Virus record (IMG/VR): IMGVR_UViG_3300008050_008852
Coordinates: 62,001 to 126,000 of that record
Reading direction: 5' to 3' (one strand)
Origin: a virus
Length of the DNA stretch: 64,000 nt
Shown: positions 1 to 64,000 of the stretch, piece after piece
Position numbering within the stretch: the stretch's first letter is position 1
Layout: each line of letters opens with the position of its first letter
Notes under the pieces: model-generated
The model's database searches: none
Told to the model about the DNA's origin: nothing
Seen by the model: the letters and a program-made list of their open reading frames with translations, nothing else
Made by a program: the position numbers and the translations under genes

Positions 1-1
1 C

Positions 2-2080
2 AGTCTTTTGTCTGACGAAATTGTTGGTAAAATCGGTTCAGGTATTATAAATTCAACAAATTATTCTAACTTTTTACCAAAAATTGAACAAATTAATGTT
101 CGCCAAACTAGGGCAAGGCAAAGAAACTTTGCTGGTTACGATGTAGATAATTTTGATGTATTAACAAAAAAAATATTTCAGAAGTTTGGTTTACATCCAG
201 CACTAGTAGCATCAATTCCATTCCCGGCTTTGAAAATAAAGTCTAATAATGATGGTACCAAAAATTCTGTAAGTAATAAATCTCCAGTTAATTTTAAGGC
301 CTTATTAAAAAATCAAGAATTTCGAGATTATTATGATACATTCTACTTAAAACAAGTTAATACAAACAACAATATACGTTTTATTAAAAAGAAAGCTGAA
401 TATCAAAGGTTTAATACAAAGCTTTCGTTTGACTTGTCAGACACCCCCCTTGTAACATTAACATCTGCAGTAACTCTTTCGATTAGATTATCGTTATTAA
501 AATCTGAAATTGAAACATCTAGTGACATATTTCGGTTTAGTAATATTGAGGCTCTTGAAGAAGCTACAGCCGGTGTTAAAAGTGTTGATGCCAATATTAT
601 AACGACAGATTCAAAATTTGTGTTACCAGATAAAATTAGCGTTACAAATAATGAGAATTTTCCAATTGATGTCACAGCATTTGAATATACAATGGCTGAT
701 TCATACTTTGACAAACAGCGACTCGATATCGTTACGTTGGCCCCTGGCGAAAATTATAATTTTAATAGTACAAAAATATTTTTCGATGCAGCAGAAACTA
801 GAAGCTATATTTTAACATCAAATAAAACAATTCCTGGAATCAATGGCGTGTCTAATGTTTTAAAGGTCTTAACACCACCTGAAGCATCATCTCCACCTAA
901 GCAAATAGATACATTTGATATTGCAATTAAACCTTCTGGTGGTACATCTACGTCGGCTGAAATAATTGTTTCTGGCCTTTCATCTAATGAATATACGGCT
1001 ACGATATATAAACGAAAAATTGGCTCATCTAAAGCAAAAATGTTAACTCGTGTTTCAATGGGTAAACAAGGGTTTACTGATAAAAAAATTCAACCAGGTG
1101 ATGTATATGTCTACACCGCGGATTTAGAATTTAATGGCGCCAAAGGTTATGCTCGAGCCTCAACCGGGTTAGTGTCATTAGATTCAGGTGGTTTAAATAG
1201 GGTTTCGTTTTCAATAACTGATAAAAGTTCTTCTGGCACTACAAATAGTCAAAGGCACAACTTTAAAATTGTAGAATCAATATCTTCAACTGCAGCTTCA
1301 AAATTACTTGAAGCAGCAACAGAATCAGCCCAGGCAGGTATATTTAGCTCTGAATTAGAAATAGCTAAAGTTGATACTAGTGTAATAACAAGTTATTCTG
1401 TTTATCGTATGGAAACAACAACTGGTGACATCGAATATCTTGGTCAAAGAACGGCTGGTAAAAAATTACGTTTTTCTGTAACAGGCCACAACGTTAAGAA
1501 TAATATATACGAGTACATTGTATTCCCTCGCGCAACCGCGGTCTCTTCTCTTTCATATACTACAGTTGTTGCAGACACCGATATATATACTGGCAATACA
1601 TACAATTATAGATATAAGAAATTTAGGGATAAAAATTTCCCTAGAGCAACATTACTTCCATCATATTCAGAAGTGCTAGAAAACGATTTAAATGCTGCTC
1701 TTCAAAATTTACCAGACGGCGCATCAGAGTCTGTAACTTTTAGTACATCTAGTAGACAAGGTCAGATTAGATCGCTTGATGCTGTGTCAAAAGAAAATCT
1801 CGACTGTACTTTTTTATCATGGCGCTATATTGGTGATTTATCTAGTGTATCACATTTTGTAATTTTTGCTAAATATAATAAGTATAAGGCACCCATTGGT
1901 ATCGCAATACCAGACGAGAATCAGAAACAATATTCGTATTGTGACGACAAATTAGGCGACGTCGAGGGTGGTGTGGCATATAGTATTTTGCCAATCTTAA
2001 ATACCGGTCATTATGGTAAAGAATCTAAAACTATAAATGTTAAATTTACAAAAAATTATCCATTAAAGGCTTTAAAGTAA
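2..2080 (+). CDS. Virion structural protein with fibronectin-III-like domains (5' partial)
   Basis: The frame is open to the left edge of the window; the first possible start inside it is a TTG at 8, so the true N-terminus probably lies upstream. About 690 residues are visible. Three beta-rich stretches look like fibronectin type III modules: roughly residues 307-395 (with the phrase EYTATIYKRKIG), 460-545 (SYSVYRMETTTGDIEYLG) and 600-685 (CTFLSWRYIGDLSSVSHFV), counted from position 8. Such modules are common on exposed phage tail and baseplate proteins, where they mediate protein or surface contacts. The gene stops one base before the next ATG and belongs to a run of large structural genes. 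I infer a baseplate or tail-fibre component; no specific T4 homologue is recognised. Confidence 0.6.
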   Translation, partial: SLLSDEIVGKIGSGIINSTNYSNFLPKIEQINVRQTRARQRNFAGYDVDNFDVLTKKIFQKFGLHPALVASIPFPALKIKSNNDGTKNSVSNKSPVNFKALLKNQEFRDYYDTFYLKQVNTNNNIRFIKKKAEYQRFNTKLSFDLSDTPLVTLTSAVTLSIRLSLLKSEIETSSDIFRFSNIEALEEATAGVKSVDANIITTDSKFVLPDKISVTNNENFPIDVTAFEYTMADSYFDKQRLDIVTLAPGENYNFNSTKIFFDAAETRSYILTSNKTIPGINGVSNVLKVLTPPEASSPPKQIDTFDIAIKPSGGTSTSAEIIVSGLSSNEYTATIYKRKIGSSKAKMLTRVSMGKQGFTDKKIQPGDVYVYTADLEFNGAKGYARASTGLVSLDSGGLNRVSFSITDKSSSGTTNSQRHNFKIVESISSTAASKLLEAATESAQAGIFSSELEIAKVDTSVITSYSVYRMETTTGDIEYLGQRTAGKKLRFSVTGHNVKNNIYEYIVFPRATAVSSLSYTTVVADTDIYTGNTYNYRYKKFRDKNFPRATLLPSYSEVLENDLNAALQNLPDGASESVTFSTSSRQGQIRSLDAVSKENLDCTFLSWRYIGDLSSVSHFVIFAKYNKYKAPIGIAIPDENQKQYSYCDDKLGDVEGGVAYSILPILNTGHYGKESKTINVKFTKNYPLKALK

Positions 2081-2081
2081 C

Positions 2082-5000
2082 ATGCCAGCATCTTCAAAAA
2101 ATATTTCACCTCCATCTGTAAGTATGACTGCTTCTTTAGATAAAAAAGTCTCAGCCGCGATTTCTAAATCTAAGCCAAGAAAATCACAAAGATCAGATGA
2201 AGTTGCTGAAAAGCTTGCAATTTCAAAAAAGCGTTGCCTTGCTGCTGCAAAAATAATTGAGCGCCGTTTGGAGATCTTAGCACTGTTAGATTATAAACCT
2301 TTATTTTCTGGAAGAAATTCAACTACAGCCGGCGATTTATTTGAGGCTAGAGTTACAGAGCGTAATATGGATCTTGAGTCACTTTTGGCTATAATAGAAT
2401 CAAGCACTGGAGATGACACCACTGTACTAAATAAATATAATTCGGTTGTTGTTGCTACACAGTCTGACTTTGCTATTTTAAAGATGCTGATATTATTAAG
2501 GGAATATGCAACTCATACTGCAAGATTTTTAGATTTTATAAACGAGTATCAATTACACGAAGATTTAGACATATCATGGTTAGGTGATGAAAATTCTGAT
2601 CTATTAAGTAGTATTTGCAGGGTCGAATTCGAGAGAGGTCCAGCCAACCAACCTGTTGGAGCCACAGAAATATTGATTCAGCTTCTTTTAATTATTAATT
2701 GCTCAACATATGGAATATCACCCTATCATATGACGACCAGTAAAAAAAGTTTGCCAAGAAACAAGGTTATTACAAATTTTAATATTACGCTAAATAAGGA
2801 TTATATAGCAGACGCATATGATTTAGCGTTTATTTCTCGCGATTTGACATTTTCACAAGAAATGACTAAATTGAAAAATAATGAATCACCGGATGAAATA
2901 CTCAAAGAATTAATTGATAATTCGTTAGGTAATTCATTTATAACATCGCCATTAGAGCAAAACACGAATATAATGAGACAATTTGTTGGTTCGTCAAGTT
3001 TTTCTAATTTACGTACTTCAAAAGAGAATCAAGACGAGCTTAAGCATGATTTTATAGCAGATATCTTAAATAATAAAAAGGGTGTTATATCTCGACTTTT
3101 GAGGGGTTTAACAAGTAAATCGTCCCCAGACATATTGCTACCAGAATCAGGTGTAAGCAAATATCAAAAAGAATATTCTGATATTGATCCAATAGTTGAT
3201 AAGGCTTTTTCTGGTGAAAAGATATTAGATTTTGATAGATACGAGAAGGTAATTGACGATCTAATTAATGATTTAAGTGATACTGCTACATTTGGTAAAA
3301 AAGCGTTTCGTCTTTTAGATGAAAAATCAAATTCTGCTGGAAAATTTAGAGAAGATATCCCAATTGTTGCCGAAGAACAGCCGCTGTCAATGCCATCAAT
3401 TTCAGCTGTTGTTCTTGATGTCTTTAATCGTAGATTTGCGTCGACTTTGAAGACATCATTATATAATAAATTTTATGATTGGAAGACACCAGAACATGTT
3501 TCATATACAAAAATTCAAGCTTGGCTTTTGATACGAGATAATCCTGAACTTGCAAAAAAAATAGTCAGGAGTGTTATTAAAGATCATGAAGATGGTTTTT
3601 TAACAGTAGCTTCACAACCTGAACCAATAGAGGGTTCAGCTGAATTAGATTCTGATGGTAATGAAATAGAAGGTACTGAGGAAATGAGTGATTTGGTTTA
3701 TGTTAAACCAGGTACCTCAACTATGGTAAATTTGACTGGGAAAGGTCCTCGGCTGGGCAGCGCTATTAGAAAAATAAATAGTTATTATGCTGATGATGTG
3801 AGTCAGATGTCACCAAGCAATGTATTAAGCTCCAATTATGGCGAAGGGGTTTCATGGCCACCAATAAGGGTACAGTATGAAAGGATTGGATCCGATGTAA
3901 GAGATTATTTTGGTTCATCAAATCATCAACAGACAGATCCAGACTTAAGATTAATAAATGTAATGACTGTCTACCGTGAAAGGTGGGATTTCTCTACCCA
4001 GACTTCGTCAACAAATAATTACTATTGTGGCACAAAAATTATTGCAGCTGAAATTATTGATACTGTTCTTGAGATATGCAGAGCAATGGTAACACCTTTT
4101 GCTGAAGTCGAAATGCCCTCAGACGGTGATCCAGTATTTCCTTTTGTTGAAGATATGAAGAGCCCTTATGGAAATGGTCATTGGGGTTATTCGGCTGATG
4201 GTTATGATCAATTTCAGATGAATCTTTGGGTATCAACAATAACAGGATGGAATAAATTATTTACTAGATCAACAGACAAGAAAACATATTTCAGGCGCCG
4301 TAGTATAAGAACACATTCTGATAAGATTATTGATATTTTAGGTAGATTAATGTTACCATATGATTTTATGAAAGTTAGAACGGAAACAATTACTGATGGT
4401 ATCAAAATAACAGAATGGAAAAATGTTAATCCGGCTGATTTCTCATTTAAGATATGGCCTGTTTGTGCAACGATAAAATGCTCGCCGTCCGATTTAATTG
4501 CGGCGGGATCATGGAAAGCAGATGGTGATACCACTCTCGCTGACTATATGAAGGGTATTAGTTCAACAATTGATGATCTGCTTAATTCAAGTTTTGATGA
4601 CCTTGATGACATTCAACCGGTGACAGTTTCATCACAGGCTACGGCTGTCTCTGGCCCAGGAGGATCCCATTCAGCCGGTAGTAGTCTACCAGGTTCCGGA
4701 GGTGGAGGCTCACTCTATACTGCCGACGTCGAACCTGCAGAAATAGACATTGATACATCCCTTGCGGTAATTTCTGGTAATTATAGAACATTTTTATCGG
4801 TAGCTAAACATGAAAATACAATTTTGTCATTTTTATACGACTTTATTGGAAAATACGGCGAACGAATTGGAAATTATAAAGATGCAACAATCAATTTGAT
4901 AAATGATGAATCTTCTCCAATTGGTGATCTTGTAACTACGCTTTTAGATTTAGGACCAGCCGGCGAAGATATCCTCCAGAATTTAAGCACAAACCAGTTA

Positions 5001-6107
5001 GCACTAAAGCAAATAGCACTCGAGGAAGAACAAGGTGTCAAAGAAAACGGTTATCTTCCAAATTTATCAATAATATCTGAAAAAGAAGCAAATTGTGTCA
5101 GGCTACTCTGTTCAGAAGAAATTACTAGATCTCCAGAAGGTGATACTACAAAAATTATAATGGTTGGTATACCAATTAGTACTTTTGATAAAAAGAAGAT
5201 TAATGATAAATTTGGTCTTAGACTTAGCTATAGGGATATTGAGTATCCACAATTAGTTTTTGCATCAAAGACATTTATGTTTGATAAGGATTTGTACATC
5301 TTACCAGATGATTTAGAATCTACAAAAACAACTTCTAGTTTTAGTAAGATTGCAAAACAAGCGAAATATTCAAAAATTAGGGTTGAGGTTGTTGAATCAA
5401 CAGATGAAACTGCTACAATAGAAATAATTGATGATATACAAAAAATTAAGTATGATAGTAGTGATCCTGATGTGTTTATTAATCTACTTATTTCTGAGAC
5501 ATTGAAAATTTATTATCGTTTAATGCTAGGCTTAAATTTCTCAGAAACTGCATTTTTATCAACTCCAGAAGGCGCAAAAATACCAATTTCAGATACATCA
5601 TCATCCCTTGCAAAATCAATGTCAGCCAGCGTTGAGTCAATATCGACGTTCTCTGAGGGATTGGCATCAAATTTAGATGCTCTTCTTGGTGATATAACTA
5701 AATTTGACAATATAGACGATTTTGTTTCTGGCGATATAACACCAGTTGACGAAGCTCTAATTGTTGATTTAAAAAATGCATTTCAGTCACGCATATTTTC
5801 TCCGGAAGTTCTTCGATCTAGGGTTTTATCTGCAAAAATGTTTGATAGAATTTATGCAATTCCAGTCGATCCAGACGAATTTTATATTGTTCCACCTGGT
5901 GAAGCTGAAGTCGGCAATGTTGAAACACCTGCTCAAATATTTGACTTTTATTTAAATGCCGGAATTATTGAAGAAACAGGTTTAGATTCTCCGCGAAAAT
6001 ATAAATTAGCTCCAAGAAAATCAGCTGAAGGTTCAATGGCTTTTGGTAATATTACGGTTTCGATGGTAACGGCATCTGAAGATGGTGAGAGGATATTTAG
6101 CTTATGA
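2082..6107 (+). CDS. Large virion structural protein, probably baseplate
   Basis: The product is 1341 residues with no domain I recognise. The N-terminal 70 residues are basic and Ser/Lys-rich. The body is mixed alpha/beta, and a Ser/Gly-rich linker around residues 856-878 (SGPGGSHSAGSSLPGSGGGG) splits it into two halves. No signal peptide or membrane segment is seen. It starts one base after the preceding stop and its last four bases overlap the next start (ATGA), so it is probably translationally coupled to its neighbours, both of which carry fibronectin-III-like modules. Size and position between such genes suggest a baseplate wedge or peripheral tail protein. The role is inference only. 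Confidence 0.6.
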   Translation: MPASSKNISPPSVSMTASLDKKVSAAISKSKPRKSQRSDEVAEKLAISKKRCLAAAKIIERRLEILALLDYKPLFSGRNSTTAGDLFEARVTERNMDLESLLAIIESSTGDDTTVLNKYNSVVVATQSDFAILKMLILLREYATHTARFLDFINEYQLHEDLDISWLGDENSDLLSSICRVEFERGPANQPVGATEILIQLLLIINCSTYGISPYHMTTSKKSLPRNKVITNFNITLNKDYIADAYDLAFISRDLTFSQEMTKLKNNESPDEILKELIDNSLGNSFITSPLEQNTNIMRQFVGSSSFSNLRTSKENQDELKHDFIADILNNKKGVISRLLRGLTSKSSPDILLPESGVSKYQKEYSDIDPIVDKAFSGEKILDFDRYEKVIDDLINDLSDTATFGKKAFRLLDEKSNSAGKFREDIPIVAEEQPLSMPSISAVVLDVFNRRFASTLKTSLYNKFYDWKTPEHVSYTKIQAWLLIRDNPELAKKIVRSVIKDHEDGFLTVASQPEPIEGSAELDSDGNEIEGTEEMSDLVYVKPGTSTMVNLTGKGPRLGSAIRKINSYYADDVSQMSPSNVLSSNYGEGVSWPPIRVQYERIGSDVRDYFGSSNHQQTDPDLRLINVMTVYRERWDFSTQTSSTNNYYCGTKIIAAEIIDTVLEICRAMVTPFAEVEMPSDGDPVFPFVEDMKSPYGNGHWGYSADGYDQFQMNLWVSTITGWNKLFTRSTDKKTYFRRRSIRTHSDKIIDILGRLMLPYDFMKVRTETITDGIKITEWKNVNPADFSFKIWPVCATIKCSPSDLIAAGSWKADGDTTLADYMKGISSTIDDLLNSSFDDLDDIQPVTVSSQATAVSGPGGSHSAGSSLPGSGGGGSLYTADVEPAEIDIDTSLAVISGNYRTFLSVAKHENTILSFLYDFIGKYGERIGNYKDATINLINDESSPIGDLVTTLLDLGPAGEDILQNLSTNQLALKQIALEEEQGVKENGYLPNLSIISEKEANCVRLLCSEEITRSPEGDTTKIIMVGIPISTFDKKKINDKFGLRLSYRDIEYPQLVFASKTFMFDKDLYILPDDLESTKTTSSFSKIAKQAKYSKIRVEVVESTDETATIEIIDDIQKIKYDSSDPDVFINLLISETLKIYYRLMLGLNFSETAFLSTPEGAKIPISDTSSSLAKSMSASVESISTFSEGLASNLDALLGDITKFDNIDDFVSGDITPVDEALIVDLKNAFQSRIFSPEVLRSRVLSAKMFDRIYAIPVDPDEFYIVPPGEAEVGNVETPAQIFDFYLNAGIIEETGLDSPRKYKLAPRKSAEGSMAFGNITVSMVTASEDGERIFSL

Positions 6108-7828
6108 CCAAATTTTTAACATACCCATCTATTTCTGCGACAATTTTTGATGTTCCAGAACCAAAAGATATAACAGGTAAATTCACATATAACTACTTTT
6201 TGCCAGATGAAAGAGAGAGTACTGACACGTTTGTATCTGCGACTAGTTTTGCCTCCCACCGAGAGACCTACGCAAGACAGAATGAAATTACGTTCTCTCC
6301 ATTGAGTGCTATAATACCAGATAATCCAGTTTTATCAGAAATTCAATTATCTAATACACAAAAGCGTAGAATTTTATTAAAGAATACTGATAAAATTTCA
6401 AAAGAAACAGAATTTATGAATTCTGGTTATGTATCAATAAAACTGCAAGATGCTACTGTTTCTACCCGCCTTTTAGCAAACGCAGAAGCCACCCTTTTAC
6501 AAAAGAGAATTAGCACCGTTTCTTTATCACCACTAGAAGTAATGTTAAAATATGCATCAGAAACGTCAGATAATATTGATGGCCAGTCAATACTTGATAG
6601 TGTAAATGTTGATGATTTAAACGAATATGTGTCAATTGATCCTGTTACAGGCGAGCAATTTGATGTTCAAAAGTCGGGTGATATTAGTGATTTGACGTTT
6701 AATGTTATATTGTCTAAAAAGTTCGCCGGTGATATAGCATTGTCCGCAGTTAAAACACCACTAAGTCCTGCTGGTGATATATTTTCTAGTGTAGTAACTA
6801 CATTAAGCGATGATCAAAGTGCTGCTCGATCTGGTGCAAGTGATTCTAGAGTAATTAGAACATCTGATTTTGTTCAGACATTTGATCCAATTCAGATAGA
6901 AAAAATTGGTTTTGGTGATACATTTCTTGGTGGTAACACAATTATGGGTTATCATATAAGAAGATATGATATTAATGATCCGGAAGACGTTTCCGATTTT
7001 TATATTACAAATACTAGTGCGACAAATTTTGTAGATAATGAAGTATTATATGGCACAACATACAATTATTCTATTGCTGTGGTGTATTTAATTCGCTTAT
7101 TTACATATAATAAAAAAAATGTTTGTGCAGCTGATATACTTGTTGAATCTAGAGAATCACCTTCAATAAATGTAACAACTAAAGAGGCGACTCCTCCAAA
7201 TGCACCCGATGGCTTAGATTTTTATTTATTGCAAAACAAAAATCTTGTAATTGAATGGGACTTTCCAGTTAATCCAACTGGTGATATAAAAAGATTTCAA
7301 ATTTTTAGGCGTACTTCAATTGATGAACCATTTTCACTAATTTCAGAACTTGATTTTGACAACAGTACTATTTTGACGACAAGAAAAGAAAATGTACCTC
7401 ATGAATTAAATCACAAACTTAGTATACCAAGAACATATATTAACGATTATGAGTTTGATTTAAATTCTAAATACATATATGCCGTATGTGCTATAGATGC
7501 CCATGATTTATCTTCATCATATAGCGAGCAGTTTTTAGTGTCATTTGACATACTAACGGCACAATTGGTAATAGAAATGATATCTGAGAAAAATGCACCT
7601 AAACCATATCCAAATTTTTTATTAAGAAACCAACTTACAAAAGATGCAATTCATGATTCAAACCACTCATCACTGACATGTTATTTTGATCCTGAATACT
7701 TAAAGATCTACAAAGGTAGTGAAGAAATTGACTTTTTGCAAGAATCGTCAACCGATCCATCATATAAAATACAATTAATACATTTAAATTTTCAACAAAG
7801 CATAGTTGCAGATATTAATGTTAAATGA
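6104..7828 (+). CDS. Virion structural protein with fibronectin-III-like domains
   Basis: The product is 574 residues. Residues about 280-350 (GYHIRRYDIND ... TTYNYSIAVVY) and 363-475 (PPNAPDGLDFYLL ... IEWDFP ... FQIFRRTS) have the strand pattern and the conserved Trp, Tyr and Pro positions of fibronectin type III repeats. The first 270 residues are not recognised. The gene overlaps the preceding stop by four bases and shares its domain style with the gene at the left edge, so the two may be paralogous peripheral tail proteins. A 25-base inverted repeat follows its stop at 7832-7856. I infer a baseplate or fibre-associated protein; the exact function is unknown. Confidence 0.6.
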   Translation: MTKFLTYPSISATIFDVPEPKDITGKFTYNYFLPDERESTDTFVSATSFASHRETYARQNEITFSPLSAIIPDNPVLSEIQLSNTQKRRILLKNTDKISKETEFMNSGYVSIKLQDATVSTRLLANAEATLLQKRISTVSLSPLEVMLKYASETSDNIDGQSILDSVNVDDLNEYVSIDPVTGEQFDVQKSGDISDLTFNVILSKKFAGDIALSAVKTPLSPAGDIFSSVVTTLSDDQSAARSGASDSRVIRTSDFVQTFDPIQIEKIGFGDTFLGGNTIMGYHIRRYDINDPEDVSDFYITNTSATNFVDNEVLYGTTYNYSIAVVYLIRLFTYNKKNVCAADILVESRESPSINVTTKEATPPNAPDGLDFYLLQNKNLVIEWDFPVNPTGDIKRFQIFRRTSIDEPFSLISELDFDNSTILTTRKENVPHELNHKLSIPRTYINDYEFDLNSKYIYAVCAIDAHDLSSSYSEQFLVSFDILTAQLVIEMISEKNAPKPYPNFLLRNQLTKDAIHDSNHSSLTCYFDPEYLKIYKGSEEIDFLQESSTDPSYKIQLIHLNFQQSIVADINVK

Positions 7829-7831
7829 TAT

Positions 7832-7856
7832 GTCAGCTTTTTTACAGAAAGCTGGC
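7832..7856 (+). other. Inverted repeat after the FN3 structural gene
   Basis: A nine-base stem (GTCAGCTTT paired with AAAGCTGGC, one G-T wobble) encloses a seven-base loop just after a stop codon. It has no following T-tract, so it is a weak terminator at best. It could equally be an mRNA-processing or stabilising hairpin ahead of the next pair of initiation regions. Confidence 0.35.
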
Positions 7857-7896
7857 ACAACCTATATTTATTAGTGAAGTGAGGTAATATATAACC

Positions 7897-7953
7897 ATGA
7901 GATTTTTAGATCAAGAAATATATAAGAAGCAATACATTTTAGGAGGTAATTAA
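7897..7953 (+). CDS. 18-codon leader ORF mimicking the start of the next gene
   Basis: An ATG preceded by GAGGT (7881-7885, 11 bases upstream) opens an 18-codon frame, MRFLDQEIYKKQYILGGN. It stops two bases before the next gene's ATG. Its last codons contain that gene's ribosome-binding site (AGGAGGT, 7941-7947). The peptide start MRFLDQ resembles the following protein's MGFLDH, and the DNA around the two starts is also similar (GAGGTAAT, a short gap, AACCATG, then GATCA). This looks like a duplicated initiation region kept as a coupled leader. Translation is not proven; chance is possible for so short a frame. Confidence 0.4.
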   Translation: MRFLDQEIYKKQYILGGN

Positions 7954-7955
7954 CC

Positions 7956-8681
7956 ATGGGGTTCCTCGATCATTCAACAAACAACATTATCGTTGATGCT
8001 GTTCTTACAGATAAAGGTAGACAATTACTTGCAAGAAATGACGGTTCATTTCAAATTACGCGTTTTGCCTTCGGAGACGATGAAGTTGATTATGGAATTA
8101 TAAAGCAATTTGGTAGAACTGTTGGTAAAGAAAAAATAGAAAAAAATACGCCAGTTTTTGAAGCACAGACAAATAGTGATGTTGCTCTTAAAAATAGAAT
8201 GGTTAGTGTTGCAAACCCTTATTTAACTGCCTTACCAACGTTATCTGTAACCGTAACAACCGGTGCCACCACATTAGTTCGTGGCTCATCTCCTATTCAA
8301 ACCGATTTGACAATTACACAAAGTAATTTCAATAATGCAAATATAGACTTAGATTTACGTGATCCAAGCTTTCTTGTTCAATATGATAGTCGATTCCTAT
8401 CTGTTACTGGTTATGAAAACAATGTTTCCACACCTTCAACCGGGCAGAATTATATTAGTACAGTCCGTGTTAGACAAACAACCACAAATAGTGATGGCAG
8501 TAATGGTTCAATGGCAACACTTCGTGTAAGTGTTAAATCTTTTTCTGATTCGTATTACAATTTTTATTCAACGTCAGCCAACTCTGGGCAGATTAGAACA
8601 TTTTTAACGATAACTGGAACTGCCTCTGGTGGTCTTATTACACAACAAATTTTAGTTAATAAAAATAGCAGTGTAACATAG
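7956..8681 (+). CDS. Virion structural protein of the FLD-x-STNNI family
   Basis: The product is 241 residues. The N-terminus has the pattern GFLDHSTNNIIVDAVLTDKG, which I recognise as recurring at the start of structural proteins in marine and far-T4 myoviruses. The family's function is not established. The rest is Thr/Ser/Asn-rich and beta-predicted, as is typical of tail-surface or fibre proteins. The ATG at 7956 has a full AGGAGGT site eight bases upstream, the strongest in this part of the window, which suggests a higher copy number than its neighbours. Neighbours are other virion genes, separated from the next by 12 bases. Confidence 0.6.
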   Translation: MGFLDHSTNNIIVDAVLTDKGRQLLARNDGSFQITRFAFGDDEVDYGIIKQFGRTVGKEKIEKNTPVFEAQTNSDVALKNRMVSVANPYLTALPTLSVTVTTGATTLVRGSSPIQTDLTITQSNFNNANIDLDLRDPSFLVQYDSRFLSVTGYENNVSTPSTGQNYISTVRVRQTTTNSDGSNGSMATLRVSVKSFSDSYYNFYSTSANSGQIRTFLTITGTASGGLITQQILVNKNSSVT

Positions 8682-8693
8682 GAATAATGATAA

Positions 8694-10016
8694 ATGTCAA
8701 ATTTTAAAACAATCGGCGCCGATGATATTCAAACGTCGACAAGTGTATTAAGTCAATTAGTTGATGTTATACAAGAAGATATATCTGGATCAAGTACCAG
8801 AAGAAAATATCAAGTTTTTGTAACTGGAGGCTTAGGGCCAGGAGTTACATCGTCATTATTTCAAACAGTTTATGATCAAGATTTTTCATTACAAACAAGT
8901 AATGCTGTTCTTGATATGAGTATTGGCTTATTTGAATCTGGTAGTACAGTGACTGCATGCTCAACTGGCACCGACGTTAACGGAAAACTGTTGTTTCCAT
9001 CACAATCAATAATGATGAGAGAAAAGGTTTCAAATTACAAACAATTCGCACAGGTTTTATTGGGCGATTCTGATGCCTCATTTTATGCTCCAGGTATTAA
9101 TTTGTATGATACGTCCGCAACTGCTACTGGGTTATCTACTGGTTCAAAGGGTGATAGAATTGAAGAGGCATTATTTGTTAGCTTTAAACGCTTGTTTGCA
9201 CGAGATGAAATAAGAAAAGAGACGTTTGCATTAAAACTATTCATGTCAGCAGCACTAGATGGTAGTCAAGTTGATGCCGATGGTGTGGCCACTGATATTG
9301 CGCAGGCATATACAGGTTCAAACATATTTATAACATCTACATCTGGCAGCGCTATTTATGCCGATGTGGGAGCCTCAGCTACACAGCTTAAACACTTTGG
9401 CGGCGACGTCGGTTTTGTAAAAAATACAGCTGATACATCTAGGACTGTTGGGCTAATGTGGTATGATCATGGTATCTGTGTTTTAGACATGGGTAAAGTA
9501 TTTTGTGGTGATCAACATATGTCTGGAACGTTAAGTGCGGTTACAAATGCATCTCCTGATGTATTTCCTGTAGGCACAACACTTCTTGGTTATGGTGGCG
9601 AACCTGTAGATGCCCGCGGCTATAGTTCAAATGTTTCTGCCTCATTTATTCCAGATTTTGTAGTATCTGCCTCGATTGATACAATTGTTGATCACGTCGC
9701 TTCCACCCGCTTTGGCTCTGGTTCTTTCACTGCTACAACGTTTCAAAACGTAACAAACATCAATTCAACACTTATTTTCTGCCGCGCCACTGCGGATGAA
9801 TTTAATTATTCGTCAAACCCAACATTTAGAAATTCTAATGGTGAATTGGTTGTTATAGATCCAGGAGACGACACCGGACAACGTACATTTACGTTTGTTA
9901 CTACAGTTGGTTTGTATAATAGCAATAATGAATTACTTGCTGTTGCGAAATTATCTCGACCTGTTGAAAAGAATGATGAAAAGGACCTTACAACCCGCGT
10001 CAGACTTGACTTTTAG
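8694..10016 (+). CDS. Virion structural protein, unknown
   Basis: The product is 440 residues, Ser/Thr/Gly-rich and probably mostly beta structure. I recognise no named domain or catalytic motif and no signal peptide. A short stretch near residues 255-285 (GLMWYDHGICVLDMGKVFCG) resembles phrases I associate with structural proteins in related marine phages, but I cannot name a family. It lies 12 bases after the preceding structural gene and 27 bases before the LamG-containing gene, all same strand. I infer a tail or fibre component co-expressed with both. Confidence 0.5.
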   Translation: MSNFKTIGADDIQTSTSVLSQLVDVIQEDISGSSTRRKYQVFVTGGLGPGVTSSLFQTVYDQDFSLQTSNAVLDMSIGLFESGSTVTACSTGTDVNGKLLFPSQSIMMREKVSNYKQFAQVLLGDSDASFYAPGINLYDTSATATGLSTGSKGDRIEEALFVSFKRLFARDEIRKETFALKLFMSAALDGSQVDADGVATDIAQAYTGSNIFITSTSGSAIYADVGASATQLKHFGGDVGFVKNTADTSRTVGLMWYDHGICVLDMGKVFCGDQHMSGTLSAVTNASPDVFPVGTTLLGYGGEPVDARGYSSNVSASFIPDFVVSASIDTIVDHVASTRFGSGSFTATTFQNVTNINSTLIFCRATADEFNYSSNPTFRNSNGELVVIDPGDDTGQRTFTFVTTVGLYNSNNELLAVAKLSRPVEKNDEKDLTTRVRLDF

Positions 10017-10043
10017 TTCTTTTTTTGGAATGAGTGATGCTTC

Positions 10044-12395
10044 ATGTCTTTTGTAAAAATTACAAAATCAAATACTGACACTGCGTATGTAAGGTTACAT
10101 CCAAGCAGAAGTTTTGTATCATCATCATCTGGCGTTACAGGATCAGTGCGTGTAATAGCACAGTCCTCACCGTTTTTTAAAGAGGTTAGTTCATTTAGTC
10201 CATTTGTAGACAACCCTATAGATGATACAAGCATTGAGTCATATAGACAATCATTATTTATGTTGACAGGATCAGGCTTAAATTTAAGTGCTTCCGCACA
10301 TGAATATATGGGCTTAATTTCGTCAGCATCTTCAGCTGCACGTCAGTCAAAATACGTAGAGGTATTACGCTTCACACCAACAAATACATTAACATCTGAT
10401 ACACAAAGAAAAAGTGTTTATAGAAAAGTTTTATTACCATACTATCAAACTGAAAATCCTGATGCTGGATTTAATTTCACAAATTATCAATGCTTTAATT
10501 TTGTTAGCGCCTCAGTATTTCCCAGTGCATCGGCATTAATATATCCAGATCCTTTAGACAATTATTCTGTAATGAGTGGGTTTTCGTTTTCGTTTAATTC
10601 AAAAATTGCAAGAGATGCAGGTTATACAGTTAATGGTGACCCATGGGACTATCCAGCAGGGTGTGTGTTGTTTAGATCATCATCATATGCGGTGTCTATT
10701 GTCTCCGGTTCTAAAAAGGATCATACTGGTTTTCCGGCGGCATATAGAGTGTTACTGCAATTAAGTTCAGCTGTTGATACTAGTCCGTCATTACTTGATT
10801 TAAACGCCTTACCAAATTATACATTTTTAAGCTCTGATAACGTTTTAAAAAAGAACCACTGGCACAACGTGGCAATTTCGTGGGGTAAAGATCATAACGC
10901 AGGAACCGGTTCATTTTTTATTGATGGCCAAAAAGACGAATCTGCAGACTTTACGTTATCAACAATAAGTATTAATACATCCTCAGACGATTTTAACGCC
11001 TTGATGCTCGGGGCGCGCTTTTCTGGAAATAACGACTCTTATTCTGGCTTTTTCAATCCAGCTGTATCTACAGAAGGCGTCTATTCCGGAGGCGCCGCCA
11101 TAGAACCTGAAAATACTAGTCTTACAAATAGATTAAATGGAGAAATTAATGATATTCGTGTATACAGTAACGTTTTAGCCCCTGATTTAATTGAAACTGG
11201 ATCACAATTTGGTTTGACCACAATTCCATCTGGTATGGTTTTTTATGCACCATGTTTTTTCGTAAAAGAAAGTCCTGTAAGGTTGTCTTTATTAACACCG
11301 TTTCAACAAGAGACAACTGGTACACAAGAACCATATAACGTAAAACTTAGTTATGGTGTAAATGGCCGCGACATTAATTTACAGAATTATACAAGGGATT
11401 TTGTTCAAAATAATTATCCACGCTTATATCATTTAACAGCATCAACTATAGACACTTCAACAAGCACATATTCTGCCAATTCATTTCTTTTAGACATAGG
11501 CACAAATAAATTAATGCATCAAGCACGTGGAATGTTTATATTGCCAAGTGATAATGGTAAATTTGTTCCAGGCTGGAATTTACTTGCCAGTGGTACAATT
11601 GTTGATAAACCAGATTCAAGTTCGCCAATGTCAAGATACGTTAATGATTTAGACTATATGAATTATGCTATTGTATCGTTAAATAATATGATATCAACAT
11701 CATCAATTCTTGAGGGTTTAGTACAAGTAAATTCAGATGGTTCTGATAATACTGCTCAAACCGGTTTGTTACAACAAATAATGGGTGGTAGTCCAGAAGA
11801 CGTAAGCGTAGATCCAGGATCTGGTTATACGATATTACAAAGAACTCGTGATAATTCGTCAAATATGGTCACGTTTTTTGACTCTAGTAATTTATTTTAT
11901 GGTAAGAGAATAAAGTCAAGCACAATTACTTTAAGTGAACAAGAAATATCTGGTACATCTGGCACACTTTCAATGAGATTTAAAGATAATGGGATGGGTG
12001 GTATGTATAGGGCAGACGCGTCGTCTATTCATGCAACTTTTTCTAGAATTGGTGACGTTCTATACCAAGAAGGTATTGTTGGAATTTTACACCCATGTAT
12101 TCCGTTTTTTGGTAAAAATTCTTTTAATATAGATTTTAAGGGTGATCAAAACGTACATGTTTATGAAGTCAATGTTCCTGCCATGGCCGGTATGTTAAAT
12201 TCAAGCTCCAACCCAAATTATGTTGCGGGTACTAAAGATGATTATGCATCATCATATGAAGGGCCTGTTGTTGGGATTAGTTCAATACTTTTTCATGATG
12301 AAAATTTTAATGTAGTTGCAAGAACAAATTTCGCTCAACCTATACTAAAGACAGAATTTGATAAATATTTATTTAGGATAAAGTTTGATTTTTGA
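10044..12395 (+). CDS. LamG/concanavalin-A-like tail surface protein
   Basis: The product is 783 residues. Residues about 160-385 look like a LamG/concanavalin-A-like jelly roll. The phrase HWHNVAISWGKD is the typical 'W-H-V-A-x-x-W' strand, followed by SFFIDGQKD and LNGEINDIRVYSNVL, the usual closing strands of this fold. Such domains often bind carbohydrate, and on phage tails they commonly take part in host-surface recognition. The remainder is beta-rich and not recognised. The stop codon overlaps the next start by one base (TGATG), coupling the last structural gene of this block to a replication gene. I infer a receptor-facing tail or baseplate protein; no specific ligand can be read from the sequence. 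Confidence 0.6.
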   Translation: MSFVKITKSNTDTAYVRLHPSRSFVSSSSGVTGSVRVIAQSSPFFKEVSSFSPFVDNPIDDTSIESYRQSLFMLTGSGLNLSASAHEYMGLISSASSAARQSKYVEVLRFTPTNTLTSDTQRKSVYRKVLLPYYQTENPDAGFNFTNYQCFNFVSASVFPSASALIYPDPLDNYSVMSGFSFSFNSKIARDAGYTVNGDPWDYPAGCVLFRSSSYAVSIVSGSKKDHTGFPAAYRVLLQLSSAVDTSPSLLDLNALPNYTFLSSDNVLKKNHWHNVAISWGKDHNAGTGSFFIDGQKDESADFTLSTISINTSSDDFNALMLGARFSGNNDSYSGFFNPAVSTEGVYSGGAAIEPENTSLTNRLNGEINDIRVYSNVLAPDLIETGSQFGLTTIPSGMVFYAPCFFVKESPVRLSLLTPFQQETTGTQEPYNVKLSYGVNGRDINLQNYTRDFVQNNYPRLYHLTASTIDTSTSTYSANSFLLDIGTNKLMHQARGMFILPSDNGKFVPGWNLLASGTIVDKPDSSSPMSRYVNDLDYMNYAIVSLNNMISTSSILEGLVQVNSDGSDNTAQTGLLQQIMGGSPEDVSVDPGSGYTILQRTRDNSSNMVTFFDSSNLFYGKRIKSSTITLSEQEISGTSGTLSMRFKDNGMGGMYRADASSIHATFSRIGDVLYQEGIVGILHPCIPFFGKNSFNIDFKGDQNVHVYEVNVPAMAGMLNSSSNPNYVAGTKDDYASSYEGPVVGISSILFHDENFNVVARTNFAQPILKTEFDKYLFRIKFDF

Positions 12396-12958
12396 TGAAT
12401 AACGAATTTGTAATCGGCTTAGATGTGTCAACAAGTTGTACTGGCATTTCAATTTTAAGTCTAGATGGTAAAGTAATTAATATTTCGTACTGTAAACCAA
12501 AAGGTGATACGTTAGTAGAAAAAACTATTGACTTTAAGCACTTTGTTTGTAATTTTTTGAGTATAAATGGCTTTGGAAAACCTCAACATATATATATTGA
12601 ACAAAATCTTCAAAAATTCCGGCGTGGATTTTCGAGTGCTCAAGTTATTAATAAACTTGCAAGATTCAATGGTATGGTTAGCTATGTAATGTTTGAAAAT
12701 TTTAATGTGCAACCAGAATATATAAACGTCAATGAAGGTAGAAAAGCTTTGGGTATTAAGGTTCCTCGTGGATCAAACGCTAAAGAGGTTGTCTTTAAGT
12801 GGTGTAAGCACTCATATGCTAATTTAGAGTGGCCAACAAAAAAATTAAAGTCAGGTCCGAGAAAAGGGCTTGTAATCTTAGACACATGTTGTTATGATAT
12901 GGCAGATGCCATTGTAACTGCAGCCGCCGGGATTACGTTAGATGAACGAAATAGATGA
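12395..12958 (+). CDS. RuvC-like Holliday junction resolvase
   Basis: The product is 187 residues from the ATG at 12395; a TTG three bases earlier is less likely because it has no better ribosome-binding site. The RNase-H-like fold of RuvC resolvases is shown by the first strand IGLDVSTSCTGISIL with Asp10, the second acidic motif IYIEQ with Glu69, and the C-terminal DMADAIVTA with Asp168 and Asp171. These four acidic positions match the metal-binding set of RuvC. T4 itself resolves branched DNA with endonuclease VII (gp49), an unrelated fold, so this protein probably replaces that function before packaging. It overlaps the following primase gene by 17 bases. Confidence 0.75.
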   Translation: MNNEFVIGLDVSTSCTGISILSLDGKVINISYCKPKGDTLVEKTIDFKHFVCNFLSINGFGKPQHIYIEQNLQKFRRGFSSAQVINKLARFNGMVSYVMFENFNVQPEYINVNEGRKALGIKVPRGSNAKEVVFKWCKHSYANLEWPTKKLKSGPRKGLVILDTCCYDMADAIVTAAAGITLDERNR

Positions 12959-13934
12959 CGAAAAAAGAGTATTTGAGATTAGAGCCAACTTTTTACAGTC
13001 CATTTTTGGTACTGGTGTAAAATCACCGGAGCATTTCGCCGTTTCATGTCCAGCATGTTGTTCTGAAACAGATCGAAAACATAAAAAGAAGCTTTCTATA
13101 AGATTGGCTACTGGTATGCACCATTGTTGGATATGTGGACTAAAAGGTAAGACACTTAAGTATACAATTAAAAAGTATAAACCACAATATTTGTCAGAGT
13201 ACTGTAGAATATTTGAAGAAGAAGATTATAATTCGAAAATTAAGCCTCCAGCAGAAGATGAAGAAATAATAGCAGTACTTCCATCAGGATTTATACCATT
13301 AGCTACATCTATTCCTTTAGATCCGGATCATATAGCAACAATAAAGTACCTTTTTGCACGACAAATATCTAAGGATGATTTTTATAGATACCGCCTGGGT
13401 ACCTGCATAACCGGTAAGTTTTCACGAAAGGTTATTATGCCATCTTTTGATGTAGATGGCAATTTAAATTATTTTACAGCCAGATCAATTGATTCAGATG
13501 GTTCAAAAAAATACATTAATTCAAAGGTTAAGCGGAAAGACGTAATTTTTAACGAAATAAATATTAGATGGAACAAGCCTCTTACCCTTGTTGAAGGTCC
13601 ATTTGATTTAATGAAGTGTAATTGGAATGCAACTGCAATGCTTGGATCATACTTAGATGAAAGTTATCAACTGTTTCAAAAGATAGTTAAAAATTGTACT
13701 GAAGTGATATTAGCAATGGATTCAGACGCCAAAGATAAGTGTTCAAAGATAGCACAAAAATTAAAATCTTATGGAATAAATGTAAAATATGTAAATTTGG
13801 ATAAATTTAATGATGTAGGTGAGATGACAAAGCTTGAATTTGAAGAAATATTGCGAAACGCAAAACCATGGTCATCGGTGTCATTACTTAATTCAAAAAT
13901 TAGTAATATTAGATCAAGTTCAAATTTTTTTTAA
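12942..13934 (+). CDS. DNA primase, gp61/DnaG type
   Basis: The product is 330 residues. An N-terminal zinc ribbon has ligands Cys36, Cys39, Cys62 and Cys65 (CPAC and CWIC). A TOPRIM catalytic domain follows, with Glu218 in LTLVEGPFDL and the DxD pair Asp260/Asp262 in ILAMDSDA. This is the layout of T4 gp61 and DnaG-type primases, which make short RNA primers for lagging-strand synthesis, normally with a gp41-type helicase. No helicase domain is fused here and none lies in the window. The gene overlaps the RuvC-like gene by 17 bases and precedes the gp47-like gene by eight, forming one replication-recombination cluster. Confidence 0.85.
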   Translation: MNEIDDEKRVFEIRANFLQSIFGTGVKSPEHFAVSCPACCSETDRKHKKKLSIRLATGMHHCWICGLKGKTLKYTIKKYKPQYLSEYCRIFEEEDYNSKIKPPAEDEEIIAVLPSGFIPLATSIPLDPDHIATIKYLFARQISKDDFYRYRLGTCITGKFSRKVIMPSFDVDGNLNYFTARSIDSDGSKKYINSKVKRKDVIFNEINIRWNKPLTLVEGPFDLMKCNWNATAMLGSYLDESYQLFQKIVKNCTEVILAMDSDAKDKCSKIAQKLKSYGINVKYVNLDKFNDVGEMTKLEFEEILRNAKPWSSVSLLNSKISNIRSSSNFF

Positions 13935-13942
13935 GGGATTAA

Positions 13943-14599
13943 ATGTTAAAAATTGCTCATTTAGCAGATATACATTTTAGAGGTTTATCACGTCATGACG
14001 AATACCGTTATGCGTTTGAACAGTTTTTCGATCAGTGTGATAAGATAAAACCAGATCATATAGTAATTGCTGGTGATATTGTACACTCTAAAACGCATGG
14101 TATATCACCGGAATTAGTTGACATTTTAACGTGGTGGTTTAAAACCATGGCTTCAATTGCTCCAACACATATTATACTGGGAAATCATGATGGTTTAATG
14201 CATAATAAAAGTAGGCAAGATGCAATTAGCCCAATTGTTAATGCAATTGATTCTAGTAATTTATACCTATATAAGGAATCTGGCAATTATTTAGTTGGTG
14301 ACGATATTTGTTTTAATGTATTTTCGTGTTTTGATGAAGATAATTGGGATAAAGTAGTACCAGTACCTGATAGAATTAATATAGCACTTTATCATGGTGC
14401 CGTGAAAGGCAGTGAAATTGAGACAGACTGGATAATTGAAGGTGAGGTTGAAGCAGCTATATTTGATGGTTATGATTTTGCAATGATTGGTGATATTCAT
14501 AAACGCCAAACTGTTTCGTCTAGATGGTCTACAAAAGAAATAGATGAAACGGAATTAGAGGGTTATATAGCCTCTGGTTGGGAAATTGTTAATGAGTAA
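13943..14599 (+). CDS. SbcD/Mre11 (gp47)-type nuclease, N-terminal catalytic part
   Basis: The product is 218 residues, against 339 for T4 gp47. All metallophosphoesterase motifs are present in order: HLADIHF (Asp9, His11), IAGDIVH (Asp45), LGNHDG (Asn81, His82), LYHGAV (His151) and GDIHKRQ (Asp184, His186). The chain then ends with 28 residues (191-218) that look unlike gp47 and like the tail motif of phage homing endonucleases ('ELxxYxxxGWE'). The missing C-terminal capping domain is found at the start of the next gene, in the same frame after a single TAA and one codon. The nuclease centre is complete, so a two-chain enzyme is possible. With gp46 it would resect DNA ends for recombination-dependent replication. 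Confidence 0.8.
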   Translation: MLKIAHLADIHFRGLSRHDEYRYAFEQFFDQCDKIKPDHIVIAGDIVHSKTHGISPELVDILTWWFKTMASIAPTHIILGNHDGLMHNKSRQDAISPIVNAIDSSNLYLYKESGNYLVGDDICFNVFSCFDEDNWDKVVPVPDRINIALYHGAVKGSEIETDWIIEGEVEAAIFDGYDFAMIGDIHKRQTVSSRWSTKEIDETELEGYIASGWEIVNE

Positions 14600-14602
14600 T
14601 GT

Positions 14603-17176
14603 ATGAGTAAAATAAAAATACGTAAAAAGCTTGGTCATATAAAATATCCAGGTTCAACAACACAACAAAATTTTGGTGAGTCGATTCAAAAAGGCTGGCT
14701 TTTATGGAAGATTGAGTCTAAGAATAATTTTTCAAGTGAGTTTATTGAACTGAAAAATAATAGCCCGTTTATAACACTCGATTGGTCTGAGATTGATACT
14801 AGCAACGACAGTAACCATATTATACCTTTTGGTGCCAGAATCCGCTTAAAACACCCTCAAGATATCCCGCGAGCAGAAGTTAAGCAGTTTAAGTCGTTAT
14901 TAAGAGAGAAATTTGGGGCATCTGAAATTGTTACAAGGGTTGAGGCCCTTCCAGTAAAAGAAAAGATGAAAATGTCTGATGAACAAGTAATTAATTTTCG
15001 TGATTACGGTGTTTTGTTGGCATTATTTAAAGAATTTCATATTGATAAGCAATATGATGAAGATATGTGGGAGCTTATTGCCTCCAGGTTAAAAAGATAT
15101 TGTGAGATGATTCCAAAGGCAGATTCTGCGCGCGGAACCAAGTGGTCAATTGAAAAAATGACATTTGATAACATGTTTGGTTATGGTGAAGGAAATATTA
15201 TTAATTTTGTTGAACTAAGCGGTGTTGTAGGTCTATTTGGTCGAAATAGAGTCGGCAAAAGCTCAATTCCTGGTACAATAAGTTATGGTTTATTCAATAC
15301 CTCCGATAGAGGCTCATTAAAGAATCTTCATATTATTAATACTAGAAAAAATTATTGTAAAACTGAAATAGATATCGCAATTGATGGTAAAAAATATAAA
15401 ATTCAACGCCAATCGGTCAAGAAGGTATCAAGAAAAAGTTCTATTAGCGCATCAACTCATTTAAACATATTTGAATTAAATGATCAAGGTGAAATTACCA
15501 AGGACATAACTGGAGAACAACGCCGGGACACAGATGTAGTACTTTCTAAGCTGATCGGTGATAAAGACGATTTCTTTTTAACAACATTTGCCTCTCAAGG
15601 TCAAATGAATGCTTTTATTCAACAACGCGCCACATCTAGAAAGGCTGTATTGGCTAATTTTCTTGATTTGGCCGTATTTGACACACTTTATGAATTAATA
15701 CATAAGGATGCTAGTTATATTAAATCTAAATTAGCAAAAATTCCTGAACGAAATTGGGGATCAATTATTTCTGATACTGAATGTGATATTATTGAGAATA
15801 AAGAACAAATACAAGTATTAGAATCAGAGACATCAAGCCTTCAACAACGCTTAAACGGGCTTCGACTTGAATTAAGTGATATTAACCCAAAGAATATTAT
15901 CACACGTCATGAAGTGGTACGAAAAGAAAAAAAATTAAAAGAAATATCCAATAGGTTAATAAACGTTAATACAAAAATTGTTGATATAGAAGAATTAATA
16001 ACTGATTATGATAGAAAGATAAAAAAAGCAGAGTTATTTGAATTATCTTTTCCGCTTGAGGAATTAGAACAAAAGCTTCAGGAACAATGTGTTCTTGAGC
16101 GCAATCTATTAACAATAAAGCATAAATTAGAATCAGAAAAGAATACACTCAAACGCCAACGTGAATCTGCAAAAATATTAAAGGCTGTTCCTTGTGGCGA
16201 TGTGTATCCAACTTGTAAATTTATTAAAAAGTCACATAAAGATGCAAAGATAATTGATGAACAAATTAATAGTGTTAACGAGATTAAAAAGTCAACAAAG
16301 ATAATTCAACAATCGTTTAATAGATTAATTGATCAAAAATTAGGCGATAAAATTAATTCATATCGCAAAATTGTAAAGTCGGCGACTGAAACACGCCTAT
16401 CAAAAACATCGTTAGAATTTGATTTGGCTGCATTACGAAAAGAAAAGAGTGAACTTGAAGAATCAGAAATATTAGTGTCAGATCAATTGGTCGTAATGTC
16501 ATCACAATTAATAACTGAGTCTGATAATCCGGATATTTCCATTTTAACTAAGAAAATTCAGGACCTTGAAGATTCAATTAGGAATAATGACGTTTCTAGA
16601 TTGTCATTAAGTGAAAAAAACGGTATTGCAAAAGCAAAATTAGAGCAATTAAAAGAAGAAAAGTCCGATTATGAGTCAACCCTTGGTGATTGGAGAGTTT
16701 ATGACGCTTTATTGATGGCTACTAGTAAGCGTGGGGTACCTCTTCATGTACTTAATTCTAGACTTCCAAAAATTAATGCTGAAATTGCAAAAATTTTAGG
16801 TGATAGTACAAATTTTTCTGTTACACTGGAAGCGCCGATAGATTCTAATGAAATGAATATATACATAGATTATGGTGATTCATCTCGCCCAATTGAATGT
16901 GCTTCTGGCATGGAAAAAATGTTATCGTCATTAGCTATTCGTGTAGCGTTAATAAATATATCTACACTGCCAAAATCAGATATCCTTATAATTGATGAAG
17001 GGTTTGGCTCACTTGACGATAATAATGTAGAAGCTTGTGGAAAATTACTACAGAGTTTAAAAAATTATTTTAAGACAATTTTTATTATTTCGCATGTAGA
17101 TGCTGTAAAAGATAGCGTCGATAATTTAATTGAAATAACAAAAAAAGGAGTTGATGCTTATGTTCGTGCAATTTAG
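14603..17176 (+). CDS. gp47 C-terminal domain fused to SbcC/Rad50 (gp46)-type ATPase
   Basis: The product is 857 residues; T4 gp46 is much shorter. Residues 12-170 match the C-terminal part of gp47-type nucleases (HIKYPGSTTQQNFGE, then GWLLW). The ATPase starts near 181: Walker A GRNRVGKS (213-220), a long coiled coil, a hook CGDVYPTC with Cys531 and Cys538 at its tip, a second coil, signature ASGMEK (767 on) and Walker B LIIDEG (Asp798, Glu799). It is an SMC-like motor that controls the gp47 nuclease at DNA ends. The start has only a weak ribosome-binding site, so coupling to the upstream gene or readthrough of its TAA is likely. The hook spacing (six residues between cysteines) differs from the classical CxxC. 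Confidence 0.85.
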   Translation: MSKIKIRKKLGHIKYPGSTTQQNFGESIQKGWLLWKIESKNNFSSEFIELKNNSPFITLDWSEIDTSNDSNHIIPFGARIRLKHPQDIPRAEVKQFKSLLREKFGASEIVTRVEALPVKEKMKMSDEQVINFRDYGVLLALFKEFHIDKQYDEDMWELIASRLKRYCEMIPKADSARGTKWSIEKMTFDNMFGYGEGNIINFVELSGVVGLFGRNRVGKSSIPGTISYGLFNTSDRGSLKNLHIINTRKNYCKTEIDIAIDGKKYKIQRQSVKKVSRKSSISASTHLNIFELNDQGEITKDITGEQRRDTDVVLSKLIGDKDDFFLTTFASQGQMNAFIQQRATSRKAVLANFLDLAVFDTLYELIHKDASYIKSKLAKIPERNWGSIISDTECDIIENKEQIQVLESETSSLQQRLNGLRLELSDINPKNIITRHEVVRKEKKLKEISNRLINVNTKIVDIEELITDYDRKIKKAELFELSFPLEELEQKLQEQCVLERNLLTIKHKLESEKNTLKRQRESAKILKAVPCGDVYPTCKFIKKSHKDAKIIDEQINSVNEIKKSTKIIQQSFNRLIDQKLGDKINSYRKIVKSATETRLSKTSLEFDLAALRKEKSELEESEILVSDQLVVMSSQLITESDNPDISILTKKIQDLEDSIRNNDVSRLSLSEKNGIAKAKLEQLKEEKSDYESTLGDWRVYDALLMATSKRGVPLHVLNSRLPKINAEIAKILGDSTNFSVTLEAPIDSNEMNIYIDYGDSSRPIECASGMEKMLSSLAIRVALINISTLPKSDILIIDEGFGSLDDNNVEACGKLLQSLKNYFKTIFIISHVDAVKDSVDNLIEITKKGVDAYVRAI

Positions 17177-17426
17177 TGATATACGAATTATAAAAGATGA
17201 AAATTATCAAAAGGTACCATTATCATGCGATGTTTGTGATACAATGTTATGTGTTTTTGATATTATGGATTATAAGAAATATGAGTGCTGCGCCAATTGT
17301 TCATTGATGATTGCTCACCCAAACGCAGAAAAATGGCTTAATGGCTGGCGTCCTTCAAAGAAAGAAATTGATAGAGTGGTAGAAAACCAGAATAATACGC
17401 CTATTTATATCATGAGAGGTTTGTAA
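17160..17426 (+). CDS. Small zinc-ribbon-like protein
   Basis: The product is 88 residues from the ATG at 17160, chosen because AAAGGAG (17144-17150) lies nine bases upstream; ATG 17154 and TTG 17151 are too close to that site. Two cysteine pairs, CDVC and CANC, separated by about 20 residues, suggest a zinc ribbon. The remaining sequence has no recognised motif. It overlaps the end of the gp46-like gene by 17 bases and its stop overlaps the next ATG by one base. Its function is unknown; the context suggests a nucleic-acid-related accessory factor, but nothing in the sequence shows that directly. Confidence 0.6.
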   Translation: MFVQFSDIRIIKDENYQKVPLSCDVCDTMLCVFDIMDYKKYECCANCSLMIAHPNAEKWLNGWRPSKKEIDRVVENQNNTPIYIMRGL

Positions 17427-17809
17427 TGCTAAATTCAAATGAAGTAAATATTTTGGGGAATATCTTTAATTCCTCATTTGGAAAATCATCACTTACATTT
17501 AATTGTAAGGCACTATTAGAAGATGATAGAATAAAAGTAATGTATAGTACATCAGCAAGTTTCGCTTCAGAGCAAGACATGCATTGGCAACAGGTGCGTT
17601 TAAGTGAAGAATCAACAGCTAGAATTGCTGATTTTATTACAAATGCAAAAAAAGAATTTAAACAAGAATCTGGTGTTGCCTTAAAACTCAACGAAATACT
17701 TGATAGGGATTCTCTTGAGCTTGTGAATGCGTCAATGAATAACCCTCGACGCGTCTTTGTCTACAGGCGCTTTGCGGAGTTTGAGATATTAAATGGCGCC
17801 AAGCAATAA
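17426..17809 (+). CDS. Conserved-looking hypothetical protein upstream of terminase
   Basis: The product is 127 residues. The ATG overlaps the previous stop (TAATG) and has GAGAGG six bases upstream. The sequence is mixed alpha/beta, with a central strand pair (NCKALLEDDRIKVMY, then WQQVRLSEE) and a C-terminal FVYRRFAEFEIL strand. I do not recognise the family. It occupies the place where T4 encodes small terminase gp16, directly before the large terminase with a 17-base overlap. The sequence does not show the coiled-coil or helix-turn-helix form usual for small terminases, so that assignment is only positional. Confidence 0.55.
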   Translation: MLNSNEVNILGNIFNSSFGKSSLTFNCKALLEDDRIKVMYSTSASFASEQDMHWQQVRLSEESTARIADFITNAKKEFKQESGVALKLNEILDRDSLELVNASMNNPRRVFVYRRFAEFEILNGAKQ

Positions 17810-19397
17810 AAAGCATCAAGTTCAAGAAATTGTAAAATGTGGTAAAGAGCCTCTATATTTTATAAATAAGTACGTAAAAATACAACATCCTGAACGTGGT
17901 ACAATATCATTTAATACCTATCCATTTCAAGACGACTGTGTAGAAAACTTTATTGATAACCGTTTTAATATAATTGTTAAATCACGTCAGTTAGGCCTAT
18001 CAACACTTGTTGCTGCTTATGCGGTTTGGTTGGCTATTTTTTATAAAGACAAAAGTGTTCTTGTTATTGCTACAAAACTAGCGGTTGCTCAAAACTTTAT
18101 AAAGAAGGTAAAAGTTGCAATTAAAAGTTTACCACCTTGGTTGATTTTACCTGAAATAACTGGTAACAATAAGCAAAGCGTTGAATTTGGTAATGGCTCA
18201 ACAATAAAGGCAATTCCGACGTCTGACGACGCTGGCCGATCCGAGGCTCTTTCACTTTTGATTATTGATGAGGCCGCATTCGTCCGCAACTTTGATGAAC
18301 TCTGGATGGGTTTGTACCCCACCTTATCAACTGGTGGTAGGGCTATAGTGCTTTCTACACCAAATGGTGTTGGTGGTCAATATTACGATCTTTATATGAA
18401 GGCAGAAAATGGTGACAACGATTTTCATGCAACAAAGCTAATATGGGATGTCCATCCAGAACGAGATGATGAGTGGTTTGAAACAGAATGTAAGGCAATG
18501 AATGAAAAGCAAATCGCACAAGAACTATTGTGTGACTTTGCCGCGGCTGGTGATACATTTTTAACTGCTAGAGAAATTGAATACATAAGGAATTGTGTAA
18601 AAGCACCGATGGATAAATGGGGCTTTGAGAACGCAGTTTGGGTATGGAAATACCCCCTAACTGAACACAAGTATTTAATCAGTGCGGATGTTGCTAGAGG
18701 CGACGGTGCAGATTACTCTACTTTTGTTGTTATTGATATTGCAAACAGTGAAGTTGTTGCGGATTTTAAGGCAAAAATACCACCAGATAATTTTGCCACA
18801 CTATTAGCCGAAGCAGGCAGACGCTATAATATGGCTACAGTAATACCTGAAAGTAATACATACGGATATGCCGTATTGATGAAATTACAAGAACTACAAT
18901 ATGAAGCCATTTATTTTGCAAAAGAAAAAGATCGTTTTGATGTGATGTATGGTGATGGTAATATTGGAAAAGCAGGCTTTTCTACACAAACGTCTTCTAG
19001 ATCAAAAATATTGACCAAGCTTGAAGAAGTTATTAGAAATAAACAGATTTTGATATATTCGTCAAGAATCTATGAAGAGTTAAAGACGTTTATTTGGAAA
19101 GGTACAAAGCCACAAGCTATGAAGGGTAAAAATGACGATCTTGTAATAGCTTTAGCTATTGGTTGTTGGTTATATGACACTTCGTCGCAATATTCAAAAC
19201 AAGTGATTGATTTAAATGCCGCCATGTTAAACGCAATGTCAGTTAATAAAACAGAGGCACCAGAGCAATTAAACGGACAGTTGAAAAAACATCAACACTT
19301 AAACCCATTTATACCAATTGTTGTATCTGAAGATCAATTTGCTAATGAAGAAGATGAAAAAAATCCATTAACCAATCTCGGTTGGTTGTTAAAATAA
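17793..19397 (+). CDS. Large terminase, gp17 type
   Basis: The product is 534 residues (T4 gp17 is 610). The N-terminal packaging ATPase has a Walker-A-like SRQLGLST (64-71), Walker B LLIIDEAA (Asp159, Glu160) and the coupling motif LSTPNG near 188-192. The C-terminal RNase-H-like nuclease begins with SADVARGDGADYS (Asp299), continues with VIPESN and ends with KNDDLVIALAIG, giving the acidic metal-binding triad. The enzyme cuts concatemeric DNA and pumps it through the portal into the prohead. It overlaps the preceding gene by 17 bases and is followed 27 bases later by the portal gene, the usual T4-type order. Confidence 0.92.
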   Translation: MAPSNKKHQVQEIVKCGKEPLYFINKYVKIQHPERGTISFNTYPFQDDCVENFIDNRFNIIVKSRQLGLSTLVAAYAVWLAIFYKDKSVLVIATKLAVAQNFIKKVKVAIKSLPPWLILPEITGNNKQSVEFGNGSTIKAIPTSDDAGRSEALSLLIIDEAAFVRNFDELWMGLYPTLSTGGRAIVLSTPNGVGGQYYDLYMKAENGDNDFHATKLIWDVHPERDDEWFETECKAMNEKQIAQELLCDFAAAGDTFLTAREIEYIRNCVKAPMDKWGFENAVWVWKYPLTEHKYLISADVARGDGADYSTFVVIDIANSEVVADFKAKIPPDNFATLLAEAGRRYNMATVIPESNTYGYAVLMKLQELQYEAIYFAKEKDRFDVMYGDGNIGKAGFSTQTSSRSKILTKLEEVIRNKQILIYSSRIYEELKTFIWKGTKPQAMKGKNDDLVIALAIGCWLYDTSSQYSKQVIDLNAAMLNAMSVNKTEAPEQLNGQLKKHQHLNPFIPIVVSEDQFANEEDEKNPLTNLGWLLK

Positions 19398-19424
19398 TAT
19401 AATTATAAAATACGGTACACTAAA

Positions 19425-21359
19425 ATGGCAGAAAAAAATACAGGTTTGTTTTCACGTTTGACATCACTTTTTCGTGATGGTCCATCAATAAAACGTCGAG
19501 TAAAGTCTTTTGATGATAAGGCTCCAGCAGGTGCTTCATCACTACAGCAATTTAGACAAGCCCATTCCACCGTATACTCCAGTACAATGAGCGCATATGG
19601 TTCTTTTGATCGGATGAGTCGCTATAGTGACTTTGCAGAAATGGAAGCGACACCAGAAATTGCATCGGCTCTTGATATTTACTCTGAGGAAACCGTTTCA
19701 GCAGACGATAAAGGTAATGTCTTACACATTTATTCTGAGAATCGTAAAATTAGAGAATTGTTACAAACATTATTTTATGATACATTAAACGTTGATTTTA
19801 ATCTTCCAATGTGGGTTCGAAATCTTGTAAAATATGGTGATTTCTTTCTTTTTAATGATGTGTCTCCAGAATTTGGCGTAATTGCATGCTATCCAATTCC
19901 AATATCTGAGGTTGAACGAGAAGAAGGGTTTGATTCAAATGATCCAGGTGCAGTTCGTTTTAGATGGATGACTCAAGGTAATCAAATTCTTGAAAATTGG
20001 CAGGTATCTCACTTCCGCCTTCTTGGAAATGACGCCTTTTTACCTTATGGTTCCAGCGTACTAGAATCAGCCAGAAGAATTTGGCGTCAATTAATTTTAA
20101 TCGAAGATGCAATGCTTGTTTATCGCATAATTAGAGCACCTGAACGTCGAGTGTTTTATATTGATGTTGGTAATGTACCTCCAGAAGATGTTGCGACATA
20201 CTTAGAACAAGCAAAAAATTCGTTAAAACGTGAACCGGTTGTTAATAAGGCTGATGGGCGTGTTGATTTACGCTACAATCCGATGTCAGTTGACGAAGAC
20301 TATTTTCTTCCCGTTCGCGGAGGCGATTCAGGAACAAAGATCGATACTTTAACCGGCGGTGCAAATACTGCAGCCATTGAAGATGTTGAATATATTCAGA
20401 AGAAATTGTTTGCAGCACTTAAGATTCCAAAGGCCTATCTTGGCTATGATGAAGACATTGGTTCCAAGGCAACATTGGCTCAAGAAGATATTAGGTTCTC
20501 TAGATCAATTGCAAGAATACAAAGAACAGTGATATCAGAGCTTAATAAACTTGCTATGGTTCACTTATATTCACATGGTTTTACTGGCGATACGTTGATT
20601 GATTTTGAATTAAAATTATCAAATCCGTCATCAATTGCTCAGCAACAAAAACTTGAATTAATATCTACACGTTTTGACATCGCCGGCAAAGCCCCTGAAG
20701 GTTTGGTTGATAGAAGGTGGATTCAAAAGAATGTAATGCATCTAACTGATGAAGAAATTGAATATATTGCCCAAGGTCGAGTTGATGATAAAGAACTTGA
20801 TGCCGCTATTGAATCTTCTGGTGAAGAAGCCGGCGATGAAGGTGGTGGCGATGATTTTGCCGACGAAGGCGGCGATGAAGGCGGCCTATTCGCTGCAGAT
20901 CAAACGCTTGGATCATTATTGATTGGTGATTCTGGTAATATTGATGAAGATGATGAAGAAGAAAATATATCTATTAATGATGATGAAGCTCCAATTAAAA
21001 TAGATAGACAGATTAAAAATGCATTTGGTGAACCAATTAGAAAACGAAAGAATAAATTGGGCCCAGGGTACTTACAGATGCCTGATCTTGCAAATATTAC
21101 GGGTGTCGGTTCAACTACACGATCCAGAGACACTAGTAACAAGCCTTTTGAGGCCTTTACAAATGACTTTGCAGATTTGCTTAATGATGATATAGGATTT
21201 AAGTCATCAACCCGACCAAGAATGAGTGCAGATGTTACAAAAACGTTATTAAATCTTGACGATGTAATAAGTAATAAGGTCCGTGTTTTAAGCGAAGATA
21301 ATAAATTGGCTGAGGCACTTAACATAAATGACGAGGAAGATCAAAGTGGCACGCCATAA
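19425..21359 (+). CDS. Portal vertex protein, gp20 type
   Basis: The product is 644 residues. Recognisable gp20-family stretches include ATPEIASALDIYSEE near residues 75-90, EDAMLVYRIIRAPERRVFYIDVG near 225-250, and RFSRSIARIQRTVISELNKL near 355-375. The last 180 residues carry a Gly/Asp/Glu-rich acidic insert (around 465-490) and a poorly conserved tail, which makes the protein longer than T4 gp20 (524). Twelve copies form the ring that nucleates the prohead, carries DNA during packaging and joins the neck. It follows the terminase and overlaps the next gene by up to 32 bases. Confidence 0.9.
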   Translation: MAEKNTGLFSRLTSLFRDGPSIKRRVKSFDDKAPAGASSLQQFRQAHSTVYSSTMSAYGSFDRMSRYSDFAEMEATPEIASALDIYSEETVSADDKGNVLHIYSENRKIRELLQTLFYDTLNVDFNLPMWVRNLVKYGDFFLFNDVSPEFGVIACYPIPISEVEREEGFDSNDPGAVRFRWMTQGNQILENWQVSHFRLLGNDAFLPYGSSVLESARRIWRQLILIEDAMLVYRIIRAPERRVFYIDVGNVPPEDVATYLEQAKNSLKREPVVNKADGRVDLRYNPMSVDEDYFLPVRGGDSGTKIDTLTGGANTAAIEDVEYIQKKLFAALKIPKAYLGYDEDIGSKATLAQEDIRFSRSIARIQRTVISELNKLAMVHLYSHGFTGDTLIDFELKLSNPSSIAQQQKLELISTRFDIAGKAPEGLVDRRWIQKNVMHLTDEEIEYIAQGRVDDKELDAAIESSGEEAGDEGGGDDFADEGGDEGGLFAADQTLGSLLIGDSGNIDEDDEEENISINDDEAPIKIDRQIKNAFGEPIRKRKNKLGPGYLQMPDLANITGVGSTTRSRDTSNKPFEAFTNDFADLLNDDIGFKSSTRPRMSADVTKTLLNLDDVISNKVRVLSEDNKLAEALNINDEEDQSGTP

Positions 21360-22173
21360 TAAGAAGAGGAATGCTGGTCTAATCTATGAATTATTAGTTC
21401 AACGATTAAGCAAAGCAGTAGTAGAAAGTGATAATAAAAAAATAAAAATAACTAAACATATTCTACAAAAACATTTTAAACGTGGATCTGAACTTTATAA
21501 AGAATTTAGATTATTTAATGCCCTCCTCACAACAAATAATATAACTGATCAATTGGCTTATAGAATAATTAATGAAGCAAGAGCAGCCGCTTTAAACCAT
21601 GATGCCCGTAAGTTAAATAGAGAAAAATCGTTATTGATTAAAGATATTAATCATATGATAAACGAAACAAGCTTTTATAACAGAAAGATACAAAATTATC
21701 AAGTATATGCATCTGTTCAACAATTATTAAATAACTGGCGTAGTACAGAACTTGATATTGTAGAAACAGCCCACCATGAAAAAACAGTTCATGATTGGTT
21801 ATTATGTGAAAAAAGTGATTTAGTAATTACAGATCAAAAAACAGCCGGCGTAAATGATTTAACTTTATCAATAATGCAAGAGAAGTTTGAATCAAAATAT
21901 GGTTCTATACTAACAAGCAGACAATTTGATATTCTACACGCGTATTCATCTGGTAACGATATACTACCAATTATAGAATCAACGGTTCAGTCTGCAAGAA
22001 AACAGATTGACAAGTATCTAAAAGCTTCTCCATCTGGATTTTTAAACGAAAGGGTTAGACGCACAAAAGCTATAATACAAGAATATAACTTTACACCATC
22101 GTTACTAGACGTTTCTAGAGCAATGGCGTTAGAACAATTAATTGATGAATTGACGGAGGTAACAAATGTCTAA
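21328..22173 (+). CDS. Conserved head-cluster protein between portal and protease
   Basis: The product is up to 281 residues, basic and almost entirely helical. The start is uncertain. The ATG at 21328 has a poor ribosome-binding site, whereas a GTG at 21346 has GAGG nine bases upstream and would give a protein beginning VARHNKKRNAGLIYELL. I associate the N-terminal phrase KKRNAGLIYELLVQ and the following GSELYKEFRLFNALL with a family found between portal and protease in far-T4 phages; its function is unknown. T4 has small prohead-core genes (67, 68) at this place, so a core or assembly role is reasonable. It overlaps the protease gene by eight bases. Confidence 0.6.
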   Translation: MTRKIKVARHNKKRNAGLIYELLVQRLSKAVVESDNKKIKITKHILQKHFKRGSELYKEFRLFNALLTTNNITDQLAYRIINEARAAALNHDARKLNREKSLLIKDINHMINETSFYNRKIQNYQVYASVQQLLNNWRSTELDIVETAHHEKTVHDWLLCEKSDLVITDQKTAGVNDLTLSIMQEKFESKYGSILTSRQFDILHAYSSGNDILPIIESTVQSARKQIDKYLKASPSGFLNERVRRTKAIIQEYNFTPSLLDVSRAMALEQLIDELTEVTNV

Positions 22174-22777
22174 AATCGATCTTTTAACAAGCTGGGCACC
22201 TTTTGAATATTCTATCGAAATGATAAAAGAGTCAAAAGAGCTAAACGATGGTAAAATAATAATGAAAGGTATTTTACAAAAATCTGACACATTAAACCAG
22301 AATGGTAGAATTTATCCAAAAGCTATTTTAGAGCGTGAGGTTAGAAACTATCAAAAGTTTATTAAAGAGCGCCGCAGTCTTGGTGAATGTGATCATCCAG
22401 ACAGTTCAGTTGTTGAACTTAAGAATGCATCTCATATAATAACCGAAGCCCATATGGACGGTGATATTTGCTATGGGACAGTTGAATTGTTATCAACACC
22501 ATCTGGTAAAATCTTACAATCACTTGTTGAATCTGGTATAACACTTGGCATTAGTTCTAGAGGCGTTGGCTCTACTGTTTCACAGGGAGCAAATCAAGTT
22601 GTTCAGGATGATTTTCAACTAATTTGTTGGGATTTTGTTAGTGAACCATCAACTCCTGGGGCATTTATGATGCGTGAAGGTGTGCAAATTGATACAAAAG
22701 ATTTAAATAAGGTGTTTAACGCATCCGATCGTGCATATAGAATATGTAATGATATTATTAACTGGGATAAACAATGA
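22166..22777 (+). CDS. Prohead core protease, gp21 type
   Basis: The product is 203 residues. Family features are the N-terminal strand IIMKGILQKSDTLNQNGRIY, the histidine motif GECDHPDSS (His77) and the serine motif LGISSRGVGS (Ser130/Ser131), which supply the His and Ser of the T4 gp21 serine protease. It cleaves scaffold, core proteins and the capsid N-terminus after (L/I)-x-E sites once the prohead is complete, and then cuts itself. Overlaps of eight and four bases with its neighbours indicate co-translation. Candidate target sites are seen in the capsid protein and in several small neighbours. Confidence 0.88.
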   Translation: MSKIDLLTSWAPFEYSIEMIKESKELNDGKIIMKGILQKSDTLNQNGRIYPKAILEREVRNYQKFIKERRSLGECDHPDSSVVELKNASHIITEAHMDGDICYGTVELLSTPSGKILQSLVESGITLGISSRGVGSTVSQGANQVVQDDFQLICWDFVSEPSTPGAFMMREGVQIDTKDLNKVFNASDRAYRICNDIINWDKQ

Positions 22778-23175
22778 GTTTCGAAAATACAAAACCAAGT
22801 GAAAAGTTTGTACCATCGTACCAACTATCTGGAAAACCTTATGCTGAAACAATAACTGCTTCAGACAGCGCCAACGGCACAGAGATAACATTTCCAGCAG
22901 TAACACGCTGGGTTCAAGTTGCAAATCTTGGTTCTACAGGTCAAGATGTTAAAATTGGCTTTTCTGCCCATGGTGTTGATGGAACAGAAGACGATTATTT
23001 TTATCAACTAGAGCCAGCAGCCGACGGCGGTGGCACGACTGGAAGATTGGAGCTTAGATGCAAAAGCCTGTTTATTCTATCAACTTCTGGAACACCCACC
23101 GTTTCAGTACTTGCTGGATTGACAGATATTGCTGACATGAGATCAGCATTAACAGGATCAGCCGGAGTAGGATAA
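22774..23175 (+). CDS. Small virion protein, possible head decoration
   Basis: The product is 133 residues, beta-rich and without charged helices. The stretch TFPAVTRWVQVANLGS followed by DVKIGFSAHGVDG and LELRCKSLFILSTSGTPTVSVLAGLT reads like a compact beta-sandwich, as in small capsid-surface or decoration proteins. I recognise no named family. The ATG overlaps the protease stop by four bases and its own stop overlaps the next ATG by one (the sequence ends TAATG), so it belongs to the head operon. Head decoration is inferred from fold style and place only. Confidence 0.45.
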   Translation: MSFENTKPSEKFVPSYQLSGKPYAETITASDSANGTEITFPAVTRWVQVANLGSTGQDVKIGFSAHGVDGTEDDYFYQLEPAADGGGTTGRLELRCKSLFILSTSGTPTVSVLAGLTDIADMRSALTGSAGVG

Positions 23176-23624
23176 TGGCAAAAGTATCAAGGAACATGCT
23201 AAAAAGTTTGGTTAAAGAGTGTTTAGTTGAGATATTAAGTGAAGGCTTATCAACTCTTCCAAATGATTTAGTTGAGTCAAGACAGCCAAGCAGATCTAGA
23301 AAAACAAAGAAAGCTGTTTCTAGACGGGTTGCTCCTGATTTAGTTTCATATGGAAAAAATTCAGCATCTGATAATAAGGTACTGGAAAATAGAATTAGGT
23401 CTGCAGCCGGAAGCAACACCGTAATGCAGGATATTTTAAGAGATACTGCACAAAATACATTACCAAATATGATTTCTGCTGAATCACGTCATACTTCTGG
23501 TTTAGCAGAGCGTGTCACTAGAGGTGATGCCGCCACAAAGGTTATGGCTGATGCCGATCCTATGGATATTTTTGAAGGTGCATCAAATTGGGCTACAATG
23601 GCATTTGCAGACAAAACAAAGTAG
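23175..23624 (+). CDS. Probable prohead-internal protein with cleavable leader
   Basis: The product is 149 residues, basic. The first 23 residues form an amphipathic helix ending in LVE and LSE (residues 17-19 and 21-23), both fitting the (L/I)-x-E rule for cleavage by gp21-type proteases. A Ser/Arg/Lys-rich low-complexity stretch follows (SRQPSRSRKTKKAVSRR). This is the layout of T4 core or internal proteins, whose N-terminal capsid-targeting peptide is removed during head maturation. The ATG overlaps the previous stop by one base. The assignment rests on pattern and position; no homologue is recognised. Confidence 0.5.
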   Translation: MAKVSRNMLKSLVKECLVEILSEGLSTLPNDLVESRQPSRSRKTKKAVSRRVAPDLVSYGKNSASDNKVLENRIRSAAGSNTVMQDILRDTAQNTLPNMISAESRHTSGLAERVTRGDAATKVMADADPMDIFEGASNWATMAFADKTK

Positions 23625-23688
23625 ATATATTTAGATAAAAATTAAAATTTTTGATATTTAATTTTGAACATAACTAACGGAGAATATT

Positions 23689-23952
23689 ATGTCACGTAAA
23701 ATTAGAAAATTAACCCCATCCGTTTTACGGAAAATTGTTTTGCAAGAAACACTTTCTGGGCAAGTTGAACCAGTTGAAAAAGTAAAAGCTGTCGAGCTCG
23801 ATGCCGATGAGTATGGTACATCTGCTTCACTTGAAAAAGATATTGATCATGCTAAAGTCTTAAAGCTTGAAGAGCGTCGACTTAAGAGAAGAATTAGAAA
23901 AATTCAGGAAATGCGTCGAAGAATGCACATTAAAATCTTGAAGGGACTATAA
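23689..23952 (+). CDS. Small basic helical head-cluster protein
   Basis: The product is 87 residues. The N-terminal helix TPSVLRKIVLQE ends with LQE (18-20), a possible gp21-type cleavage site. An acidic middle is followed by a very basic C-terminal helix (LEERRLKRRIRKIQEMRRRM), 11 of whose 20 residues are Arg or Lys. The ATG has CGGAG about eight bases upstream and follows a 64-base AT-rich gap that may hold a promoter. I infer a prohead-core or DNA-binding internal protein, comparable in size to T4 gp67 or gp68 but without visible sequence similarity. Confidence 0.5.
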   Translation: MSRKIRKLTPSVLRKIVLQETLSGQVEPVEKVKAVELDADEYGTSASLEKDIDHAKVLKLEERRLKRRIRKIQEMRRRMHIKILKGL

Positions 23953-23953
23953 A

Positions 23954-24436
23954 ATGGGTGCCAAACAAGACACTACATTAACAGGCGAAAGCGCCAGTGC
24001 TCTTGGTAAGCGTGACACTGAACGTCTTAAGGCTGCATATGCTTCTTCTCCACTTTATACTAGTGTTCCAGATGAATTACTTGAAGATGGTACTTTAAGC
24101 TCAAAAATGCGCGAATGGTATCAAACAAATGTTCTTGATGGTACACAAAACGGCAATACACTTACAGGCGCCGTAGATATGGACTATGGTACTGCTACAG
24201 ATGTAGATGACGTTGCAACTGGTGGCGAAGGTAAACCAGCTGGTCCTCGTGTTCCAACTACTGCTTCTCCAGGTGAAGGAAATGGATCTAATCCAGCTTC
24301 ACAACCAGAAGTAGATCCGGTTACAGGTCATAACGGCGATCTTGGCTCAATTGAAGATCCAGCAGGTTCATCTCCAACCCAAGGCGGCTTTAATCTAACA
24401 AACTTACCAACAGTTGGTACTTCTAACGGGAGTTAA
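23954..24436 (+). CDS. Head-cluster hypothetical protein, tandem paralogue A
   Basis: The product is 160 residues, acidic, Gly/Thr/Pro/Ser-rich and probably largely unstructured after residue 75. The core phrase MREWYQTNVLDG ... GAVDMDYGT (about residues 50-78) recurs in the next gene as LKGWYQANVLDG ... GTVDMNYGT, and both proteins end with an 'NLP..G' phrase. The two therefore arose by duplication. It starts one base after the preceding stop. The function is unknown; lying between protease and scaffold suggests a core, decoration or other head component. Confidence 0.55.
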   Translation: MGAKQDTTLTGESASALGKRDTERLKAAYASSPLYTSVPDELLEDGTLSSKMREWYQTNVLDGTQNGNTLTGAVDMDYGTATDVDDVATGGEGKPAGPRVPTTASPGEGNGSNPASQPEVDPVTGHNGDLGSIEDPAGSSPTQGGFNLTNLPTVGTSNGS

Positions 24437-24438
24437 AA

Positions 24439-24963
24439 ATGCCGACATCTTCACAAGGTACAATAGCCGCCCTCCCCGGTGGGGAATATGGTACTGGAAC
24501 CAGATCCAAAGGTTCGTCAGACTCAGCTTCCCTCGCCAAGGCCTATCCAAATTCACCAATCAATCTCAGGGGTGAGGATATGACAGCTTGTTCTATACAA
24601 AGGGGCGACGGCGATGGAACTTTAAAGGGTTGGTATCAAGCAAATGTTCTTGATGGTGTAGAAGAAAACAACACCGGTACTGGTACCGTAGATATGAATT
24701 ATGGTACGTCCGACGACACAGCTGCTGATCTTCAACCACCAGACTTAGAAGCAGACCTTACTGATACTGAAGGTACCGCCGTTAATTCTTACGTTCCAGA
24801 CGTATCCGCAGAAGCTGCAACCGGTGTTTATCCAGGTTCTGATCGTGTCGCACCAATTCCAACATCTCCATCAGCCACTTCAATAACTATGTCTAAACAA
24901 GATATTTCTAACCTTCCAATTAAAGGTAAATCTGAAGTACCAGTTGAAACCTCGTCGTCGTAG
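24439..24963 (+). CDS. Head-cluster hypothetical protein, tandem paralogue B
   Basis: The product is 174 residues, acidic and low in complexity. It shares the WYQ-x-NVLDG ... VDM-x-YGT block (about residues 56-83) and a C-terminal NLPIKG with the gene just upstream, while the surrounding Gly/Ser/Thr-rich parts differ strongly. Two bases separate the genes. No enzyme motif, signal peptide or membrane segment is visible. It is probably a head component with a short conserved assembly motif in a flexible chain. Confidence 0.55.
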   Translation: MPTSSQGTIAALPGGEYGTGTRSKGSSDSASLAKAYPNSPINLRGEDMTACSIQRGDGDGTLKGWYQANVLDGVEENNTGTGTVDMNYGTSDDTAADLQPPDLEADLTDTEGTAVNSYVPDVSAEAATGVYPGSDRVAPIPTSPSATSITMSKQDISNLPIKGKSEVPVETSSS

Positions 24964-24973
24964 GAATTAATAG

Positions 24974-25498
24974 ATGGCGTCAAACAAGCAACAAACAACT
25001 GAGGTTATTAAGGTTACATCCTTTTCCACAGGTCAGGCTAATCCAACCCACCCGGGTTTTCAACAAACATCTGTTGAACTTCCAAAAAGTGATGAAATTT
25101 GGGGCGACTATTTTAATGGTGTCCTTCGCGGCAGCACAGATGGGTATGATGGTTCCGATGTCACTAGTAGAACATTTTCTGAAACTAATTCTGCAGGTGA
25201 AGGTCCACCAAGAATTACAATAACCCAACCCGCTGAATGGCCTGAAAAAGGCGGCGCCGGTGAAGGAGGGAATCCCGCCGGCGGTTTTGTGCCCGCCATT
25301 GGATCTGCCAAAGATGGAGAGGTCTCAAGCATTAAAGCTGTTAGTGATTTTATTGAAAGTATGAAGGATTGTGGACATGGCCTTCAAGGCCATGGTAGTC
25401 TTCAAAATCCAAGAGATTCCTCTGATAAACAGCCAACAAGCTCTATTGTTGCTGATGGCATATCTCCAAGTTATGAACTTGGTAAGTACTCAAGTTAA
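24974..25498 (+). CDS. Head-cluster hypothetical protein
   Basis: The product is 174 residues, Gly/Ser/Pro-rich, with little predicted secondary structure. The phrase EIWGDYFNGVLRGSTDGYDG near residues 40-60 is faintly like the WYQ-NVLDG block of the two preceding genes, so this could be a third, far-diverged member of the same tandem family; the similarity is too weak to be sure. It starts 10 bases after the previous stop. No function is recognised. Confidence 0.5.
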   Translation: MASNKQQTTEVIKVTSFSTGQANPTHPGFQQTSVELPKSDEIWGDYFNGVLRGSTDGYDGSDVTSRTFSETNSAGEGPPRITITQPAEWPEKGGAGEGGNPAGGFVPAIGSAKDGEVSSIKAVSDFIESMKDCGHGLQGHGSLQNPRDSSDKQPTSSIVADGISPSYELGKYSS

Positions 25499-25516
25499 GC
25501 GACTGTTTATAAACTT

Positions 25517-26077
25517 ATGTCAAATATTACTAAATTTTATAATTTATCATTATTAGAATATTTTCAACATAGTCGTTCATTTTTACAATATCCAGAACCT
25601 CCAATCCATGATCTAGAGGCTGAAGAAGCTATAGATGATGAAACCTATGGTGCAATACTGAAAAGGCTCCTTACATATTCTAGAAATGATTCGTTATCAA
25701 AATTATCAACGGATCCTTTTTACTTTGCTGGTGCTGCCACTAAATTATCTGAAACAACCGCTAAAGGTATGGTTCCATTTCCAAGAATGTATAATAAGCG
25801 AACTGCAATTGCAGGAGGGACATCTTCCAAGTATCCTTTGGGACCCACTATTGGGTTCTCATCTCGCACAAAACCAACTGGTACAAAGCATGGTTATTCA
25901 AAAGCACCCTATCCAGATGTAGATTTAGAAAATAATAATGATTATTATAGTGTTAGCGACATAATTAATCAAGATTTAGATGATAATCATGTCGATTTAA
26001 TAAGGAAAATGGTAAATTTAATCCATTTAGAACAAGAACAACAGAAAGTTAGCGAGCAAGGTAATAATTACAAATGA
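25517..26077 (+). CDS. Head-cluster hypothetical protein
   Basis: The product is 186 residues. The N-terminal half is helical (LLEYFQHSRSFLQYP, then a run of acidic residues), the middle is Gly/Pro/Thr-rich and basic, and the C-terminus is a helix (VDLIRKMVNLIHLEQEQQ). I recognise no family. The gene is 18 bases from both neighbours and precedes the scaffold gene, so it is probably co-transcribed with head genes. Base composition matches the surrounding AT-rich average. Confidence 0.5.
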   Translation: MSNITKFYNLSLLEYFQHSRSFLQYPEPPIHDLEAEEAIDDETYGAILKRLLTYSRNDSLSKLSTDPFYFAGAATKLSETTAKGMVPFPRMYNKRTAIAGGTSSKYPLGPTIGFSSRTKPTGTKHGYSKAPYPDVDLENNNDYYSVSDIINQDLDDNHVDLIRKMVNLIHLEQEQQKVSEQGNNYK

Positions 26078-26095
26078 TTCATTATAGGAAGACAT

Positions 26096-27781
26096 ATGAG
26101 CTCTAATTTATATAAGGAAGCCCTCTTTGAAGTCGATGAACTAAAAAGAATGGCAGAAGAAAATGCTAAAAATAAAATTATTGAAGCAGTAACACCTAAG
26201 ATTCGTCATATGATTGAAGCTCAATTGCTTGGCGAAAAGAAAATTGATGATTTAGATAATTTTGACGATGATTCTTTAGAAGATGATGAATCTTCTGGCG
26301 AATTGGCAATTGGTTCAGATGATCTTGAATTAGATATGTCAGCAGATCTTATTGATTCAATTCCAGAACCAGTAACAAGTCAAGTAGTTGATATACCATC
26401 CGCACCAGCTGTCGATGCAGCGCCTGAAGCAGCACCAAGAATAAAAATTGATGTACAAGGTGATCTTAATATTGATATGGAAGCCGAGGAAGCTGAAACT
26501 GAAGACGATTTAATTTTAGGTCGCCAAATTGGTGATGTTGTTGAAGGTTATATATTAGGAAAGAGGCAGCCAGCCATTAGAATTAAAGAATTGGCTAGAA
26601 AGACTGCTGTACTTTCAAGGATGTTTGAAACAACTAGTATTAAAAATGCTAGTCCAACACAAAAGAAAATTGCGTTGCTATATTATGCAAAGCTTTTAGA
26701 CGAAGCCGTTAGTTTGGTAACTAGCGGTATAATTATTGAGGAGTCTGTTGGTTCAGGCCTCTTGGGCCAGCTTAAAACAACTATAAAGGAGATAAGGCAC
26801 ATGGCAAATAGAAAAGATGCTGTAGCATTTCGGAGGCTTCTCGAGGAACTTGAGGCAGATGATAGTTTACAGGAAATGATGAGAGAAGAAGATGAGGATG
26901 TCGTAGTTGACGAACCTGATGAAGATGTCGAGCTCGATGATACAGCTGAAGAGGACGTTGATGTCCCAGCAGCTCAAGATGCTCTTGGTGATCTTGCCGT
27001 TGCACTTGGAATGGATCTTGATGACGATGTTCCTGCAGAGGACGAAGAGGTTGTTGATGTAGAAGCATCTGAGGAACCTTTAGAACTCGGCGAGGCTGAT
27101 GAGGTTCTTGAAATTGATGAGTCAATGCTTCGTAGAGAAATTCTTCGTATGAAGGAAGGCCTTGAGGCTGAAGAGGGTGACCCTACTGTTGATGAGTCAG
27201 AAGTTGGTGACCCACTCGACGCCCAGGAAGATTTCGGTGGTTCTGATGAAGTTATCGAAGTTTCTGAGGAAGATCTTGTTGAAGCCCTTCGCTTAGAGAT
27301 TGGACGCGCTCGCCGTGGCCGTCGTTCTGCCCCCCGTCGTCGTAGAGTTACAGAAACTCGCCGTAGACGAGCCCGTAGATCAGCTCGTAAGTCAGCACCT
27401 CGTCGTACACATGCAACTGCAGGTACTACACATAAATTAAATGAAGCAAACAAAAGGCTTCGTAATCAATTAAATGAAATGAATGTTTTTAATGCAAAAT
27501 TGCTTTTTGCAAATAAGCTCATGCAAAATCGTGAACTAACCAGAAAGCAACAACGCACCATAGTCGAGGCTTTAGATAGTGCCAAGACAGTAAATGAGGC
27601 AAAGCTCCTTTATAAGAGTCTTTCTACTTCATTAACACAGGGCGGTACTCTTACAGAAAGTAAGAACCGTCTGCTCGCATCATCCTCAAGATCAACTCGG
27701 TCGGCATCCCCGGCATCAAATGGAGTTGATGGTGATAGGTGGGCTCTTCTTGCTGGATTATCTGGCAAGAATAACCAATAA
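26096..27781 (+). CDS. Prohead core scaffolding protein, gp22 type
   Basis: The product is 561 residues; T4 gp22 is about 269. The N-terminal helix (LYKEALFEVDELKRMAEENA) and the C-terminal helical part, about residues 445-520 (NEMNVFNAKLLFANKLMQNR), resemble gp22-family scaffolds. Between them lie a long acidic region (250-395) and an Arg-rich block (404-437). LFE at 10-12 is a possible gp21-type cleavage site. Core scaffold fills the prohead, sets its shape with the portal and is then degraded. The place directly before the capsid gene is that of gene 22. The size and the Arg-rich block are unusual; the basic block could bind nucleic acid or neutralise the acidic region. Confidence 0.75.
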   Translation: MSSNLYKEALFEVDELKRMAEENAKNKIIEAVTPKIRHMIEAQLLGEKKIDDLDNFDDDSLEDDESSGELAIGSDDLELDMSADLIDSIPEPVTSQVVDIPSAPAVDAAPEAAPRIKIDVQGDLNIDMEAEEAETEDDLILGRQIGDVVEGYILGKRQPAIRIKELARKTAVLSRMFETTSIKNASPTQKKIALLYYAKLLDEAVSLVTSGIIIEESVGSGLLGQLKTTIKEIRHMANRKDAVAFRRLLEELEADDSLQEMMREEDEDVVVDEPDEDVELDDTAEEDVDVPAAQDALGDLAVALGMDLDDDVPAEDEEVVDVEASEEPLELGEADEVLEIDESMLRREILRMKEGLEAEEGDPTVDESEVGDPLDAQEDFGGSDEVIEVSEEDLVEALRLEIGRARRGRRSAPRRRRVTETRRRRARRSARKSAPRRTHATAGTTHKLNEANKRLRNQLNEMNVFNAKLLFANKLMQNRELTRKQQRTIVEALDSAKTVNEAKLLYKSLSTSLTQGGTLTESKNRLLASSSRSTRSASPASNGVDGDRWALLAGLSGKNNQ

Positions 27782-27813
27782 CCCCCAAACTTCAAACTAA
27801 GGAGAAAATCAAA

Positions 27814-29754
27814 ATGTCGAAGTTTTCATTAGATCAGTTGACGGAGGGTATTCGCCAGAGACATCTGGGCACCCAAAACCGTCAATTAGTAGAGAAGTGG
27901 TCAAGAACAGGACTACTTCGCGGCCTTAAAGGTCAAAACCGGGAAATTATGTCAACACTGCTTGAGAATCAGGCAGCACAAGTTCTTCGTGAGCAGTCTT
28001 CACTCGGTACAGGAGCTGGTTCAACCGCCTCCTCCGGTGATGCTACTGGTTTCCAGAACGTTGCATTCCCAATCGTCCGTCGAGTATTCGGAGGCCTTGT
28101 TGCCAATGATCTCGTTTCAATCCAGCCGATGAGCTTACCTTCTGGTCTGCTTTTCTATCTAGATTACACATATGGCACACCAGTTGGTGGTGTTGCAGGA
28201 AACACAGCACAGTATAACTCAGGTTCATCAATCTATGGTTCCCCTGCCGGTTCTAACGTCCGTAAGGGTGCAGACGGTATTGGTGGACAATATGATCTAG
28301 CTGGTTCTGGTTACTCACGTGTATATAAAACCGCCGCTCTTACTGTTAGTGCAGGTGCCCAGGATATTATAGCCTCAGGCTCATGGTCAGGTGGTTCATC
28401 CATAACCGCCATGGACAATGCGGTCGCGATGCATGCTACTGGTACAGATGGTAAATTGCTTATGTTCGATCCTGAGATTACATCTGCTATTGAGGGTCTC
28501 GCTGGTGATGATCCTGGTAAAGGTGAGACAAAGGCTTCATATTATGCATTGTTTATTGATGCAAGATGCCTATCTGGATCATCTACCTCCGGTGTTCAGG
28601 CTGTAGATCCAACCATGATCAAGAACATTGCACTGCAAGATACTGATGATTATGATATCGCGGTTGGCCATCGTGTCATCCCGTCCACTATTCAATCCGA
28701 TGTTGGTGTACTAAATGTACGTCGTCTTAATGAGCTTGGAACATGGTCTAGTGGTGTCTTCACCGCTGATCCGCTTGCCGACGTTACCACTGCTGGTACT
28801 GTTGTTAAGATGATTGTTTCTGGTACAAACGGCGGCGCCGCCAATGGTGTTGAGGGTGGAACTGCTGTTGCATACTCAACCTTATCTGTCTCATTCCCTA
28901 TTGCTGACCGTCGTATTGCTGGTGATTCTGGTGATTCACTTGTTGTTCCATCGTTTGAGTCAGACTTCGGTTCTACTCCATCCCCGGAGATTCCAGAAAT
29001 CGATATCAAAGTACAGTCAGTTGCAGTTACTGCTCAGTCCCGTAAGCTTCGTGCTCGCTGGTCTCCAGAACTTGCACAGGACCTTAACGCTTATCACAGC
29101 CTTGACGCTGAGGTTGAGCTCACCCAGATTCTTTCTGAGCAAATCGCTCTAGAGATTGATCGTGAGATTCTCAATGACCTTGTAACTCAAGCAGATACTC
29201 GTTTTTACTGGTCACGCTCACCTGGCGATTTCGTCAACAAGCGTACTGGCGCTGCTGATGCTTCTGGTGCTTCATTCACCGGTACCGTCCGCGAATGGTA
29301 TGAGACTCTTATCGAGACCATCATTGATGTTGGTAACGAGATTCACCGCAAGACTCTTCGTGGTTCTGCAAACTTCATCGTGGTTTCACCTGAAGTTGCT
29401 ACAATCCTCGAAGCTTCAGTGATGTATCGTCCATCATACAGTCTAGATAGTGACGGACAAGTTCAGTCACCGTTTAGTATTGGTGCAGAATCTGTTGGTA
29501 CATTGAGTAATCGTTTCACCGTCTATAAGGACCCATACTTCCCACGTAACCAGATTCTAGTTGGCTATAAGGGTGGTTCATACCTTGAGACTGGTTATGT
29601 ATATGCTCCATATGTTCCACTTATTGTTACCCCAACAATCTTTGCCCCTGAGGACTTCACTCCTCGTAAGGGTGTAATGACTCGTTATGGTAAGAAGATG
29701 GTTCGTAACGACTTCTACGGAACAGTTACTTGCATGAACATGAACATTATCTAG
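27814..29754 (+). CDS. Major capsid protein, gp23 type
   Basis: The product is 646 residues (T4 gp23 is 521). Signature stretches are LVEKWSRTGLLRGL (25-38), NVAFPIVRRVFGGLVANDLV (82-101) and the conserved C-terminal half from about 391 (EIPEIDIKVQSVAVTAQSRK). LRE at 58-60 followed by Gln fits the gp21 cleavage rule and would remove a 60-residue N-terminal delta domain. The extra length lies mainly in the middle (roughly 125-360), probably surface loops or an insertion domain. Codons are richer in C-ending forms than in neighbours, fitting very high expression. AAGGAG precedes the ATG and a strong terminator follows. Confidence 0.93.
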   Translation: MSKFSLDQLTEGIRQRHLGTQNRQLVEKWSRTGLLRGLKGQNREIMSTLLENQAAQVLREQSSLGTGAGSTASSGDATGFQNVAFPIVRRVFGGLVANDLVSIQPMSLPSGLLFYLDYTYGTPVGGVAGNTAQYNSGSSIYGSPAGSNVRKGADGIGGQYDLAGSGYSRVYKTAALTVSAGAQDIIASGSWSGGSSITAMDNAVAMHATGTDGKLLMFDPEITSAIEGLAGDDPGKGETKASYYALFIDARCLSGSSTSGVQAVDPTMIKNIALQDTDDYDIAVGHRVIPSTIQSDVGVLNVRRLNELGTWSSGVFTADPLADVTTAGTVVKMIVSGTNGGAANGVEGGTAVAYSTLSVSFPIADRRIAGDSGDSLVVPSFESDFGSTPSPEIPEIDIKVQSVAVTAQSRKLRARWSPELAQDLNAYHSLDAEVELTQILSEQIALEIDREILNDLVTQADTRFYWSRSPGDFVNKRTGAADASGASFTGTVREWYETLIETIIDVGNEIHRKTLRGSANFIVVSPEVATILEASVMYRPSYSLDSDGQVQSPFSIGAESVGTLSNRFTVYKDPYFPRNQILVGYKGGSYLETGYVYAPYVPLIVTPTIFAPEDFTPRKGVMTRYGKKMVRNDFYGTVTCMNMNII

Positions 29755-29775
29755 TAGAATAAAGTTCAATATTCT

Positions 29776-29810
29776 AGGAGGCCTCTTTAAACAGAGGCCT
29801 CCTTTTTTTA
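29776..29810 (+). terminator. Rho-independent terminator after the capsid gene
   Basis: An 11-base perfect stem (AGGAGGCCTCT with AGAGGCCTCCT) and a six-base loop are followed by seven T. It lies 22 bases after the capsid stop and closes the long head operon. Confidence 0.92.
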
Positions 29811-29944
29811 TTTCATAACCGTATTAAGCAGTATATATAATGTTGTAAAGTGATATAATAATTTTGTATTGAACTCTTCACACAAGAAAATGGTAAAAAC
29901 CGCTTTAGCGATATATTTATAAAGGTCAAACAGGAGAACATATA
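29811..29944 (+). promoter_or_regulatory. Probable promoter region between two terminators
   Basis: This 134-base AT-rich gap lies between the capsid terminator and the next gene, which has a terminator of its own, so a promoter is expected here. Two exact TATAAT hexamers occur, at 29836-29841 and 29854-29859. I see no convincing TTGACA partner, and a T4-type TATAAATA late element is absent. The ribosome-binding site AGGAG (about 29930) is clear. Confidence 0.35.
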
Positions 29945-30187
29945 ATGGCATTAACATCAAAAGCATCGACATCAGTATCAGCAGATACTCATTCTCATGC
30001 TGATCTTGAGAAACAATTAGCGAAAATGCAAAACGATCTTGACACACTTACTCAAAGATGTGCTTCACTTGAATCAAAACTTGCTTCAAGGCCAGCAACA
30101 TCATCACCTTCTGGTGATTTTGTAACAACTCAAGCTTGGGGTATATGGAGAAAGAAGGTTGCAAAGAAACTTGGTATGCGACTTTAA
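29945..30187 (+). CDS. Small coiled-coil protein with its own transcription unit
   Basis: The product is 80 residues. An N-terminal Ser/Ala/Thr-rich stretch is followed by a coiled coil (about 20-48, DLEKQLAKMQNDLDTLTQRC), a Ser/Pro linker and a basic C-terminal helix (WGIWRKKVAKKLGMRL). I associate this design with small proteins of unknown function in marine T4-like phages. Strong terminators stand on both sides, so it is probably transcribed alone, which suggests that its level is set separately from the capsid and neck genes. Its function is unknown. Confidence 0.65.
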   Translation: MALTSKASTSVSADTHSHADLEKQLAKMQNDLDTLTQRCASLESKLASRPATSSPSGDFVTTQAWGIWRKKVAKKLGMRL

Positions 30188-30213
30188 TCGTTAATTTTTC
30201 ATTAGATGATTTT

Positions 30214-30264
30214 AGGTTCTCTTGTGTACGGTTCACACACCAAAGCACAAGAGAACCTTTTTTG
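30214..30264 (+). terminator. Rho-independent terminator with 13-base stem
   Basis: A perfect 13-base stem (AGGTTCTCTTGTG with CACAAGAGAACCT) surrounds a 19-base loop and is followed by a run of T. The loop contains a short nested GTGT/ACAC repeat, so an alternative fold exists. Confidence 0.9.
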
Positions 30265-30316
30265 TATAAAGTAATGAGCGTTTTTTCTGTAATAGTTAAT
30301 CAATGGAGCGAGGACC

Positions 30317-31483
30317 ATGTCAACATTTGTAAGCACATTTAGACCAACACCATTTGGTTTTTTTGATGACGATATCACATTTCAGGCTGATGCTGATAAA
30401 ATTATACCTTATATTAAGCGTAAACTTGGTGATGACATTTTAAGTGTTGAATTGACAAAGAAACAAATGTGGGCATGTTTTGAAGAGGCAACATTAATAT
30501 ATGGTGCCGAAGTCAATGAATATCAGACTAAATCACAATTATCTAATTTGATGGGTATCTCTACAGGTTCAAACATAGAAGGGAAATATGCACACGAAAC
30601 GCTTGATTTTGTTTTACGACTTGCAGAACCATACGCCCAAGAAGCCGGAATCGGCGGTTCATATAATACAATGTCTGGTTCAATTGATTTAAAGGCTGGT
30701 GTCCAAGATTATGATATATATGACAAGTTAGAAGACGCGTCAGGTAATTTATTGTTTTCATCAAGCTTGAATTCAGATGCCCCAACCCGTATGAAAATAA
30801 TGGAGGTAATGCATCATTCTCCTCAAGCAGCATATAGATTTTTTGATACAACATCTGCAATCAATTATTTAAATAATGAATTTTCGTTTGAATCATTTAC
30901 ACCAGAAACAGTTTTCTATGTTTTACCAGTGTTCGAAGACATTCTTAGAGCAGGTCAGATGGATTTATCCAATCGAGTCCGCCGTTCAAATTATTCATAC
31001 ACCACTCAGGGCACAAAAATAAGGATATATCCAACACCAACAAGTGACACAACCAACAAGTTGTGGTTAAGGGTAGGCTTTTCAGCCGATCCTTTTTCAC
31101 CAGCATATAAAGATGCAACAATTGATGGTGTTAGTTCATTTGCAAATATACCTTATGGATTTTTAAAATATGAGACATTTAATAGTATGGCCCGGACATG
31201 GATATATCGTCTTTCGCTAGCTCTTGCAAAAGAATTACTTGGTCTTGTTAGATCTAAATTTTCACAGGTACCAATTCCTGGAAATTCATTACAATTAAAT
31301 GGTACTGATTTAATATCACAAGGTAGAGAAGATCAAACAAAATTAAAAGAAGAAATGATGGCTCTTTTAGATTCATTAACATATGAAAAAATGCTTGAAG
31401 GCGATGCAGCGAAGGCAGAAAGCTTACAGAAATTGTTAAAGACAATTCCAATACCTATGGGTAAGGCAATTATAATAGGTTAA
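30317..31483 (+). CDS. Putative neck / head-completion protein (gp13 position)
   Basis: The product is 388 residues. The N-terminal part (FGFFDDDITFQADADKII, then MWACFEEATLIYGAEVNEYQ) resembles, as far as I can recall, structural proteins annotated as neck protein in marine T4-like phages; T4 gp13 is 309 residues. The C-terminal third is helical. Gene order supports a role at the head-tail joint: capsid genes lie upstream, and a second neck-like protein, the gp15-like stabiliser and sheath genes follow. GCGAGGA sits just before the ATG. The family name is tentative; the neck location is a contextual inference. Confidence 0.6.
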   Translation: MSTFVSTFRPTPFGFFDDDITFQADADKIIPYIKRKLGDDILSVELTKKQMWACFEEATLIYGAEVNEYQTKSQLSNLMGISTGSNIEGKYAHETLDFVLRLAEPYAQEAGIGGSYNTMSGSIDLKAGVQDYDIYDKLEDASGNLLFSSSLNSDAPTRMKIMEVMHHSPQAAYRFFDTTSAINYLNNEFSFESFTPETVFYVLPVFEDILRAGQMDLSNRVRRSNYSYTTQGTKIRIYPTPTSDTTNKLWLRVGFSADPFSPAYKDATIDGVSSFANIPYGFLKYETFNSMARTWIYRLSLALAKELLGLVRSKFSQVPIPGNSLQLNGTDLISQGREDQTKLKEEMMALLDSLTYEKMLEGDAAKAESLQKLLKTIPIPMGKAIIIG

Positions 31484-31484
31484 T

Positions 31485-32144
31485 ATGGCACGTCTTTTTA
31501 TAACACCTCGCGAAGTTGATTTAATATCTGACATTACAAAAGAAGTAATGAAAGATGTTATAGGTCAAAAAGTGTATTATTATAGAGTTCGTGAAGAATA
31601 TTCTAATGTACATGATGTTTATGAAGAGGCCCCAGAAAAAATATTTGATCCACCAGTAGAAATTGATGCATTAATTGAATGGGACAGCTCAAAGGTTTCC
31701 ACCAACAACTTCGGTACAGAAAAATACCAAAAAATAATAGTACATATTCAACATCGTGATGTTTTAAGTAAAGATATTGTCATCAGAGAAGGTGATTATT
31801 TAAGTTATGGTACAAACTTTTTTGAGTTAACAACTGTAGAAGCAGATCAGCTTATATTTGGGCAAATTGAATATATTACTGGATATAAAATAACATGTAC
31901 TCAAGCACGAATTGGACAGATCGATAAAATACCAATAGGGCCAACAGGTGAAGAGTATTCTGATGATGGTTCTACACAAGATACGTTTGTACAACAACGA
32001 GGTTTGAAAGAAAATCGCCTTGGTGAAACCGGAGATGTTAGAGACCTTATCAAGAAAGGTAAACTAGAAGCACCAGAAAAACCTACGGAAGTATCAACTA
32101 AAGCTGATCCGAAAAAACTTGAACCTTCATTTTATAACGAGTAA
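31485..32144 (+). CDS. Putative neck / head-tail connector protein (gp14 position)
   Basis: The product is 219 residues. The first 150 residues are compact and mostly beta (ITPREVDLISDITKEVMKDV, then VYYYRVREEYSNVHDVYEEA and IDALIEWDSSKV), and the last 70 are charged and low in complexity. I do not see direct similarity to T4 gp14, but similar proteins with an N-terminal 'TPREVDL' phrase stand at this place in related phages. It begins one base after the preceding gene and ends four bases before the gp15-like gene. A role in closing the head or joining it to the tail is inferred. Confidence 0.5.
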   Translation: MARLFITPREVDLISDITKEVMKDVIGQKVYYYRVREEYSNVHDVYEEAPEKIFDPPVEIDALIEWDSSKVSTNNFGTEKYQKIIVHIQHRDVLSKDIVIREGDYLSYGTNFFELTTVEADQLIFGQIEYITGYKITCTQARIGQIDKIPIGPTGEEYSDDGSTQDTFVQQRGLKENRLGETGDVRDLIKKGKLEAPEKPTEVSTKADPKKLEPSFYNE

Positions 32145-32148
32145 TTAA

Positions 32149-33408
32149 GTGAGCACATTTCAACAAACACATGCAAGTAATAATGAGAAAGGGATATCTA
32201 AAGATCCTGATTTCACTATACCGTCATGTACAATAGAAGATGTTGATCGTGCAATTTTTCAATTGTTTGATAAAGATATTGATTTATTCTATACACACGA
32301 TTCAGCAATAACAAGAGTCCCTGTTGTATTTGCGACTGGTGAACGTTTTGCTATTTTGGCTAGAAATAAACCTCTTCGTGACAAGAACGACGCCCTCATC
32401 CTGCCATTGATATCGATTGCAAGGGGTACAATACAGAAAGATATGTCAAGGGGGACCAGCACAAATCAGGCTGCCCCTGTTACAATCAAGCGCCGCTTAA
32501 GTACTAGTGATCCTGCATATCAACAAATTATAAATAAAGAATCCATAAAGAATCAAGATAATCGAGCCCATAGCTCTCATAAGGCTGGTATATCTGGTAC
32601 AGGTATAACGTCTGGCTCAATTGCAACACGTAGAAATTTAAGTGAAACAAATGCCATATATCGTTCCGGAAGGCTTCTTGAACAAACTGGTAAAAATAAT
32701 ATTTATGAAATTTTAGAATTACCAAACGTAAAATATTATACGGCAACATATGATATTACTATTTGGACACAATATACACAACAGATGAATGATCTTATCA
32801 TGGCATTTATAAATTCTACTCATACTGGCTCAAAGGTATCGTTTAGAATTGAAACCGATAAGGGCTACTATTTTGTTGCTTATTTAGATGGTGATATTTC
32901 TCCATCAAGTAATTTTGACGATTTTACAGACTCTGAACGGCTAGTTAGATATGCATTTACGATGTCTGTTCCAGCTTATATAGTAAACCCTAATTATGCC
33001 GGTTCAAGAAATGAAATTAGAAGATTTATATCGGCACCTCAAATATCATTTGATATTACAGCCGTCAACGCACCGCTAACATCAAAGAATATTGTTGGTG
33101 TTCCAAGCGGAAAATCAGAAAGTTATGCGCTTAATGAACTAAATACTAAAGATATGCCTCTTCCAGGCCAATCAGTAGCAGAAAATAGTCAAGCGGATAT
33201 TAATGAGTATTATGACTCCGCGGCTCTTGGTGGAGCAAAATCAGGCCGCGAAAGAGTTGAAGTTGTTAGGACTTTTATTGATCCTGTCTCCGGAGAGGCA
33301 ATTAGTGAAGTTCTTCCATTCAAGCAAAGGAATGCCCGAAAGGGCGAAACTGTGTATCAAGCACAATTAACAGATGATTTAGGTACAATAACTGTTGTAC
33401 CGGAGTAG
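32149..33408 (+). CDS. Tail sheath stabiliser / tail completion protein, gp15-like
   Basis: The product is 419 residues from a GTG start (T4 gp15 is 272). The stretch ITRVPVVFATGERFAI aligns in style with IRVPITYASKEHFMM of T4 gp15, and YYTATYDITIWTQYTQQMND with its IYELSIFTRYEDDM segment; the same spacing to a closing strand (ERLVRYAFTMSVPAYI) follows. gp15 forms the hexameric ring that ends the tail tube and sheath and receives the neck. The extra length is a variable middle and a charged C-terminal tail. It lies just before three sheath genes, as expected. The ribosome-binding site is weak, fitting a protein needed in few copies. Confidence 0.72.
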   Translation: MSTFQQTHASNNEKGISKDPDFTIPSCTIEDVDRAIFQLFDKDIDLFYTHDSAITRVPVVFATGERFAILARNKPLRDKNDALILPLISIARGTIQKDMSRGTSTNQAAPVTIKRRLSTSDPAYQQIINKESIKNQDNRAHSSHKAGISGTGITSGSIATRRNLSETNAIYRSGRLLEQTGKNNIYEILELPNVKYYTATYDITIWTQYTQQMNDLIMAFINSTHTGSKVSFRIETDKGYYFVAYLDGDISPSSNFDDFTDSERLVRYAFTMSVPAYIVNPNYAGSRNEIRRFISAPQISFDITAVNAPLTSKNIVGVPSGKSESYALNELNTKDMPLPGQSVAENSQADINEYYDSAALGGAKSGRERVEVVRTFIDPVSGEAISEVLPFKQRNARKGETVYQAQLTDDLGTITVVPE

Positions 33409-33412
33409 AATA

Positions 33413-33463
33413 ATGAAGTTTAATGAGATAATTACTATTGAAGAATTAAAAGGAGCTCAATAA
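33413..33463 (+). CDS. 16-codon leader ORF coupled to the first sheath gene
   Basis: An ATG with CGGAG ending eight bases before it opens a frame of 16 codons (MKFNEIITIEELKGAQ). Its TAA overlaps the sheath ATG as TAATG, and its codons 13-15 contain the sheath ribosome-binding site (AAAGGAG). This arrangement resembles a translational coupling leader. No homologue is known to me, and a frame of this size may be accidental. Confidence 0.4.
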   Translation: MKFNEIITIEELKGAQ

Positions 33464-36400
33464 TGGCTGAACAAACTTTTCGATCACCCGGATTTTTTGA
33501 GAGAGAAATCGATCTATCCGGACGTACGATTGAACCAACTGGTACACCTGCTGGTGTTATCGGAACATCAGAGCGAGGACCTGCATTTATTCCAGTAACT
33601 GTAGGTTCAATCGAAGACTTCACTGCACGCTTCGGCGATCTGGATCCAAATTTGGCTGGACCATATGCTGTGAATGAATACTTAAAGCATAAAGATGCTG
33701 TTACATTTATGAGGGTTCTAGGAGCCGGTTCAAATGATACAGAATCTGAGATATCTGCAACAAAGACATATGGCATAGTTTCTAAGGCGGGTTTTAAACT
33801 CACAGATGTAGCAACTACCATCGGCGTCGCCTCAACTGCATGGGGTCACGGCGCGCCATTGTTTCTAATGGCTCAACATTACGTATCAACATCAGTTGAA
33901 TCAATGTCACTACCAGAATTTACTGATAACAGTTCTTTCCCAAACCTTGGGGCTGGTGATAATACGGTTAACTTGTTAAGAGGCGTAATATTTCCAACAA
34001 CAGGTTCAAGGGTTATTTTAGCCGACGCCGGAGCGGTGACGGCAGCTGAAGTAGATATAACTACTAATCAATGTACTGTTGATATCGATTCAACAGGTAA
34101 AACATTCAAGAAATTTAAAATAATTGTTTCTTCTTCTGCAGGTACTGGATTTTCAAATGACGACGATCTCCCTGGATGTAGAATTTACACCGCTTCATTG
34201 AATCCAACAAGTGACGATTATATTTCAAAGGTACTTAATACAGATCCAGATGAATTTCAGTCACGTCAACACTTGCTTTATCTTGACTTTGCAGTTGAAG
34301 ATGAGTTGGCTCCAGTTCACTGTTCCACAGCGGCCGGCGCTAGTGTTCCATCTACAATATTAATTACATCTGGTTCAGCCGTAGAAAATGTTTCTGGTGG
34401 ACAAAGCGACAGTTATCTTAATTCATTCGGAAGATTTGATACTCGTTACACAACTCCAAAAACACCAGCTATTATATCACAACCATTTGGTGGTACAGAA
34501 TTTGATCTGTTTCACCTTGAATCATTATCTGATGGTTCTTATGCTTCTGATAAGTTAAAGGTTAGTATTGCAAATATTAGAGCATCAACTGATAAGAATT
34601 ATCCATATAGTTCATTCGAGGTTCAGGTTCGAAGCTTTAGTGATCAAGATGAAGCAAAGGAAGTTATTGAAGCATATCCAGACGTAAACCTTGATCCTAA
34701 CAGTGGCAGGTTTGTCGGTAAGATGATTGGAGACTTTAAGCCAAAGTTTAACTTCGATTCACTTGATCTTGATGAACAACGAATTGTTGTGTCGGGTAAA
34801 TATCCTAATATGAGCAAATATGTACGTGTTGTTATTAACCAGGCTGTTTATGATGGTGAGGTACCAAAATCCGCAACACCGTTCGGCTTTCGTGGTATCC
34901 CGGTACTTAAGACAAATGATTCTATGACAGATACTCCTGGTACTGCCTTAGTAGATAAAAACGGTAATGCTGTTGGTAATGCTGCGACATTCCATAGAAT
35001 GTATAACGAATATAAGACAATAATAACTGGCTCAATTGTACCACCTCTGCCATTTAGATTCAAGCTTACTAAGGGAAATGTTCCAACCTCGGCCGGCCCA
35101 TATGTTGGTTATCCATCAAGTGTCGAGCGCGCTGATTCAAGAATGTATTGGGGTGTTAAGTTCGAGCGTTGTGCAGATATAAATAATGTTGCCAACTCCG
35201 GCTTAAATCCAAATGCTGGCTCTGTACCAAATGCAACCGTTTCTGCATATGCAAAAATGCAAGGTATAGCTGGATTAGACAACTTGGTTACTGGTTCTGG
35301 GGCAGATATATTTAACGATAATAAGTTTACTCTTTCTAGAGTGGCATTGTCTGCAACTTCAATGGCAAATGTAACATCCTCAGCCGGTGAACATATGCTT
35401 GAAGCCGCATATATAAGGAACGGTTATCCAGAGGCTAAAACATATACGATCAATGACGGTTTATTATCCGGACGTTATACACTTGCTACATTGTTAGCTA
35501 GTTCTTCAATTAAGTTTAATAGATTTACATCATATGCTAAGTTTACAACACCATTTTATGGTGGCTTTGATGGTCTCAATATTCTTGATAAAGATAACAG
35601 ATGTTTAACCGATAAAGGCGCCGCAACAGATCCTGGTGGAAAAGCTGCAGATACTATTACTGGAGGTCTTGGCCTTTATGGAACTAACGATGGTTCTATG
35701 ATGGGTAAGGGCCCACAAAACAATGCGGTATTTAGTTATAACAAGGCAATTAGAATTATGACTGATCCAATGACGGTCCGCCATAATTTGCTAGCCATTC
35801 CAGGAATCCGTGATCCATATATTACAGATGAGGCTTTAGCTGGTGTTAAGGCATATTCACTTGCAATGTACGTAATGGACATTCAACATTATGATGAAGA
35901 TGGAAATAGGTTATTTGCCGATAATCCTGCAAGACCAGATGTTAGAGAAACAGCTGAACAATTTGAAAGTCGTAGAGTTGATAACAACTATGCTGCAACG
36001 TATTTCCCTGATGTATTTATTGATGATGTTACAAATAACAAACCTGTTTTTGTTCCGTCCTCAATCGCAGCGTATGGTGCCTTAGCCTATAGTGACAGTG
36101 TTTCATTCCCTTGGTTTGCTCCAGCTGGTTTCAATCGTGGTGCACTTGGGTTTGTTAGAAACACTGAGACAAGATTAACTGCTGGTGATCGCGATGATTT
36201 ATATGACGCAAGAGTTAATCCGATTGCAAACTTTCCAAATGGAGGATTTGTAATATTCGGTCAAAAGACACTGCAAATTAATAAGAGCGCTCTTGATAGA
36301 GTCAATGTACGTCGAATGCTTCTTGAAGTTAAGCGACAGATTTCTAGTATTGCAAAACAACTTCTTTTCGAGCCAAATAACGCAAATACTCGAGCTCGTT

Positions 36401-36609
36401 TCATAGGTCAAGCTGCTCCAATATTATCATTGATTCAATCACAATCTGGTATTGAAAAGTTCTCAATAGTAATGGACGGTACAAACAATACGCAGGAAGA
36501 TATCGATGGAAATCGTCTTAATGGTCGAATAGTTGTTGTTCCTACTAGAGCAATTGAATACATTGCAATTGACTTCGTTATTACTAATGCTGGAGTTGAA
36601 TTCGCGTAA
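33463..36609 (+). CDS. Tail sheath protein, gp18-type, copy 1
   Basis: The product is 1048 residues (T4 gp18 is 659). The N-terminus has the sheath pattern TFRSPGFFEREIDLSG ... AGVIGTSERGPAFIPV, and the C-terminal domain the typical RVNVRRMLLEVKRQI ... LLFEPNN ... RAIEYIAIDFVIT, ending with a strand that serves as the inter-subunit arm. The phrase FPWFAPAGFNRGAL (near 885) is shared with copy 3. The sheath is a contractile polymer around the tube. Between about 110 and 180 this copy differs from copies 2 and 3. It is coupled to a leader ORF upstream, and its TAA overlaps the ATG of copy 2. Confidence 0.9.
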   Translation: MAEQTFRSPGFFEREIDLSGRTIEPTGTPAGVIGTSERGPAFIPVTVGSIEDFTARFGDLDPNLAGPYAVNEYLKHKDAVTFMRVLGAGSNDTESEISATKTYGIVSKAGFKLTDVATTIGVASTAWGHGAPLFLMAQHYVSTSVESMSLPEFTDNSSFPNLGAGDNTVNLLRGVIFPTTGSRVILADAGAVTAAEVDITTNQCTVDIDSTGKTFKKFKIIVSSSAGTGFSNDDDLPGCRIYTASLNPTSDDYISKVLNTDPDEFQSRQHLLYLDFAVEDELAPVHCSTAAGASVPSTILITSGSAVENVSGGQSDSYLNSFGRFDTRYTTPKTPAIISQPFGGTEFDLFHLESLSDGSYASDKLKVSIANIRASTDKNYPYSSFEVQVRSFSDQDEAKEVIEAYPDVNLDPNSGRFVGKMIGDFKPKFNFDSLDLDEQRIVVSGKYPNMSKYVRVVINQAVYDGEVPKSATPFGFRGIPVLKTNDSMTDTPGTALVDKNGNAVGNAATFHRMYNEYKTIITGSIVPPLPFRFKLTKGNVPTSAGPYVGYPSSVERADSRMYWGVKFERCADINNVANSGLNPNAGSVPNATVSAYAKMQGIAGLDNLVTGSGADIFNDNKFTLSRVALSATSMANVTSSAGEHMLEAAYIRNGYPEAKTYTINDGLLSGRYTLATLLASSSIKFNRFTSYAKFTTPFYGGFDGLNILDKDNRCLTDKGAATDPGGKAADTITGGLGLYGTNDGSMMGKGPQNNAVFSYNKAIRIMTDPMTVRHNLLAIPGIRDPYITDEALAGVKAYSLAMYVMDIQHYDEDGNRLFADNPARPDVRETAEQFESRRVDNNYAATYFPDVFIDDVTNNKPVFVPSSIAAYGALAYSDSVSFPWFAPAGFNRGALGFVRNTETRLTAGDRDDLYDARVNPIANFPNGGFVIFGQKTLQINKSALDRVNVRRMLLEVKRQISSIAKQLLFEPNNANTRARFIGQAAPILSLIQSQSGIEKFSIVMDGTNNTQEDIDGNRLNGRIVVVPTRAIEYIAIDFVITNAGVEFA

Positions 36610-39600
36610 TGCCAAGCCCAGGTACTGAATGGTCGCGAGGATCATCTCTTCCAGCAGTTCAAGTAGTTGCTGGGGGGGAGGGTCTTGGTGTAATAGGAAC
36701 GTCCCCAAAGGGCCCGGCCTTTATACCCACGTCATTAAAAGATATTTCTGGCTTTGAGACAAAGTATGGAGCTATCTCGGGCGCTAGCTTTGGTATGTTA
36801 GCCGCCCAAGCCTGGTTAGCTAATTCTGAAGGTTGTACTTTTATGCGTCTACTTGGCATTGGAGATGGTCTAAAACGTCTATCTGCCGATTCAACAAATT
36901 CTGATGGAGAATCAATAGCTCCCGGCGCAGTAAAGAATGCAGGGTTCGTAGTGGGCGCCGAAATGACCGGCTCAAACGGAATGTTAGGACCTAATCCATA
37001 CGCAGTAAGCGGTGGTCCACCTGGTCGAACATATTTCCTCGGCGCATTTATGTCAGAGTCAAAAGGTAGTACGTATTTTTCTGATGCTGGTATCCAACCA
37101 ACCACAGACGGTGTACCGATCTTAAGAGGCGTTCTATTTGCGCCATCTGGTGTTATACCATCATTATCAGGTTGTTATACAGAAAACACCTCAACGGCTT
37201 CATTAGGCCCTGCTGCTGGTAATTTTCTTGGTTCAAATGATGGTGGTGCTTCAATAGGCTCAATTTATAAAGACGGTGACGTTTCAGAAAAATTTGTTTT
37301 ATTGTTAAATGGTCATATTTCAACTACTGAATATCCAAATGAAATTAGTGCATCATTAAACACTACAATGACAGATGATACTGGTGTCGATATTTATTTT
37401 GCCAACGCATTCAATACCAATCCAACTAAAATCCGAGAAGCCGGACATTATTTATATACGTATTATGATATTGATCAATCACAAGCAAAAGTTGATGGAA
37501 CTGGCTTTGTAGACCCGGGTTCAACAAAGATAGACGCATATGAGAAAACATTAGAAGATGCAATTTTTCTAACCACATCATCGATGGATAGAAATCCAAA
37601 TGATACTGCTGGTTCTTTATCAATTCCAAATTTTGAAAATTTTTGTGATAGATATCAGACAGCAAAAACACCAGTAATATTTTCACAGTTTATAGATAGA
37701 CAACAATTTGACTTATTTCGATTTCATGCTCTTGATGATGGAACAAATATTGGATCTGAATTAAAGATCACAATAAGAAATCTTGTCCCTCAACTAACAG
37801 ATGATTTATATGGTACATTTGATGTTGTGGTTAGAGATTTGACAAACACCGATGCGGACTTTGGTGCAATTGCTTCCGCGGAAGAATTTATAGGGTGCAA
37901 TTTAGACCCTTCGTCTGAGTTTTATATTGCAAGAGTTATTGGTGATAGACACTTCTATTTTAACTTTGATACAGATAAAACAAGGCAAAAATATGTCCGC
38001 ACCGGTGACTACGAAAATAAATCGGCTTACATTCGTGTTGAAGTAAATCCGGCAGTTGAGAAACAAATTCTTCCAACAAAAGTTTTACCAGCCGGTTTCA
38101 GGGGCCCATATCATTTAGTCACGGCCGGTTCAAGTATTTTAAGCAATAATCAACACCCACTTAGTGATGGTTCGGTTATACCATCATCAACTTCTTGGGC
38201 TCATAAAATAGTTCAATCACCTATACCATACCGTGTTCAATTAAGTAATAATGATAAAACGTCAGATGGAATAACTTTTTTAGAGACAAAAACTGTTGAC
38301 GAAAATGCGAAATATTGGGGTATTAAAACATCAAAACATAAATCGATAGAAGAGCCAAACACAGATCAAAATCAAAATACAAGCTTTATTTCTTATTTAA
38401 AATATTTTCCAACATTCATGACGAATAGAATAAATCCATGGGCTGGAGATAATAATGGTGTTGATGACTCTGACGATACAATATATGATTCGGACCGTTT
38501 TAATAATGCTAAATTTAGTTTAGAAAATATATTAATTCATACAACGTCCTACTGGATTGATGGTATCAAAATTGATGCCCTCGGCGCAGCCATCCCACCG
38601 ATAGATATGGGAATTGATGACACACAATGGGCTTATGCAAGATATAGACCAGATAGAACAAAGATACCGTTAATTGATAAGACCCTTAAACTAAAATCAG
38701 GTGTTAGGTTTTTTGATTTTTCAAAAGATTTATCTATTACTACACCAAATACTTACGCTGGCTTTACAGTTCCGTTACAAGGCGGATTTGATGGTTTTGA
38801 TATGTTTTCTATTGAGAAAACAAATTTTTCAAATCTTGCATCATACTTTGAAATGCAGGATGAAAATCAGGGTCAAAAAACAGGTGCTACCACGGCTGCA
38901 TATTTGACGGCACTTAGAATACTTGAAGAAAAGTCTGAAGCTGCAATTAAATTGTTGGCAATTCCCGGTATCAGATTAGAAGCAATTACAAATAAAGCGT
39001 TACAAGTGGCTGAAGAACGCTTCGACGCGTTTTATGTTATGGATATAGAAGAGGTTGATTCTGAAGGTAATATTTTGTTGACAGGTAGTCATCCTGGTGT
39101 CACAGTTGCTCCAGATCCTACATTAACAGCGAGTAGATTTAAGTCAAGGGCATTAGATAGCTCATTTACTGCCGTATATTTTCCCGACATTCAAATGAGG
39201 AATCCATCGGTTCCATCAAGTGTTATATTTACTCCTCCATCAATATCGGCAATTAGGGTTTATAGTAGATTGTCGGCCGCAGGTAATATTGCTGCACCTG
39301 CAGGTACAAAAAGAGGTATTATAGATACTACCGATGGGACTTTGGGTTTAGCTATTCAACCAAAAGTTATTTTTGACGACACTCAAAAAGAAACAATTCA
39401 GACATTATATGACGCGGTAATAAATCCAATAATATCCAGTACTGATGGGCCAATGATCTTTGGTCAACGAACAACACTTAGTTCTGCTGACTCGATGTTA
39501 CAGCGTGTTGCAGTTAGAAGAATGATACTAGAAATTAGGCGTCTCGTCAGGGAAGTTGCTAAAGGTTTCTTGTTTGAGCAAAATAAAGAATCGACAATGA

Positions 39601-39791
39601 AGGCTTTCGAAAAATCAGTAAGACCATTAGTTCAGCGAATGGTCAATGCTGGCGGGATATCTAAATTTAAGGTTCAGATAGACACATCAACCACATCACA
39701 GGTAGATATTGAAAATAATGTTGTAAGAGGAATGGTCTTTTTACAACCAACAAAATCAGATGAAATAATTCAAGTGGATTTTTCCACATAA
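36609..39791 (+). CDS. Tail sheath protein, gp18-type, copy 2 (divergent termini)
   Basis: The product is 1060 residues. It is clearly sheath-like: LGVIGTSPKGPAFIPTSL near the start, GGFDGFDMFS in the middle and MLQRVAVRRMILEIRRLVRE with FLFEQNKEST near the end. The N-terminal 20 residues differ from copies 1 and 3 (MPSPGTEWSRGSSLP). The FPWFAPAGF motif is replaced by AAPAGTKRGI, and the chain stops at QVDFST without the final 'VxTNxGxE' strand. It shares short identical DNA patches with copy 3. I infer a specialised sheath subunit, for example at an end of the polymer, because the terminal arms that knit neighbouring subunits are the parts altered. Confidence 0.85.
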   Translation: MPSPGTEWSRGSSLPAVQVVAGGEGLGVIGTSPKGPAFIPTSLKDISGFETKYGAISGASFGMLAAQAWLANSEGCTFMRLLGIGDGLKRLSADSTNSDGESIAPGAVKNAGFVVGAEMTGSNGMLGPNPYAVSGGPPGRTYFLGAFMSESKGSTYFSDAGIQPTTDGVPILRGVLFAPSGVIPSLSGCYTENTSTASLGPAAGNFLGSNDGGASIGSIYKDGDVSEKFVLLLNGHISTTEYPNEISASLNTTMTDDTGVDIYFANAFNTNPTKIREAGHYLYTYYDIDQSQAKVDGTGFVDPGSTKIDAYEKTLEDAIFLTTSSMDRNPNDTAGSLSIPNFENFCDRYQTAKTPVIFSQFIDRQQFDLFRFHALDDGTNIGSELKITIRNLVPQLTDDLYGTFDVVVRDLTNTDADFGAIASAEEFIGCNLDPSSEFYIARVIGDRHFYFNFDTDKTRQKYVRTGDYENKSAYIRVEVNPAVEKQILPTKVLPAGFRGPYHLVTAGSSILSNNQHPLSDGSVIPSSTSWAHKIVQSPIPYRVQLSNNDKTSDGITFLETKTVDENAKYWGIKTSKHKSIEEPNTDQNQNTSFISYLKYFPTFMTNRINPWAGDNNGVDDSDDTIYDSDRFNNAKFSLENILIHTTSYWIDGIKIDALGAAIPPIDMGIDDTQWAYARYRPDRTKIPLIDKTLKLKSGVRFFDFSKDLSITTPNTYAGFTVPLQGGFDGFDMFSIEKTNFSNLASYFEMQDENQGQKTGATTAAYLTALRILEEKSEAAIKLLAIPGIRLEAITNKALQVAEERFDAFYVMDIEEVDSEGNILLTGSHPGVTVAPDPTLTASRFKSRALDSSFTAVYFPDIQMRNPSVPSSVIFTPPSISAIRVYSRLSAAGNIAAPAGTKRGIIDTTDGTLGLAIQPKVIFDDTQKETIQTLYDAVINPIISSTDGPMIFGQRTTLSSADSMLQRVAVRRMILEIRRLVREVAKGFLFEQNKESTMKAFEKSVRPLVQRMVNAGGISKFKVQIDTSTTSQVDIENNVVRGMVFLQPTKSDEIIQVDFST

Positions 39792-39795
39792 ACAT

Positions 39796-39849
39796 ATGAC
39801 TAATAGTTTTTGTGATGAATACTTACTATTGTTAAAAGAGGAGCTATAA
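39796..39849 (+). CDS. 17-codon leader ORF before the third sheath gene
   Basis: An ATG five bases after the copy-2 stop opens 17 codons (MTNSFCDEYLLLLKEEL). Its last codons, GAG GAG CTA, form the ribosome-binding site of the next gene, and its TAA ends one base before that gene's ATG. It has no clear ribosome-binding site of its own, so translation would depend on re-initiation after the copy-2 stop. It is weaker than the two similar leaders at 7897 and 33413. Confidence 0.28.
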   Translation: MTNSFCDEYLLLLKEEL

Positions 39850-39850
39850 C

Positions 39851-42800
39851 ATGGCGGAACTTACATTTAAGAGTCCCGGTGTCAGTACAAAGGAAATTGA
39901 TTTAAGCGGACCAACATCAATTTCGCCAACAGGTGTACCTGCTGGTATTATTGGAACTGCAAACCAGGGTCCTGCTTTTGTGCCAGTCACTGTGGCCACA
40001 TTCGCAGATTTTATGACATACTTCGGTAAAACCGACGGCGAAAAATTCGGTCCACTTGCAATGTATGAGTGGATGAAGAATGCTAACGCAGGAACATATT
40101 TACGTGTTCTTGGTGTTGGTGATGGTAAAAAGCGATTATCCGCTGCCGGCACAAATGCCGATGGATCTACCATTCCAGCTGGTGGTGTTAAAAATGCCGG
40201 CTTTATAGTTGGCGATCGCCAGGTTAATATGGCAACCGGCTTAGTTGGTGTTAATAAATATGCATATAATGGTGCCGGCACAGGTGACTTAGGTAGAACA
40301 TATTTCCTCGGCGCATTTATGTCAGAGTCGGAAGGCTCTTCATATTTATCTGATGCTGGTATTCAATCTGCAGGCTCAGACAAATCATCAGCGATCCTTC
40401 GTGGTGTCTTAATGGCCGCCTCAGGTGTTATGCTTTCACTTTCAGGCAACTTTTGCCATGGCAATGCATCAACTGCATCACTTAATAGTTTACCGGATTT
40501 TGATCAAGGATCAACATCCGGTGGTTCTTCAATAGGCTCAATTTATAATAATAGTGGTGTAGGTCGTACTCACAATAAGTCGTATAATTTTGTTATGTTG
40601 TTAAATGGTCATAAAACTACAGAACAATATTCAAACACATTGACTGCGTCACTTAATCCAGCACGATCAAATTATATAACTGAGGTATTTAACACTGATC
40701 CTTCAAAGATCCAGAAAGCTGGCCACGTTTTATATTCACACTATGATGTATCCACTGCTCAGGCTGTTATTACTGGTTCTGGATTAATTCCGGCATGGGT
40801 TACCGCTTCTGCTGGAGCGTTAGACAGTCGGTATACTGAAGAAGCTGTATTCTTGGTTACGTCATCTCTTGATAGAAATGTAGGTTCTGAAACAATTCCA
40901 AACCTTGAAAACTTTAGTGATAGATTTCAACATGCTTTCTCACCTGCAGTTATTTCACAAAAGATTGGAGGCAAGAATAAAGACTTATTTACAGTTCATA
41001 TGCTTGATGCTGGAGCCTTTACAAATACAAATGTTAAGGTATCCATTGAAAACATTAGAAAGTCCAAGGTAGACGATGATTATGGTGTCTTTGACCTGTT
41101 GGTACGTAAGTTTTCAGATGGTGATGAGTCAGTTGCCATTGTAGAGACCGGCGAAACATTCAGAGGTCTTTCGCTTGATCCAAGTTCAGACAATTATATT
41201 GCTCGCCGAATTGGAACAATAAATAAGTTTTATGATTTTGATAAATTACCAGCATCACAGAAAATTGTTGTTGATGGTATTCATCCTAATATGTCACGAT
41301 ATATTAGAGTCGCGATGACAACTGAAGTTGATAATGGTGATATTACGAAAACTGCATTGCCAGTTGGTTTTAGAGGTCCGTATCACCTAGTAACATCTGG
41401 CTCAGGTATTACAATGAATTTCCAGCATCCACTCAACGAAGCCAATGACATGGCCGTCGGTGCTATATTTACAAGAACTGATGACTTAAATCCTGGTAAT
41501 GAAATTATTGAACCACCAATTCCTTATAGAGTGTCTATATCTGATGGCACTGGCGGAAAGAAAAAACCAAACAGTTCTTATTACTGGGGTCTTCAAACAA
41601 CTCAAGTTGATGTCGCAACGACAACGAATTCAAGTCGTATATTCAATAATGGAATCTCTGGATTTACAAAATATTATCCTAAGTTTGCCACTGGTCAACA
41701 GGCTATGTGGGTTGGAGCAAATAATGGTACAATAGATTCAGATGGTACTGTTTATGATTCTGATAATTTTAATAATAACTTATTTTCGCTTGAACAGATT
41801 CAGATTCATACAAAATCAACCGCGGATGTGGTCGATGGCAGAGAATGGGGTTTTGCAAAATATCGTAGAAATAATGAACTAGCTACCCGGGTATTCTTCC
41901 CAAAGAAGGATGGAACAACTGACACCGGCCGTTTCTTAAATGTTGCTAAAGACTTCGGTGATATCGCATCGTTTAAGTACTTTAAGTTTACAATGCCAGT
42001 TCAAGGCGGCTTTGACGGTGTCAATGTTTTTGACAAAGATAAAACAAAATTAGTAGACAATGCTGCTAAGCGTGAGATGAGTGATGAAAATCAAGGTGAG
42101 GTCGAAGGCCCCACTGTCGGCGCATATCTTAAGGCACTTCATATCATGGCTGAAAAGAGTGATGTTGATATCCAACTTTTGGCAGTACCAGGTATCCGAG
42201 AAACAAAAATTACCGACGACGCTATTGCTAAGACTGAAGGTCGTTTTGATGCATTATATATTATGGACATGGAAGAGCGTGATGTAAGTAATAATGTTGT
42301 AACATCATCTGCTCAAGAACTTAGTGTTACAAATACGATCGAAGATCTTAGAGGTAGAGCACTCGATACATCGTTTGCTGCAACATATTTCCCTGACACG
42401 ATTATTCCTGATCCTGTAACACAAACTAACGTACGTGTTCCACCATCTGTTAGCGTTCTTGGCGCTTTATCGTTAAATGATGCAGTTGCATTCCCATGGT
42501 TTGCTCCAGCTGGTTTTACTAGAGGCGCTTTGGCAAATGTCTTTGACACAACAGTTAACTTCAATAGGGCTAATCTTGACTCATTGTACGAAAGCGATAT
42601 TAACCCAATCACACAGTTTCCTGATAAGAAAGAACATGTTATCTTCGGACAGAAAACACTACAGGCTGCAGCATCATCACTTGATCGTGTAAATGTACGA
42701 CGCTTGCTTATCGATGTTCGTCGTAAAGTCCGTAATATTGCTGACACATTCATCTTTGAACCAAATAGAGCTGATACACTTGCAAGATTCTCAGCAGCTG

Positions 42801-42994
42801 TTAATCCAGTGTTAGCACAGGTTCAAGCACAACAAGGTGTTGAACGTTACCGTGTTATTATCGACACTACAACAACAACTCAAGCAGATATTGAAAATAA
42901 TACTGTTAGAGGAAAGATATTTATGCAACCAACCCGCGCGGTTGAGTTCATTGCTCTTGACTTTGTTGTTACAAATAATGGCACTGAAATCTAA
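39851..42994 (+). CDS. Tail sheath protein, gp18-type, copy 3
   Basis: The product is 1047 residues. It has the full sheath layout: TFKSPGVSTKEIDLSG ... PAGIIGTANQGPAFVPVTVA at the start, GGFDGVNVFDKDKT in the middle, FPWFAPAGFTRGAL near 880 and LDRVNVRRLLIDVRRKVRN ... VEFIALDFVVTNNGTEI at the end. It resembles copy 1 at both termini and copy 2 in the segment RTYFLGAFMSES (about 150-160), so the three genes are mosaics of each other. GAGGAG lies just before the ATG and a strong terminator follows. With an intact C-terminal arm and C-ending codons it may be the main sheath subunit. Confidence 0.9.
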   Translation: MAELTFKSPGVSTKEIDLSGPTSISPTGVPAGIIGTANQGPAFVPVTVATFADFMTYFGKTDGEKFGPLAMYEWMKNANAGTYLRVLGVGDGKKRLSAAGTNADGSTIPAGGVKNAGFIVGDRQVNMATGLVGVNKYAYNGAGTGDLGRTYFLGAFMSESEGSSYLSDAGIQSAGSDKSSAILRGVLMAASGVMLSLSGNFCHGNASTASLNSLPDFDQGSTSGGSSIGSIYNNSGVGRTHNKSYNFVMLLNGHKTTEQYSNTLTASLNPARSNYITEVFNTDPSKIQKAGHVLYSHYDVSTAQAVITGSGLIPAWVTASAGALDSRYTEEAVFLVTSSLDRNVGSETIPNLENFSDRFQHAFSPAVISQKIGGKNKDLFTVHMLDAGAFTNTNVKVSIENIRKSKVDDDYGVFDLLVRKFSDGDESVAIVETGETFRGLSLDPSSDNYIARRIGTINKFYDFDKLPASQKIVVDGIHPNMSRYIRVAMTTEVDNGDITKTALPVGFRGPYHLVTSGSGITMNFQHPLNEANDMAVGAIFTRTDDLNPGNEIIEPPIPYRVSISDGTGGKKKPNSSYYWGLQTTQVDVATTTNSSRIFNNGISGFTKYYPKFATGQQAMWVGANNGTIDSDGTVYDSDNFNNNLFSLEQIQIHTKSTADVVDGREWGFAKYRRNNELATRVFFPKKDGTTDTGRFLNVAKDFGDIASFKYFKFTMPVQGGFDGVNVFDKDKTKLVDNAAKREMSDENQGEVEGPTVGAYLKALHIMAEKSDVDIQLLAVPGIRETKITDDAIAKTEGRFDALYIMDMEERDVSNNVVTSSAQELSVTNTIEDLRGRALDTSFAATYFPDTIIPDPVTQTNVRVPPSVSVLGALSLNDAVAFPWFAPAGFTRGALANVFDTTVNFNRANLDSLYESDINPITQFPDKKEHVIFGQKTLQAAASSLDRVNVRRLLIDVRRKVRNIADTFIFEPNRADTLARFSAAVNPVLAQVQAQQGVERYRVIIDTTTTTQADIENNTVRGKIFMQPTRAVEFIALDFVVTNNGTEI

Positions 42995-43020
42995 AATAAT
43001 AAAATAGATTATTATATCTT

Positions 43021-43051
43021 GAGGGGACCTAAATGGTCCCCTCTATTTTTT
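43021..43051 (+). terminator. Rho-independent terminator after sheath copy 3
   Basis: A nine-base stem (GAGGGGACC with GGTCCCCTC), a five-base loop and TATTTTTTT close the sheath transcript. The right arm reaches the stop codon of the antisense endonuclease at 43043-43045. On the opposite strand the hairpin is not followed by a T-run, so it mainly serves the + strand. Confidence 0.88.
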
Positions 43052-44689
43052 TGTAAAGATTAAATTTGGGCAACCCCATATCTTAACAACACCTAAAGAT
43101 TCCGCCACTTCTTTTTCGGTCATATTATTTGCTTTATCGGCACGAATTTTAAAACGATCAATTCTATTTCGTCCATCAGTCCACCAAAAGCGATTAACTG
43201 TTCGTCCTTCAAAATTCCAGCCGGCTGTTGCATAGCCTGCCTTGGTCCCAAATCTTGTATCAACGTACGTAAGTAGTGACGTGAACCCACTCTCAACACA
43301 ATGTTGTAGTGCATACTTGGTGAGCCGACTGAGACCTCCAGGGCAGTGTGTATACATTTTTGTACAGAACCTTGCAATTTCCAATTGACCCTTATATTTT
43401 TTATGGAATGGCATTCTTAATGACATACATGATATCAATTCATTATTGTAAAATAAACCAAGGGCACATGTTGATTTTACATCACCGTCAATATGATTTT
43501 CGTTAAAAAAGTCCCTTCGTGTGGAAACACCAACTGGTTTTATTACACATTTTCTTGCGAAGATGGTTTGTTTAAATATGCCAAGCTTATGGGCAATCAT
43601 TGATTTACATATTTCTTCCTTCTCACGCCATTCATCGTCAAAGATATGAATTAACCCTACATTAGCATCCGCACACTTAATGGTCTTGTCAGAATGATAA
43701 TGTCTATCCTTATAAAGTTCGCTATGAAAATATAAACCATTAAATTCTATTCCAAAGTTTTTGTCTGGAATAAAAATATCTATTTCGTAAGGATTAATAA
43801 CTGTTCTATCACACATATTTGTTTCAAATCCAAGTGATCTAACAAACCGATCAACTTCAACTTGTTGTTTAGATCCTGCCGGATTACATTTATTACAACG
43901 ATTACTTAAAGCGCTTAATAAGCTTTTGGTTTGTAGATGTTTACAGGTTTTACATTCAAAAACTAGATTTTTATCTCTATCTCTGGTATAATCATCTAAA
44001 CCAGAAAGTAATTGAAGATCAGGGGCTCCAATAGATAAGCGTCGAACAATTTCTTCTTGTGTTAGCCGCTTTAGTGAATCAAGTCGTGATCTAATATTTT
44101 TTTCTTTTAATTTTCGTGAAACAGTATAACTCATTTCTAGAACTCGTGAATCAGTCTCCTTTGTCAGACCTTTCGCCCATGGTGTTAATTCACCTGAGGC
44201 ATATTGTTGTTTTAAGCGCTGTGAATTTACCATAAGTCGTGAATCAGTCTCCTTTGTTAACCCTTTACTCCATGAAGATCTTTCGCCAGAATCAAATTGT
44301 GCCTTAACAGTTTTACTTCTTTTAATTGCACCTTTTTTTATTGATTCATTGGTCTCCTTTGTCAATCCTTTTGACCACCCTACTTGTCCAATTAGTGAAT
44401 CTGAGCGCTTTTTACTAATTTTCCGAGCAGTTTCTTGATCGTACGCACTATAGATATTTCCATTATGTCCATCTATAAACTTATTAAAGCCTTTGTTCCA
44501 TGATTTGAAGTTTGTATGTAAGCCACAAGTATTACAGGCACATACTGGCCTATTGCCATTTAATTTTGTTATTGTATAGGCATCTTCTATATCATTAAAT
44601 TCATGTTCAGTAATAAGGTGTTCATTGAATTTTTTCTGCCTTCCACATGTAAAGTCACATGTTGGGCACTTAAATCTTGTTGATGTCAT
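43043..44689 (-). CDS. Free-standing homing endonuclease, Vsr-like EDxHD type
   Basis: The product is 548 residues and the only gene on the minus strand. It has a C2H2 finger (Cys8, Cys11, His24, His29), three 'W-S/A-KGLTKET' repeats (at 105, 140 and 161) of the NUMOD3-like DNA-binding kind, two CxxC knuckles (236/239, 255/258) and a PD-(D/E)XK Vsr-like core. The core residues are Asp294 in YEIDIFIPD, Glu305 in FGIEFNGLY and His312 in FHSE. A C-terminal GNAT-like segment follows. Such enzymes cut a site in related phages that lack them, and repair spreads the gene. It sits between sheath and tube genes, likely near its target. AGGA precedes its ATG on the minus strand. Confidence 0.82.
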   Translation of the reverse strand: MTSTRFKCPTCDFTCGRQKKFNEHLITEHEFNDIEDAYTITKLNGNRPVCACNTCGLHTNFKSWNKGFNKFIDGHNGNIYSAYDQETARKISKKRSDSLIGQVGWSKGLTKETNESIKKGAIKRSKTVKAQFDSGERSSWSKGLTKETDSRLMVNSQRLKQQYASGELTPWAKGLTKETDSRVLEMSYTVSRKLKEKNIRSRLDSLKRLTQEEIVRRLSIGAPDLQLLSGLDDYTRDRDKNLVFECKTCKHLQTKSLLSALSNRCNKCNPAGSKQQVEVDRFVRSLGFETNMCDRTVINPYEIDIFIPDKNFGIEFNGLYFHSELYKDRHYHSDKTIKCADANVGLIHIFDDEWREKEEICKSMIAHKLGIFKQTIFARKCVIKPVGVSTRRDFFNENHIDGDVKSTCALGLFYNNELISCMSLRMPFHKKYKGQLEIARFCTKMYTHCPGGLSRLTKYALQHCVESGFTSLLTYVDTRFGTKAGYATAGWNFEGRTVNRFWWTDGRNRIDRFKIRADKANNMTEKEVAESLGVVKIWGCPNLIFTKK

Positions 44690-44817
44690 TATAGAATCCT
44701 ATCAATATTTAAATATAGGTTATTTACATATAAAGTTAAGTAAAAAAGCACAAGTGCATATTTAATTTTGAGTCGAACAACTTGGCTTATGTTAAATAGA
44801 GAAACAGGAGAAAACTA

Positions 44818-45306
44818 ATGGCTACTACATTGCCTGTAGCAGATATGCTACCAAATAAATTTGAACCAAAACGTAAGTTTAGATGGGTATTTGCAATTGA
44901 GGGAATCGATGCATTCCTTATGAAAGCAGCTGCTCGCCCTAATGTTACCATTGGTGAAACCACACTAGAGTTTATGAACTCAAAACGTTACCTTGCTGGA
45001 AAGCTTGCTTATGACGCAATCAGTGTAACACTTTATGATCCCATTGCCCCATCCGGTGCACAGCAGGTCATGGAGTGGGTTCGTACCCACACAGAAACTG
45101 TATCAGGTCGTTCTGGTTATGCAGATTTCTATAAGCGCGATTGCCAGATTAAAATGCTTGATCCTGTTGGAACAGTCGTAGAGCTTTGGGATCTAAAAGG
45201 GTGTTTTCTAACCTCTGCTGGTTTTGGTGATCTTGATTATGGAACTGAAGATGCAACAGAGATTGCATTAACAATTCGTTTTGATAATGCAGTGTTACAA
45301 TACTGA
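44818..45306 (+). CDS. Tail tube protein, gp19 type
   Basis: The product is 162 residues, the same size as T4 gp19 (163). It shows the tube fold pattern: NKFEPKRKFRWVFAIEGIDAF, then RPNVTIGETTLEFMNSKRYL, GWLDP-like YDPIAPSGAQQVMEWVRTH, and a closing beta pair. Stacked hexamers of this protein form the inner tube through which DNA passes. AGGAGAAAAC precedes the ATG. The homing endonuclease separates it from the sheath genes, which it normally follows directly in T4-like genomes. C-ending codons fit high expression. Confidence 0.92.
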   Translation: MATTLPVADMLPNKFEPKRKFRWVFAIEGIDAFLMKAAARPNVTIGETTLEFMNSKRYLAGKLAYDAISVTLYDPIAPSGAQQVMEWVRTHTETVSGRSGYADFYKRDCQIKMLDPVGTVVELWDLKGCFLTSAGFGDLDYGTEDATEIALTIRFDNAVLQY

Positions 45307-45369
45307 TTAATTTTATTATTTTAAGTTATTGGCTTTAGCTAATTTGCTTAACAAGATTTTATATTCTAA

Positions 45370-45412
45370 ATACGTCATAGCATATTTTGTGTTATGGCGT
45401 ATTCTTTTATTT
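45370..45412 (+). terminator. Probable terminator after the tail tube gene
   Basis: ATACGTCATA pairs with TATGGCGTAT (one G-T wobble) around a 13-base loop, followed by a T-rich tail. It would separate the high-copy tube transcript from the chaperone gene. Confidence 0.65.
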
Positions 45413-45485
45413 ACTGTCTAGACAAACATTTTACATTTAAAGTAACAGTACTATTTTTTATTGTAGTTTTTTAAGGAGAAAATAG

Positions 45486-46325
45486 ATGTCTGCTCGTAAG
45501 GGTAATGAAGTATTTGATAATAAACGCCAGACAATGGCACCACGAAGAGATGTCCTAAAGGATGATTTTGACTTCGAAATACCAGTTCAATCGGTTCCTC
45601 TTCCTTCAGGTGGAGTAATTTATCCAGTTGATTCGTCAATGCATGGAAAAACAGAAGTTTCAATTAAGGCAATGACGGCAAGAGAAGAAGATATCTTAAC
45701 GTCTAGAGCATTAATTAAAAAAGGGACTGTTATCACAGAATTGCTTAAATCAGCAATTGTGGAAGATGGGTTCGATCCAGACATTATGCTTTCTGGTGAT
45801 CGAAATGCATTAATGATTACTCTTCGTGTTACAGGTTATGGGGCAGGTTATACTTGCGAAGTTGATTGTCCTGCATGTAGTCAACGAACTAAACAAACTT
45901 TTGATCTTTCAACACTTCCAATTAAGGAGCTTGAAATCGAGCCTGTTGCTCTTGGAGCAAATTTGTTTGAAACGGAACTTCCTATTTCGAAGAAAAAAGT
46001 ACGCTTTAAGTTTCTTACCGGTGCCGACGAGCAAGAAATGGCGGTGATGGCCGATAGAAAGAAGAAACAAGGTGTTACTGTCGATTCAATGGTTACAACT
46101 CGATTGAATCATCAGATTGTTAGTATTGATGGAATTAGCGATAAGACAAAAATTGGTTTTTTCACCCGCGCGATGCCGGCTCGCGATTCTTTACACTTAA
46201 GAAAATTTATTGATAAATCTGAACCTGGTATTGATATGAAGGCATGGATGGATTGTACCTCATGTTTTGAATCATCGGAGGTGCGCTTACCTTTAGGCGC
46301 CTCGTTTTTTTGGCCTGAGTCCTGA
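45486..46325 (+). CDS. Tail assembly chaperone / hub protein, gp26-like
   Basis: The product is 279 residues. It fits the T4 gp26 baseplate-hub family: LPSGGVIYPVDSSM, then VSIKAMTAREEDILTSRALIKKG. The zinc-type pairs Cys128/Cys131 (CPAC) and Cys257/Cys260 (CTSC), and the FFWPES end, complete the pattern I associate with this family. In other myophages proteins at this place, upstream of the tape measure, act as its assembly chaperones and are made in a short and a frameshifted long form. AAGGAG precedes the ATG. The last codons lie on a run of seven T (46305-46311), which is the likely slippery site for the extension described in the next entry. Confidence 0.72.
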   Translation: MSARKGNEVFDNKRQTMAPRRDVLKDDFDFEIPVQSVPLPSGGVIYPVDSSMHGKTEVSIKAMTAREEDILTSRALIKKGTVITELLKSAIVEDGFDPDIMLSGDRNALMITLRVTGYGAGYTCEVDCPACSQRTKQTFDLSTLPIKELEIEPVALGANLFETELPISKKKVRFKFLTGADEQEMAVMADRKKKQGVTVDSMVTTRLNHQIVSIDGISDKTKIGFFTRAMPARDSLHLRKFIDKSEPGIDMKAWMDCTSCFESSEVRLPLGASFFWPES

Positions 46326-46557
46326 TAACAAAGAGGTTTATTTAGAGCATATTTTTCTGCTTATGTACTATAGTGGTTTTAGTTATTCTGAAGCCTATAA
46401 ATTACCTGTATGGCAAAGAATATGGTTTATTGAAAGAATAAACACAGAAATTAAGAAAAGTCAAGGCTCATCCCGCGGCCATGAAGCCCCTGATCAAAGA
46501 CAATTGCAGGGAAAACATCGCGCATTTGCACCATCTAACCAACGTAGATTTACGTAG
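46297..46557 (+). CDS. Frameshift extension of the tail chaperone
   Basis: This frame opens just after a TAG at 46294 and has no start codon until ATG 46363, which lacks a ribosome-binding site. Yet the 22 codons before that ATG read like continuous protein (GLSPDNKEVYLEHIFLL), joining smoothly to MYYSGFSYSEAYKLPVWQR. The frame is reached from the upstream gene by a +1 or -2 slip at the T7 run, giving a fusion of about 356 residues with an 81-residue tail. That matches the G/G-T type chaperone pair known ahead of tape measure genes; a -2 slip is known in phage Mu. If translated alone from 46363 it would be 64 residues. Confidence 0.72.
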   Translation, partial: APRFFGLSPDNKEVYLEHIFLLMYYSGFSYSEAYKLPVWQRIWFIERINTEIKKSQGSSRGHEAPDQRQLQGKHRAFAPSNQRRFT

Positions 46558-46586
46558 GATGATATTTATTGATAACGAGGTGTAAT

Positions 46587-46832
46587 TTGCAATTAGATAA
46601 AACAACATTTTCATTAGCCGCAGCATATATTCTTGGCTTGTCACCAGTTGCTAAGATAAAAGGCTCATCAAAGGAGTTAGAAGCATTTTCCAGTGTTCTT
46701 GAATCGTCCCGTGGTCTTCACAAGCTATTACAAGGTAATGCCACCACTAATGTAATATCTGAGGCATTAGCAGATAAGTCTGAAAAAGCTAAGACGTTTA
46801 AGAACGTCTTTAATCAGACCTGGCCTTTTTAG
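46587..46832 (+). CDS. Small hypothetical protein between chaperone and tape measure
   Basis: The product is 81 residues from a TTG start at 46587, preferred to the TTG at 46569 because GAGG lies six bases upstream. It is helical with a short hydrophobic stretch near residues 9-20 (SLAAAYILGLSP). No homologue or motif is recognised. Its place between the tail chaperone and tape measure suggests an assembly accessory. The rare start codon is shared with the tape measure gene 15 bases downstream, in line with low expression of both. Confidence 0.5.
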   Translation: MQLDKTTFSLAAAYILGLSPVAKIKGSSKELEAFSSVLESSRGLHKLLQGNATTNVISEALADKSEKAKTFKNVFNQTWPF

Positions 46833-46846
46833 AGAGGCAGTGATAA

Positions 46847-49800
46847 TTGGCTAACAGTCAACAACTAGATATAGAAGTAGCAATCAACAATGCGTTGAAA
46901 GCTCGCGTTGGGCTTCTAGATAATCAAAAGTCAATGATTATAGATCAGATTGCCCTTGCGCAAGAAATGTGTAGGGCTCTTGAGTGTAAAGAACTTGACG
47001 GTTATAATGAAAGGTTGGCTGAAACTAGAAAAGGTCTTCTAGACGCCTCCGACGCTACAGATAAGACAACGAAGTCTACACAGAATATGACTCAAAACTT
47101 GAAAAAGAGTAAGAAGTCGATGTTTAGCTTTAAAGGTGCCGCCGTCGGCGCCGCCGTTGCGATGAAAAATGCGTTTGGTGGGGCTTTTAAAGTCATAAAG
47201 TCTATTGGAACATTAGCTAAATCATTAGTCACCGGCGCTTTTAATCTTGTAAAAGGTGCCATGGCAGCATATAACCAAATGCTCGACGGTATAGCCCAAA
47301 AAGGAATGGAGGCTGCCAATGCCGGCTTGGGTCTTCGCAATGCGTTTGAAGATGTCAAAGAAGCACTTGGCGATTTAGCCACCGGCGCCGGTAGAGATGT
47401 TGTTGCATCATATGAAACGCTTAGATCTCAAAGTAACAACCTTGCCGGAACTGGAATTCGATTAGCTAAAGTCTTTGGCCGAGGCCCAGATGGTTTAGCT
47501 GCAGCATTAGCATTTGTAAGCGAGAATGTTCAAGGCCTTGGGCCACAAATTGATAGATTTTCAGGAGCCATGGCGGAAGCTGCTACAGAAGTTGTTTTGA
47601 TGGGTAAAGCTCTTGGTTTTTCTGGTGAAGATTTTGCTAATTTTGGAACTATGGCTGGGTATGCCGGCGAGTCGCTCCAGGAGACGTTAGGTCGAGTTTC
47701 TAGAGAAATTGTTACAGTGTCTAAACGCTTTGGTGTAAATACTAAAGTTATGTCGAAAAACCTATCAACTATGATGAAAATGCCTGGTGTTTTTGGTTCA
47801 AATACTAAGGAGATGCTAAAAACGTCAGTTGCTGCTCAAAAATTAGGAATGTCAATTGAAGAATTGACATCTGTTACCGGCGTTTTTGATGACTTTGAAT
47901 CCGGTGCCCAAGCAGCTTCAGATATGGCTGCTGAATTTGGTATTGTCGTCGATGCTGCTTCCATGATGACTGCTGAACCGGCAGAACAAATGTTGATGTT
48001 AAAAGATGCTGTCGCCGCTTCCGGACAATCATTTGAAGAGATGTCTAGGCAAGAGCGCGCCAGAATGGCTGAGCTTACTGGTATGGATATGTCAACAATG
48101 CAAAAAATGATGGATCCATCGAATGCATTTGACGGCGGTGCCCTTGATGCTGTAGAATCAGGTGTTGACGCTGCTACTGCTGCTACATTGTCTCAAGCTG
48201 CAGCAACAGAAGAATTATCTAAAATGATGAAACAACTCCACGAATCAATGGAGCCAATGAAAACATCAGGAGGTTTCTTTGGTACATTCATAGAAGGTAT
48301 AACAACAGGTATAATGCGTTCTGATGAATTTAGGGAAATGACGGCTAACGTTACAAACGCCTTTAGTGTTGTCTTCCAGTCAGGTAAACGTGTCGGTGAT
48401 ATGTTAGGTGAACTTGCTGGACCTGGTGGTCCTTTTTACTTTATTTTTGAGCATCTCAATGGTCTTGAAGACACAATGAAAAATTTAATGCCAAAAATTG
48501 AGGCACATTTCCGAACATTTGTTGACGACTTAATGGCTGGTGGAGATCGAGCCGCCGCGGCATTACCAAAACTTATTGAAGGCATAGCCGACTCACTGTT
48601 CGGATCAGGCGGTGGTGGCGCATTTGGTGCAATGATGGATGGTTTTCATAAATTGGCAGATTTAATTGTTGCCAATATTATTAATTCAATTCCATTTTTT
48701 GCAGAAGGCTTAATCAAATTGTTTGAGGGAGCCGTTAATTTAATGACAGGTGGTCTACCTGATCTCGGTGTTACAATTGCCGAAGATGGTATAATGCCAA
48801 TGTCCCAGCGTGCCTTTGCTGGTCTTATGGATTCCGGTGTTATCAACGATCTCGGTAATGCGTTTATGTGTTTGATGTCAACAATGTGGGAAAAATTTGG
48901 TCCTACAATTACTGACTGGGCTGGTAAAGCGCTAGCTGCAATTATTACGATGGCTCTACTTCAGTCATTACCAACAATTTTGGTCGGTGGTTTAATTAAG
49001 GGGGCAATGGCCGGTTTTGGTGGCGCAATAGGTAAGGCAATGGGTGGTGCTACAGAAAATGCCCCCGACGGCGAAGGTGGCACATTAAATAAAAGTTTCG
49101 GTGAAAAACTGGCTTCAACCGCCGAAGGCATTAAAGCAGCAATCTGTGCGCTACAAGATATTGGCTTAAAAGAAATTGGTTATGCAGCTGTTGTTCTTGG
49201 TGCCATTGCAGTTGGACTAGCCCTCGGCGTGATGGGAATGGTAAAATTAGCTCTATGGATACAAGAATCTGGAGTTAGTATGATTACCCTTGGTGTAACG
49301 ACCTTGGTCATGATAGGTATGGCCGCCGCCATTTATGGGGCCACAATGGCTGCAGAAGCTGCTGCAAGAGTTGAGCCAAGTATTATGACGAAGGCTGTAC
49401 TTGGCTTGATCGCAGCCGGCTTGGTTTTCGCCGGGATTGCTGGAATTGTAACCATGGTCATAAAAGAATTTAATGGCTTAGAATATAATGATGATTTACC
49501 AAAAATTGTCGAGGCTGCCGGTAGTCTTACAATGACAATTTTGAAGGCAACCGCTGCAATTATTGGAATGGGCGCTATTCTTGCTATAATTATGACATTA
49601 GGCTCAAATCCAGTTACGGGAACAATTCTCGCTATAGCGCTCGCCGCCTCAGCTACAATTTTCGCCGGCGTCGCCGCGCTTGTTTATGGATTAGTATCAT
49701 CCTTTGCAAGCTTTGATGCAGGTGCAGCCAACAGAGCTGTAGTCGCAGCAACGGCTGCTGGGATGATTACCGAAACTGTCATGTTTGTACTTGATTCAAT

Positions 49801-51142
49801 TTGGAATATTATGAAAAATGTTGGGAATTGGAGCTCCGATACATTCGATACTGTTTTAGAGAAAATTGTGGATATCACAACAGCTATTAGGCATAAAATG
49901 ATGCCAGCGGTTATCGCAACAGCAGCAATGATTACTGGTGATCCACAAATAATTAAAGATAAATTAAGCATAATCGTCACACTTCTTCAATCATTTGCAC
50001 CAATTACTGACTTAATGGCTGCGGCACTTAGTATAAGATCAATGCGACCTGGTGATGTAGCATCGGCAATAGACAGCGTTTCTGGAGGTATGAGTGATAT
50101 AATTTTATCAATGTCGGATATGGTTCGTGACATTGTTCAAGTATCATCTGGTTTAACATCGGCACAAATAAGATCGGCAAAGGCAGTAGCCCCAATGATT
50201 GAAGCTGTGGCATCATTATTATCATCATTCAAGCCAGCCGAAGGGTTGTTTGAAGACTCTATATTAACTAACACGACAACACAATCTAAATCCGCCATGT
50301 TTGGCTTAATAGGTTCCGCGGAACGTACGGATTCTCGTACATATGTGACAGAAGAAGCTAGTGCCAAGACTGCAAACTATATAAGAACATTTGTTTCTTT
50401 AGTGGAACAGATAGGTGAACCGTTAAAAGATCTTGTAATAATTATGTCTGGTATTCGTATTCCAAATGCTGCCGGAGTTGGCCGAAATATGAAAGCAGTT
50501 TCAGCAGTAATGGAGGCTGTCGGCGGCGCCGGCGACGCGCTATCAAGTGTAATGTCATTAGGTGGCGATGCCTCCGACGGCTTGTCTTTTGTTGATATTC
50601 AACGAATTAAGTCAGACTTCGGTACATTGGCCGATTTATTTCTCGACAGCGCATCAGGAGATTCTATATTAAGTCAAGTAGGTCTAATTATTAACCCTTT
50701 AACTGAATTTGGCAGAACCTATGGCCGTAGAACTGCTAGCAGTCTTCAAGGTGTTGGTAGCATATTAGGTACAGATATACCTCAAGCCCTTCAAAGTATA
50801 AGTGATTTAGCAACAACCGCAAGTGTATTAGCTGCAGAAATACCTACATCCTGGTATAATACTCTTGTAGAACCAATTCAAGATATGATTACCCAGATTG
50901 GTCTTCTCGACGCGGAATTAGAGAGTATGGAAGCGATAAGCGTTAATGCACTTTTACATAAAGTAGGTTCGGCATTCGGTGTTCAAAATGAAACAATAAC
51001 TGTTACCAGAGGGAATGTTAATGTCGACATTAAATTAAATGTTACAATGCAGGCCAGTGAATTAAGTAGAGTACTAGTTGAGGGAAATTGGGTTGAGAAA
51101 GGCGAGGAATATTGTGCCAAGCTTAGAGAGCTTGATCGATAA
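46847..51142 (+). CDS. Tape measure protein
   Basis: The product is 1431 residues from a TTG start with AGAGG nine bases upstream. It is Ala/Gly/Met-rich and mostly helical. Five or six strongly hydrophobic segments lie between about 690 and 960 (for example VVLGAIAVGLALGVMGMV), as is usual for tape measure proteins, which set tail length and may enter the host membrane on injection. The N-terminal 100 residues are a charged coiled coil; the C-terminus is beta-rich (TVTRGNVNVDIKLNVTMQ). T4 gp29 is 590 residues; if length scales as usual, the tail should be about twice as long. Chaperone genes stand just upstream and baseplate genes downstream. Confidence 0.85.
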   Translation: MANSQQLDIEVAINNALKARVGLLDNQKSMIIDQIALAQEMCRALECKELDGYNERLAETRKGLLDASDATDKTTKSTQNMTQNLKKSKKSMFSFKGAAVGAAVAMKNAFGGAFKVIKSIGTLAKSLVTGAFNLVKGAMAAYNQMLDGIAQKGMEAANAGLGLRNAFEDVKEALGDLATGAGRDVVASYETLRSQSNNLAGTGIRLAKVFGRGPDGLAAALAFVSENVQGLGPQIDRFSGAMAEAATEVVLMGKALGFSGEDFANFGTMAGYAGESLQETLGRVSREIVTVSKRFGVNTKVMSKNLSTMMKMPGVFGSNTKEMLKTSVAAQKLGMSIEELTSVTGVFDDFESGAQAASDMAAEFGIVVDAASMMTAEPAEQMLMLKDAVAASGQSFEEMSRQERARMAELTGMDMSTMQKMMDPSNAFDGGALDAVESGVDAATAATLSQAAATEELSKMMKQLHESMEPMKTSGGFFGTFIEGITTGIMRSDEFREMTANVTNAFSVVFQSGKRVGDMLGELAGPGGPFYFIFEHLNGLEDTMKNLMPKIEAHFRTFVDDLMAGGDRAAAALPKLIEGIADSLFGSGGGGAFGAMMDGFHKLADLIVANIINSIPFFAEGLIKLFEGAVNLMTGGLPDLGVTIAEDGIMPMSQRAFAGLMDSGVINDLGNAFMCLMSTMWEKFGPTITDWAGKALAAIITMALLQSLPTILVGGLIKGAMAGFGGAIGKAMGGATENAPDGEGGTLNKSFGEKLASTAEGIKAAICALQDIGLKEIGYAAVVLGAIAVGLALGVMGMVKLALWIQESGVSMITLGVTTLVMIGMAAAIYGATMAAEAAARVEPSIMTKAVLGLIAAGLVFAGIAGIVTMVIKEFNGLEYNDDLPKIVEAAGSLTMTILKATAAIIGMGAILAIIMTLGSNPVTGTILAIALAASATIFAGVAALVYGLVSSFASFDAGAANRAVVAATAAGMITETVMFVLDSIWNIMKNVGNWSSDTFDTVLEKIVDITTAIRHKMMPAVIATAAMITGDPQIIKDKLSIIVTLLQSFAPITDLMAAALSIRSMRPGDVASAIDSVSGGMSDIILSMSDMVRDIVQVSSGLTSAQIRSAKAVAPMIEAVASLLSSFKPAEGLFEDSILTNTTTQSKSAMFGLIGSAERTDSRTYVTEEASAKTANYIRTFVSLVEQIGEPLKDLVIIMSGIRIPNAAGVGRNMKAVSAVMEAVGGAGDALSSVMSLGGDASDGLSFVDIQRIKSDFGTLADLFLDSASGDSILSQVGLIINPLTEFGRTYGRRTASSLQGVGSILGTDIPQALQSISDLATTASVLAAEIPTSWYNTLVEPIQDMITQIGLLDAELESMEAISVNALLHKVGSAFGVQNETITVTRGNVNVDIKLNVTMQASELSRVLVEGNWVEKGEEYCAKLRELDR

Positions 51143-51162
51143 TTTAAACAAATGGAAAAGAA

Positions 51163-51471
51163 ATGAGTGATACAGCAAAACTTATTGAAGCAATGAAAAT
51201 TATTAATAAGGCAAAAATTAATGATGAAGAAGCTTTACAAGAAAAAATATCGTTATTAAGAAATATCGATCTTTCGGCAGAAGCAATAAAACAAGATAAT
51301 GTTTCTGATTTAATAGAAAATTTAAGCGATGATGAAAAAGAAAAACTTGACAATGATATGGACGATTTAGCTTCCACATACTCAAGTATCTTAAATAGTG
51401 TTGCTGATTGTCTTGAAAATCCAGAACTCAGATTAAAAATAGTTGATGAGTTTAAGCGCCGATTGGGATAA
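51163..51471 (+). CDS. Small acidic helical protein
   Basis: The product is 102 residues, entirely helical and acidic (LIENLSDDEKEKLDNDMDDL). It starts 20 bases after the tape measure gene and ends 21 bases before a large baseplate gene. I recognise no family. Size and charge would suit an assembly factor or tail chaperone that does not remain in the virion, but this is only inferred from the place. Confidence 0.5.
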   Translation: MSDTAKLIEAMKIINKAKINDEEALQEKISLLRNIDLSAEAIKQDNVSDLIENLSDDEKEKLDNDMDDLASTYSSILNSVADCLENPELRLKIVDEFKRRLG

Positions 51472-51492
51472 TTAGTTACAGGAAGATAACTT

Positions 51493-54400
51493 ATGGCTGA
51501 CGAAGAAATCAATAATAAAAAAGCTACAGAGATTTATTATCCTGATGCTGATGGATCTGTCAAATGGTCAGATGATTTGCCTTCAGATGGTAGAAAAACT
51601 CTTGGTGAGTGGCTTAATAAATTAACTGAGACAAATATTGAGCCAGTGCCGCCGGCATCTGCCGACGCAACAATGGATATAGATAATAGTCAACATCCTT
51701 ATGTCGATCCTTCAAGCATTAAGACAGTATATAGTGAAACAGCTGCCGGCGTAGATATTAAGACAGATGTTGTTAAATTAGGGCCAGATGGCAACGCGTT
51801 AAAATTATTGCATGACGTTACCCCAACCGCCGCCACTGAAGGCACTTATCTTGATCCAACAACACAAGGTACAGGTACAACACTTGGTAGAACATCTGAA
51901 GTATTAACAAAGAATAGATTTTCTCCAGGTACATCATTTAAATCAACTGACGCTTGGGCAAACACCCAAAAACTGGATGGTTCTGGGCATGCCACCTCTA
52001 ACGCTTCTTCTTTTGGTGTTTATGATAAAAAATTCTCTGCTTTAGCCATGACTGAACTTCAAGATGTTGCTGAACAATTATTGTTAAATGCTGTTGGTGA
52101 TAAATCATCACCATTTGGTGACAAAGATGCAGCGACGTTCGATACAGGCGCCGGCGGAATATTAGGAACACAACTTGGTATAAGCCGGGATAGCTATAGT
52201 GCTGATACAGATTTTCGGCCAGCGCATGCTATACAAGCAGCCCGCGGCTCCGGAAGAACGGCTACCGATAATGTTAATGGCTCAATGCCAAAAAATGCCC
52301 CAGAAGAAGATTTAAGTGAAAACAAAGATTATAAACGTACATCCTTTGGTGTTTTAAACAATCATCTTGAACCATTTGCACCTGCCTTACCAACATCAAT
52401 GATATTACTTGCTGCCGTTGCTGCAATTACGGCTATTATAGCATCTATTGTTTTAGCGCTTATCATCGATGTCCTTGGTGCTGTTGTTTCGTTGATAAGT
52501 GGCAATGGTCTTGGTGGTGGTATGAGTCCAGATGCAACATATCAAATATTTGGTGATAGTAACGATCCGTCAAAATTATCAATGGGGGCTGCATTTGGCT
52601 CCAATGATCATTCTGATAGTGGTTTATGGGCATCAATTTATAGACTCTTTAATTTACCACCTTTAGAAGCAGAGTATGATAGCTTTTTCTATTTTACGGC
52701 CGCTGCAACTATTGGATCACTGGAATTTTTTATAGGTAATTCATTAAGTGGATCATTTATGATGCCACAAATACTTACAAATTCTGCAGGTTATTATGTT
52801 GTAGTTGTTAGAAACGCACTCCGGGATATGGAACAAATATCAGATGCTGCTAGTGATATGGGTGGAGGTGGAGTCACTGGTGCCATTGAAGGTTTCTTTG
52901 GTTTAATAGATGCCTTTACGTCAAGTGCTACATTTAAGTTTATGACAACAATGATTCAAATTGGTGATAGAATCATGACAGGCCCAAGTTTAAAACCGTC
53001 ACGTGATAATAATGGTCGTGTTATAGATGGAGTATTACGTGAAAATCAGTCCTCACCTACAATCATTACAGATCTTGGAAAAACAATTAGAATGAAAAGT
53101 GGCAATAGAAAATTATCATATGCCTTTTCGGTTCTACCACAAATATATTTACGTCCTACGGAAACCTTTGCCTATCATACATTAACACCTTCCGGAGATG
53201 CAAAAGATCCATTTATGGATTCAAATGATGCAGAAATCGCCGGCGTAGCACAATTCGCTAAACAAGGCGTCCAGTCAACAGATGTGATCATATCAAAAGG
53301 TCTTGCTTTTGGCGGCGGTGAGAAACCTCCTGCATTTTGGAATAGATTAACATATATTGAAAATGGTAGAATCCCAACACGGTTTAGACAAGAGCTTGAA
53401 AACGAATTAGACGCATATTATATGCCATTTTATTTTCATGATTTAAGAACAAACGAGATAATTCCTTTACCAGCATTTGTATCAGCAATTTCAGACTCTT
53501 TTTCACCTAAATATTCTGAATCAACGTCATTTGGTAGAATGGATGCTGTACAGATATATGGTGGAACAACTCGAAAAATTGGATTTTCATTTTATATGGT
53601 TTCTACAAGCCCAGAAGATTATTCTGCACTTTATTATGGAATTAATAAGCTTGTTTCGCTTGTTTATCCACAATGGGGAGGAGGAACTGAAATAACCAAT
53701 GCTGCCGGCGAGACCTTTCAAATTCCCTATAGTTATGTTCAAACCGCCTCTCCATTAATTCGTTTACGCTTAGGCGAATTATTTGCAAGTAATAGAACAC
53801 CCGAAACAGTTCGTAGGCTGTTCGGTGCAAACATGCCATCATTTAGTGTTCCTGATCCGAATAAATCCGACGAACCTGCCCCACCGACCAAAACATACGC
53901 GGAACCTGGCACTACACCATTCTTTCCCGCCCATTTCGAAGCGATTGTTTCAGCCGGTCGAAGTGCCGCGATAGACCCTACAGTGTCAACACTTATTTTA
54001 GCTACGCAAGTAGCAAATGCTGGTGGTGAAGCAGTGTTGTATAATGGCTGTGCCCCCACCTGTGGTGGCGGTGAGGGAGACACCGCCATTTCCATCTCCG
54101 GTGGAGCGCAAAACCTGGACGGCGAATCGATTTTATTGCCAACTGGGATAAATGTATTATTACCAGTCGGTATTACACTCCCAGCAGTGGAATGGAACCT
54201 TGCTAGTTATAAAAAATCTCGGTGGAGCAGTAGGGGTTCCAGAACGCTATCCGAGCCATGGTCTGCAAAAATAATAAATTATTATATGCGAGGAGCACCC
54301 CGAACAGCCCCAGGTGAGCCTCCAAAAGGTGGATATTTAAGAAATAAATTATACTACGTTGTTGAACTAAATGTTCCAGTCGTCCCGGAAGCAAAATGGC

Positions 54401-54939
54401 CTTATCTTATTGTACCTATAGAAAGTGTTAGCTGGCCAGGCCGGGCAGCTCCTCTTGATCCCAATCCGCAAATATTACCAAACCCTATTCCTATACCACC
54501 AATTCCTGGAGCTCCACCACCTGATGCTGTACACACTGATTATCAATTTTTTGAAAATAATGTTATTGTTAAGACAATGGAAGAATCCGGCGGCGCCGGT
54601 ATTGCTGGTGCAATTACATCACTTGATTTTGATTGGAACGAAGCGCCATGGGAAACCAGTGCTGCCCTTGGTAGAGCACCCAAATATGTAAAAGTCACAT
54701 TATCATTTTCACCAATACACGACGAACCATTGGGACTTAATCCAGATGGTTCTCTCCGGGCTGCTGCATATCCTGTTGGAGATGTTATTGGCTCCATTAT
54801 GGGTGAAAGGTTTGGTCTTCCAGGTCGATTACCAAGATCTGGCAAACTTGATGCGATAAAACAAGCTAGACAAATAATTGCGGATGCTGGTCTTCCTCCT
54901 CCGCCTCCACCAGCCGCGGCTGAGGATGCGGAAGGGTAA
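51493..54939 (+). CDS. Large baseplate / tail structural protein
   Basis: The product is 1148 residues. The first 290 residues are Thr/Ser/Gly-rich. A very hydrophobic helix or pair of helices occupies about 303-335 (LLAAVAAITAIIASIVLALI), which is unusual for a baseplate protein. Residues about 630-730 hold the phrases FHDLRTNEIIPLPAFVSAIS, GRMDAVQIYGGTTRKIGFSF and YYGINKLVSLVYPQWGGG, which I associate with structural proteins of marine T4-like phages, function unknown. The C-terminus is Pro/Ala-rich. Its stop overlaps the gp53-like gene by one base. I infer a hub or tail-tip protein; the hydrophobic part could contact the cell membrane. Confidence 0.6.
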   Translation: MADEEINNKKATEIYYPDADGSVKWSDDLPSDGRKTLGEWLNKLTETNIEPVPPASADATMDIDNSQHPYVDPSSIKTVYSETAAGVDIKTDVVKLGPDGNALKLLHDVTPTAATEGTYLDPTTQGTGTTLGRTSEVLTKNRFSPGTSFKSTDAWANTQKLDGSGHATSNASSFGVYDKKFSALAMTELQDVAEQLLLNAVGDKSSPFGDKDAATFDTGAGGILGTQLGISRDSYSADTDFRPAHAIQAARGSGRTATDNVNGSMPKNAPEEDLSENKDYKRTSFGVLNNHLEPFAPALPTSMILLAAVAAITAIIASIVLALIIDVLGAVVSLISGNGLGGGMSPDATYQIFGDSNDPSKLSMGAAFGSNDHSDSGLWASIYRLFNLPPLEAEYDSFFYFTAAATIGSLEFFIGNSLSGSFMMPQILTNSAGYYVVVVRNALRDMEQISDAASDMGGGGVTGAIEGFFGLIDAFTSSATFKFMTTMIQIGDRIMTGPSLKPSRDNNGRVIDGVLRENQSSPTIITDLGKTIRMKSGNRKLSYAFSVLPQIYLRPTETFAYHTLTPSGDAKDPFMDSNDAEIAGVAQFAKQGVQSTDVIISKGLAFGGGEKPPAFWNRLTYIENGRIPTRFRQELENELDAYYMPFYFHDLRTNEIIPLPAFVSAISDSFSPKYSESTSFGRMDAVQIYGGTTRKIGFSFYMVSTSPEDYSALYYGINKLVSLVYPQWGGGTEITNAAGETFQIPYSYVQTASPLIRLRLGELFASNRTPETVRRLFGANMPSFSVPDPNKSDEPAPPTKTYAEPGTTPFFPAHFEAIVSAGRSAAIDPTVSTLILATQVANAGGEAVLYNGCAPTCGGGEGDTAISISGGAQNLDGESILLPTGINVLLPVGITLPAVEWNLASYKKSRWSSRGSRTLSEPWSAKIINYYMRGAPRTAPGEPPKGGYLRNKLYYVVELNVPVVPEAKWPYLIVPIESVSWPGRAAPLDPNPQILPNPIPIPPIPGAPPPDAVHTDYQFFENNVIVKTMEESGGAGIAGAITSLDFDWNEAPWETSAALGRAPKYVKVTLSFSPIHDEPLGLNPDGSLRAAAYPVGDVIGSIMGERFGLPGRLPRSGKLDAIKQARQIIADAGLPPPPPPAAAEDAEG

Positions 54940-55241
54940 TGGCTTTTTCTAGATATTCACGTGCACAAAGATCACAAAAGGATGGAAAGCGTTTTGTTTC
55001 AAGTTCGAGTGCTGGTAAAATAATTAAAAAAATGGTAGACTCAGGCCAATTAAAGACAAAAGATTTTGTATTATCAGATGGTCAACGGCTGGATATAGTT
55101 GCTGCAAATTTTTATGGTGATGCTAAATATTGGTGGGTTATTGCAGCTGCATCTGGAATCGGTTGGCAGTGTCAAGTTCCAGCCGGCACATTATTAAAAA
55201 TACCTGTTTCACTTCAAAAAATATTTGATATGGTTGGATAA
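54939..55241 (+). CDS. LysM-like baseplate protein (gp53 / gpX type)
   Basis: The product is 100 residues. The C-terminal half has the pattern of LysM-like tail proteins: GQRLDIVAANFYGDAKYWWV, then IAAASGIGWQCQVPAGTLLKIP. In P2 gpX and T4 gp53 this small domain joins baseplate parts, and the 'YGD-x-x-YWWVIAAA ... P-x-G-x-x-L-x-IP' phrase is typical. The N-terminus is basic and flexible. One-base overlaps on both sides (TAATG and TAATG) tie it to the two large baseplate genes, so the three are probably made in fixed ratio. Confidence 0.7.
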   Translation: MAFSRYSRAQRSQKDGKRFVSSSSAGKIIKKMVDSGQLKTKDFVLSDGQRLDIVAANFYGDAKYWWVIAAASGIGWQCQVPAGTLLKIPVSLQKIFDMVG

Positions 55242-58200
55242 TGAGAAGAAATACTGCTAAGGCACTCGTTAATCTTGCTAGTTTTTTAAAACCCCAAAGG
55301 ACCGATCTGATTGAACAGGAAGATTCAGGTGACGCACAACTTAAACTTATCTCCGATCAACTGTCCACTTTCAGCGGAGGAAGGGGCGTCGATGTCTATG
55401 AACATCTCCTTTCAGAACCTTTAAGCATAATTTTAGATCAAATTCTTGCCCCACAAGGTTTAAATCAAATAATATATGCATTTGATTTTATATCAAATTA
55501 TTTACAACCCGGTGCCATCGAGGAACGTTATGAACAAAATAGACAAACGTCTACATTGGATGGCCTTTCCGGGGGTGTCGACCAATTAGGGTACGATCAC
55601 CAGCAACACATTTTTAGTGGTATGTTGCAGAGCCCGGCTGGTGGGTTTATAATACATAATCACCAAGCAGTCTATGAAATGTATCCTCCCGCAAGTACAG
55701 GAGGTAATGGGCAAACCCAAACTTTGCGAACCGAAAAAATCGTACTTGGTGATTATCAAAATCCAACAAAGGCAAATCCGACATTTGGTTATATTGCTAT
55801 ATTAGATCCAAGATTCAATTATAGCCGTACAGAATCAGAAATAGCCTCAACAATGACTAGAGCTATTCCAACGGTTGAGCTTAGCAAATGCGTTCCTTAT
55901 TTTACTTTAAGCATTACATCAACTGCTTCTACACCAAACCAAGACGGTATTGTTTCGAATAATATGTCTTACAATAAATTTTTTGAAGGTGGTTTAACTA
56001 ACGTTGATGTTAATACCATGTCTGGTCTTCAAAGCTCTATAGTAACAGGTGAAGATGGCCTGCCCACGTCTGGATCTATGGATACATCAATTGGTATGGA
56101 GGCGTTTACAGTGCCACAGTCAATTGTACCCATGGGACAACCTAATGATGCTTGGCAAGGTGATGCGTCCGGAAGATATAGTTCATATTCAAGTGTTGAT
56201 AGGGCGCGCCCGTTTATGTCCGTAGATTCATTTAATGTTACTGAATCACCCACCCGTGCGGCTTCCTCAACCCAACGCGCAAAGATGACTATAACTGTTC
56301 ATGATCGTGCTAGGCTTCGTGAGGTTGGTGATTTACTAAAACCTGCTACGTTAAATAGAGTTGAATTTACTGTTGAGTACGGTTGGTCACACCCTCAAGG
56401 TAGTGAAATTCATAATAATGTCTATGGACAACTTATAAATTCAATGCGATCAAAAGGCACATATTCATTATCAAATTCTAGTTATTCATTTACAGATGAT
56501 GGTCAAGTCAAGGTTACGCTTGATATGGTCTGTAAGGGCGCTGAATCTATTAACACAATTGATTGTGCTTTAACAGGACAGCTTGCTGTTTTGAGTGATG
56601 TTGTCGAAACATCGTACGAAGCATTAGCCAAGGCCCGCGGTACGGTAGCGCACGAATTGAGATTGGATTGGGTTCAAGATTTAACTGCAACTCAACACAT
56701 AAACACAATGACGTTAGGTTCTGTTGGCTCAATGGTTTCTGGAGAAACAAAGGCCGCAATTGATGATTGGATTAGAAGGACTGGGGGGAGATCCTCACCT
56801 GCACATCTCCGCGACTTCTCCAGAATTCTTTCCACTCTTCGTACTGCAGCCACAAATATGTCACATGCTTTAATTGAAGATTTGACCCGAAAAGTAAGGG
56901 TACTTGAACAAAAAAGTTATAACGATTGGCGGATTTTTACACACTCCAAGTTAGTAATCCCAGATCCGTCGATTAACGGCTTGACCTCCACCACCGATGA
57001 CCCAGTCGTTCCATTATACAACGGTAGAGCCAATCAAGCACTTGAAACAAATTGGGATACTGGAAGAAATAAATATGCTCCACTTGGAGCACTCTTACAA
57101 TTGTTTGTAGTTCATCCGCTTCATAATTCTGCCCAATATGATGAAGTACAATTGGTTACATACACGGCAAATTTAAATGCATCAATTTCGGCCGGCGCAA
57201 ATCTTGGTGCAATACCAATTGATATAAAGGCAATTGATGACGACTCCAGTAAGACATTTCTTGAGATTCTTAAAAACGAATATAAAATAAACGGTGGTCA
57301 ATATCCTATTAATCGCTTTATACGTTTCGTTAACGAAACTTATATACAACCACACATGTCAGTCTGTTATGGCTTTAAGGCGGCTAATAATAAAACTGGA
57401 AGCTCTTTGCTTAGTTATGATAAAGATACTGGCGCAGTTGCATCTGATGCAATTGATGGAGCAACACAGGCTAAGATTTCAAAAGCACTTCGGGAATATT
57501 ATTATAGAGAAGCTTTCGAAGGAGATGAATTTGATCCAAGGCCAACAACATTTAAACCAATTGATCTTAAAATTGTTTTTGATGTTTCAAAAGGAGATTC
57601 AAATGATATAACTGCTACTACAGGTGTAAATACAACCACAAACTTTGGCGAAAAGACGGTTTTAAGAATTCATGTTTTTGATCAGGCATCTGGAGATAAA
57701 CCTGGTGCAATGAATATTTTACGTGATAATATAAATAGAGGTATTATTATCCCCAGCGTCCCAAAAGAACCAGCCGGTGTAAGTCCACCAATCCGACATG
57801 TTTTGTGGGGAACCGATTTTGATTTTAATGATTCTCGTAAAATATGTCAGCAACTTGATCAAAACGGTATCCTTAAAGCAGAAGCATGGGAAAATCCTCA
57901 ATCGATGAATGAGCATGCCAGACAATCATTGACAAAGAGAAAAACGGATCTTACTGCTAAATTGGATCGTGACACCCTCACCACTCGCGAAAGAAGAAGA
58001 TTTGAAGAATATTTAGAGGTAATTAACGTAAGATTAGGTGGCATTTCTGGTCGGTCGCAGCCTGCTAGAGCATATAGTTTAGATGCCACTCCTCAAAGAT
58101 TAATTGATTATTGCGCTCAAGCAGCGCCAAATATAGTTTATGGTGAAGAAGGTACAGTTGTACAACAGATATCAATTAAATCAAAAACAAATTCTCGTCA

Positions 58201-59245
58201 AGCGTCTATGTTTATGAGACGCGCCCTTGATGGAGGCGGTTCAGATAGCGATGTTAATAGAGGGGTACCGATGAGGATGATGCCGGCAGATATGGGAATT
58301 GATATGCTTGGTAATCCAAATATAAAATTTATGCAAAAATTCTTTATTAAGCTTGGCACTGGCACAAGTCTTGATAATTTATATGGTGTTTCTGGTTTAA
58401 GTCATAATATTACACCTGATAGTTTTAAAACAACTTTAAAATTAGTTTCTCAGGAATCGTATGGTATTTTTAATAGTCTCGTTTCAAATATTGACGATGT
58501 CAAGGCTGCAATTGATGCTTTAGAGCAAAAAATGACTGCCCAACGAAATAGACGCTGGGACGATGCCCGTGACGAGGGGTTGGAAAACGCGCTGGGCCGC
58601 CTCCAAACCACTCTCGACAAAGCGCAGCAGTCCCTCACCACCGCGGAAAGAAACCTCCAAACAGCACAACGTGGTTTGAGATCTATGAAAAGTCAATCCG
58701 AGGAGCTGCTAATGCAATTCCATGCAATGTGGGAGAGGCATTATGCCTCGGTCCTGGCTTCGTACGAAGCCCCAGATGACCACTCCGGAGATGGCGGATG
58801 GGGTGGAGAAACCCCCGGGTACGAAGAGCTCGAGCCGCAGTGGGCGTTGATAGTCCAAAGATTGGGCTCGGCACTTAGCCAGGAATACAGGGCAATATAT
58901 GAACAATGGAGACCTCATCTTCTGGCTGTGGGGGACGACCTAAGCTATGGAATCTGGAGCGCCGACGATTCATATTACAATACCATGTATACGGTCGGCG
59001 GGAATGGTGGGGCGTGGTTCGCGCTCTCTCCAGACGACTACGTAGGTAAAGAGATGGAAGAAGAACTCGCCGCCGCCCAAGCAAAGGTGGATGCGGATCA
59101 GACTGCATATACAACCGCAACAGAAAGGACTGTTGCCGACGAGCTCTCCCCGGAGGAGCTCGAGGATGTGGAACGAGCCCGAGCGGCTGGTCTTGAAGAC
59201 GATGTGAATATCGAAACCCAAACCGCCACCGCGGCAGCAGAATGA
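55241..59245 (+). CDS. Large baseplate protein with GC-rich C-terminal extension
   Basis: The product is 1334 residues. The first 1100 are beta-rich with AT-rich codons like the neighbours, and no family is recognised. From about residue 1100 (near 58,540) the base composition jumps to about 60% GC. The sequence becomes a coiled coil (LGRLQTTLDKAQQSLTTAER), a Gly/Trp/Tyr-rich globular part, a second coil and an acidic tail. This looks like a domain added from a GC-richer source. Position after the LysM-like gene suggests baseplate. The extension could face outward and meet the host, but that is inference. Confidence 0.6.
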   Translation: MRRNTAKALVNLASFLKPQRTDLIEQEDSGDAQLKLISDQLSTFSGGRGVDVYEHLLSEPLSIILDQILAPQGLNQIIYAFDFISNYLQPGAIEERYEQNRQTSTLDGLSGGVDQLGYDHQQHIFSGMLQSPAGGFIIHNHQAVYEMYPPASTGGNGQTQTLRTEKIVLGDYQNPTKANPTFGYIAILDPRFNYSRTESEIASTMTRAIPTVELSKCVPYFTLSITSTASTPNQDGIVSNNMSYNKFFEGGLTNVDVNTMSGLQSSIVTGEDGLPTSGSMDTSIGMEAFTVPQSIVPMGQPNDAWQGDASGRYSSYSSVDRARPFMSVDSFNVTESPTRAASSTQRAKMTITVHDRARLREVGDLLKPATLNRVEFTVEYGWSHPQGSEIHNNVYGQLINSMRSKGTYSLSNSSYSFTDDGQVKVTLDMVCKGAESINTIDCALTGQLAVLSDVVETSYEALAKARGTVAHELRLDWVQDLTATQHINTMTLGSVGSMVSGETKAAIDDWIRRTGGRSSPAHLRDFSRILSTLRTAATNMSHALIEDLTRKVRVLEQKSYNDWRIFTHSKLVIPDPSINGLTSTTDDPVVPLYNGRANQALETNWDTGRNKYAPLGALLQLFVVHPLHNSAQYDEVQLVTYTANLNASISAGANLGAIPIDIKAIDDDSSKTFLEILKNEYKINGGQYPINRFIRFVNETYIQPHMSVCYGFKAANNKTGSSLLSYDKDTGAVASDAIDGATQAKISKALREYYYREAFEGDEFDPRPTTFKPIDLKIVFDVSKGDSNDITATTGVNTTTNFGEKTVLRIHVFDQASGDKPGAMNILRDNINRGIIIPSVPKEPAGVSPPIRHVLWGTDFDFNDSRKICQQLDQNGILKAEAWENPQSMNEHARQSLTKRKTDLTAKLDRDTLTTRERRRFEEYLEVINVRLGGISGRSQPARAYSLDATPQRLIDYCAQAAPNIVYGEEGTVVQQISIKSKTNSRQASMFMRRALDGGGSDSDVNRGVPMRMMPADMGIDMLGNPNIKFMQKFFIKLGTGTSLDNLYGVSGLSHNITPDSFKTTLKLVSQESYGIFNSLVSNIDDVKAAIDALEQKMTAQRNRRWDDARDEGLENALGRLQTTLDKAQQSLTTAERNLQTAQRGLRSMKSQSEELLMQFHAMWERHYASVLASYEAPDDHSGDGGWGGETPGYEELEPQWALIVQRLGSALSQEYRAIYEQWRPHLLAVGDDLSYGIWSADDSYYNTMYTVGGNGGAWFALSPDDYVGKEMEEELAAAQAKVDADQTAYTTATERTVADELSPEELEDVERARAAGLEDDVNIETQTATAAAE

Positions 59246-59277
59246 ACAAACAAGCTTAACAATATATACTTCAAGTA

Positions 59278-60378
59278 ATGTATTATATCGATAAAGAATT
59301 TTTAGGTTTAGAACCTTCAACAAAATGCCGCATGTTGTGCGAAGACGGAACTCTAAATCCAGGTACAGTCGGCGCTTTTTTACAGATTGCCCACGTCAAA
59401 AACAATTTCATTCCAAGCGAAATTATTAATACACTTAGCGTTTGCAACATTCCAATCCATAAGGCCGGCCTAAGTTATTTAGTTAGAAAACAAGAATTAA
59501 ACGATATTTTAGAACTTCACAAGCGTAATGTTGATATAGCGATTGGTGTAATGGGCGAATATATTAAAATATACTCAGACAATATTCATACATTAAATTC
59601 ATGTTCGCCATGTAGATTTTTAACTACAGTTGAAGATATTGATATAACACCTGAAGGGTTTGCCGATCCGGTAAAGTACAATACAGTAACAAAGACTGGT
59701 CGAATGAGTGTAGTGTCTGGGCCAAGTTTCTTAACGATGAAAAAAGATACAAAATCTAAAATTATTTCCAGATTTCAGAATGGAAAAATAATTGAAATAG
59801 ACTTTTCCGCGCTTGAACCAAGAACGGCTTTAGCTATAGCTGGTTCTGAATTTGCTGAATCTGACGATGTGTATGCCGTTGTTGGTGATATCCTTGGCAT
59901 CAATAGTAGGCCAGTTGCAAAGCAAGCCACTATATCATTTCTATATGGTGCAAACATTACAACGATATCGAAGCTTATAGATATGCCTCTCAAGTCACTT
60001 CGTCCAAAGTTGAATTATTTAAAACAAATATTTAAGTATGACGAAATAATTTCTAAAATTCATGCCGAATTAAAAGCAAATGCATATTTTAAAAATCATT
60101 TTGGTAGAGTAATTTTTCCAGATTCAAATCGCGATGGGGTACTATTTAATAACTTCTGCCAGTCATCCGCAGTGGACGTTGCATTAAGTGGTTTTGCTTC
60201 ATTGCTTAAACAAATCAAGGATAAAAATATGAATACTTGTAATGTATGTTTTATTCATGATGCTGTGTTGCTAGATGTTCCAGAAAGTGAAATTGAGGCA
60301 TTGAAATTGATGGCAACGAAATTACCTACACGCTTAGGGATTAATTTTCCTGTAAAGCTCAAAATTGTTGATAATTAA
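59278..60378 (+). CDS. Short family-A DNA polymerase
   Basis: The product is 366 residues, about 40% of Pol I. Palm and finger motifs are present in order: TKTGRMS (138-144), motif A IIEIDFSALEPR (Asp175, Glu180), motif B RPVAKQATISFLYGAN (Arg211, Lys215, Tyr223), the FGRVIFPD turn, the N-x-x-x-QSSAVDVA helix (291-302) and motif C CFIHDAV (His327, Asp328). The usual Glu after Asp in motif C is Ala329. No 3'-5' exonuclease and only a short N-terminal part replace the thumb. It may be the chain-making half of a split polymerase, as in Rhodothermus phage RM378, or a specialised enzyme. The ribosome-binding site is weak. Confidence 0.78.
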   Translation: MYYIDKEFLGLEPSTKCRMLCEDGTLNPGTVGAFLQIAHVKNNFIPSEIINTLSVCNIPIHKAGLSYLVRKQELNDILELHKRNVDIAIGVMGEYIKIYSDNIHTLNSCSPCRFLTTVEDIDITPEGFADPVKYNTVTKTGRMSVVSGPSFLTMKKDTKSKIISRFQNGKIIEIDFSALEPRTALAIAGSEFAESDDVYAVVGDILGINSRPVAKQATISFLYGANITTISKLIDMPLKSLRPKLNYLKQIFKYDEIISKIHAELKANAYFKNHFGRVIFPDSNRDGVLFNNFCQSSAVDVALSGFASLLKQIKDKNMNTCNVCFIHDAVLLDVPESEIEALKLMATKLPTRLGINFPVKLKIVDN

Positions 60379-60384
60379 TAACAA

Positions 60385-61119
60385 ATGATGAATGAACAAA
60401 AAATACGAAAATATATTCGCAAGATATTGTTAGAAACAGAACAGACTCGACGTCCTGGACGCGGTGGTTATAAAAAACAAATTCAACAGGCTGGTTCTCT
60501 TGCAAAATCAAATCCAGGCGAATTAATGAACCGATTAAAGATATCAGCTGTTAATGGCAAAGATGATATTAGAAAGTTGAATGAATTATTTAAACAGGCT
60601 GTAAGTAATACTCCTGAAATGTCGGCTGTATATTCTGAGCCTCAACCTCGTAAAGATAAAACAACAGGTGCTCAAGGGATTCGAATTCCCATTAAGGTTA
60701 TACCACCAAGAGATGCCCGGAAATATCTTGAACACACCCTGGTAGGTGCTCAAAACTCTCGAAGAGCATTATTCATAGATGACATTCAAGTTGAGATATT
60801 GGGTAACGATATTCTTCTATATTTTTCCAGTAAACCTTATAGCTGGGGTAAAGCACCTAAACCGCAAAAGTCAAGCTCACAATCAGCTACCGCAAAGCCT
60901 TCATCACCTCAACAAACACCTCCAGAAACGCAAAGTGAATCTGGCTCAGCCTCTAGCTCTAAAAAAGAAATCCTTGGAGAGCCAGATTTAAATCCAGATC
61001 GTGATGAAGAAGATGAAGATAATAAAGAGAGCAATATAGATTATGATCACGATAAAGATGAAGTTGATATAGCTCAGGCTCTTAGTGTTCTTGCTTTAGT
61101 TAAGGCAGCAAGAGGTTAG
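60385..61119 (+). CDS. Hypothetical protein with capsid-targeting-like leader
   Basis: The product is 244 residues. The first 17 form a basic amphipathic helix ending LLE (15-17), a possible gp21-type cleavage site, as in the small head genes at 23175 and 23689. A basic segment and a compact middle (YLEHTLVGAQNSRRALFIDD) follow, then a Ser/Pro/Gln linker and an acidic tail. T4 internal head proteins also carry such leaders and are encoded away from the head genes. I infer a protein packaged in the head and perhaps injected, though it could equally be a replication accessory, given its neighbours. Confidence 0.45.
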   Translation: MMNEQKIRKYIRKILLETEQTRRPGRGGYKKQIQQAGSLAKSNPGELMNRLKISAVNGKDDIRKLNELFKQAVSNTPEMSAVYSEPQPRKDKTTGAQGIRIPIKVIPPRDARKYLEHTLVGAQNSRRALFIDDIQVEILGNDILLYFSSKPYSWGKAPKPQKSSSQSATAKPSSPQQTPPETQSESGSASSSKKEILGEPDLNPDRDEEDEDNKESNIDYDHDKDEVDIAQALSVLALVKAARG

Positions 61120-61266
61120 ATCATGTGTTAATAGACATATGATATAAAGACTAAAAAAAATAAAAAATAAACTGAACATTTGACATATTTGATTATTATT
61201 AAATAGTGATATTTTATCACATACTATATATTTGCACATTTAAATATTTAAATATTTGGAGGAAAA
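61120..61266 (+). promoter_or_regulatory. AT-rich leader and possible promoter of gp32
   Basis: This 147-base gap is almost pure A and T. It holds an exact TTGACA at 61180-61185 with AATAGT 16 bases on (61202-61207, four of six matches to TATAAT), a small hairpin (GTGATA-TTT-TATCAC, 61206-61220) and an AAATATTTAAATATTT palindrome before GGAGGA. T4 gp32 represses its own translation by binding a structured and then unstructured AT-rich leader; this leader has the same features. Confidence 0.4.
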
Positions 61267-62067
61267 ATGGCAATTGATCTCGACGCAATTAGGCGCAAAC
61301 TAAATCAACTTTCTGGAAACAATTCAAAACGAAACAGCTTTTGGCGCCCAACTGAGGGTGAAGAAGCAACAGTTCGTCTTATGGCTTTTAATGATAATGA
61401 CGGCCAACCATTTAAGGAACGCTGGTTCTATTATAATATTGGTAACAACCCCGGCCTTCTTGCACCCCATCAGTTTGGAAACCCAGATCCTATTCAAGAT
61501 CTTATTAACGAGCTTCGCTCAGATCCAAACAACAAGGGTTCATATGAAATGGCCAAGAAGCTTTACCCAAAGATGCGTGTTTATGCACCGGTAATCGTTA
61601 GGGGTGAAGAGGATAAAGGCGTACGCCTTTGGGCATTTGGTAAAATGGTATATCAGTCACTTCTCAACATTATGCTTGATGAAGATTATGGTGATATTAC
61701 GGATCCTGTTGAGGGGCGTGACGTAAAGGTTATATGCACAAAGGCACCAGGTCGTCAATGGGCAACAACAGAAGTTCGTCCTAGAGGCAAACAGACAAAG
61801 CTTTCATCACAAGCAAAGCAGGCAAAGCAGTGGCTGACTGAAATTCCAAACCTTGATGATATGTATACCTGCAAGAGTCATAACGAATTAGAAAATATCA
61901 TTAACGCTTGGATTAATGGTGATGAAGATTCTAGTGACGATACTTCTTCGGAAACAACTCGAGGAAGCGTAGGTAAAAGTGATGTAACTTCGGCTGTTTC
62001 TACAAAGGAATCATATGATAATATTGATGACGCCTTTGCTGATTTGGCTGCAGAATTTGATACTTGA
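61267..62067 (+). CDS. Single-stranded DNA-binding protein, gp32 type
   Basis: The product is 266 residues (T4 gp32 is 301). It has the basic N-terminal arm (IRRKLNQL ... NSKRNSFWRP), the OB-fold core with aromatic strands (ERWFYYNIG, MRVYAPVIV, VRLWAFGKMVYQSLLNIM) and an acidic C-terminal tail (DDAFADLAAEFD). gp32 coats single strands and recruits replication and recombination partners through the tail. The zinc ligands of T4 gp32 are not kept: His68 remains, but no cysteines follow it in the core. A strong GGAGGA site and its own terminator fit high, separately controlled expression. Confidence 0.88.
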   Translation: MAIDLDAIRRKLNQLSGNNSKRNSFWRPTEGEEATVRLMAFNDNDGQPFKERWFYYNIGNNPGLLAPHQFGNPDPIQDLINELRSDPNNKGSYEMAKKLYPKMRVYAPVIVRGEEDKGVRLWAFGKMVYQSLLNIMLDEDYGDITDPVEGRDVKVICTKAPGRQWATTEVRPRGKQTKLSSQAKQAKQWLTEIPNLDDMYTCKSHNELENIINAWINGDEDSSDDTSSETTRGSVGKSDVTSAVSTKESYDNIDDAFADLAAEFDT

Positions 62068-62093
62068 TATTATAACATCATAAATATAATTTT

Positions 62094-62128
62094 GAGGCCG
62101 TATATTTTATATACGGCCTCTTTTTTTT
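62094..62128 (+). terminator. Rho-independent terminator after gp32
   Basis: An 11-base perfect stem (GAGGCCGTATA with TATACGGCCTC) and a five-base loop are followed by eight T. It ends the single-gene gp32 transcript. Confidence 0.92.
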
Positions 62129-62183
62129 GTACAAGATCTATAAATTGTCTAAGATTAGAATAAGTTTATGAGGGAAACAATAG

Positions 62184-63374
62184 ATGGCAAAAAAGAAGAA
62201 AGAAAAGAAAGACGACGATTTTACAAGTGAACTAATAATGCAGCTTAACAAGGAACAAGGTTCAAGAGTTGCTTATAATTTATCTTGTGATGCATCACCA
62301 ACCCATGTAAAGCGCTGGGTAAGTACAGGATCAAAATTACTTGATTATATTTGTTCAAATAGACGAAATGGTGGATTACCAGAAGGCCGTATTGTAGAAA
62401 TATTCGGACCACCTTCAATTGGAAAGTCACATATTGCTACTCAAATTGCTGCATCTACACAAAAGATGGGTGGTATTGTAGTTTATATTGACACTGAAAA
62501 CGCTACATCGGTTGAAAATTTGGCTATGTTGGGTGTTAATGTTTCAAAGCGTTTTGTTTATGTTGATACTCATTGTACCGAAGAAGTTTTTCAAATTGCT
62601 GAATCGACAATTTTAAAGGCAAAGAGTCTTAATAAGGATGTTCCAATTACAATTATCTGGGATTCTGTCGCGGCTTCTTCTCCAAAGGCTGAATTGGAAG
62701 GTGATTATGATAAAAATTCTATTGGCTTAAATGCTAGAGCAATTTCGAAAGGTATGAGAAAAATTACTGGTGTTATTGGTCAAACAAACGCATTGTTAGT
62801 TTGCTTAAACCAAACCCGTACAAAAATTGGCGTTATGTTTGGAGATCCAACTACAACAAGTGGTGGTGCCGCCATTCCGTTCCATTCATCTATTAGACTT
62901 AAACTTGGAGCTGGTCAACAAATTAAGGAAGGCGATGATGTTATAGGTATCAATGTATCTGCAAAAACAATTAAAAATAAGGTTGCTGCACCATTTAGAA
63001 CAGTTAGATTTCAGATTCATTTTGGTATTGGTATTAAGGAACATGAAGAAATATTTGATATTTTACGTAAACATGGTGCTGAGACTATTGGTAAAAACGA
63101 AGTTGAAGTATCTGGAACTGGTGCTTGGAAAACGCTAACTATAACCGATATTAAAACTGGTGAAATTAAGATTGAGAAGAAATTTCATAAAGGTTCATTT
63201 GACGAGATTTTATTAGATCCTGAATATTCATCATATACTGACGATTTAATTGAAAAGGCAATGGTCAAAATACTTAATAGTGATTCAGAAATTGACTTTG
63301 ATTCAGAATCATATTCAGAGGTTTCTGCTCTTGCAGATGATTTAGAATTTCAAGAAGGTCTTGATTTAGGGTGA
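62184..63374 (+). CDS. UvsX/RecA-type recombinase
   Basis: The product is 396 residues (T4 UvsX is 391). Motifs are the lead-in GGLPEGRIVEIFG, Walker A GPPSIGKS (75-82), YIDTENA (catalytic Glu region), Walker B TIIWDSVAA and the NQTRTKIG-MFGDPTTTSGG loops L1/L2. It forms helical filaments on single-stranded DNA and drives strand invasion, which starts most T4-type replication forks and repairs breaks together with gp46/47 and gp32. The N-terminus is Lys-rich and the C-terminus acidic. GAGGG lies about ten bases before the ATG. Its TGA overlaps the GTG of the next gene. Confidence 0.9.
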   Translation: MAKKKKEKKDDDFTSELIMQLNKEQGSRVAYNLSCDASPTHVKRWVSTGSKLLDYICSNRRNGGLPEGRIVEIFGPPSIGKSHIATQIAASTQKMGGIVVYIDTENATSVENLAMLGVNVSKRFVYVDTHCTEEVFQIAESTILKAKSLNKDVPITIIWDSVAASSPKAELEGDYDKNSIGLNARAISKGMRKITGVIGQTNALLVCLNQTRTKIGVMFGDPTTTSGGAAIPFHSSIRLKLGAGQQIKEGDDVIGINVSAKTIKNKVAAPFRTVRFQIHFGIGIKEHEEIFDILRKHGAETIGKNEVEVSGTGAWKTLTITDIKTGEIKIEKKFHKGSFDEILLDPEYSSYTDDLIEKAMVKILNSDSEIDFDSESYSEVSALADDLEFQEGLDLG

Positions 63375-64000
63375 CAGACTATTTAATAATTGATGGCATG
63401 AATGTTTTCATGCGTCACTTTGCAGCAAATCCTGCAATTAGTGAGAATGGTGAAAGTATTGGTGGCGTAGTTGGGTTTTTAAGAGGTTTAAAAAATTTAA
63501 TCAATGGATTATATCCAAAAGAGGTAATAGTAGTTTGGGAAGGCGGCGGCAGCCCACGAAGGCGCGCCATTGACCCTAATTACAAACAATCCCGACGGCC
63601 TGTGAAATTAAATAGATTTTATGAAGAAATTCCAACTACAGCAAGTGGTAGAAATCAACAAATAAATATGTTGATTCAGCTATTAAGATTTGGTCCAATT
63701 AAGCAATTATACATTTCTGACTGTGAAGCAGATGATGTAATTGGATATTTGACAAATTTTGAATTGCGTAACAAGAAAATAGTAATAGCGTCATCAGATC
63801 ATGATTATTATCAACTTGTTAATGACAATATAACAATTTGGTCACCTGGGCAGAAAAAAAATATTACACAGAAAGATATTTTTGAAAAATTTAATATACG
63901 TCCAGAAAATTTTTGTGCCGTTAGGTGTTTTTGCGGAGACAAGTCAGATGGTGTCCCTGGTGCACCAGGAGTTGGATTTAAAAGTATTACAAAACGCTTT
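63371..64000 (+). CDS. FEN-type 5'-3' exonuclease / RNase H (3' partial)
   Basis: A GTG overlapping the UvsX stop (GTGA) opens a frame that runs 210 codons to the right edge without a stop. The protein has the 5'-nuclease layout: DYLIIDGMNVFMRHF at the start, CEADDVIGYL near 120, ASSDHDYYQL near 143 and the helix-hairpin-helix FCGDKSDGVPGAPGVGFKSI at the visible end. These Asp clusters bind the catalytic metals in T4 RNase H, T5 exonuclease and the Pol I 5' domain. It would remove RNA primers and flaps. Since the family-A polymerase nearby lacks this domain, the two may act as separate halves of a Pol I-like set. Confidence 0.85.
   Translation, partial: MTDYLIIDGMNVFMRHFAANPAISENGESIGGVVGFLRGLKNLINGLYPKEVIVVWEGGGSPRRRAIDPNYKQSRRPVKLNRFYEEIPTTASGRNQQINMLIQLLRFGPIKQLYISDCEADDVIGYLTNFELRNKKIVIASSDHDYYQLVNDNITIWSPGQKKNITQKDIFEKFNIRPENFCAVRCFCGDKSDGVPGAPGVGFKSITKRF

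Follow-up and report, generated by a model that had tools for sequence, protein, structure and literature searches.

In phage T4, the nuclease and the ATPase of the gp46/gp47 pair are encoded by separate, complete genes. Proteins in which Mre11 and Rad50 are fused have already been described, Mimivirus R555 among others (PMC3175470). A different kind of gene breakage is known from Aeromonas phage Aeh1, where a homing endonuclease has split nrdA and the split enzyme is functional (PMC2988022), forming an (alpha-a + alpha-b)2 beta2 complex (PMC3267527). As far as we found, Aeh1 NrdA was previously the one well-studied case of a split enzyme assembled by element-derived tails. Crona et al. reportedly showed in 2011 that these NrdA tails are essential for activity. 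Moreover, Dassa et al. are said to have described, in 2009, “fractured genes” in which split inteins occur together with Vsr-like endonucleases.

The window, i.e. the whole 64,000-nucleotide stretch of DNA analysed here, covers positions 62001–126000 of a 128-kb phage contig. According to the ORF list and the sequence, two ORFs on its plus strand, at 13943–14599 and 14603–17176, share one frame and meet at a TAA stop (14597–14599) followed by a lone TGT codon (14600–14602), exactly as the initial annotation had described them. The first ORF (N-chain, 218 aa) is an SbcD/Mre11 phosphoesterase over its first 189 residues, followed by a C-terminal tail. The gp47 catalytic motifs previously assigned to it were recovered as DIH, GDIVH, GNHD, YHG and GDIHK, with matches to Pfam Metallophos (E=3e-12) and PHROG SbcD (E=7e-14), and they correspond to the DxH, GDxx(D/H), GNHD, H and G(H/D)xH series of the calcineurin-like phosphoesterases in Mre11-Rad50/SbcD-SbcC enzymes. 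The predicted structure resembles those of SbcD/Mre11 with Z up to 24.8 (7dog_B, rmsd 3.6, 275 aligned residues).

The second ORF (C-chain, 857 aa) starts with a short N-terminal head, continues with the remaining nuclease core at 14639–14755 (IKYPGSTTQQNFGE...; placed by spacing comparison and predicted structure) and a capping-domain region at 14756–15145, whose boundaries, taken from the predicted structure and the start of the PHROG_77 match, are approximate, and ends with an SbcC/Rad50 ATPase with coiled coil at 15146–17173 (PHROG_77, residues 182–849, E=6e-49). Together with this match, the motifs read from the sequence, namely GRNRVGKSS (Walker A, 15239–15265), the putative zinc hook CGDVYPTC (16193–16216), SGMEK and IIDEGFGSLD, give the Walker A/B, signature and zinc-hook coiled coil of an ABC-type ATPase. 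The locus is flanked on the same strand by a DNA primase/Toprim gene (12942–13934), syntenic in relatives L001 and L002, and by a terminase large subunit gene (17793–19397), syntenic in L001, L002 and L155.

The enzyme family and its domains are shared with T4 gp46/gp47, yet the window differs from that pair in having its capping domain fused to the ATPase and its nuclease core split. The intact relatives of the window gene belong with the R555-type fusions, with which they share the domain order (nuclease first, capping region next, ATPase last); the window also has GDIH in place of GHxH, a motif variant seen in R555 (PMC3175470). A nuclease and an ATPase in one polypeptide, in the gene order of the window, are encoded by the IMG/VR loci L001 (1039 aa) and L002 (1046 aa), and fused single proteins occur in Microcystis phage Mel-JY01 (1066 aa), in Thermus phage phiLo (867 aa) and in a 735-kb uncultured phage record (1202 aa). 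In a family-alignment search the best 80 of at least 579 relatives were fusions; a single-protein search with the C-chain as query returned no viral relatives. The sister of the window in the host-gene tree, L155 (support 100/100, 67–68% identity), is likewise a fusion; its site is uninterrupted and the genes downstream are those of the window, so that L155 and other relatives have as one polypeptide what the TAA splits in the window. Because the relatives encode one fused Mre11/SbcD-Rad50/SbcC protein, the fusion is old and the break recent. Judged from these sequences, the ancestral state in the clade is a single Mre11-Rad50 fusion gene, and what the window carries is a fusion that has broken, not a pair that has been rearranged. 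The initial annotation was therefore right in seeing that the nuclease is split and its C-terminal portion joined to the ATPase, but not in measuring it against the standard gp46/gp47 layout, the reference of the clade being the fusion. It had also allowed for relatives with ordinary separate genes together with an erroneous TAA, whereas the nearest relatives turned out to be fused. Unlike the described Mre11/Rad50 fusions, that of the window is cut within the nuclease domain and is probably made as two chains.

The break lies directly after GDIHKRQ, within the nuclease core. The spacing from GDIHK to Y.GS is near-constant in intact relatives, and the window exceeds it by about 36 residues, stop included; these ~36 codons around the stop (~108 nt), which make up the tail and the head, are missing from every intact relative compared. 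In a comparison of predicted structures, single-domain phosphoesterases align to residues 1–271 of the joined chain, and since this range spans the break at residues 219–221, the break falls inside the catalytic domain. In this model, the C-chain contributes the final strands of the nuclease core, followed by the capping domain and the ATPase. An earlier placement of the break in front of the capping domain holds in so far as that domain is on the second chain, but the cut itself is further upstream.

This arrangement recalls Aeh1 NrdA-A/MobE/NrdA-B, in which a free-standing homing endonuclease cuts a gene in a functionally critical region, as we propose here. In the window, as in split genes of the Aeh1 nrdA type, the host gene is uninterrupted in close relatives and the fragments carry extra terminal sequences without counterpart in intact homologues. 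The tail of the N-chain (14510–14596, 29 aa, TVSSRWSTKEIDETELEGYIASGWEIVNE) is acidic with a net charge of -5, and the head of the C-chain (14603–14638, 12 aa, MSKIKIRKKLGH) is basic, about +5, and fits the M[SGN]K(K)IKI pattern of heads in the split relatives. Both Aeh1 fragments also have oppositely charged extra ends, with the charges reversed (tail +6, head -10). A homology of the tails to those of Aeh1 was considered and is not supported, 382 of 2000 shuffles being equally good. Apart from the different gene, the window differs from Aeh1 in that its endonuclease is gone, TGT alone being left between the halves, and in that about 20 lineages share the tail/head pair at one site, with several endonuclease types.

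These ~20 further phage lineages carry a tail and a head of the window type at the identical codon, with varied content between them; the initial annotation had suggested looking for the same layout in related phages, and it exists at this very codon, although the nearest relatives are fused. The split relatives were collected with a GDIHK-anchored DNA pattern and a gene-independent tail DNA pattern, and 17 of the 17 matches of the latter were in Mre11 nuclease fragments, at the break site of the window. Both searches required a GW-type motif, and consequently the uniformity of the tails is partly due to selection and inserts lacking GW would be missed. When two tails alone were used as queries, none of 174 candidates was confirmed by tblastn. 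An endonuclease ORF lies between the halves in L004, L106, L112, L131, L163, L168, L169 and L172. In L004 (LR756508), which is split at the site of the window and has a related tail, it is a 305-aa gene whose product has a TnsA-like nuclease domain besides zinc-finger-like cysteines; zinc-finger/NUMOD3/DUF559-type or TnsA-type genes separate tail and head in L106, L112, L131, L163, L168, L170 and L172, and a LAGLIDADG gene does so in L169. Apparent endonuclease remnants are found in L164, L165 and L166, and a 103-aa ORF in L173. No gene is left between the halves in the window (3 nt), L150 (2 nt), L171 (2 nt) and L126 (15 nt), and L113 and L137 have a “healed”, uninterrupted ORF in which the tail is joined to the head in frame.

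The gene between the halves in L122, L123, L138, L142, L152, L153 and L158 has no recognisable endonuclease identity, so the site houses cargo other than endonucleases as well; no confident Pfam match was obtained for it, and by eye only it looks glycosyltransferase-like. The nuclease is not fused to an ATPase in L106, L112, L131, L113 and L168, so the insertion is independent of the fusion. In the host-gene tree (52 rows), in which gains and losses of the insert are not separable, the state of the insert changes about 10 times, at least 8 of these changes being forced by well-supported branches, and such changes fit a mobile element. Looked for elsewhere, the L004 endonuclease had only generic zinc-finger/HNH genes as matches, none of them in Mre11. 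A target-site duplication upstream of the endonuclease is borderline in L131 and absent in three other loci. In L112, a near-perfect hairpin (TTTGGTGATATT/AATATCACCAAA, about 6320–6360, reverse strand) lies directly before the endonuclease start, and L131 has a sequence akin to it that resembles the target site. The hairpin is reminiscent of the RNA hairpins that repress the translation of T4 endonucleases.

Tail and head behave as a conserved pair. None of 2000 shuffles with the GW pair held in place came as close to nine independent tails as the window tail did, tails were net acidic and heads net basic in 10 of 10 sampled cases, and stop and start are at matching places across the split relatives. 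The tail alone has no Pfam match, and the healed insert matches neither a Pfam family nor the annotated phage collection. A structure prediction of the two chains together had been proposed; AlphaFold2 was run on joined chains, which cannot prove association in trans, and two structure runs left out the L003 and L004 rows. For the window chain (stop replaced by Tyr), the insert is predicted as beta-alpha-beta from the tail and one beta strand from the head (pLDDT ~76–88), and in the healed L113 chain (insert pLDDT ~86–94) the flanking strands are predicted to continue the core hairpin. On these models, the tail/head module probably clips the two chains together.

We consider it likely that a homing endonuclease once inserted into an ancestral fused gene and left its scar in the window, where two chains are now produced by termination and reinitiation and joined by the tail/head module. 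A homing endonuclease would have entered the fused Mre11(SbcD)-Rad50(SbcC) gene behind the conserved GDIHKRQ codons, thereby dividing the nuclease domain and giving the upstream chain an acidic tail and the downstream chain a basic head. The endonuclease gene would have been lost later, with TAA-TGT-ATG remaining between the halves. Two polypeptides would be produced by termination and reinitiation three bases downstream, a route favoured by the ATG sitting three bases past the TAA. Tail (beta-alpha-beta) and head (beta) probably then form one small folded unit that lengthens the interrupted beta-hairpin and keeps the chains together, so that the metal-binding nuclease part on chain 1 could complete its fold with strands of chain 2, which also bears the capping domain and the ATPase. 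Against this reading, the window holds no endonuclease at the site, nor a copy elsewhere in its genome at E<=1, and its former presence is deduced from the relatives; we infer its loss in the window lineage, as well as the reinitiation, the assembly by tail and head and the nuclease activity.

The initial annotation had left the choice between a separate chain bearing the active site and readthrough. Readthrough of the TAA at some rate would yield, as the active enzyme, one polypeptide of ~1077 residues in which the insert forms an internal domain. The window and L126 do indeed have their halves in one frame, and a continuous chain can accommodate the module, as the uninterrupted in-frame versions of L113 and L137 show. 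Yet readthrough cannot join the halves in L150 and L171, where the 2-nt gap puts them in different frames, nor in the many tail/head relatives with ~0.9 kb in between. Since tail and head serve these relatives as well, separate chains are the simplest common mechanism; moreover, most split forms keep a Met start with the conserved M[SGN]K(K)IKI head, as a real start predicts. Of the two options the separate chain is hence favoured, and we regard readthrough as unlikely.

Mobile insertions often damage genes, and the halves could instead be remnants of a nuclease inactivated by the insertion. The endonuclease remnants of some relatives and a further frame break in the ATPase part of L126 would agree with such decay. 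Both window ORFs, however, are full length with every motif intact and the gene order kept, and comparable two-chain states persist across many lineages. In three close pairs of one split cluster, which belongs to other phages than that of the window, the tails differ by 17 synonymous and 4 nonsynonymous changes, a ratio pointing to purifying selection on the tail in that cluster. A gene in decay is accordingly an improbable explanation.

Splicing or skipping of the element, be it by a split intein, by an intron or by ribosomal bypassing of the T4 gene 60 type, seems highly improbable to us, even though inteins are near in this family. L145 (185–1810, minus strand) and L126 have a LAGLIDADG-bearing intein at GNHD|C of the split nuclease gene, which makes this gene a target of two kinds of mobile elements. 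In L131 (1–2263, minus strand) an apparent split intein interrupts the ATPase gene at Walker A, with another ORF between the halves and an Intein_splicing match in the C-part (E=1e-5). At the window break, in contrast, the 29-aa tail and 12-aa head are far short of a Hint fold; neither halves of such a fold, nor Cys/Ser1, nor a C-terminal His-Asn before Cys/Ser/Thr were found, the tail starting at Thr. Because the tails are too short and without splicing residues, no ligated product is expected. No Rfam match to group I or II introns was obtained, either for the window at E<=1 or for eight insert-bearing loci at the gathering threshold, and a coding tail conserved as protein would be unneeded in a sequence that is excised or skipped. 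In this respect the break, which lacks an intein, differs from the fractured genes attributed above to Dassa et al., with which the split relatives otherwise share a conserved phage gene broken around a free-standing zinc-finger/Vsr-like endonuclease. Finally, a sequencing or assembly error as the source of the stop codon or the insert is scarcely credible: although the window comes from a single metagenomic contig and a second copy of the genome was not found, the insert matches an independent tail/head family with stop and start in matching places, and the TAA, falling where other split relatives stop, is no sequencing error.

The interesting part of this locus is the conserved tail/head pair, at one codon and around many kinds of cargo, the fusion gene itself being of a known kind. 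Perhaps, with about even chances, the pairing tag of acidic tail and basic head is part of a mobile cassette aimed at one codon of phage Mre11, which would house unrelated endonucleases or other cargo without splicing, outlast its cargo and be healable into a permanent internal domain. Compared with the single Aeh1 case, this would be a conserved and recurrent version, whose states in nature are empty, occupied (by several endonuclease types), decayed, emptied and healed. As all these states of the insert are seen in nature, the way in which the damage done by selfish genes is neutralised without RNA or protein splicing becomes testable. For mechanistic studies, the locus also provides a Mre11-Rad50 that is naturally in two chains, and its tail and head are candidate pairing peptides. 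The open-access literature that we searched contained no report of a split gp47 or of this insertion site, which is no proof of novelty.

Two other regions of the window deserve mention. The phage carries another apparent homing endonuclease, a 548-aa ORF at 43043–44689 (minus strand) that lies between tail genes and matches PHROG homing endonuclease/HNH families (E=1e-79). At 33463–42994, three consecutive genes of ~1050 aa, each with a tail-sheath domain as its last part, form an unusual tandem of sheath paralogues.

Follow-up and report, generated by a model that had tools for sequence, protein, structure and literature searches.

Three adjacent tail sheath paralogues in a virus known from metagenomes, the middle one lacking both arms

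Contractile tails are usually described as a stack of one sheath protein. What kind of tail would be built by a virus that encodes three sheath proteins side by side? The locus that raises this question lies in a 64,000-nucleotide stretch (the window), positions 62001-126000 of the 128,008-base IMG/VR virus record IMGVR_UViG_3300008050_008852, whose source virus is known solely through metagenomes. A preliminary description of this DNA had reported three complete adjacent sheath genes, none of them obviously broken, and we confirm this: the open reading frames, here called S1, S2 and S3, encode 1048, 1060 and 1047 aa and all match phrog_23. In window coordinates, the genes, their flanks and the associated signals are as follows.

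32149..33408, plus strand: gp15-like sheath stabiliser/terminator, 419 aa (PF16724 E=4.8e-5, slightly under the cutoff)
33427..33434, plus strand: putative late-promoter-like motif GATAATTA upstream of S1
33463..36609, plus strand: S1, first tail sheath protein, 1048 aa (phrog_23 E=6.5e-57; PF17482 E=1e-9), with canonical N- and C-arms
36607..36611, plus strand: TAATG, the S1 stop overlapping the S2 start, a probable site of translational coupling
36609..39791, plus strand: S2, middle sheath paralogue, 1060 aa (phrog_23 E=2.5e-30), without the N-arm strand and the C-arm
39818..39825, plus strand: putative late-promoter-like sequence motif AATACTTA upstream of S3
39851..42994, plus strand: S3, third sheath protein, 1047 aa (phrog_23 E=9.6e-54; PF17482 E=5.6e-8), with both arms kept
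43043..44689, minus strand: HNH/homing endonuclease-like gene between S3 and the tube gene, 548 aa (phrog_3339 homing endonuclease, 1.2e-79)
44818..45306, plus strand: tail tube protein, gp19-like, 162 aa (phrog_4542 7.6e-31; PF06841 1.7e-4, under the cutoff)
45486..46325, plus strand: T4-type baseplate hub protein, 279 aa (PF12322 2e-15)
54939..55241, plus strand: gp25-like baseplate wedge/sheath initiator candidate, 100 aa (phrog_7145 baseplate wedge 1.3e-6; phrog_15542 tail sheath 2.1e-5)

All three sheath reading frames are uninterrupted, and sequence searches of the whole 128-kb record found exactly these three sheath genes. Judged by alignment of the three proteins and by family searches, as the preliminary description had advised, S1, S2 and S3 are true paralogues, with pairwise identities of 29% (S1-S2) and 37% (S1-S3). 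The sheath core and C-terminal domain are recognizable in the sequences of all three; the PF17482 match to the C-terminal domain is above Pfam's cutoff in S1 and S3 and just below it in S2 (E=1.1e-4). Misassembly is excluded because the paralogues have diverged to roughly 30-40% identity and the identical gene order recurs in contigs of other samples. The position of the gp15-like gene directly 5' of S1 is a conserved arrangement in relatives, and the sheath genes belong to a tail cluster of T4 type. The presence of T4-type terminase, portal, major head protein, gp32 and RecA-type genes in other parts of the window agrees with a relative of T4. When phage records were searched at the DNA level with the sheath region, there was no match, and the closest genome contigs disagree with one another (Flavobacteriales, Methylococcaceae and Halobacteriovorax MAGs), so that no host is called. 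The homing endonuclease-like gene is not thought to be a sheath component and is missing from the S3/tube gap in most relatives; in L034 and L064, related genes stand in this gap as well, and in L058, L062 and L004 they lie near sheath/tube genes.

To survey the relatives, we scanned IMG/VR using all three proteins together as well as S2 and S1 separately (best 80 per scan, roughly 220 contigs) and classified the open reading frames of the contigs by profiles built from the first contig set; loci with an identical first sheath protein count as one. The S1-S3 tandem occurs in 98 of the 102 loci complete from the gp15-like gene to the tube gene, frequencies that apply to a sample drawn from pattern-seeded scans and limited to the best 80 per scan. 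A third sheath copy is present in 4 of the 102, as S1-S2-S3 in the window and L087 and as S1-S3-S3 in L060 and L123; in an additional locus, L217, S1 is split in two. S2 was found in the window and nine other contigs, namely L087 and the partial contigs L007-L012, L088 and L089, and nearly all relatives have an S3 orthologue. A single sheath gene is carried by 31 more distant loci of the sample; with the clade profiles, these reach 315-504 bits, versus about 900 or more for clade members, and those included in the tree fall outside the S1/S3 clade. The three-gene form is an elaboration, within a subclade, of a fixed two-gene S1/S3 system.

Other sheath arrangements were also seen among these contigs. 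The huge phage LR756508.1 (L004) carries two sheath genes (11506-13980 and 14995-17469) that group apart from S1 and S3; the product of one of them has a divergent N-terminus and lacks the SPG arm, which parallels S2 independently. In L060 (20757-23231), L155 (3316-6510), L245 (3150-6377), L249 and L225 (8062-10887), another, divergent sheath-like gene lies 3' of the tube gene. S3 carries insertions of roughly 250-600 residues in L020/L159, L160, L225, L234 and L243 (in L243, S1 does also), and a Pfam search of the long inserts of L020, L160, L225 and L243 gave no domain. The sheath genes of L050, L143, L217 and L229 are in two frames, for which a frameshift, a true break or an assembly error is possible.

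A tree under the LG+C20 mixture model unites all S1 sequences in one clade and all S2 and S3 sequences in another (support of 100 for each), which dates the S1/S3 duplication before the spread of the clade; on this phylogeny, S1/S3 is an old, fixed duplication. The six S2 sequences form one clade (100) adjoining the S3s of the same viruses (97), so that S2 is most likely a younger lineage, copied from S3. FastTree with a simpler model places S2 outside S3, and the AU test does not reject S3 monophyly (p = 0.087); placement of S2 inside S3 is favoured. S2 and S3 share near-identical DNA stretches (87% over 75 nt and 97% over 29 nt), which suggests some gene conversion between them and would blur the placement of S2 in the tree. 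The dN/dS values between the window and L008 are 0.12 for S1 and 0.16 for S2 over 557 codons; both genes are under purifying selection. Together, the old S1/S3 split, the intact frames and these dN/dS values rule out recent tandem duplicates or pseudogenes.

The preliminary description had credited every copy with the N- and C-terminal hallmarks of a sheath protein, and here S2 departs from it. The N-termini of S1 and S3 follow the approximate pattern MAE.TF.SPG....EIDLS, and the EIDLS strand is missing in every S2 seen; S1 typically continues for 10 residues past the final DF and S3 mostly for 8-11, while S2 ends after 2-3 (2 in the window). N-arm identity among relatives is 84-88% for S1, 92-100% for S3 and 32-50% for S2. 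A Trp stands just before the APAG motif in 84 of 84 S1 sequences, 84 of 85 S3 sequences and none of four S2 sequences, and the loop that follows the motif has 19 residues in S1 and in S3 and 27-30 in the readable S2 copies. The middle region of S2 is conserved to the same degree as the rest of the protein. AlphaFold2 models of S1 and S2 (pLDDT 86.6 and 82.0) both have T4 gp18 as first PDB match (E=2.8e-18 and 7.4e-16, respectively); the S1 model has a final strand at residues 1044-1047, which the S2 model does not have, ending instead with the acceptor strands. Since the N-arm is of low confidence in both models, its loss in S2 is read from the sequence. The arms for the inter-ring handshake are thus present in S1 and S3 and absent from S2, whose core and fold make it a sheath paralogue but which does not qualify as a canonical trunk sheath protein.

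The expression signals also set S2 apart. An RATANWTA motif lies about 25-45 nt before the start codon of S1, S3, the tube gene and other late genes; it is found upstream of S1 in 92 of 132 relatives (70%, versus 11% of shuffled sequences), of S3 in 72 of 136 (53%, versus 10%), of the tube gene in 58 of 111 and of the presumed tape measure gene in 27 of 59 (shuffled sequence overall, 8-15%), and upstream of S2 in 0 of 8. RATANWTA is a candidate late promoter of the clade, unlike the TATAAATA of T4, which shows no excess in the window (8 occurrences versus 8.2 expected). S1 and S3 each have a ribosome-binding site; S2 has a weak, distant GGAG 13 nt upstream in most sequences, and its start overlaps the S1 stop as TAATG in all nine contigs with a visible junction. 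The three genes do not, then, encode equivalent, full sheath proteins: the S2 copy is structurally specialised, probably coupled to S1 in translation, and probably minor.

How sheath rings are joined is known from the phages XM1 and E217, in which the N- and C-strands of the upper ring pair with the two-stranded sheet in the C-terminal domain of the lower ring; in E217, the extended sheath is held solely by these inter-ring contacts, and in XM1, the sheath initiator aligns with the sheath C-terminal domain (PMC10457771, PMC10329688). In S2, the C-terminal domain still has its acceptor sheet but both donor arms are gone, so that the protein should accept linking strands and be unable to donate them; the place that suits such a subunit best is the lowest in the stack, at the sheath initiator. 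The explanation that we prefer, and to which we give about an even chance, is a multi-component sheath with S1 and S3 in the trunk and S2 as a minor subunit, most plausibly in the ring at the baseplate end. S1 and S3 would be co-expressed and would jointly form the trunk around one tube type, while S2 would be translated by re-initiation after S1; its acceptor sheet would hold the ring above, and it would have no donor arms to hook a ring below. This arrangement would bring all three products into one virion, with S1 and S3 mixed in one trunk and S2 in low copy number.

The sheath of unlike subunits envisaged in the preliminary description thus gains indirect support from the co-occurrence of S1 and S3 in essentially every clade relative, from the arms and ribosome-binding site (and, often, the promoter-like motif) that both possess, and from purifying selection on the genes for which it was measurable, S1 and S2. 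The ancient S1/S3 pair and the stripped-down S2 make it likely that these tails are built from unlike parts rather than from one repeated brick. Low S2 abundance is a proposal, as coupled translation can also give near-equal yield, and the weak GGAG upstream of S2 counts against it; the gp25-like protein, a putative sheath initiator from its family matches, is encoded as well, so that the sheath could do without an extra bottom ring. No isolate, proteome or map of the clade was found in the material searched. More tentatively, and at somewhat less than an even chance, S1 and S3 may form an obligate heteropolymer, to which the subclade has added the arm-less S2 as an end ring specialised in starting or anchoring the sheath, in convergence with the anti-feeding prophage (AFP) and PVC injection systems.

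S2 could instead sit at the head-proximal (neck) end, as an arm-altered last ring meeting the gp15-like terminator. The acceptor sheet that S2 keeps would be usable by a terminator strand, and in XM1 and E217 the terminator/collar does add a strand to the sheath C-terminal domain (PMC10457771, PMC10329688); however, the subunits of a top ring still need arms of their own to attach to the ring beneath them, an attachment that S2 is apparently unable to make, and the sequence of Afp4, one of the AFP sheath proteins, is missing from the AFP cap entry. We consider this placement unlikely. It is similarly improbable that S2 subunits are scattered in small numbers along the trunk, where they would weaken the mesh locally or expose an outer domain: the middle region of S2 is as conserved as the remainder, and the 75-nt stretch nearly identical to S3 looks as if the outer domain were kept alike, but the arms link the subunits of the extended sheath (as in E217), so that random arm-less subunits should break the lattice. 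A redundant S2, heading for loss and without a role in the particle, would agree with its being the fastest evolving of the three (49-60% identity to relatives, versus 68-78% for the others) and with its confinement to one subclade; on the other hand, S2 is intact in every fully readable copy, its dN/dS is low, and the same specific changes are conserved in all S2 sequences, which leaves this a decidedly slim prospect. Slimmer still is the prospect that S1, S3 (and S2) are alternative sheaths of different virions or conditions, as a promoter-like motif and a ribosome-binding site precede S1 and S3 separately but the two genes share the same late-type motif, lack switch elements such as flanking inverted repeats, and form a pair that is almost never broken or lost across the clade. 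The earlier suggestion that subunits are switched between virions found no support: there are no long inverted repeats around the genes, gene order and orientation are fixed, and the copies are not alternately disrupted. Phase-variable switching was rejected, as just one imperfect 24-nt inverted repeat pair was found, flanking the endonuclease and tube genes.

Among known systems, T4 gp18 is the best PDB match of S1 and S2 by sequence and fold, and a profile of the three proteins S1/S2/S3 aligns to both the N-arm (SPGIELKE) and the C-terminal strand of gp18; T4 differs in having one sheath gene, with a gp18 of 659 aa. The nearest named phages, Microcystis phage Mel-JY01 and Flavobacterium phage immuto, have a similar sheath/tube gene order but a single sheath gene (812 and 709 aa). 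The sheath of the Pseudomonas phage PaBG (Lupandier group) was reportedly treated by Kurochkina in 2018. PaBG resembles the S1/S3 system in having two sheath proteins by gene duplication, which are 38% identical and both present in the structural proteome (PMC7412058); a further source on two sheath genes in phages is PMC9230969. It differs in that its sheath proteins are about 58 kDa, belong to another phage lineage and number two rather than three, and the available part of the same source describes no arm-less copy (PMC7412058); we assume that the S1/S3 duplication is independent of that in PaBG.

Several sheath proteins per machine are also known in AFP and PVC (PMC8894135, PMC12961389), each of which, like the present locus, encodes three sheath paralogues for one machine (Afp2, Afp3 and Afp4; Pvc2, Pvc3 and Pvc4). 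In the PDB, Afp2 and Afp3 sequences are found in baseplate, cap and helical trunk entries (the trunk entry 6RBN contains both), Afp4 is found only in 6rao (baseplate) and 6rgl, and 6j0n, a baseplate entry of PVC, includes Pvc3 and Pvc4 with 6 chains apiece. In contrast to the virus described here, AFP and PVC are DNA-free bacterial injection systems with sheath proteins of 350-450 aa, versus about 1050 in S1/S2/S3, and the ring positions given here for S1/S2/S3 are proposals; sequences align in the C-terminal domain only (E 2e-15 to 3e-4), and the likeness drawn here is one of working alike, with no orthology to Afp2/3/4 claimed. The S1/S3 pair is retained throughout a widespread aquatic virus group, among the relatives sampled. 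If the multi-component sheath is real, this two-sheath group and its arm-less third copy would show how a homopolymer machine turns into a specialised heteropolymer, and they offer natural variants for tests of arm function at sheath ends and of how contraction is set off. No report of a phage with three sheath proteins was found in the open-access literature searched. The tail design, which the preliminary description had called unusual, is indeed so, but it is not without precedent: two sheath proteins are known from PaBG and three from AFP and PVC, and S1/S2/S3 is a variant on these.

What the first reader, a model, noticed from the sequence alone, without database searches (positions are those of the whole stretch)
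59278..60378. A 366-residue family-A DNA polymerase with HDA instead of HDE
T4-like phages normally use a family-B polymerase. This gene keeps palm and finger motifs of family A in a very small chain, with no exonuclease domain and a shortened thumb. Motif C has Asp but the next Glu is Ala. A separate FEN-type gene lies nearby. It may be a split replicase, as in phage RM378, or a new small polymerase type.
Basis: partly seen in the sequence, partly recalled or inferred. Interest (0 to 1): 0.75.

Follow-up and report, generated by a model that had tools for sequence, protein, structure and literature searches.

The report
Small helper DNA polymerase, divPolA1
This ocean virus of bacteria carries a cut-down, probably still working relative of bacterial DNA polymerase I that lacks the proofreading part; it belongs to a kind already described in 2024 and most likely helps a larger copying enzyme rather than copying the genome alone.

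Summary
In detail: window 59278-60378 (+) encodes a 366-aa family-A polymerase (Pfam DNA_pol_A 6.9e-11) with fingers and palm, no exonuclease domain, a reduced thumb region, and motif C HDA. RM378's split polymerase is family B, so that analogy fails. The gene is not its clade's only polymerase: relatives carry a full-size family-C DnaE about 14-36 kb downstream of it (31 of 85 records examined; 10 of 10 that reach 35 kb or more beyond uvsX), while family B is absent (0 of 87). The window's contig ends 269 bases after the helicase, so its own dnaE was not seen. The protein is not a decayed fragment: across 99 distinct relatives the catalytic residues are invariant and dN/dS is 0.07-0.25. HDA is not odd: 97 of 99 lack the Glu, and in a characterised phage PolA a Ser-to-Ala change there keeps 76% activity. 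The kind was published as divPolA1 (Yutin et al. 2024): divergent PolA, thumb truncated, exonuclease lost, beside a regular polymerase, upstream of SSB-recombinase-FEN-helicase. Best reading: with the neighbouring FEN it works as a split Pol I for gap filling and primer replacement. New member of a known kind.

The parts
59278..60378 (+). small exonuclease-less family-A DNA polymerase, 366 aa (divPolA1 kind)
   Evidence: Pfam DNA_pol_A 6.9e-11; residue map; model
59800..59823 (+). motif A, DFSALEPR (aa 175-182): catalytic Asp and steric-gate Glu kept
59908..59949 (+). motif B / O helix (aa 211-224): R754, K758, Y766 equivalents kept, F762 replaced by Ile
60256..60264 (+). motif C, HDA (aa 327-329)
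   Evidence: Ala at this site in 87 of 99 relatives
60385..61119 (+). 244-aa gene of unknown function between polymerase and SSB; among the 80 UvsX loci similar only in L085 and L009
61267..62067 (+). gp32-like single-strand DNA-binding protein
   Evidence: Pfam gp32 9.5e-12
62184..63374 (+). UvsX/RecA-like recombinase
   Evidence: Pfam RecA 4.2e-63, PHROG 97
63371..64000 (+). FEN-type 5'-3' exonuclease, 315 aa, cut by the window end (contig 125371-126318); DnaB/gp41-like helicase follows at contig 126330-127739
   Evidence: Pfam 5_3_exonuc_N 3.6e-29; DnaB_C 7e-22
12942..13934 (+). DnaG-like primase
   Evidence: Toprim_2 8.7e-5, DNAG_N 1.1e-4; similar to the annotated immuto primase, 8e-33

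Best explanation
The gene encodes a divPolA1-type polymerase: a family-A palm and fingers with a reduced thumb region and no proofreading domain. Shown: the fold by prediction, conservation of every catalytic residue in relatives, purifying selection in relatives, the kept neighbourhood polA - gp32 - uvsX - FEN - helicase, and a full-size DnaE in the relatives whose contigs reach far enough. Inferred: it is an active, non-proofreading DNA polymerase that, with the separately encoded FEN, does for the phage what Pol I (FEN plus polymerase in one chain) does in bacteria: fill gaps and replace RNA primers on the lagging strand and at recombination intermediates made by UvsX, while DnaE makes the bulk of the DNA. 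Also inferred: the window's phage has a dnaE in the part missing from its contig.
For: Family A. 99 distinct relatives: R668, D705, E710, R754, K758, Q849 and D882 equivalents in 99 of 99. dN/dS 0.07-0.25 in the 16 of 19 listed pairs with finite dS, several near saturation. HDA competent by analogy: in Tt72 phage PolA, with Ser at the E883 site, S616A keeps 76% activity whereas D384A and D615A keep 4% (passages of PMC9324360). Gene order kept; polA in 29 of the 29 tabled records with at least 4.9 kb upstream of uvsX; FEN in 80 of 80 loci. DnaE: 12 of 49 (the window's contig included and negative), 7 of 18, 12 of 18; 10 of 10 records reaching 35 kb or more downstream of uvsX; three catalytic Asp kept in the 3 aligned. 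Small PolA and dnaE together in 24 records (with 45, 116 with 118, 125 with 126), among them the window's nearest long relatives G071 (293 kb), G072, G076 and G078. PolB 0 of 1, 0 of 50, 0 of 18 and 0 of 18. Pol I role and stand-alone FENs in bacteria without Pol I: passages of PMC12926913. Published kind: section 13 of PMC11348598.
Against: I saw no activity measurement for any member. The window's own contig shows no dnaE; it ends 269 bases after the helicase. Two records with 27-28 kb downstream of uvsX (L066, L041) show no dnaE, and neither does the 206-kb record G066, though that one also gives no hit for uvsX, FEN, helicase or terL. The regular polymerase changes family among these phages (PolA in immuto, PolB in Mel-JY01, DnaE here) while divPolA1 stays, which could mean that divPolA1 has the more central role. 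The gap-filling role is inference from gene company alone.
Confidence: 0.62

Rival explanations
1. divPolA1 is the main or an essential replisome polymerase (for example lagging-strand or primer-extending), and the exchangeable DnaE, PolB or large PolA is the accessory one.
For: divPolA1 is the constant member of the SSB-recombinase-FEN-helicase block in three groups whose other polymerase differs; Yutin et al. call the functionality of the regular polymerases 'less obvious' because of their mixed neighbourhoods.
Against: No exonuclease domain and a reduced thumb fit poorly with accurate copying of large genomes; DnaE keeps its catalytic Asp residues and a PHP domain.
Confidence: 0.17
2. A split replicase as in phage RM378: this is the polymerase half and a separate exonuclease is its partner.
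For: The chain lacks an exonuclease; L050 has a DnaQ-like gene right after polA.
Against: RM378's halves are family B; DnaQ-like genes occur in only 4 of 49 records and none in the window's contig; a full-size DnaE exists in relatives.
Confidence: 0.05
3. A catalytically dead PolA kept for a structural or regulatory role, the HDA motif marking the loss.
For: Motif C Glu replaced in 97 of 99 members.
Against: Both metal-binding Asp and the steric-gate Glu are invariant in 99 of 99; full-size phage PolAs also lack the Glu; the analogous S616A mutant of Tt72 pol is 76% active.
Confidence: 0.08
4. A specialised polymerase for lesion bypass or end joining, since Pol theta is among the best structural matches.
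For: Pol theta tops the list at Z 22.8, tied with Bst and T7; no proofreading domain.
Against: The Z scores are tied within 1; Pol theta's own insertions were not looked for; gene company points to replication and recombination.
Confidence: 0.08

Closest known systems
divPolA1 (Yutin et al. 2024, Virol J 21:200, PMC11348598; section 13 read)
   Same: Divergent PolA, palm residues kept, thumb truncated, exonuclease lost, upstream of conserved replication genes, beside a regular polymerase of family A, B or C; in phage immuto and relatives incl. three GOV marine bins.
   Different: The window's protein (366 aa) is shorter than immuto gp001 (441 aa); it keeps the steric-gate Glu and has HDA where immuto, Mel-JY01 and LR756508 have His and YDA. 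The published GOV members could not be fetched, so their letters were not compared.
Bacterial DNA polymerase I (Klenow part) plus its FEN domain
   Same: Same polymerase fold and active site; a FEN is encoded four genes downstream.
   Different: Separate chains; no 3'-5' exonuclease domain; E883 replaced by Ala and F762 by Ile.
HMO-2011-type, Tt72 and BM15 phage PolAs
   Same: Family A without the motif C Glu (Ser there; Tt72 from PMC9324360, the others).
   Different: Full-size proteins of 678-1038 aa, annotated as the phage DNA polymerase.
Rhodothermus phage RM378 split polymerase
   Same: Polymerase chain without its exonuclease domain.
   Different: Family B in both pieces.

Membership tests
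divPolA1 | family-A palm and fingers with main catalytic residues conserved | tested here: met
   (99 of 99 for D705, E710, R754, K758, D882 equivalents)
divPolA1 | 3'-5' exonuclease domain lost or inactivated | tested here: met
   no exonuclease family in the Pfam scan; only about 60 poorly modelled residues precede the thumb region; longer relative L063 has four N-terminal strands and its alignment starts at Taq residue 303, which I read as a remnant
divPolA1 | truncated thumb | tested here: met
   by length and modelled helices (two long helices, aa 71-106) between residue 60 and R142; no superposition of the thumb was made
divPolA1 | gene lies upstream of a conserved block of replication genes | tested here: met
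   gp32, UvsX, FEN, helicase follow in the window's contig and in relatives; same order in immuto
divPolA1 | a regular polymerase (A, B or C) in the same genome: relatives | tested here: met
   small PolA and dnaE in 24 records (with 45, 116 with 118, 125 with 126)
divPolA1 | a regular polymerase in the same genome: the window's own phage | tested here: inconclusive
   none in the 128-kb contig, which ends just after the helicase, before the place of dnaE in relatives
divPolA1 | closer sequence kinship to named members than to regular PolAs | tested here: inconclusive
   hhalign to immuto/Mel/LR756508 97.2%, E 4.7e-11, but to regular PolAs 99.7%, E 2.6e-25; joint clade support only 83/76; MK892584, LR796625, MK892766 not held
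RM378-type split polymerase | family-B polymerase and family-B exonuclease as two genes | tested here: not met
   window protein is family A; PolB absent from the contig
full-size Pol I | 3'-5' exonuclease and FEN domains in the chain | tested here: not met
divPolA2 (barbaviruses) | variable gene neighbourhood and PolB in the genome | tested here: not met
   neighbourhood is constant and PolB absent
divPolA2 (barbaviruses) | N-terminal globular domain in place of the thumb | not tested
   no divPolA2 protein was fetched or compared
active DNA polymerase | primer extension with dNTPs | not testable with these tools
   needs purified protein

The most novel reading that the evidence does not exclude
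divPolA1 is the old, fixed polymerase of this phage lineage's replisome, tied to SSB, recombinase, FEN and helicase, and the large polymerase (A, B or C) has been swapped around it; a proofreading-free minimal PolA would then carry out an essential step such as extending primers or making the lagging strand, with DnaE restricted to the leading strand. The immuto/Mel branch, with His at the steric gate, could even use ribonucleotides.
Probability: 0.14. Interest if true: 0.65.

Novelty: new member of a known kind. Interest (0 to 1): 0.3.

Why it matters
It corrects three leads: the missing motif C Glu is ordinary, RM378 is no precedent, and the phage clade has a family-C replicase. It widens divPolA1 from the 14 published genomes to a family with 200 matching stretches in one viral scan and ties it to DnaE in the ocean clade, so the question why a phage keeps a tiny proofreading-free PolA beside a full replicase becomes testable on a cultured phage (immuto).

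Tried and rejected
A scan of viral contigs with P0001 alone found no relative; the family was reached through the neighbouring UvsX and then by alignment. A PolB elsewhere: not found. A partner DnaQ: sporadic; PF01612 was not searched across records. Small PolA as the only polymerase: seemed so, dropped once dnaE was found. G066 (206 kb, no dnaE, PolB or second PolA) looked like a counterexample, but it also gives no hit for uvsX, FEN, helicase or terL, so it is incomplete or rearranged. G057 has no dnaE in the part read and has FEN and helicase far from polA: unexplained. G060 has only part of a dnaE at its contig end and is not counted among the 24.

Rows dropped: of 36 loci with a homologue, alignment A1 uses 27 plus P0001 (near-identical copies L072, L036, L062, L022, L024, L049, the 5'-open L015 and the partial L029, L013 left out); the map and tree use 28 of the 36 plus P0001. 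tables 49 of the 50 records (L071 left out by oversight). Searches cover 50 of the 80 loci, one search covers 48 of them plus the window's contig, searches cover 18 of the 80 loci 18 of the 80 loci. One search counts 99 distinct sequences, one of them (L194) incomplete.

Papers: PMC11348598, section 13 and passages; PMC9324360 and PMC12926913, passages only; all others seen in search listings only. 'divPolA1' is in 2 held papers, the article and its preprint; no activity test of it turned up in the listings, and the library misses most subscription journals.

Full report
Observation. Window 59278-60378 (+) is an open frame of 366 codons plus stop. It matches Pfam DNA_pol_A at 6.9e-11 over residues 135-350 and PHROG 17 at 4.4e-19. 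Aligned to E. coli Pol I, fetched and checked by letter, it keeps R668, D705, E710, R754, K758, Y766, N845, Q849, H881 and D882, and has Ile for F762 and Ala for E883. No exonuclease family matches. An AlphaFold2 model from 28 aligned sequences has mean pLDDT 86.3 with residues 1-60 poorly defined; the 50 best Foldseek rows in the PDB are family-A polymerases (best E 3e-13) and VIA-align gives Z 22.8 for Pol theta and 22.6 for Bst and T7, which are ties.

Genome context. The window is bases 62001-126000 of a 128,008-base linear IMG/VR contig. The gene sits between a 1334-aa protein and a block of a 244-aa unknown, gp32 SSB, UvsX, FEN and DnaB/gp41 helicase. The terminase is about 40% identical to that of Flavobacterium phage immuto and Microcystis phage Mel-JY01. 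There is no family-B polymerase and no DnaE in the contig; the contig stops 269 bases after the helicase.

Relatives. A scan with UvsX gave 80 loci of 72-96% identity. 36 of the 80 hold a homologue of the polymerase (27-38% identity), and of the 49 records tabled, all 29 with at least 4.9 kb upstream of uvsX have it. Gene order is kept. An alignment-based scan gave 200 matching stretches. Among 99 distinct sequences the catalytic residues are invariant (R668, D705, E710, R754, K758, Q849, D882: 99 of 99), and the E883 site is Ala in 87, Ser 6, Cys 2, Gly 2, Glu 2. dN/dS for the closer pairs is 0.07-0.25, with several dS values near saturation. This is a maintained protein, not a decaying fragment.

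HDA. Of the full-size PolAs aligned, HMO-2011, HTVC033P and BM15 have HDS and the large immuto PolA HDQ. In Thermus phage Tt72 polymerase, which has Ser there, changing it to Ala leaves 76% activity, while loss of either metal-binding Asp leaves 4% (PMC9324360, passages). So HDA by itself does not predict loss of activity.

Another polymerase. Of four large relatives read through, three carry an 1188-1195-aa protein; the one scanned has PHP, DNA_pol3_alpha, finger and HHH domains and matches PHROG 405 at 7e-231. All three keep the three catalytic Asp of E. coli DnaE. DnaE is found in 12 of 49 records, 7 of 18 and 12 of 18; in 10 of 10 tabled records that extend 35 kb or more beyond uvsX, though not in two that extend 27-28 kb. 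PolB is found in 0 of 87 records. Records with both the small PolA and DnaE number 24: 8, 7 and 9; in three of the 24 (G058, G083, G086) dnaE is in pieces, and in one (G073) polA is cut by the contig end. The window's helicase lies in a 17-row starred clade, and the nearest long relatives G071, G072, G073, G076 and G078 all have DnaE. One record with a short polymerase frame (G085, 355 aa) also has DnaE. That the window's phage has dnaE is therefore likely but not seen.

Literature. Yutin et al. 2024 (PMC11348598; section 13 read) define divPolA1 in 14 phages, immuto and three marine GOV bins among them: a divergent PolA beside a regular A, B or C polymerase, upstream of conserved replication genes, palm intact, thumb truncated, exonuclease inactivated. 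The features I could test fit the window's gene, save that its own second polymerase lies beyond reach and that close kinship by sequence was not firm. Immuto gp001 (441 aa) sits in the same gene order and immuto has a second, 777-aa PolA. Mel-JY01, which has PolB and clamp-loader genes, holds an unannotated member at 50397-51623, and LR756508 another at 240919-242235. The link between the ocean group and the immuto/Mel/LR756508 group has joint support of only 83/76, and the ocean profile scores higher against regular PolAs than against the three; shared gene order is the stronger argument. The published GOV member tried and two others were not held. The paper's text holds no mention of HDE, glutamate or RM378.

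RM378. Its exonuclease gene matches PF03104 and its polymerase gene PF00136, both family B. It is not a precedent for a split family-A enzyme.

Mechanism. Bacterial Pol I combines FEN and polymerase to replace primers and fill gaps; bacteria without it nearly always keep a stand-alone FEN (PMC12926913, passages). Here the two parts are separate genes close together, found with SSB, recombinase and helicase, while DnaE supplies a full replicase. The most economical reading is a split, proofreading-free Pol I equivalent. The role is inferred; activity is predicted, not shown. The rival that divPolA1 is the more central enzyme rests on its constancy while the other polymerase changes family.

Verdict. 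Observation confirmed; interpretation partly supported; new member of a known kind; interest 0.3.

Noticed in passing
L129:1-1326, L132:20397-21623, L156:420-1760: The divPolA1 proteins of immuto and Mel-JY01 have His at the steric-gate Glu site, Tyr for R754 and YDA for HDE, and LR756508 looks the same in the alignment, unlike the ocean group; they may differ in substrate choice or activity.
   Followed up: partly
G058, G083, G086 (dnaE): The dnaE match is in two or three separate pieces, which could mean introns, inteins, split genes or assembly errors.
   Followed up: no
window 33463-42994: Three consecutive tail-sheath-like genes of 1047-1060 aa; Pfam sheath C-terminal domain in all three, below the curated cut-off in the middle one. 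G032 has two such genes.
   Followed up: partly
window 43043-44689 (-): A 548-aa minus-strand gene with a zinc-finger-like start, lying between sheath and tube genes; no Pfam match.
   Followed up: partly
contig G000 8151-30764 (outside the window): A long run of genes whose translations look like sugar-nucleotide, glycosyl- and methyltransferase enzymes (judged by eye).
   Followed up: no
L050:5776-6378: A DnaQ-like exonuclease gene (RNase_T 6.3e-13) directly after polA, where several other relatives have a 190-200-aa gene with weak similarity to a metal-dependent phosphohydrolase.
   Followed up: partly
PP395634 55792-56832 (Mel-JY01): Annotated 'DNA polymerase I', but it matches the FEN gene of this clade, while the PolA relative at 50397-51623 is annotated as hypothetical.
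   Followed up: yes
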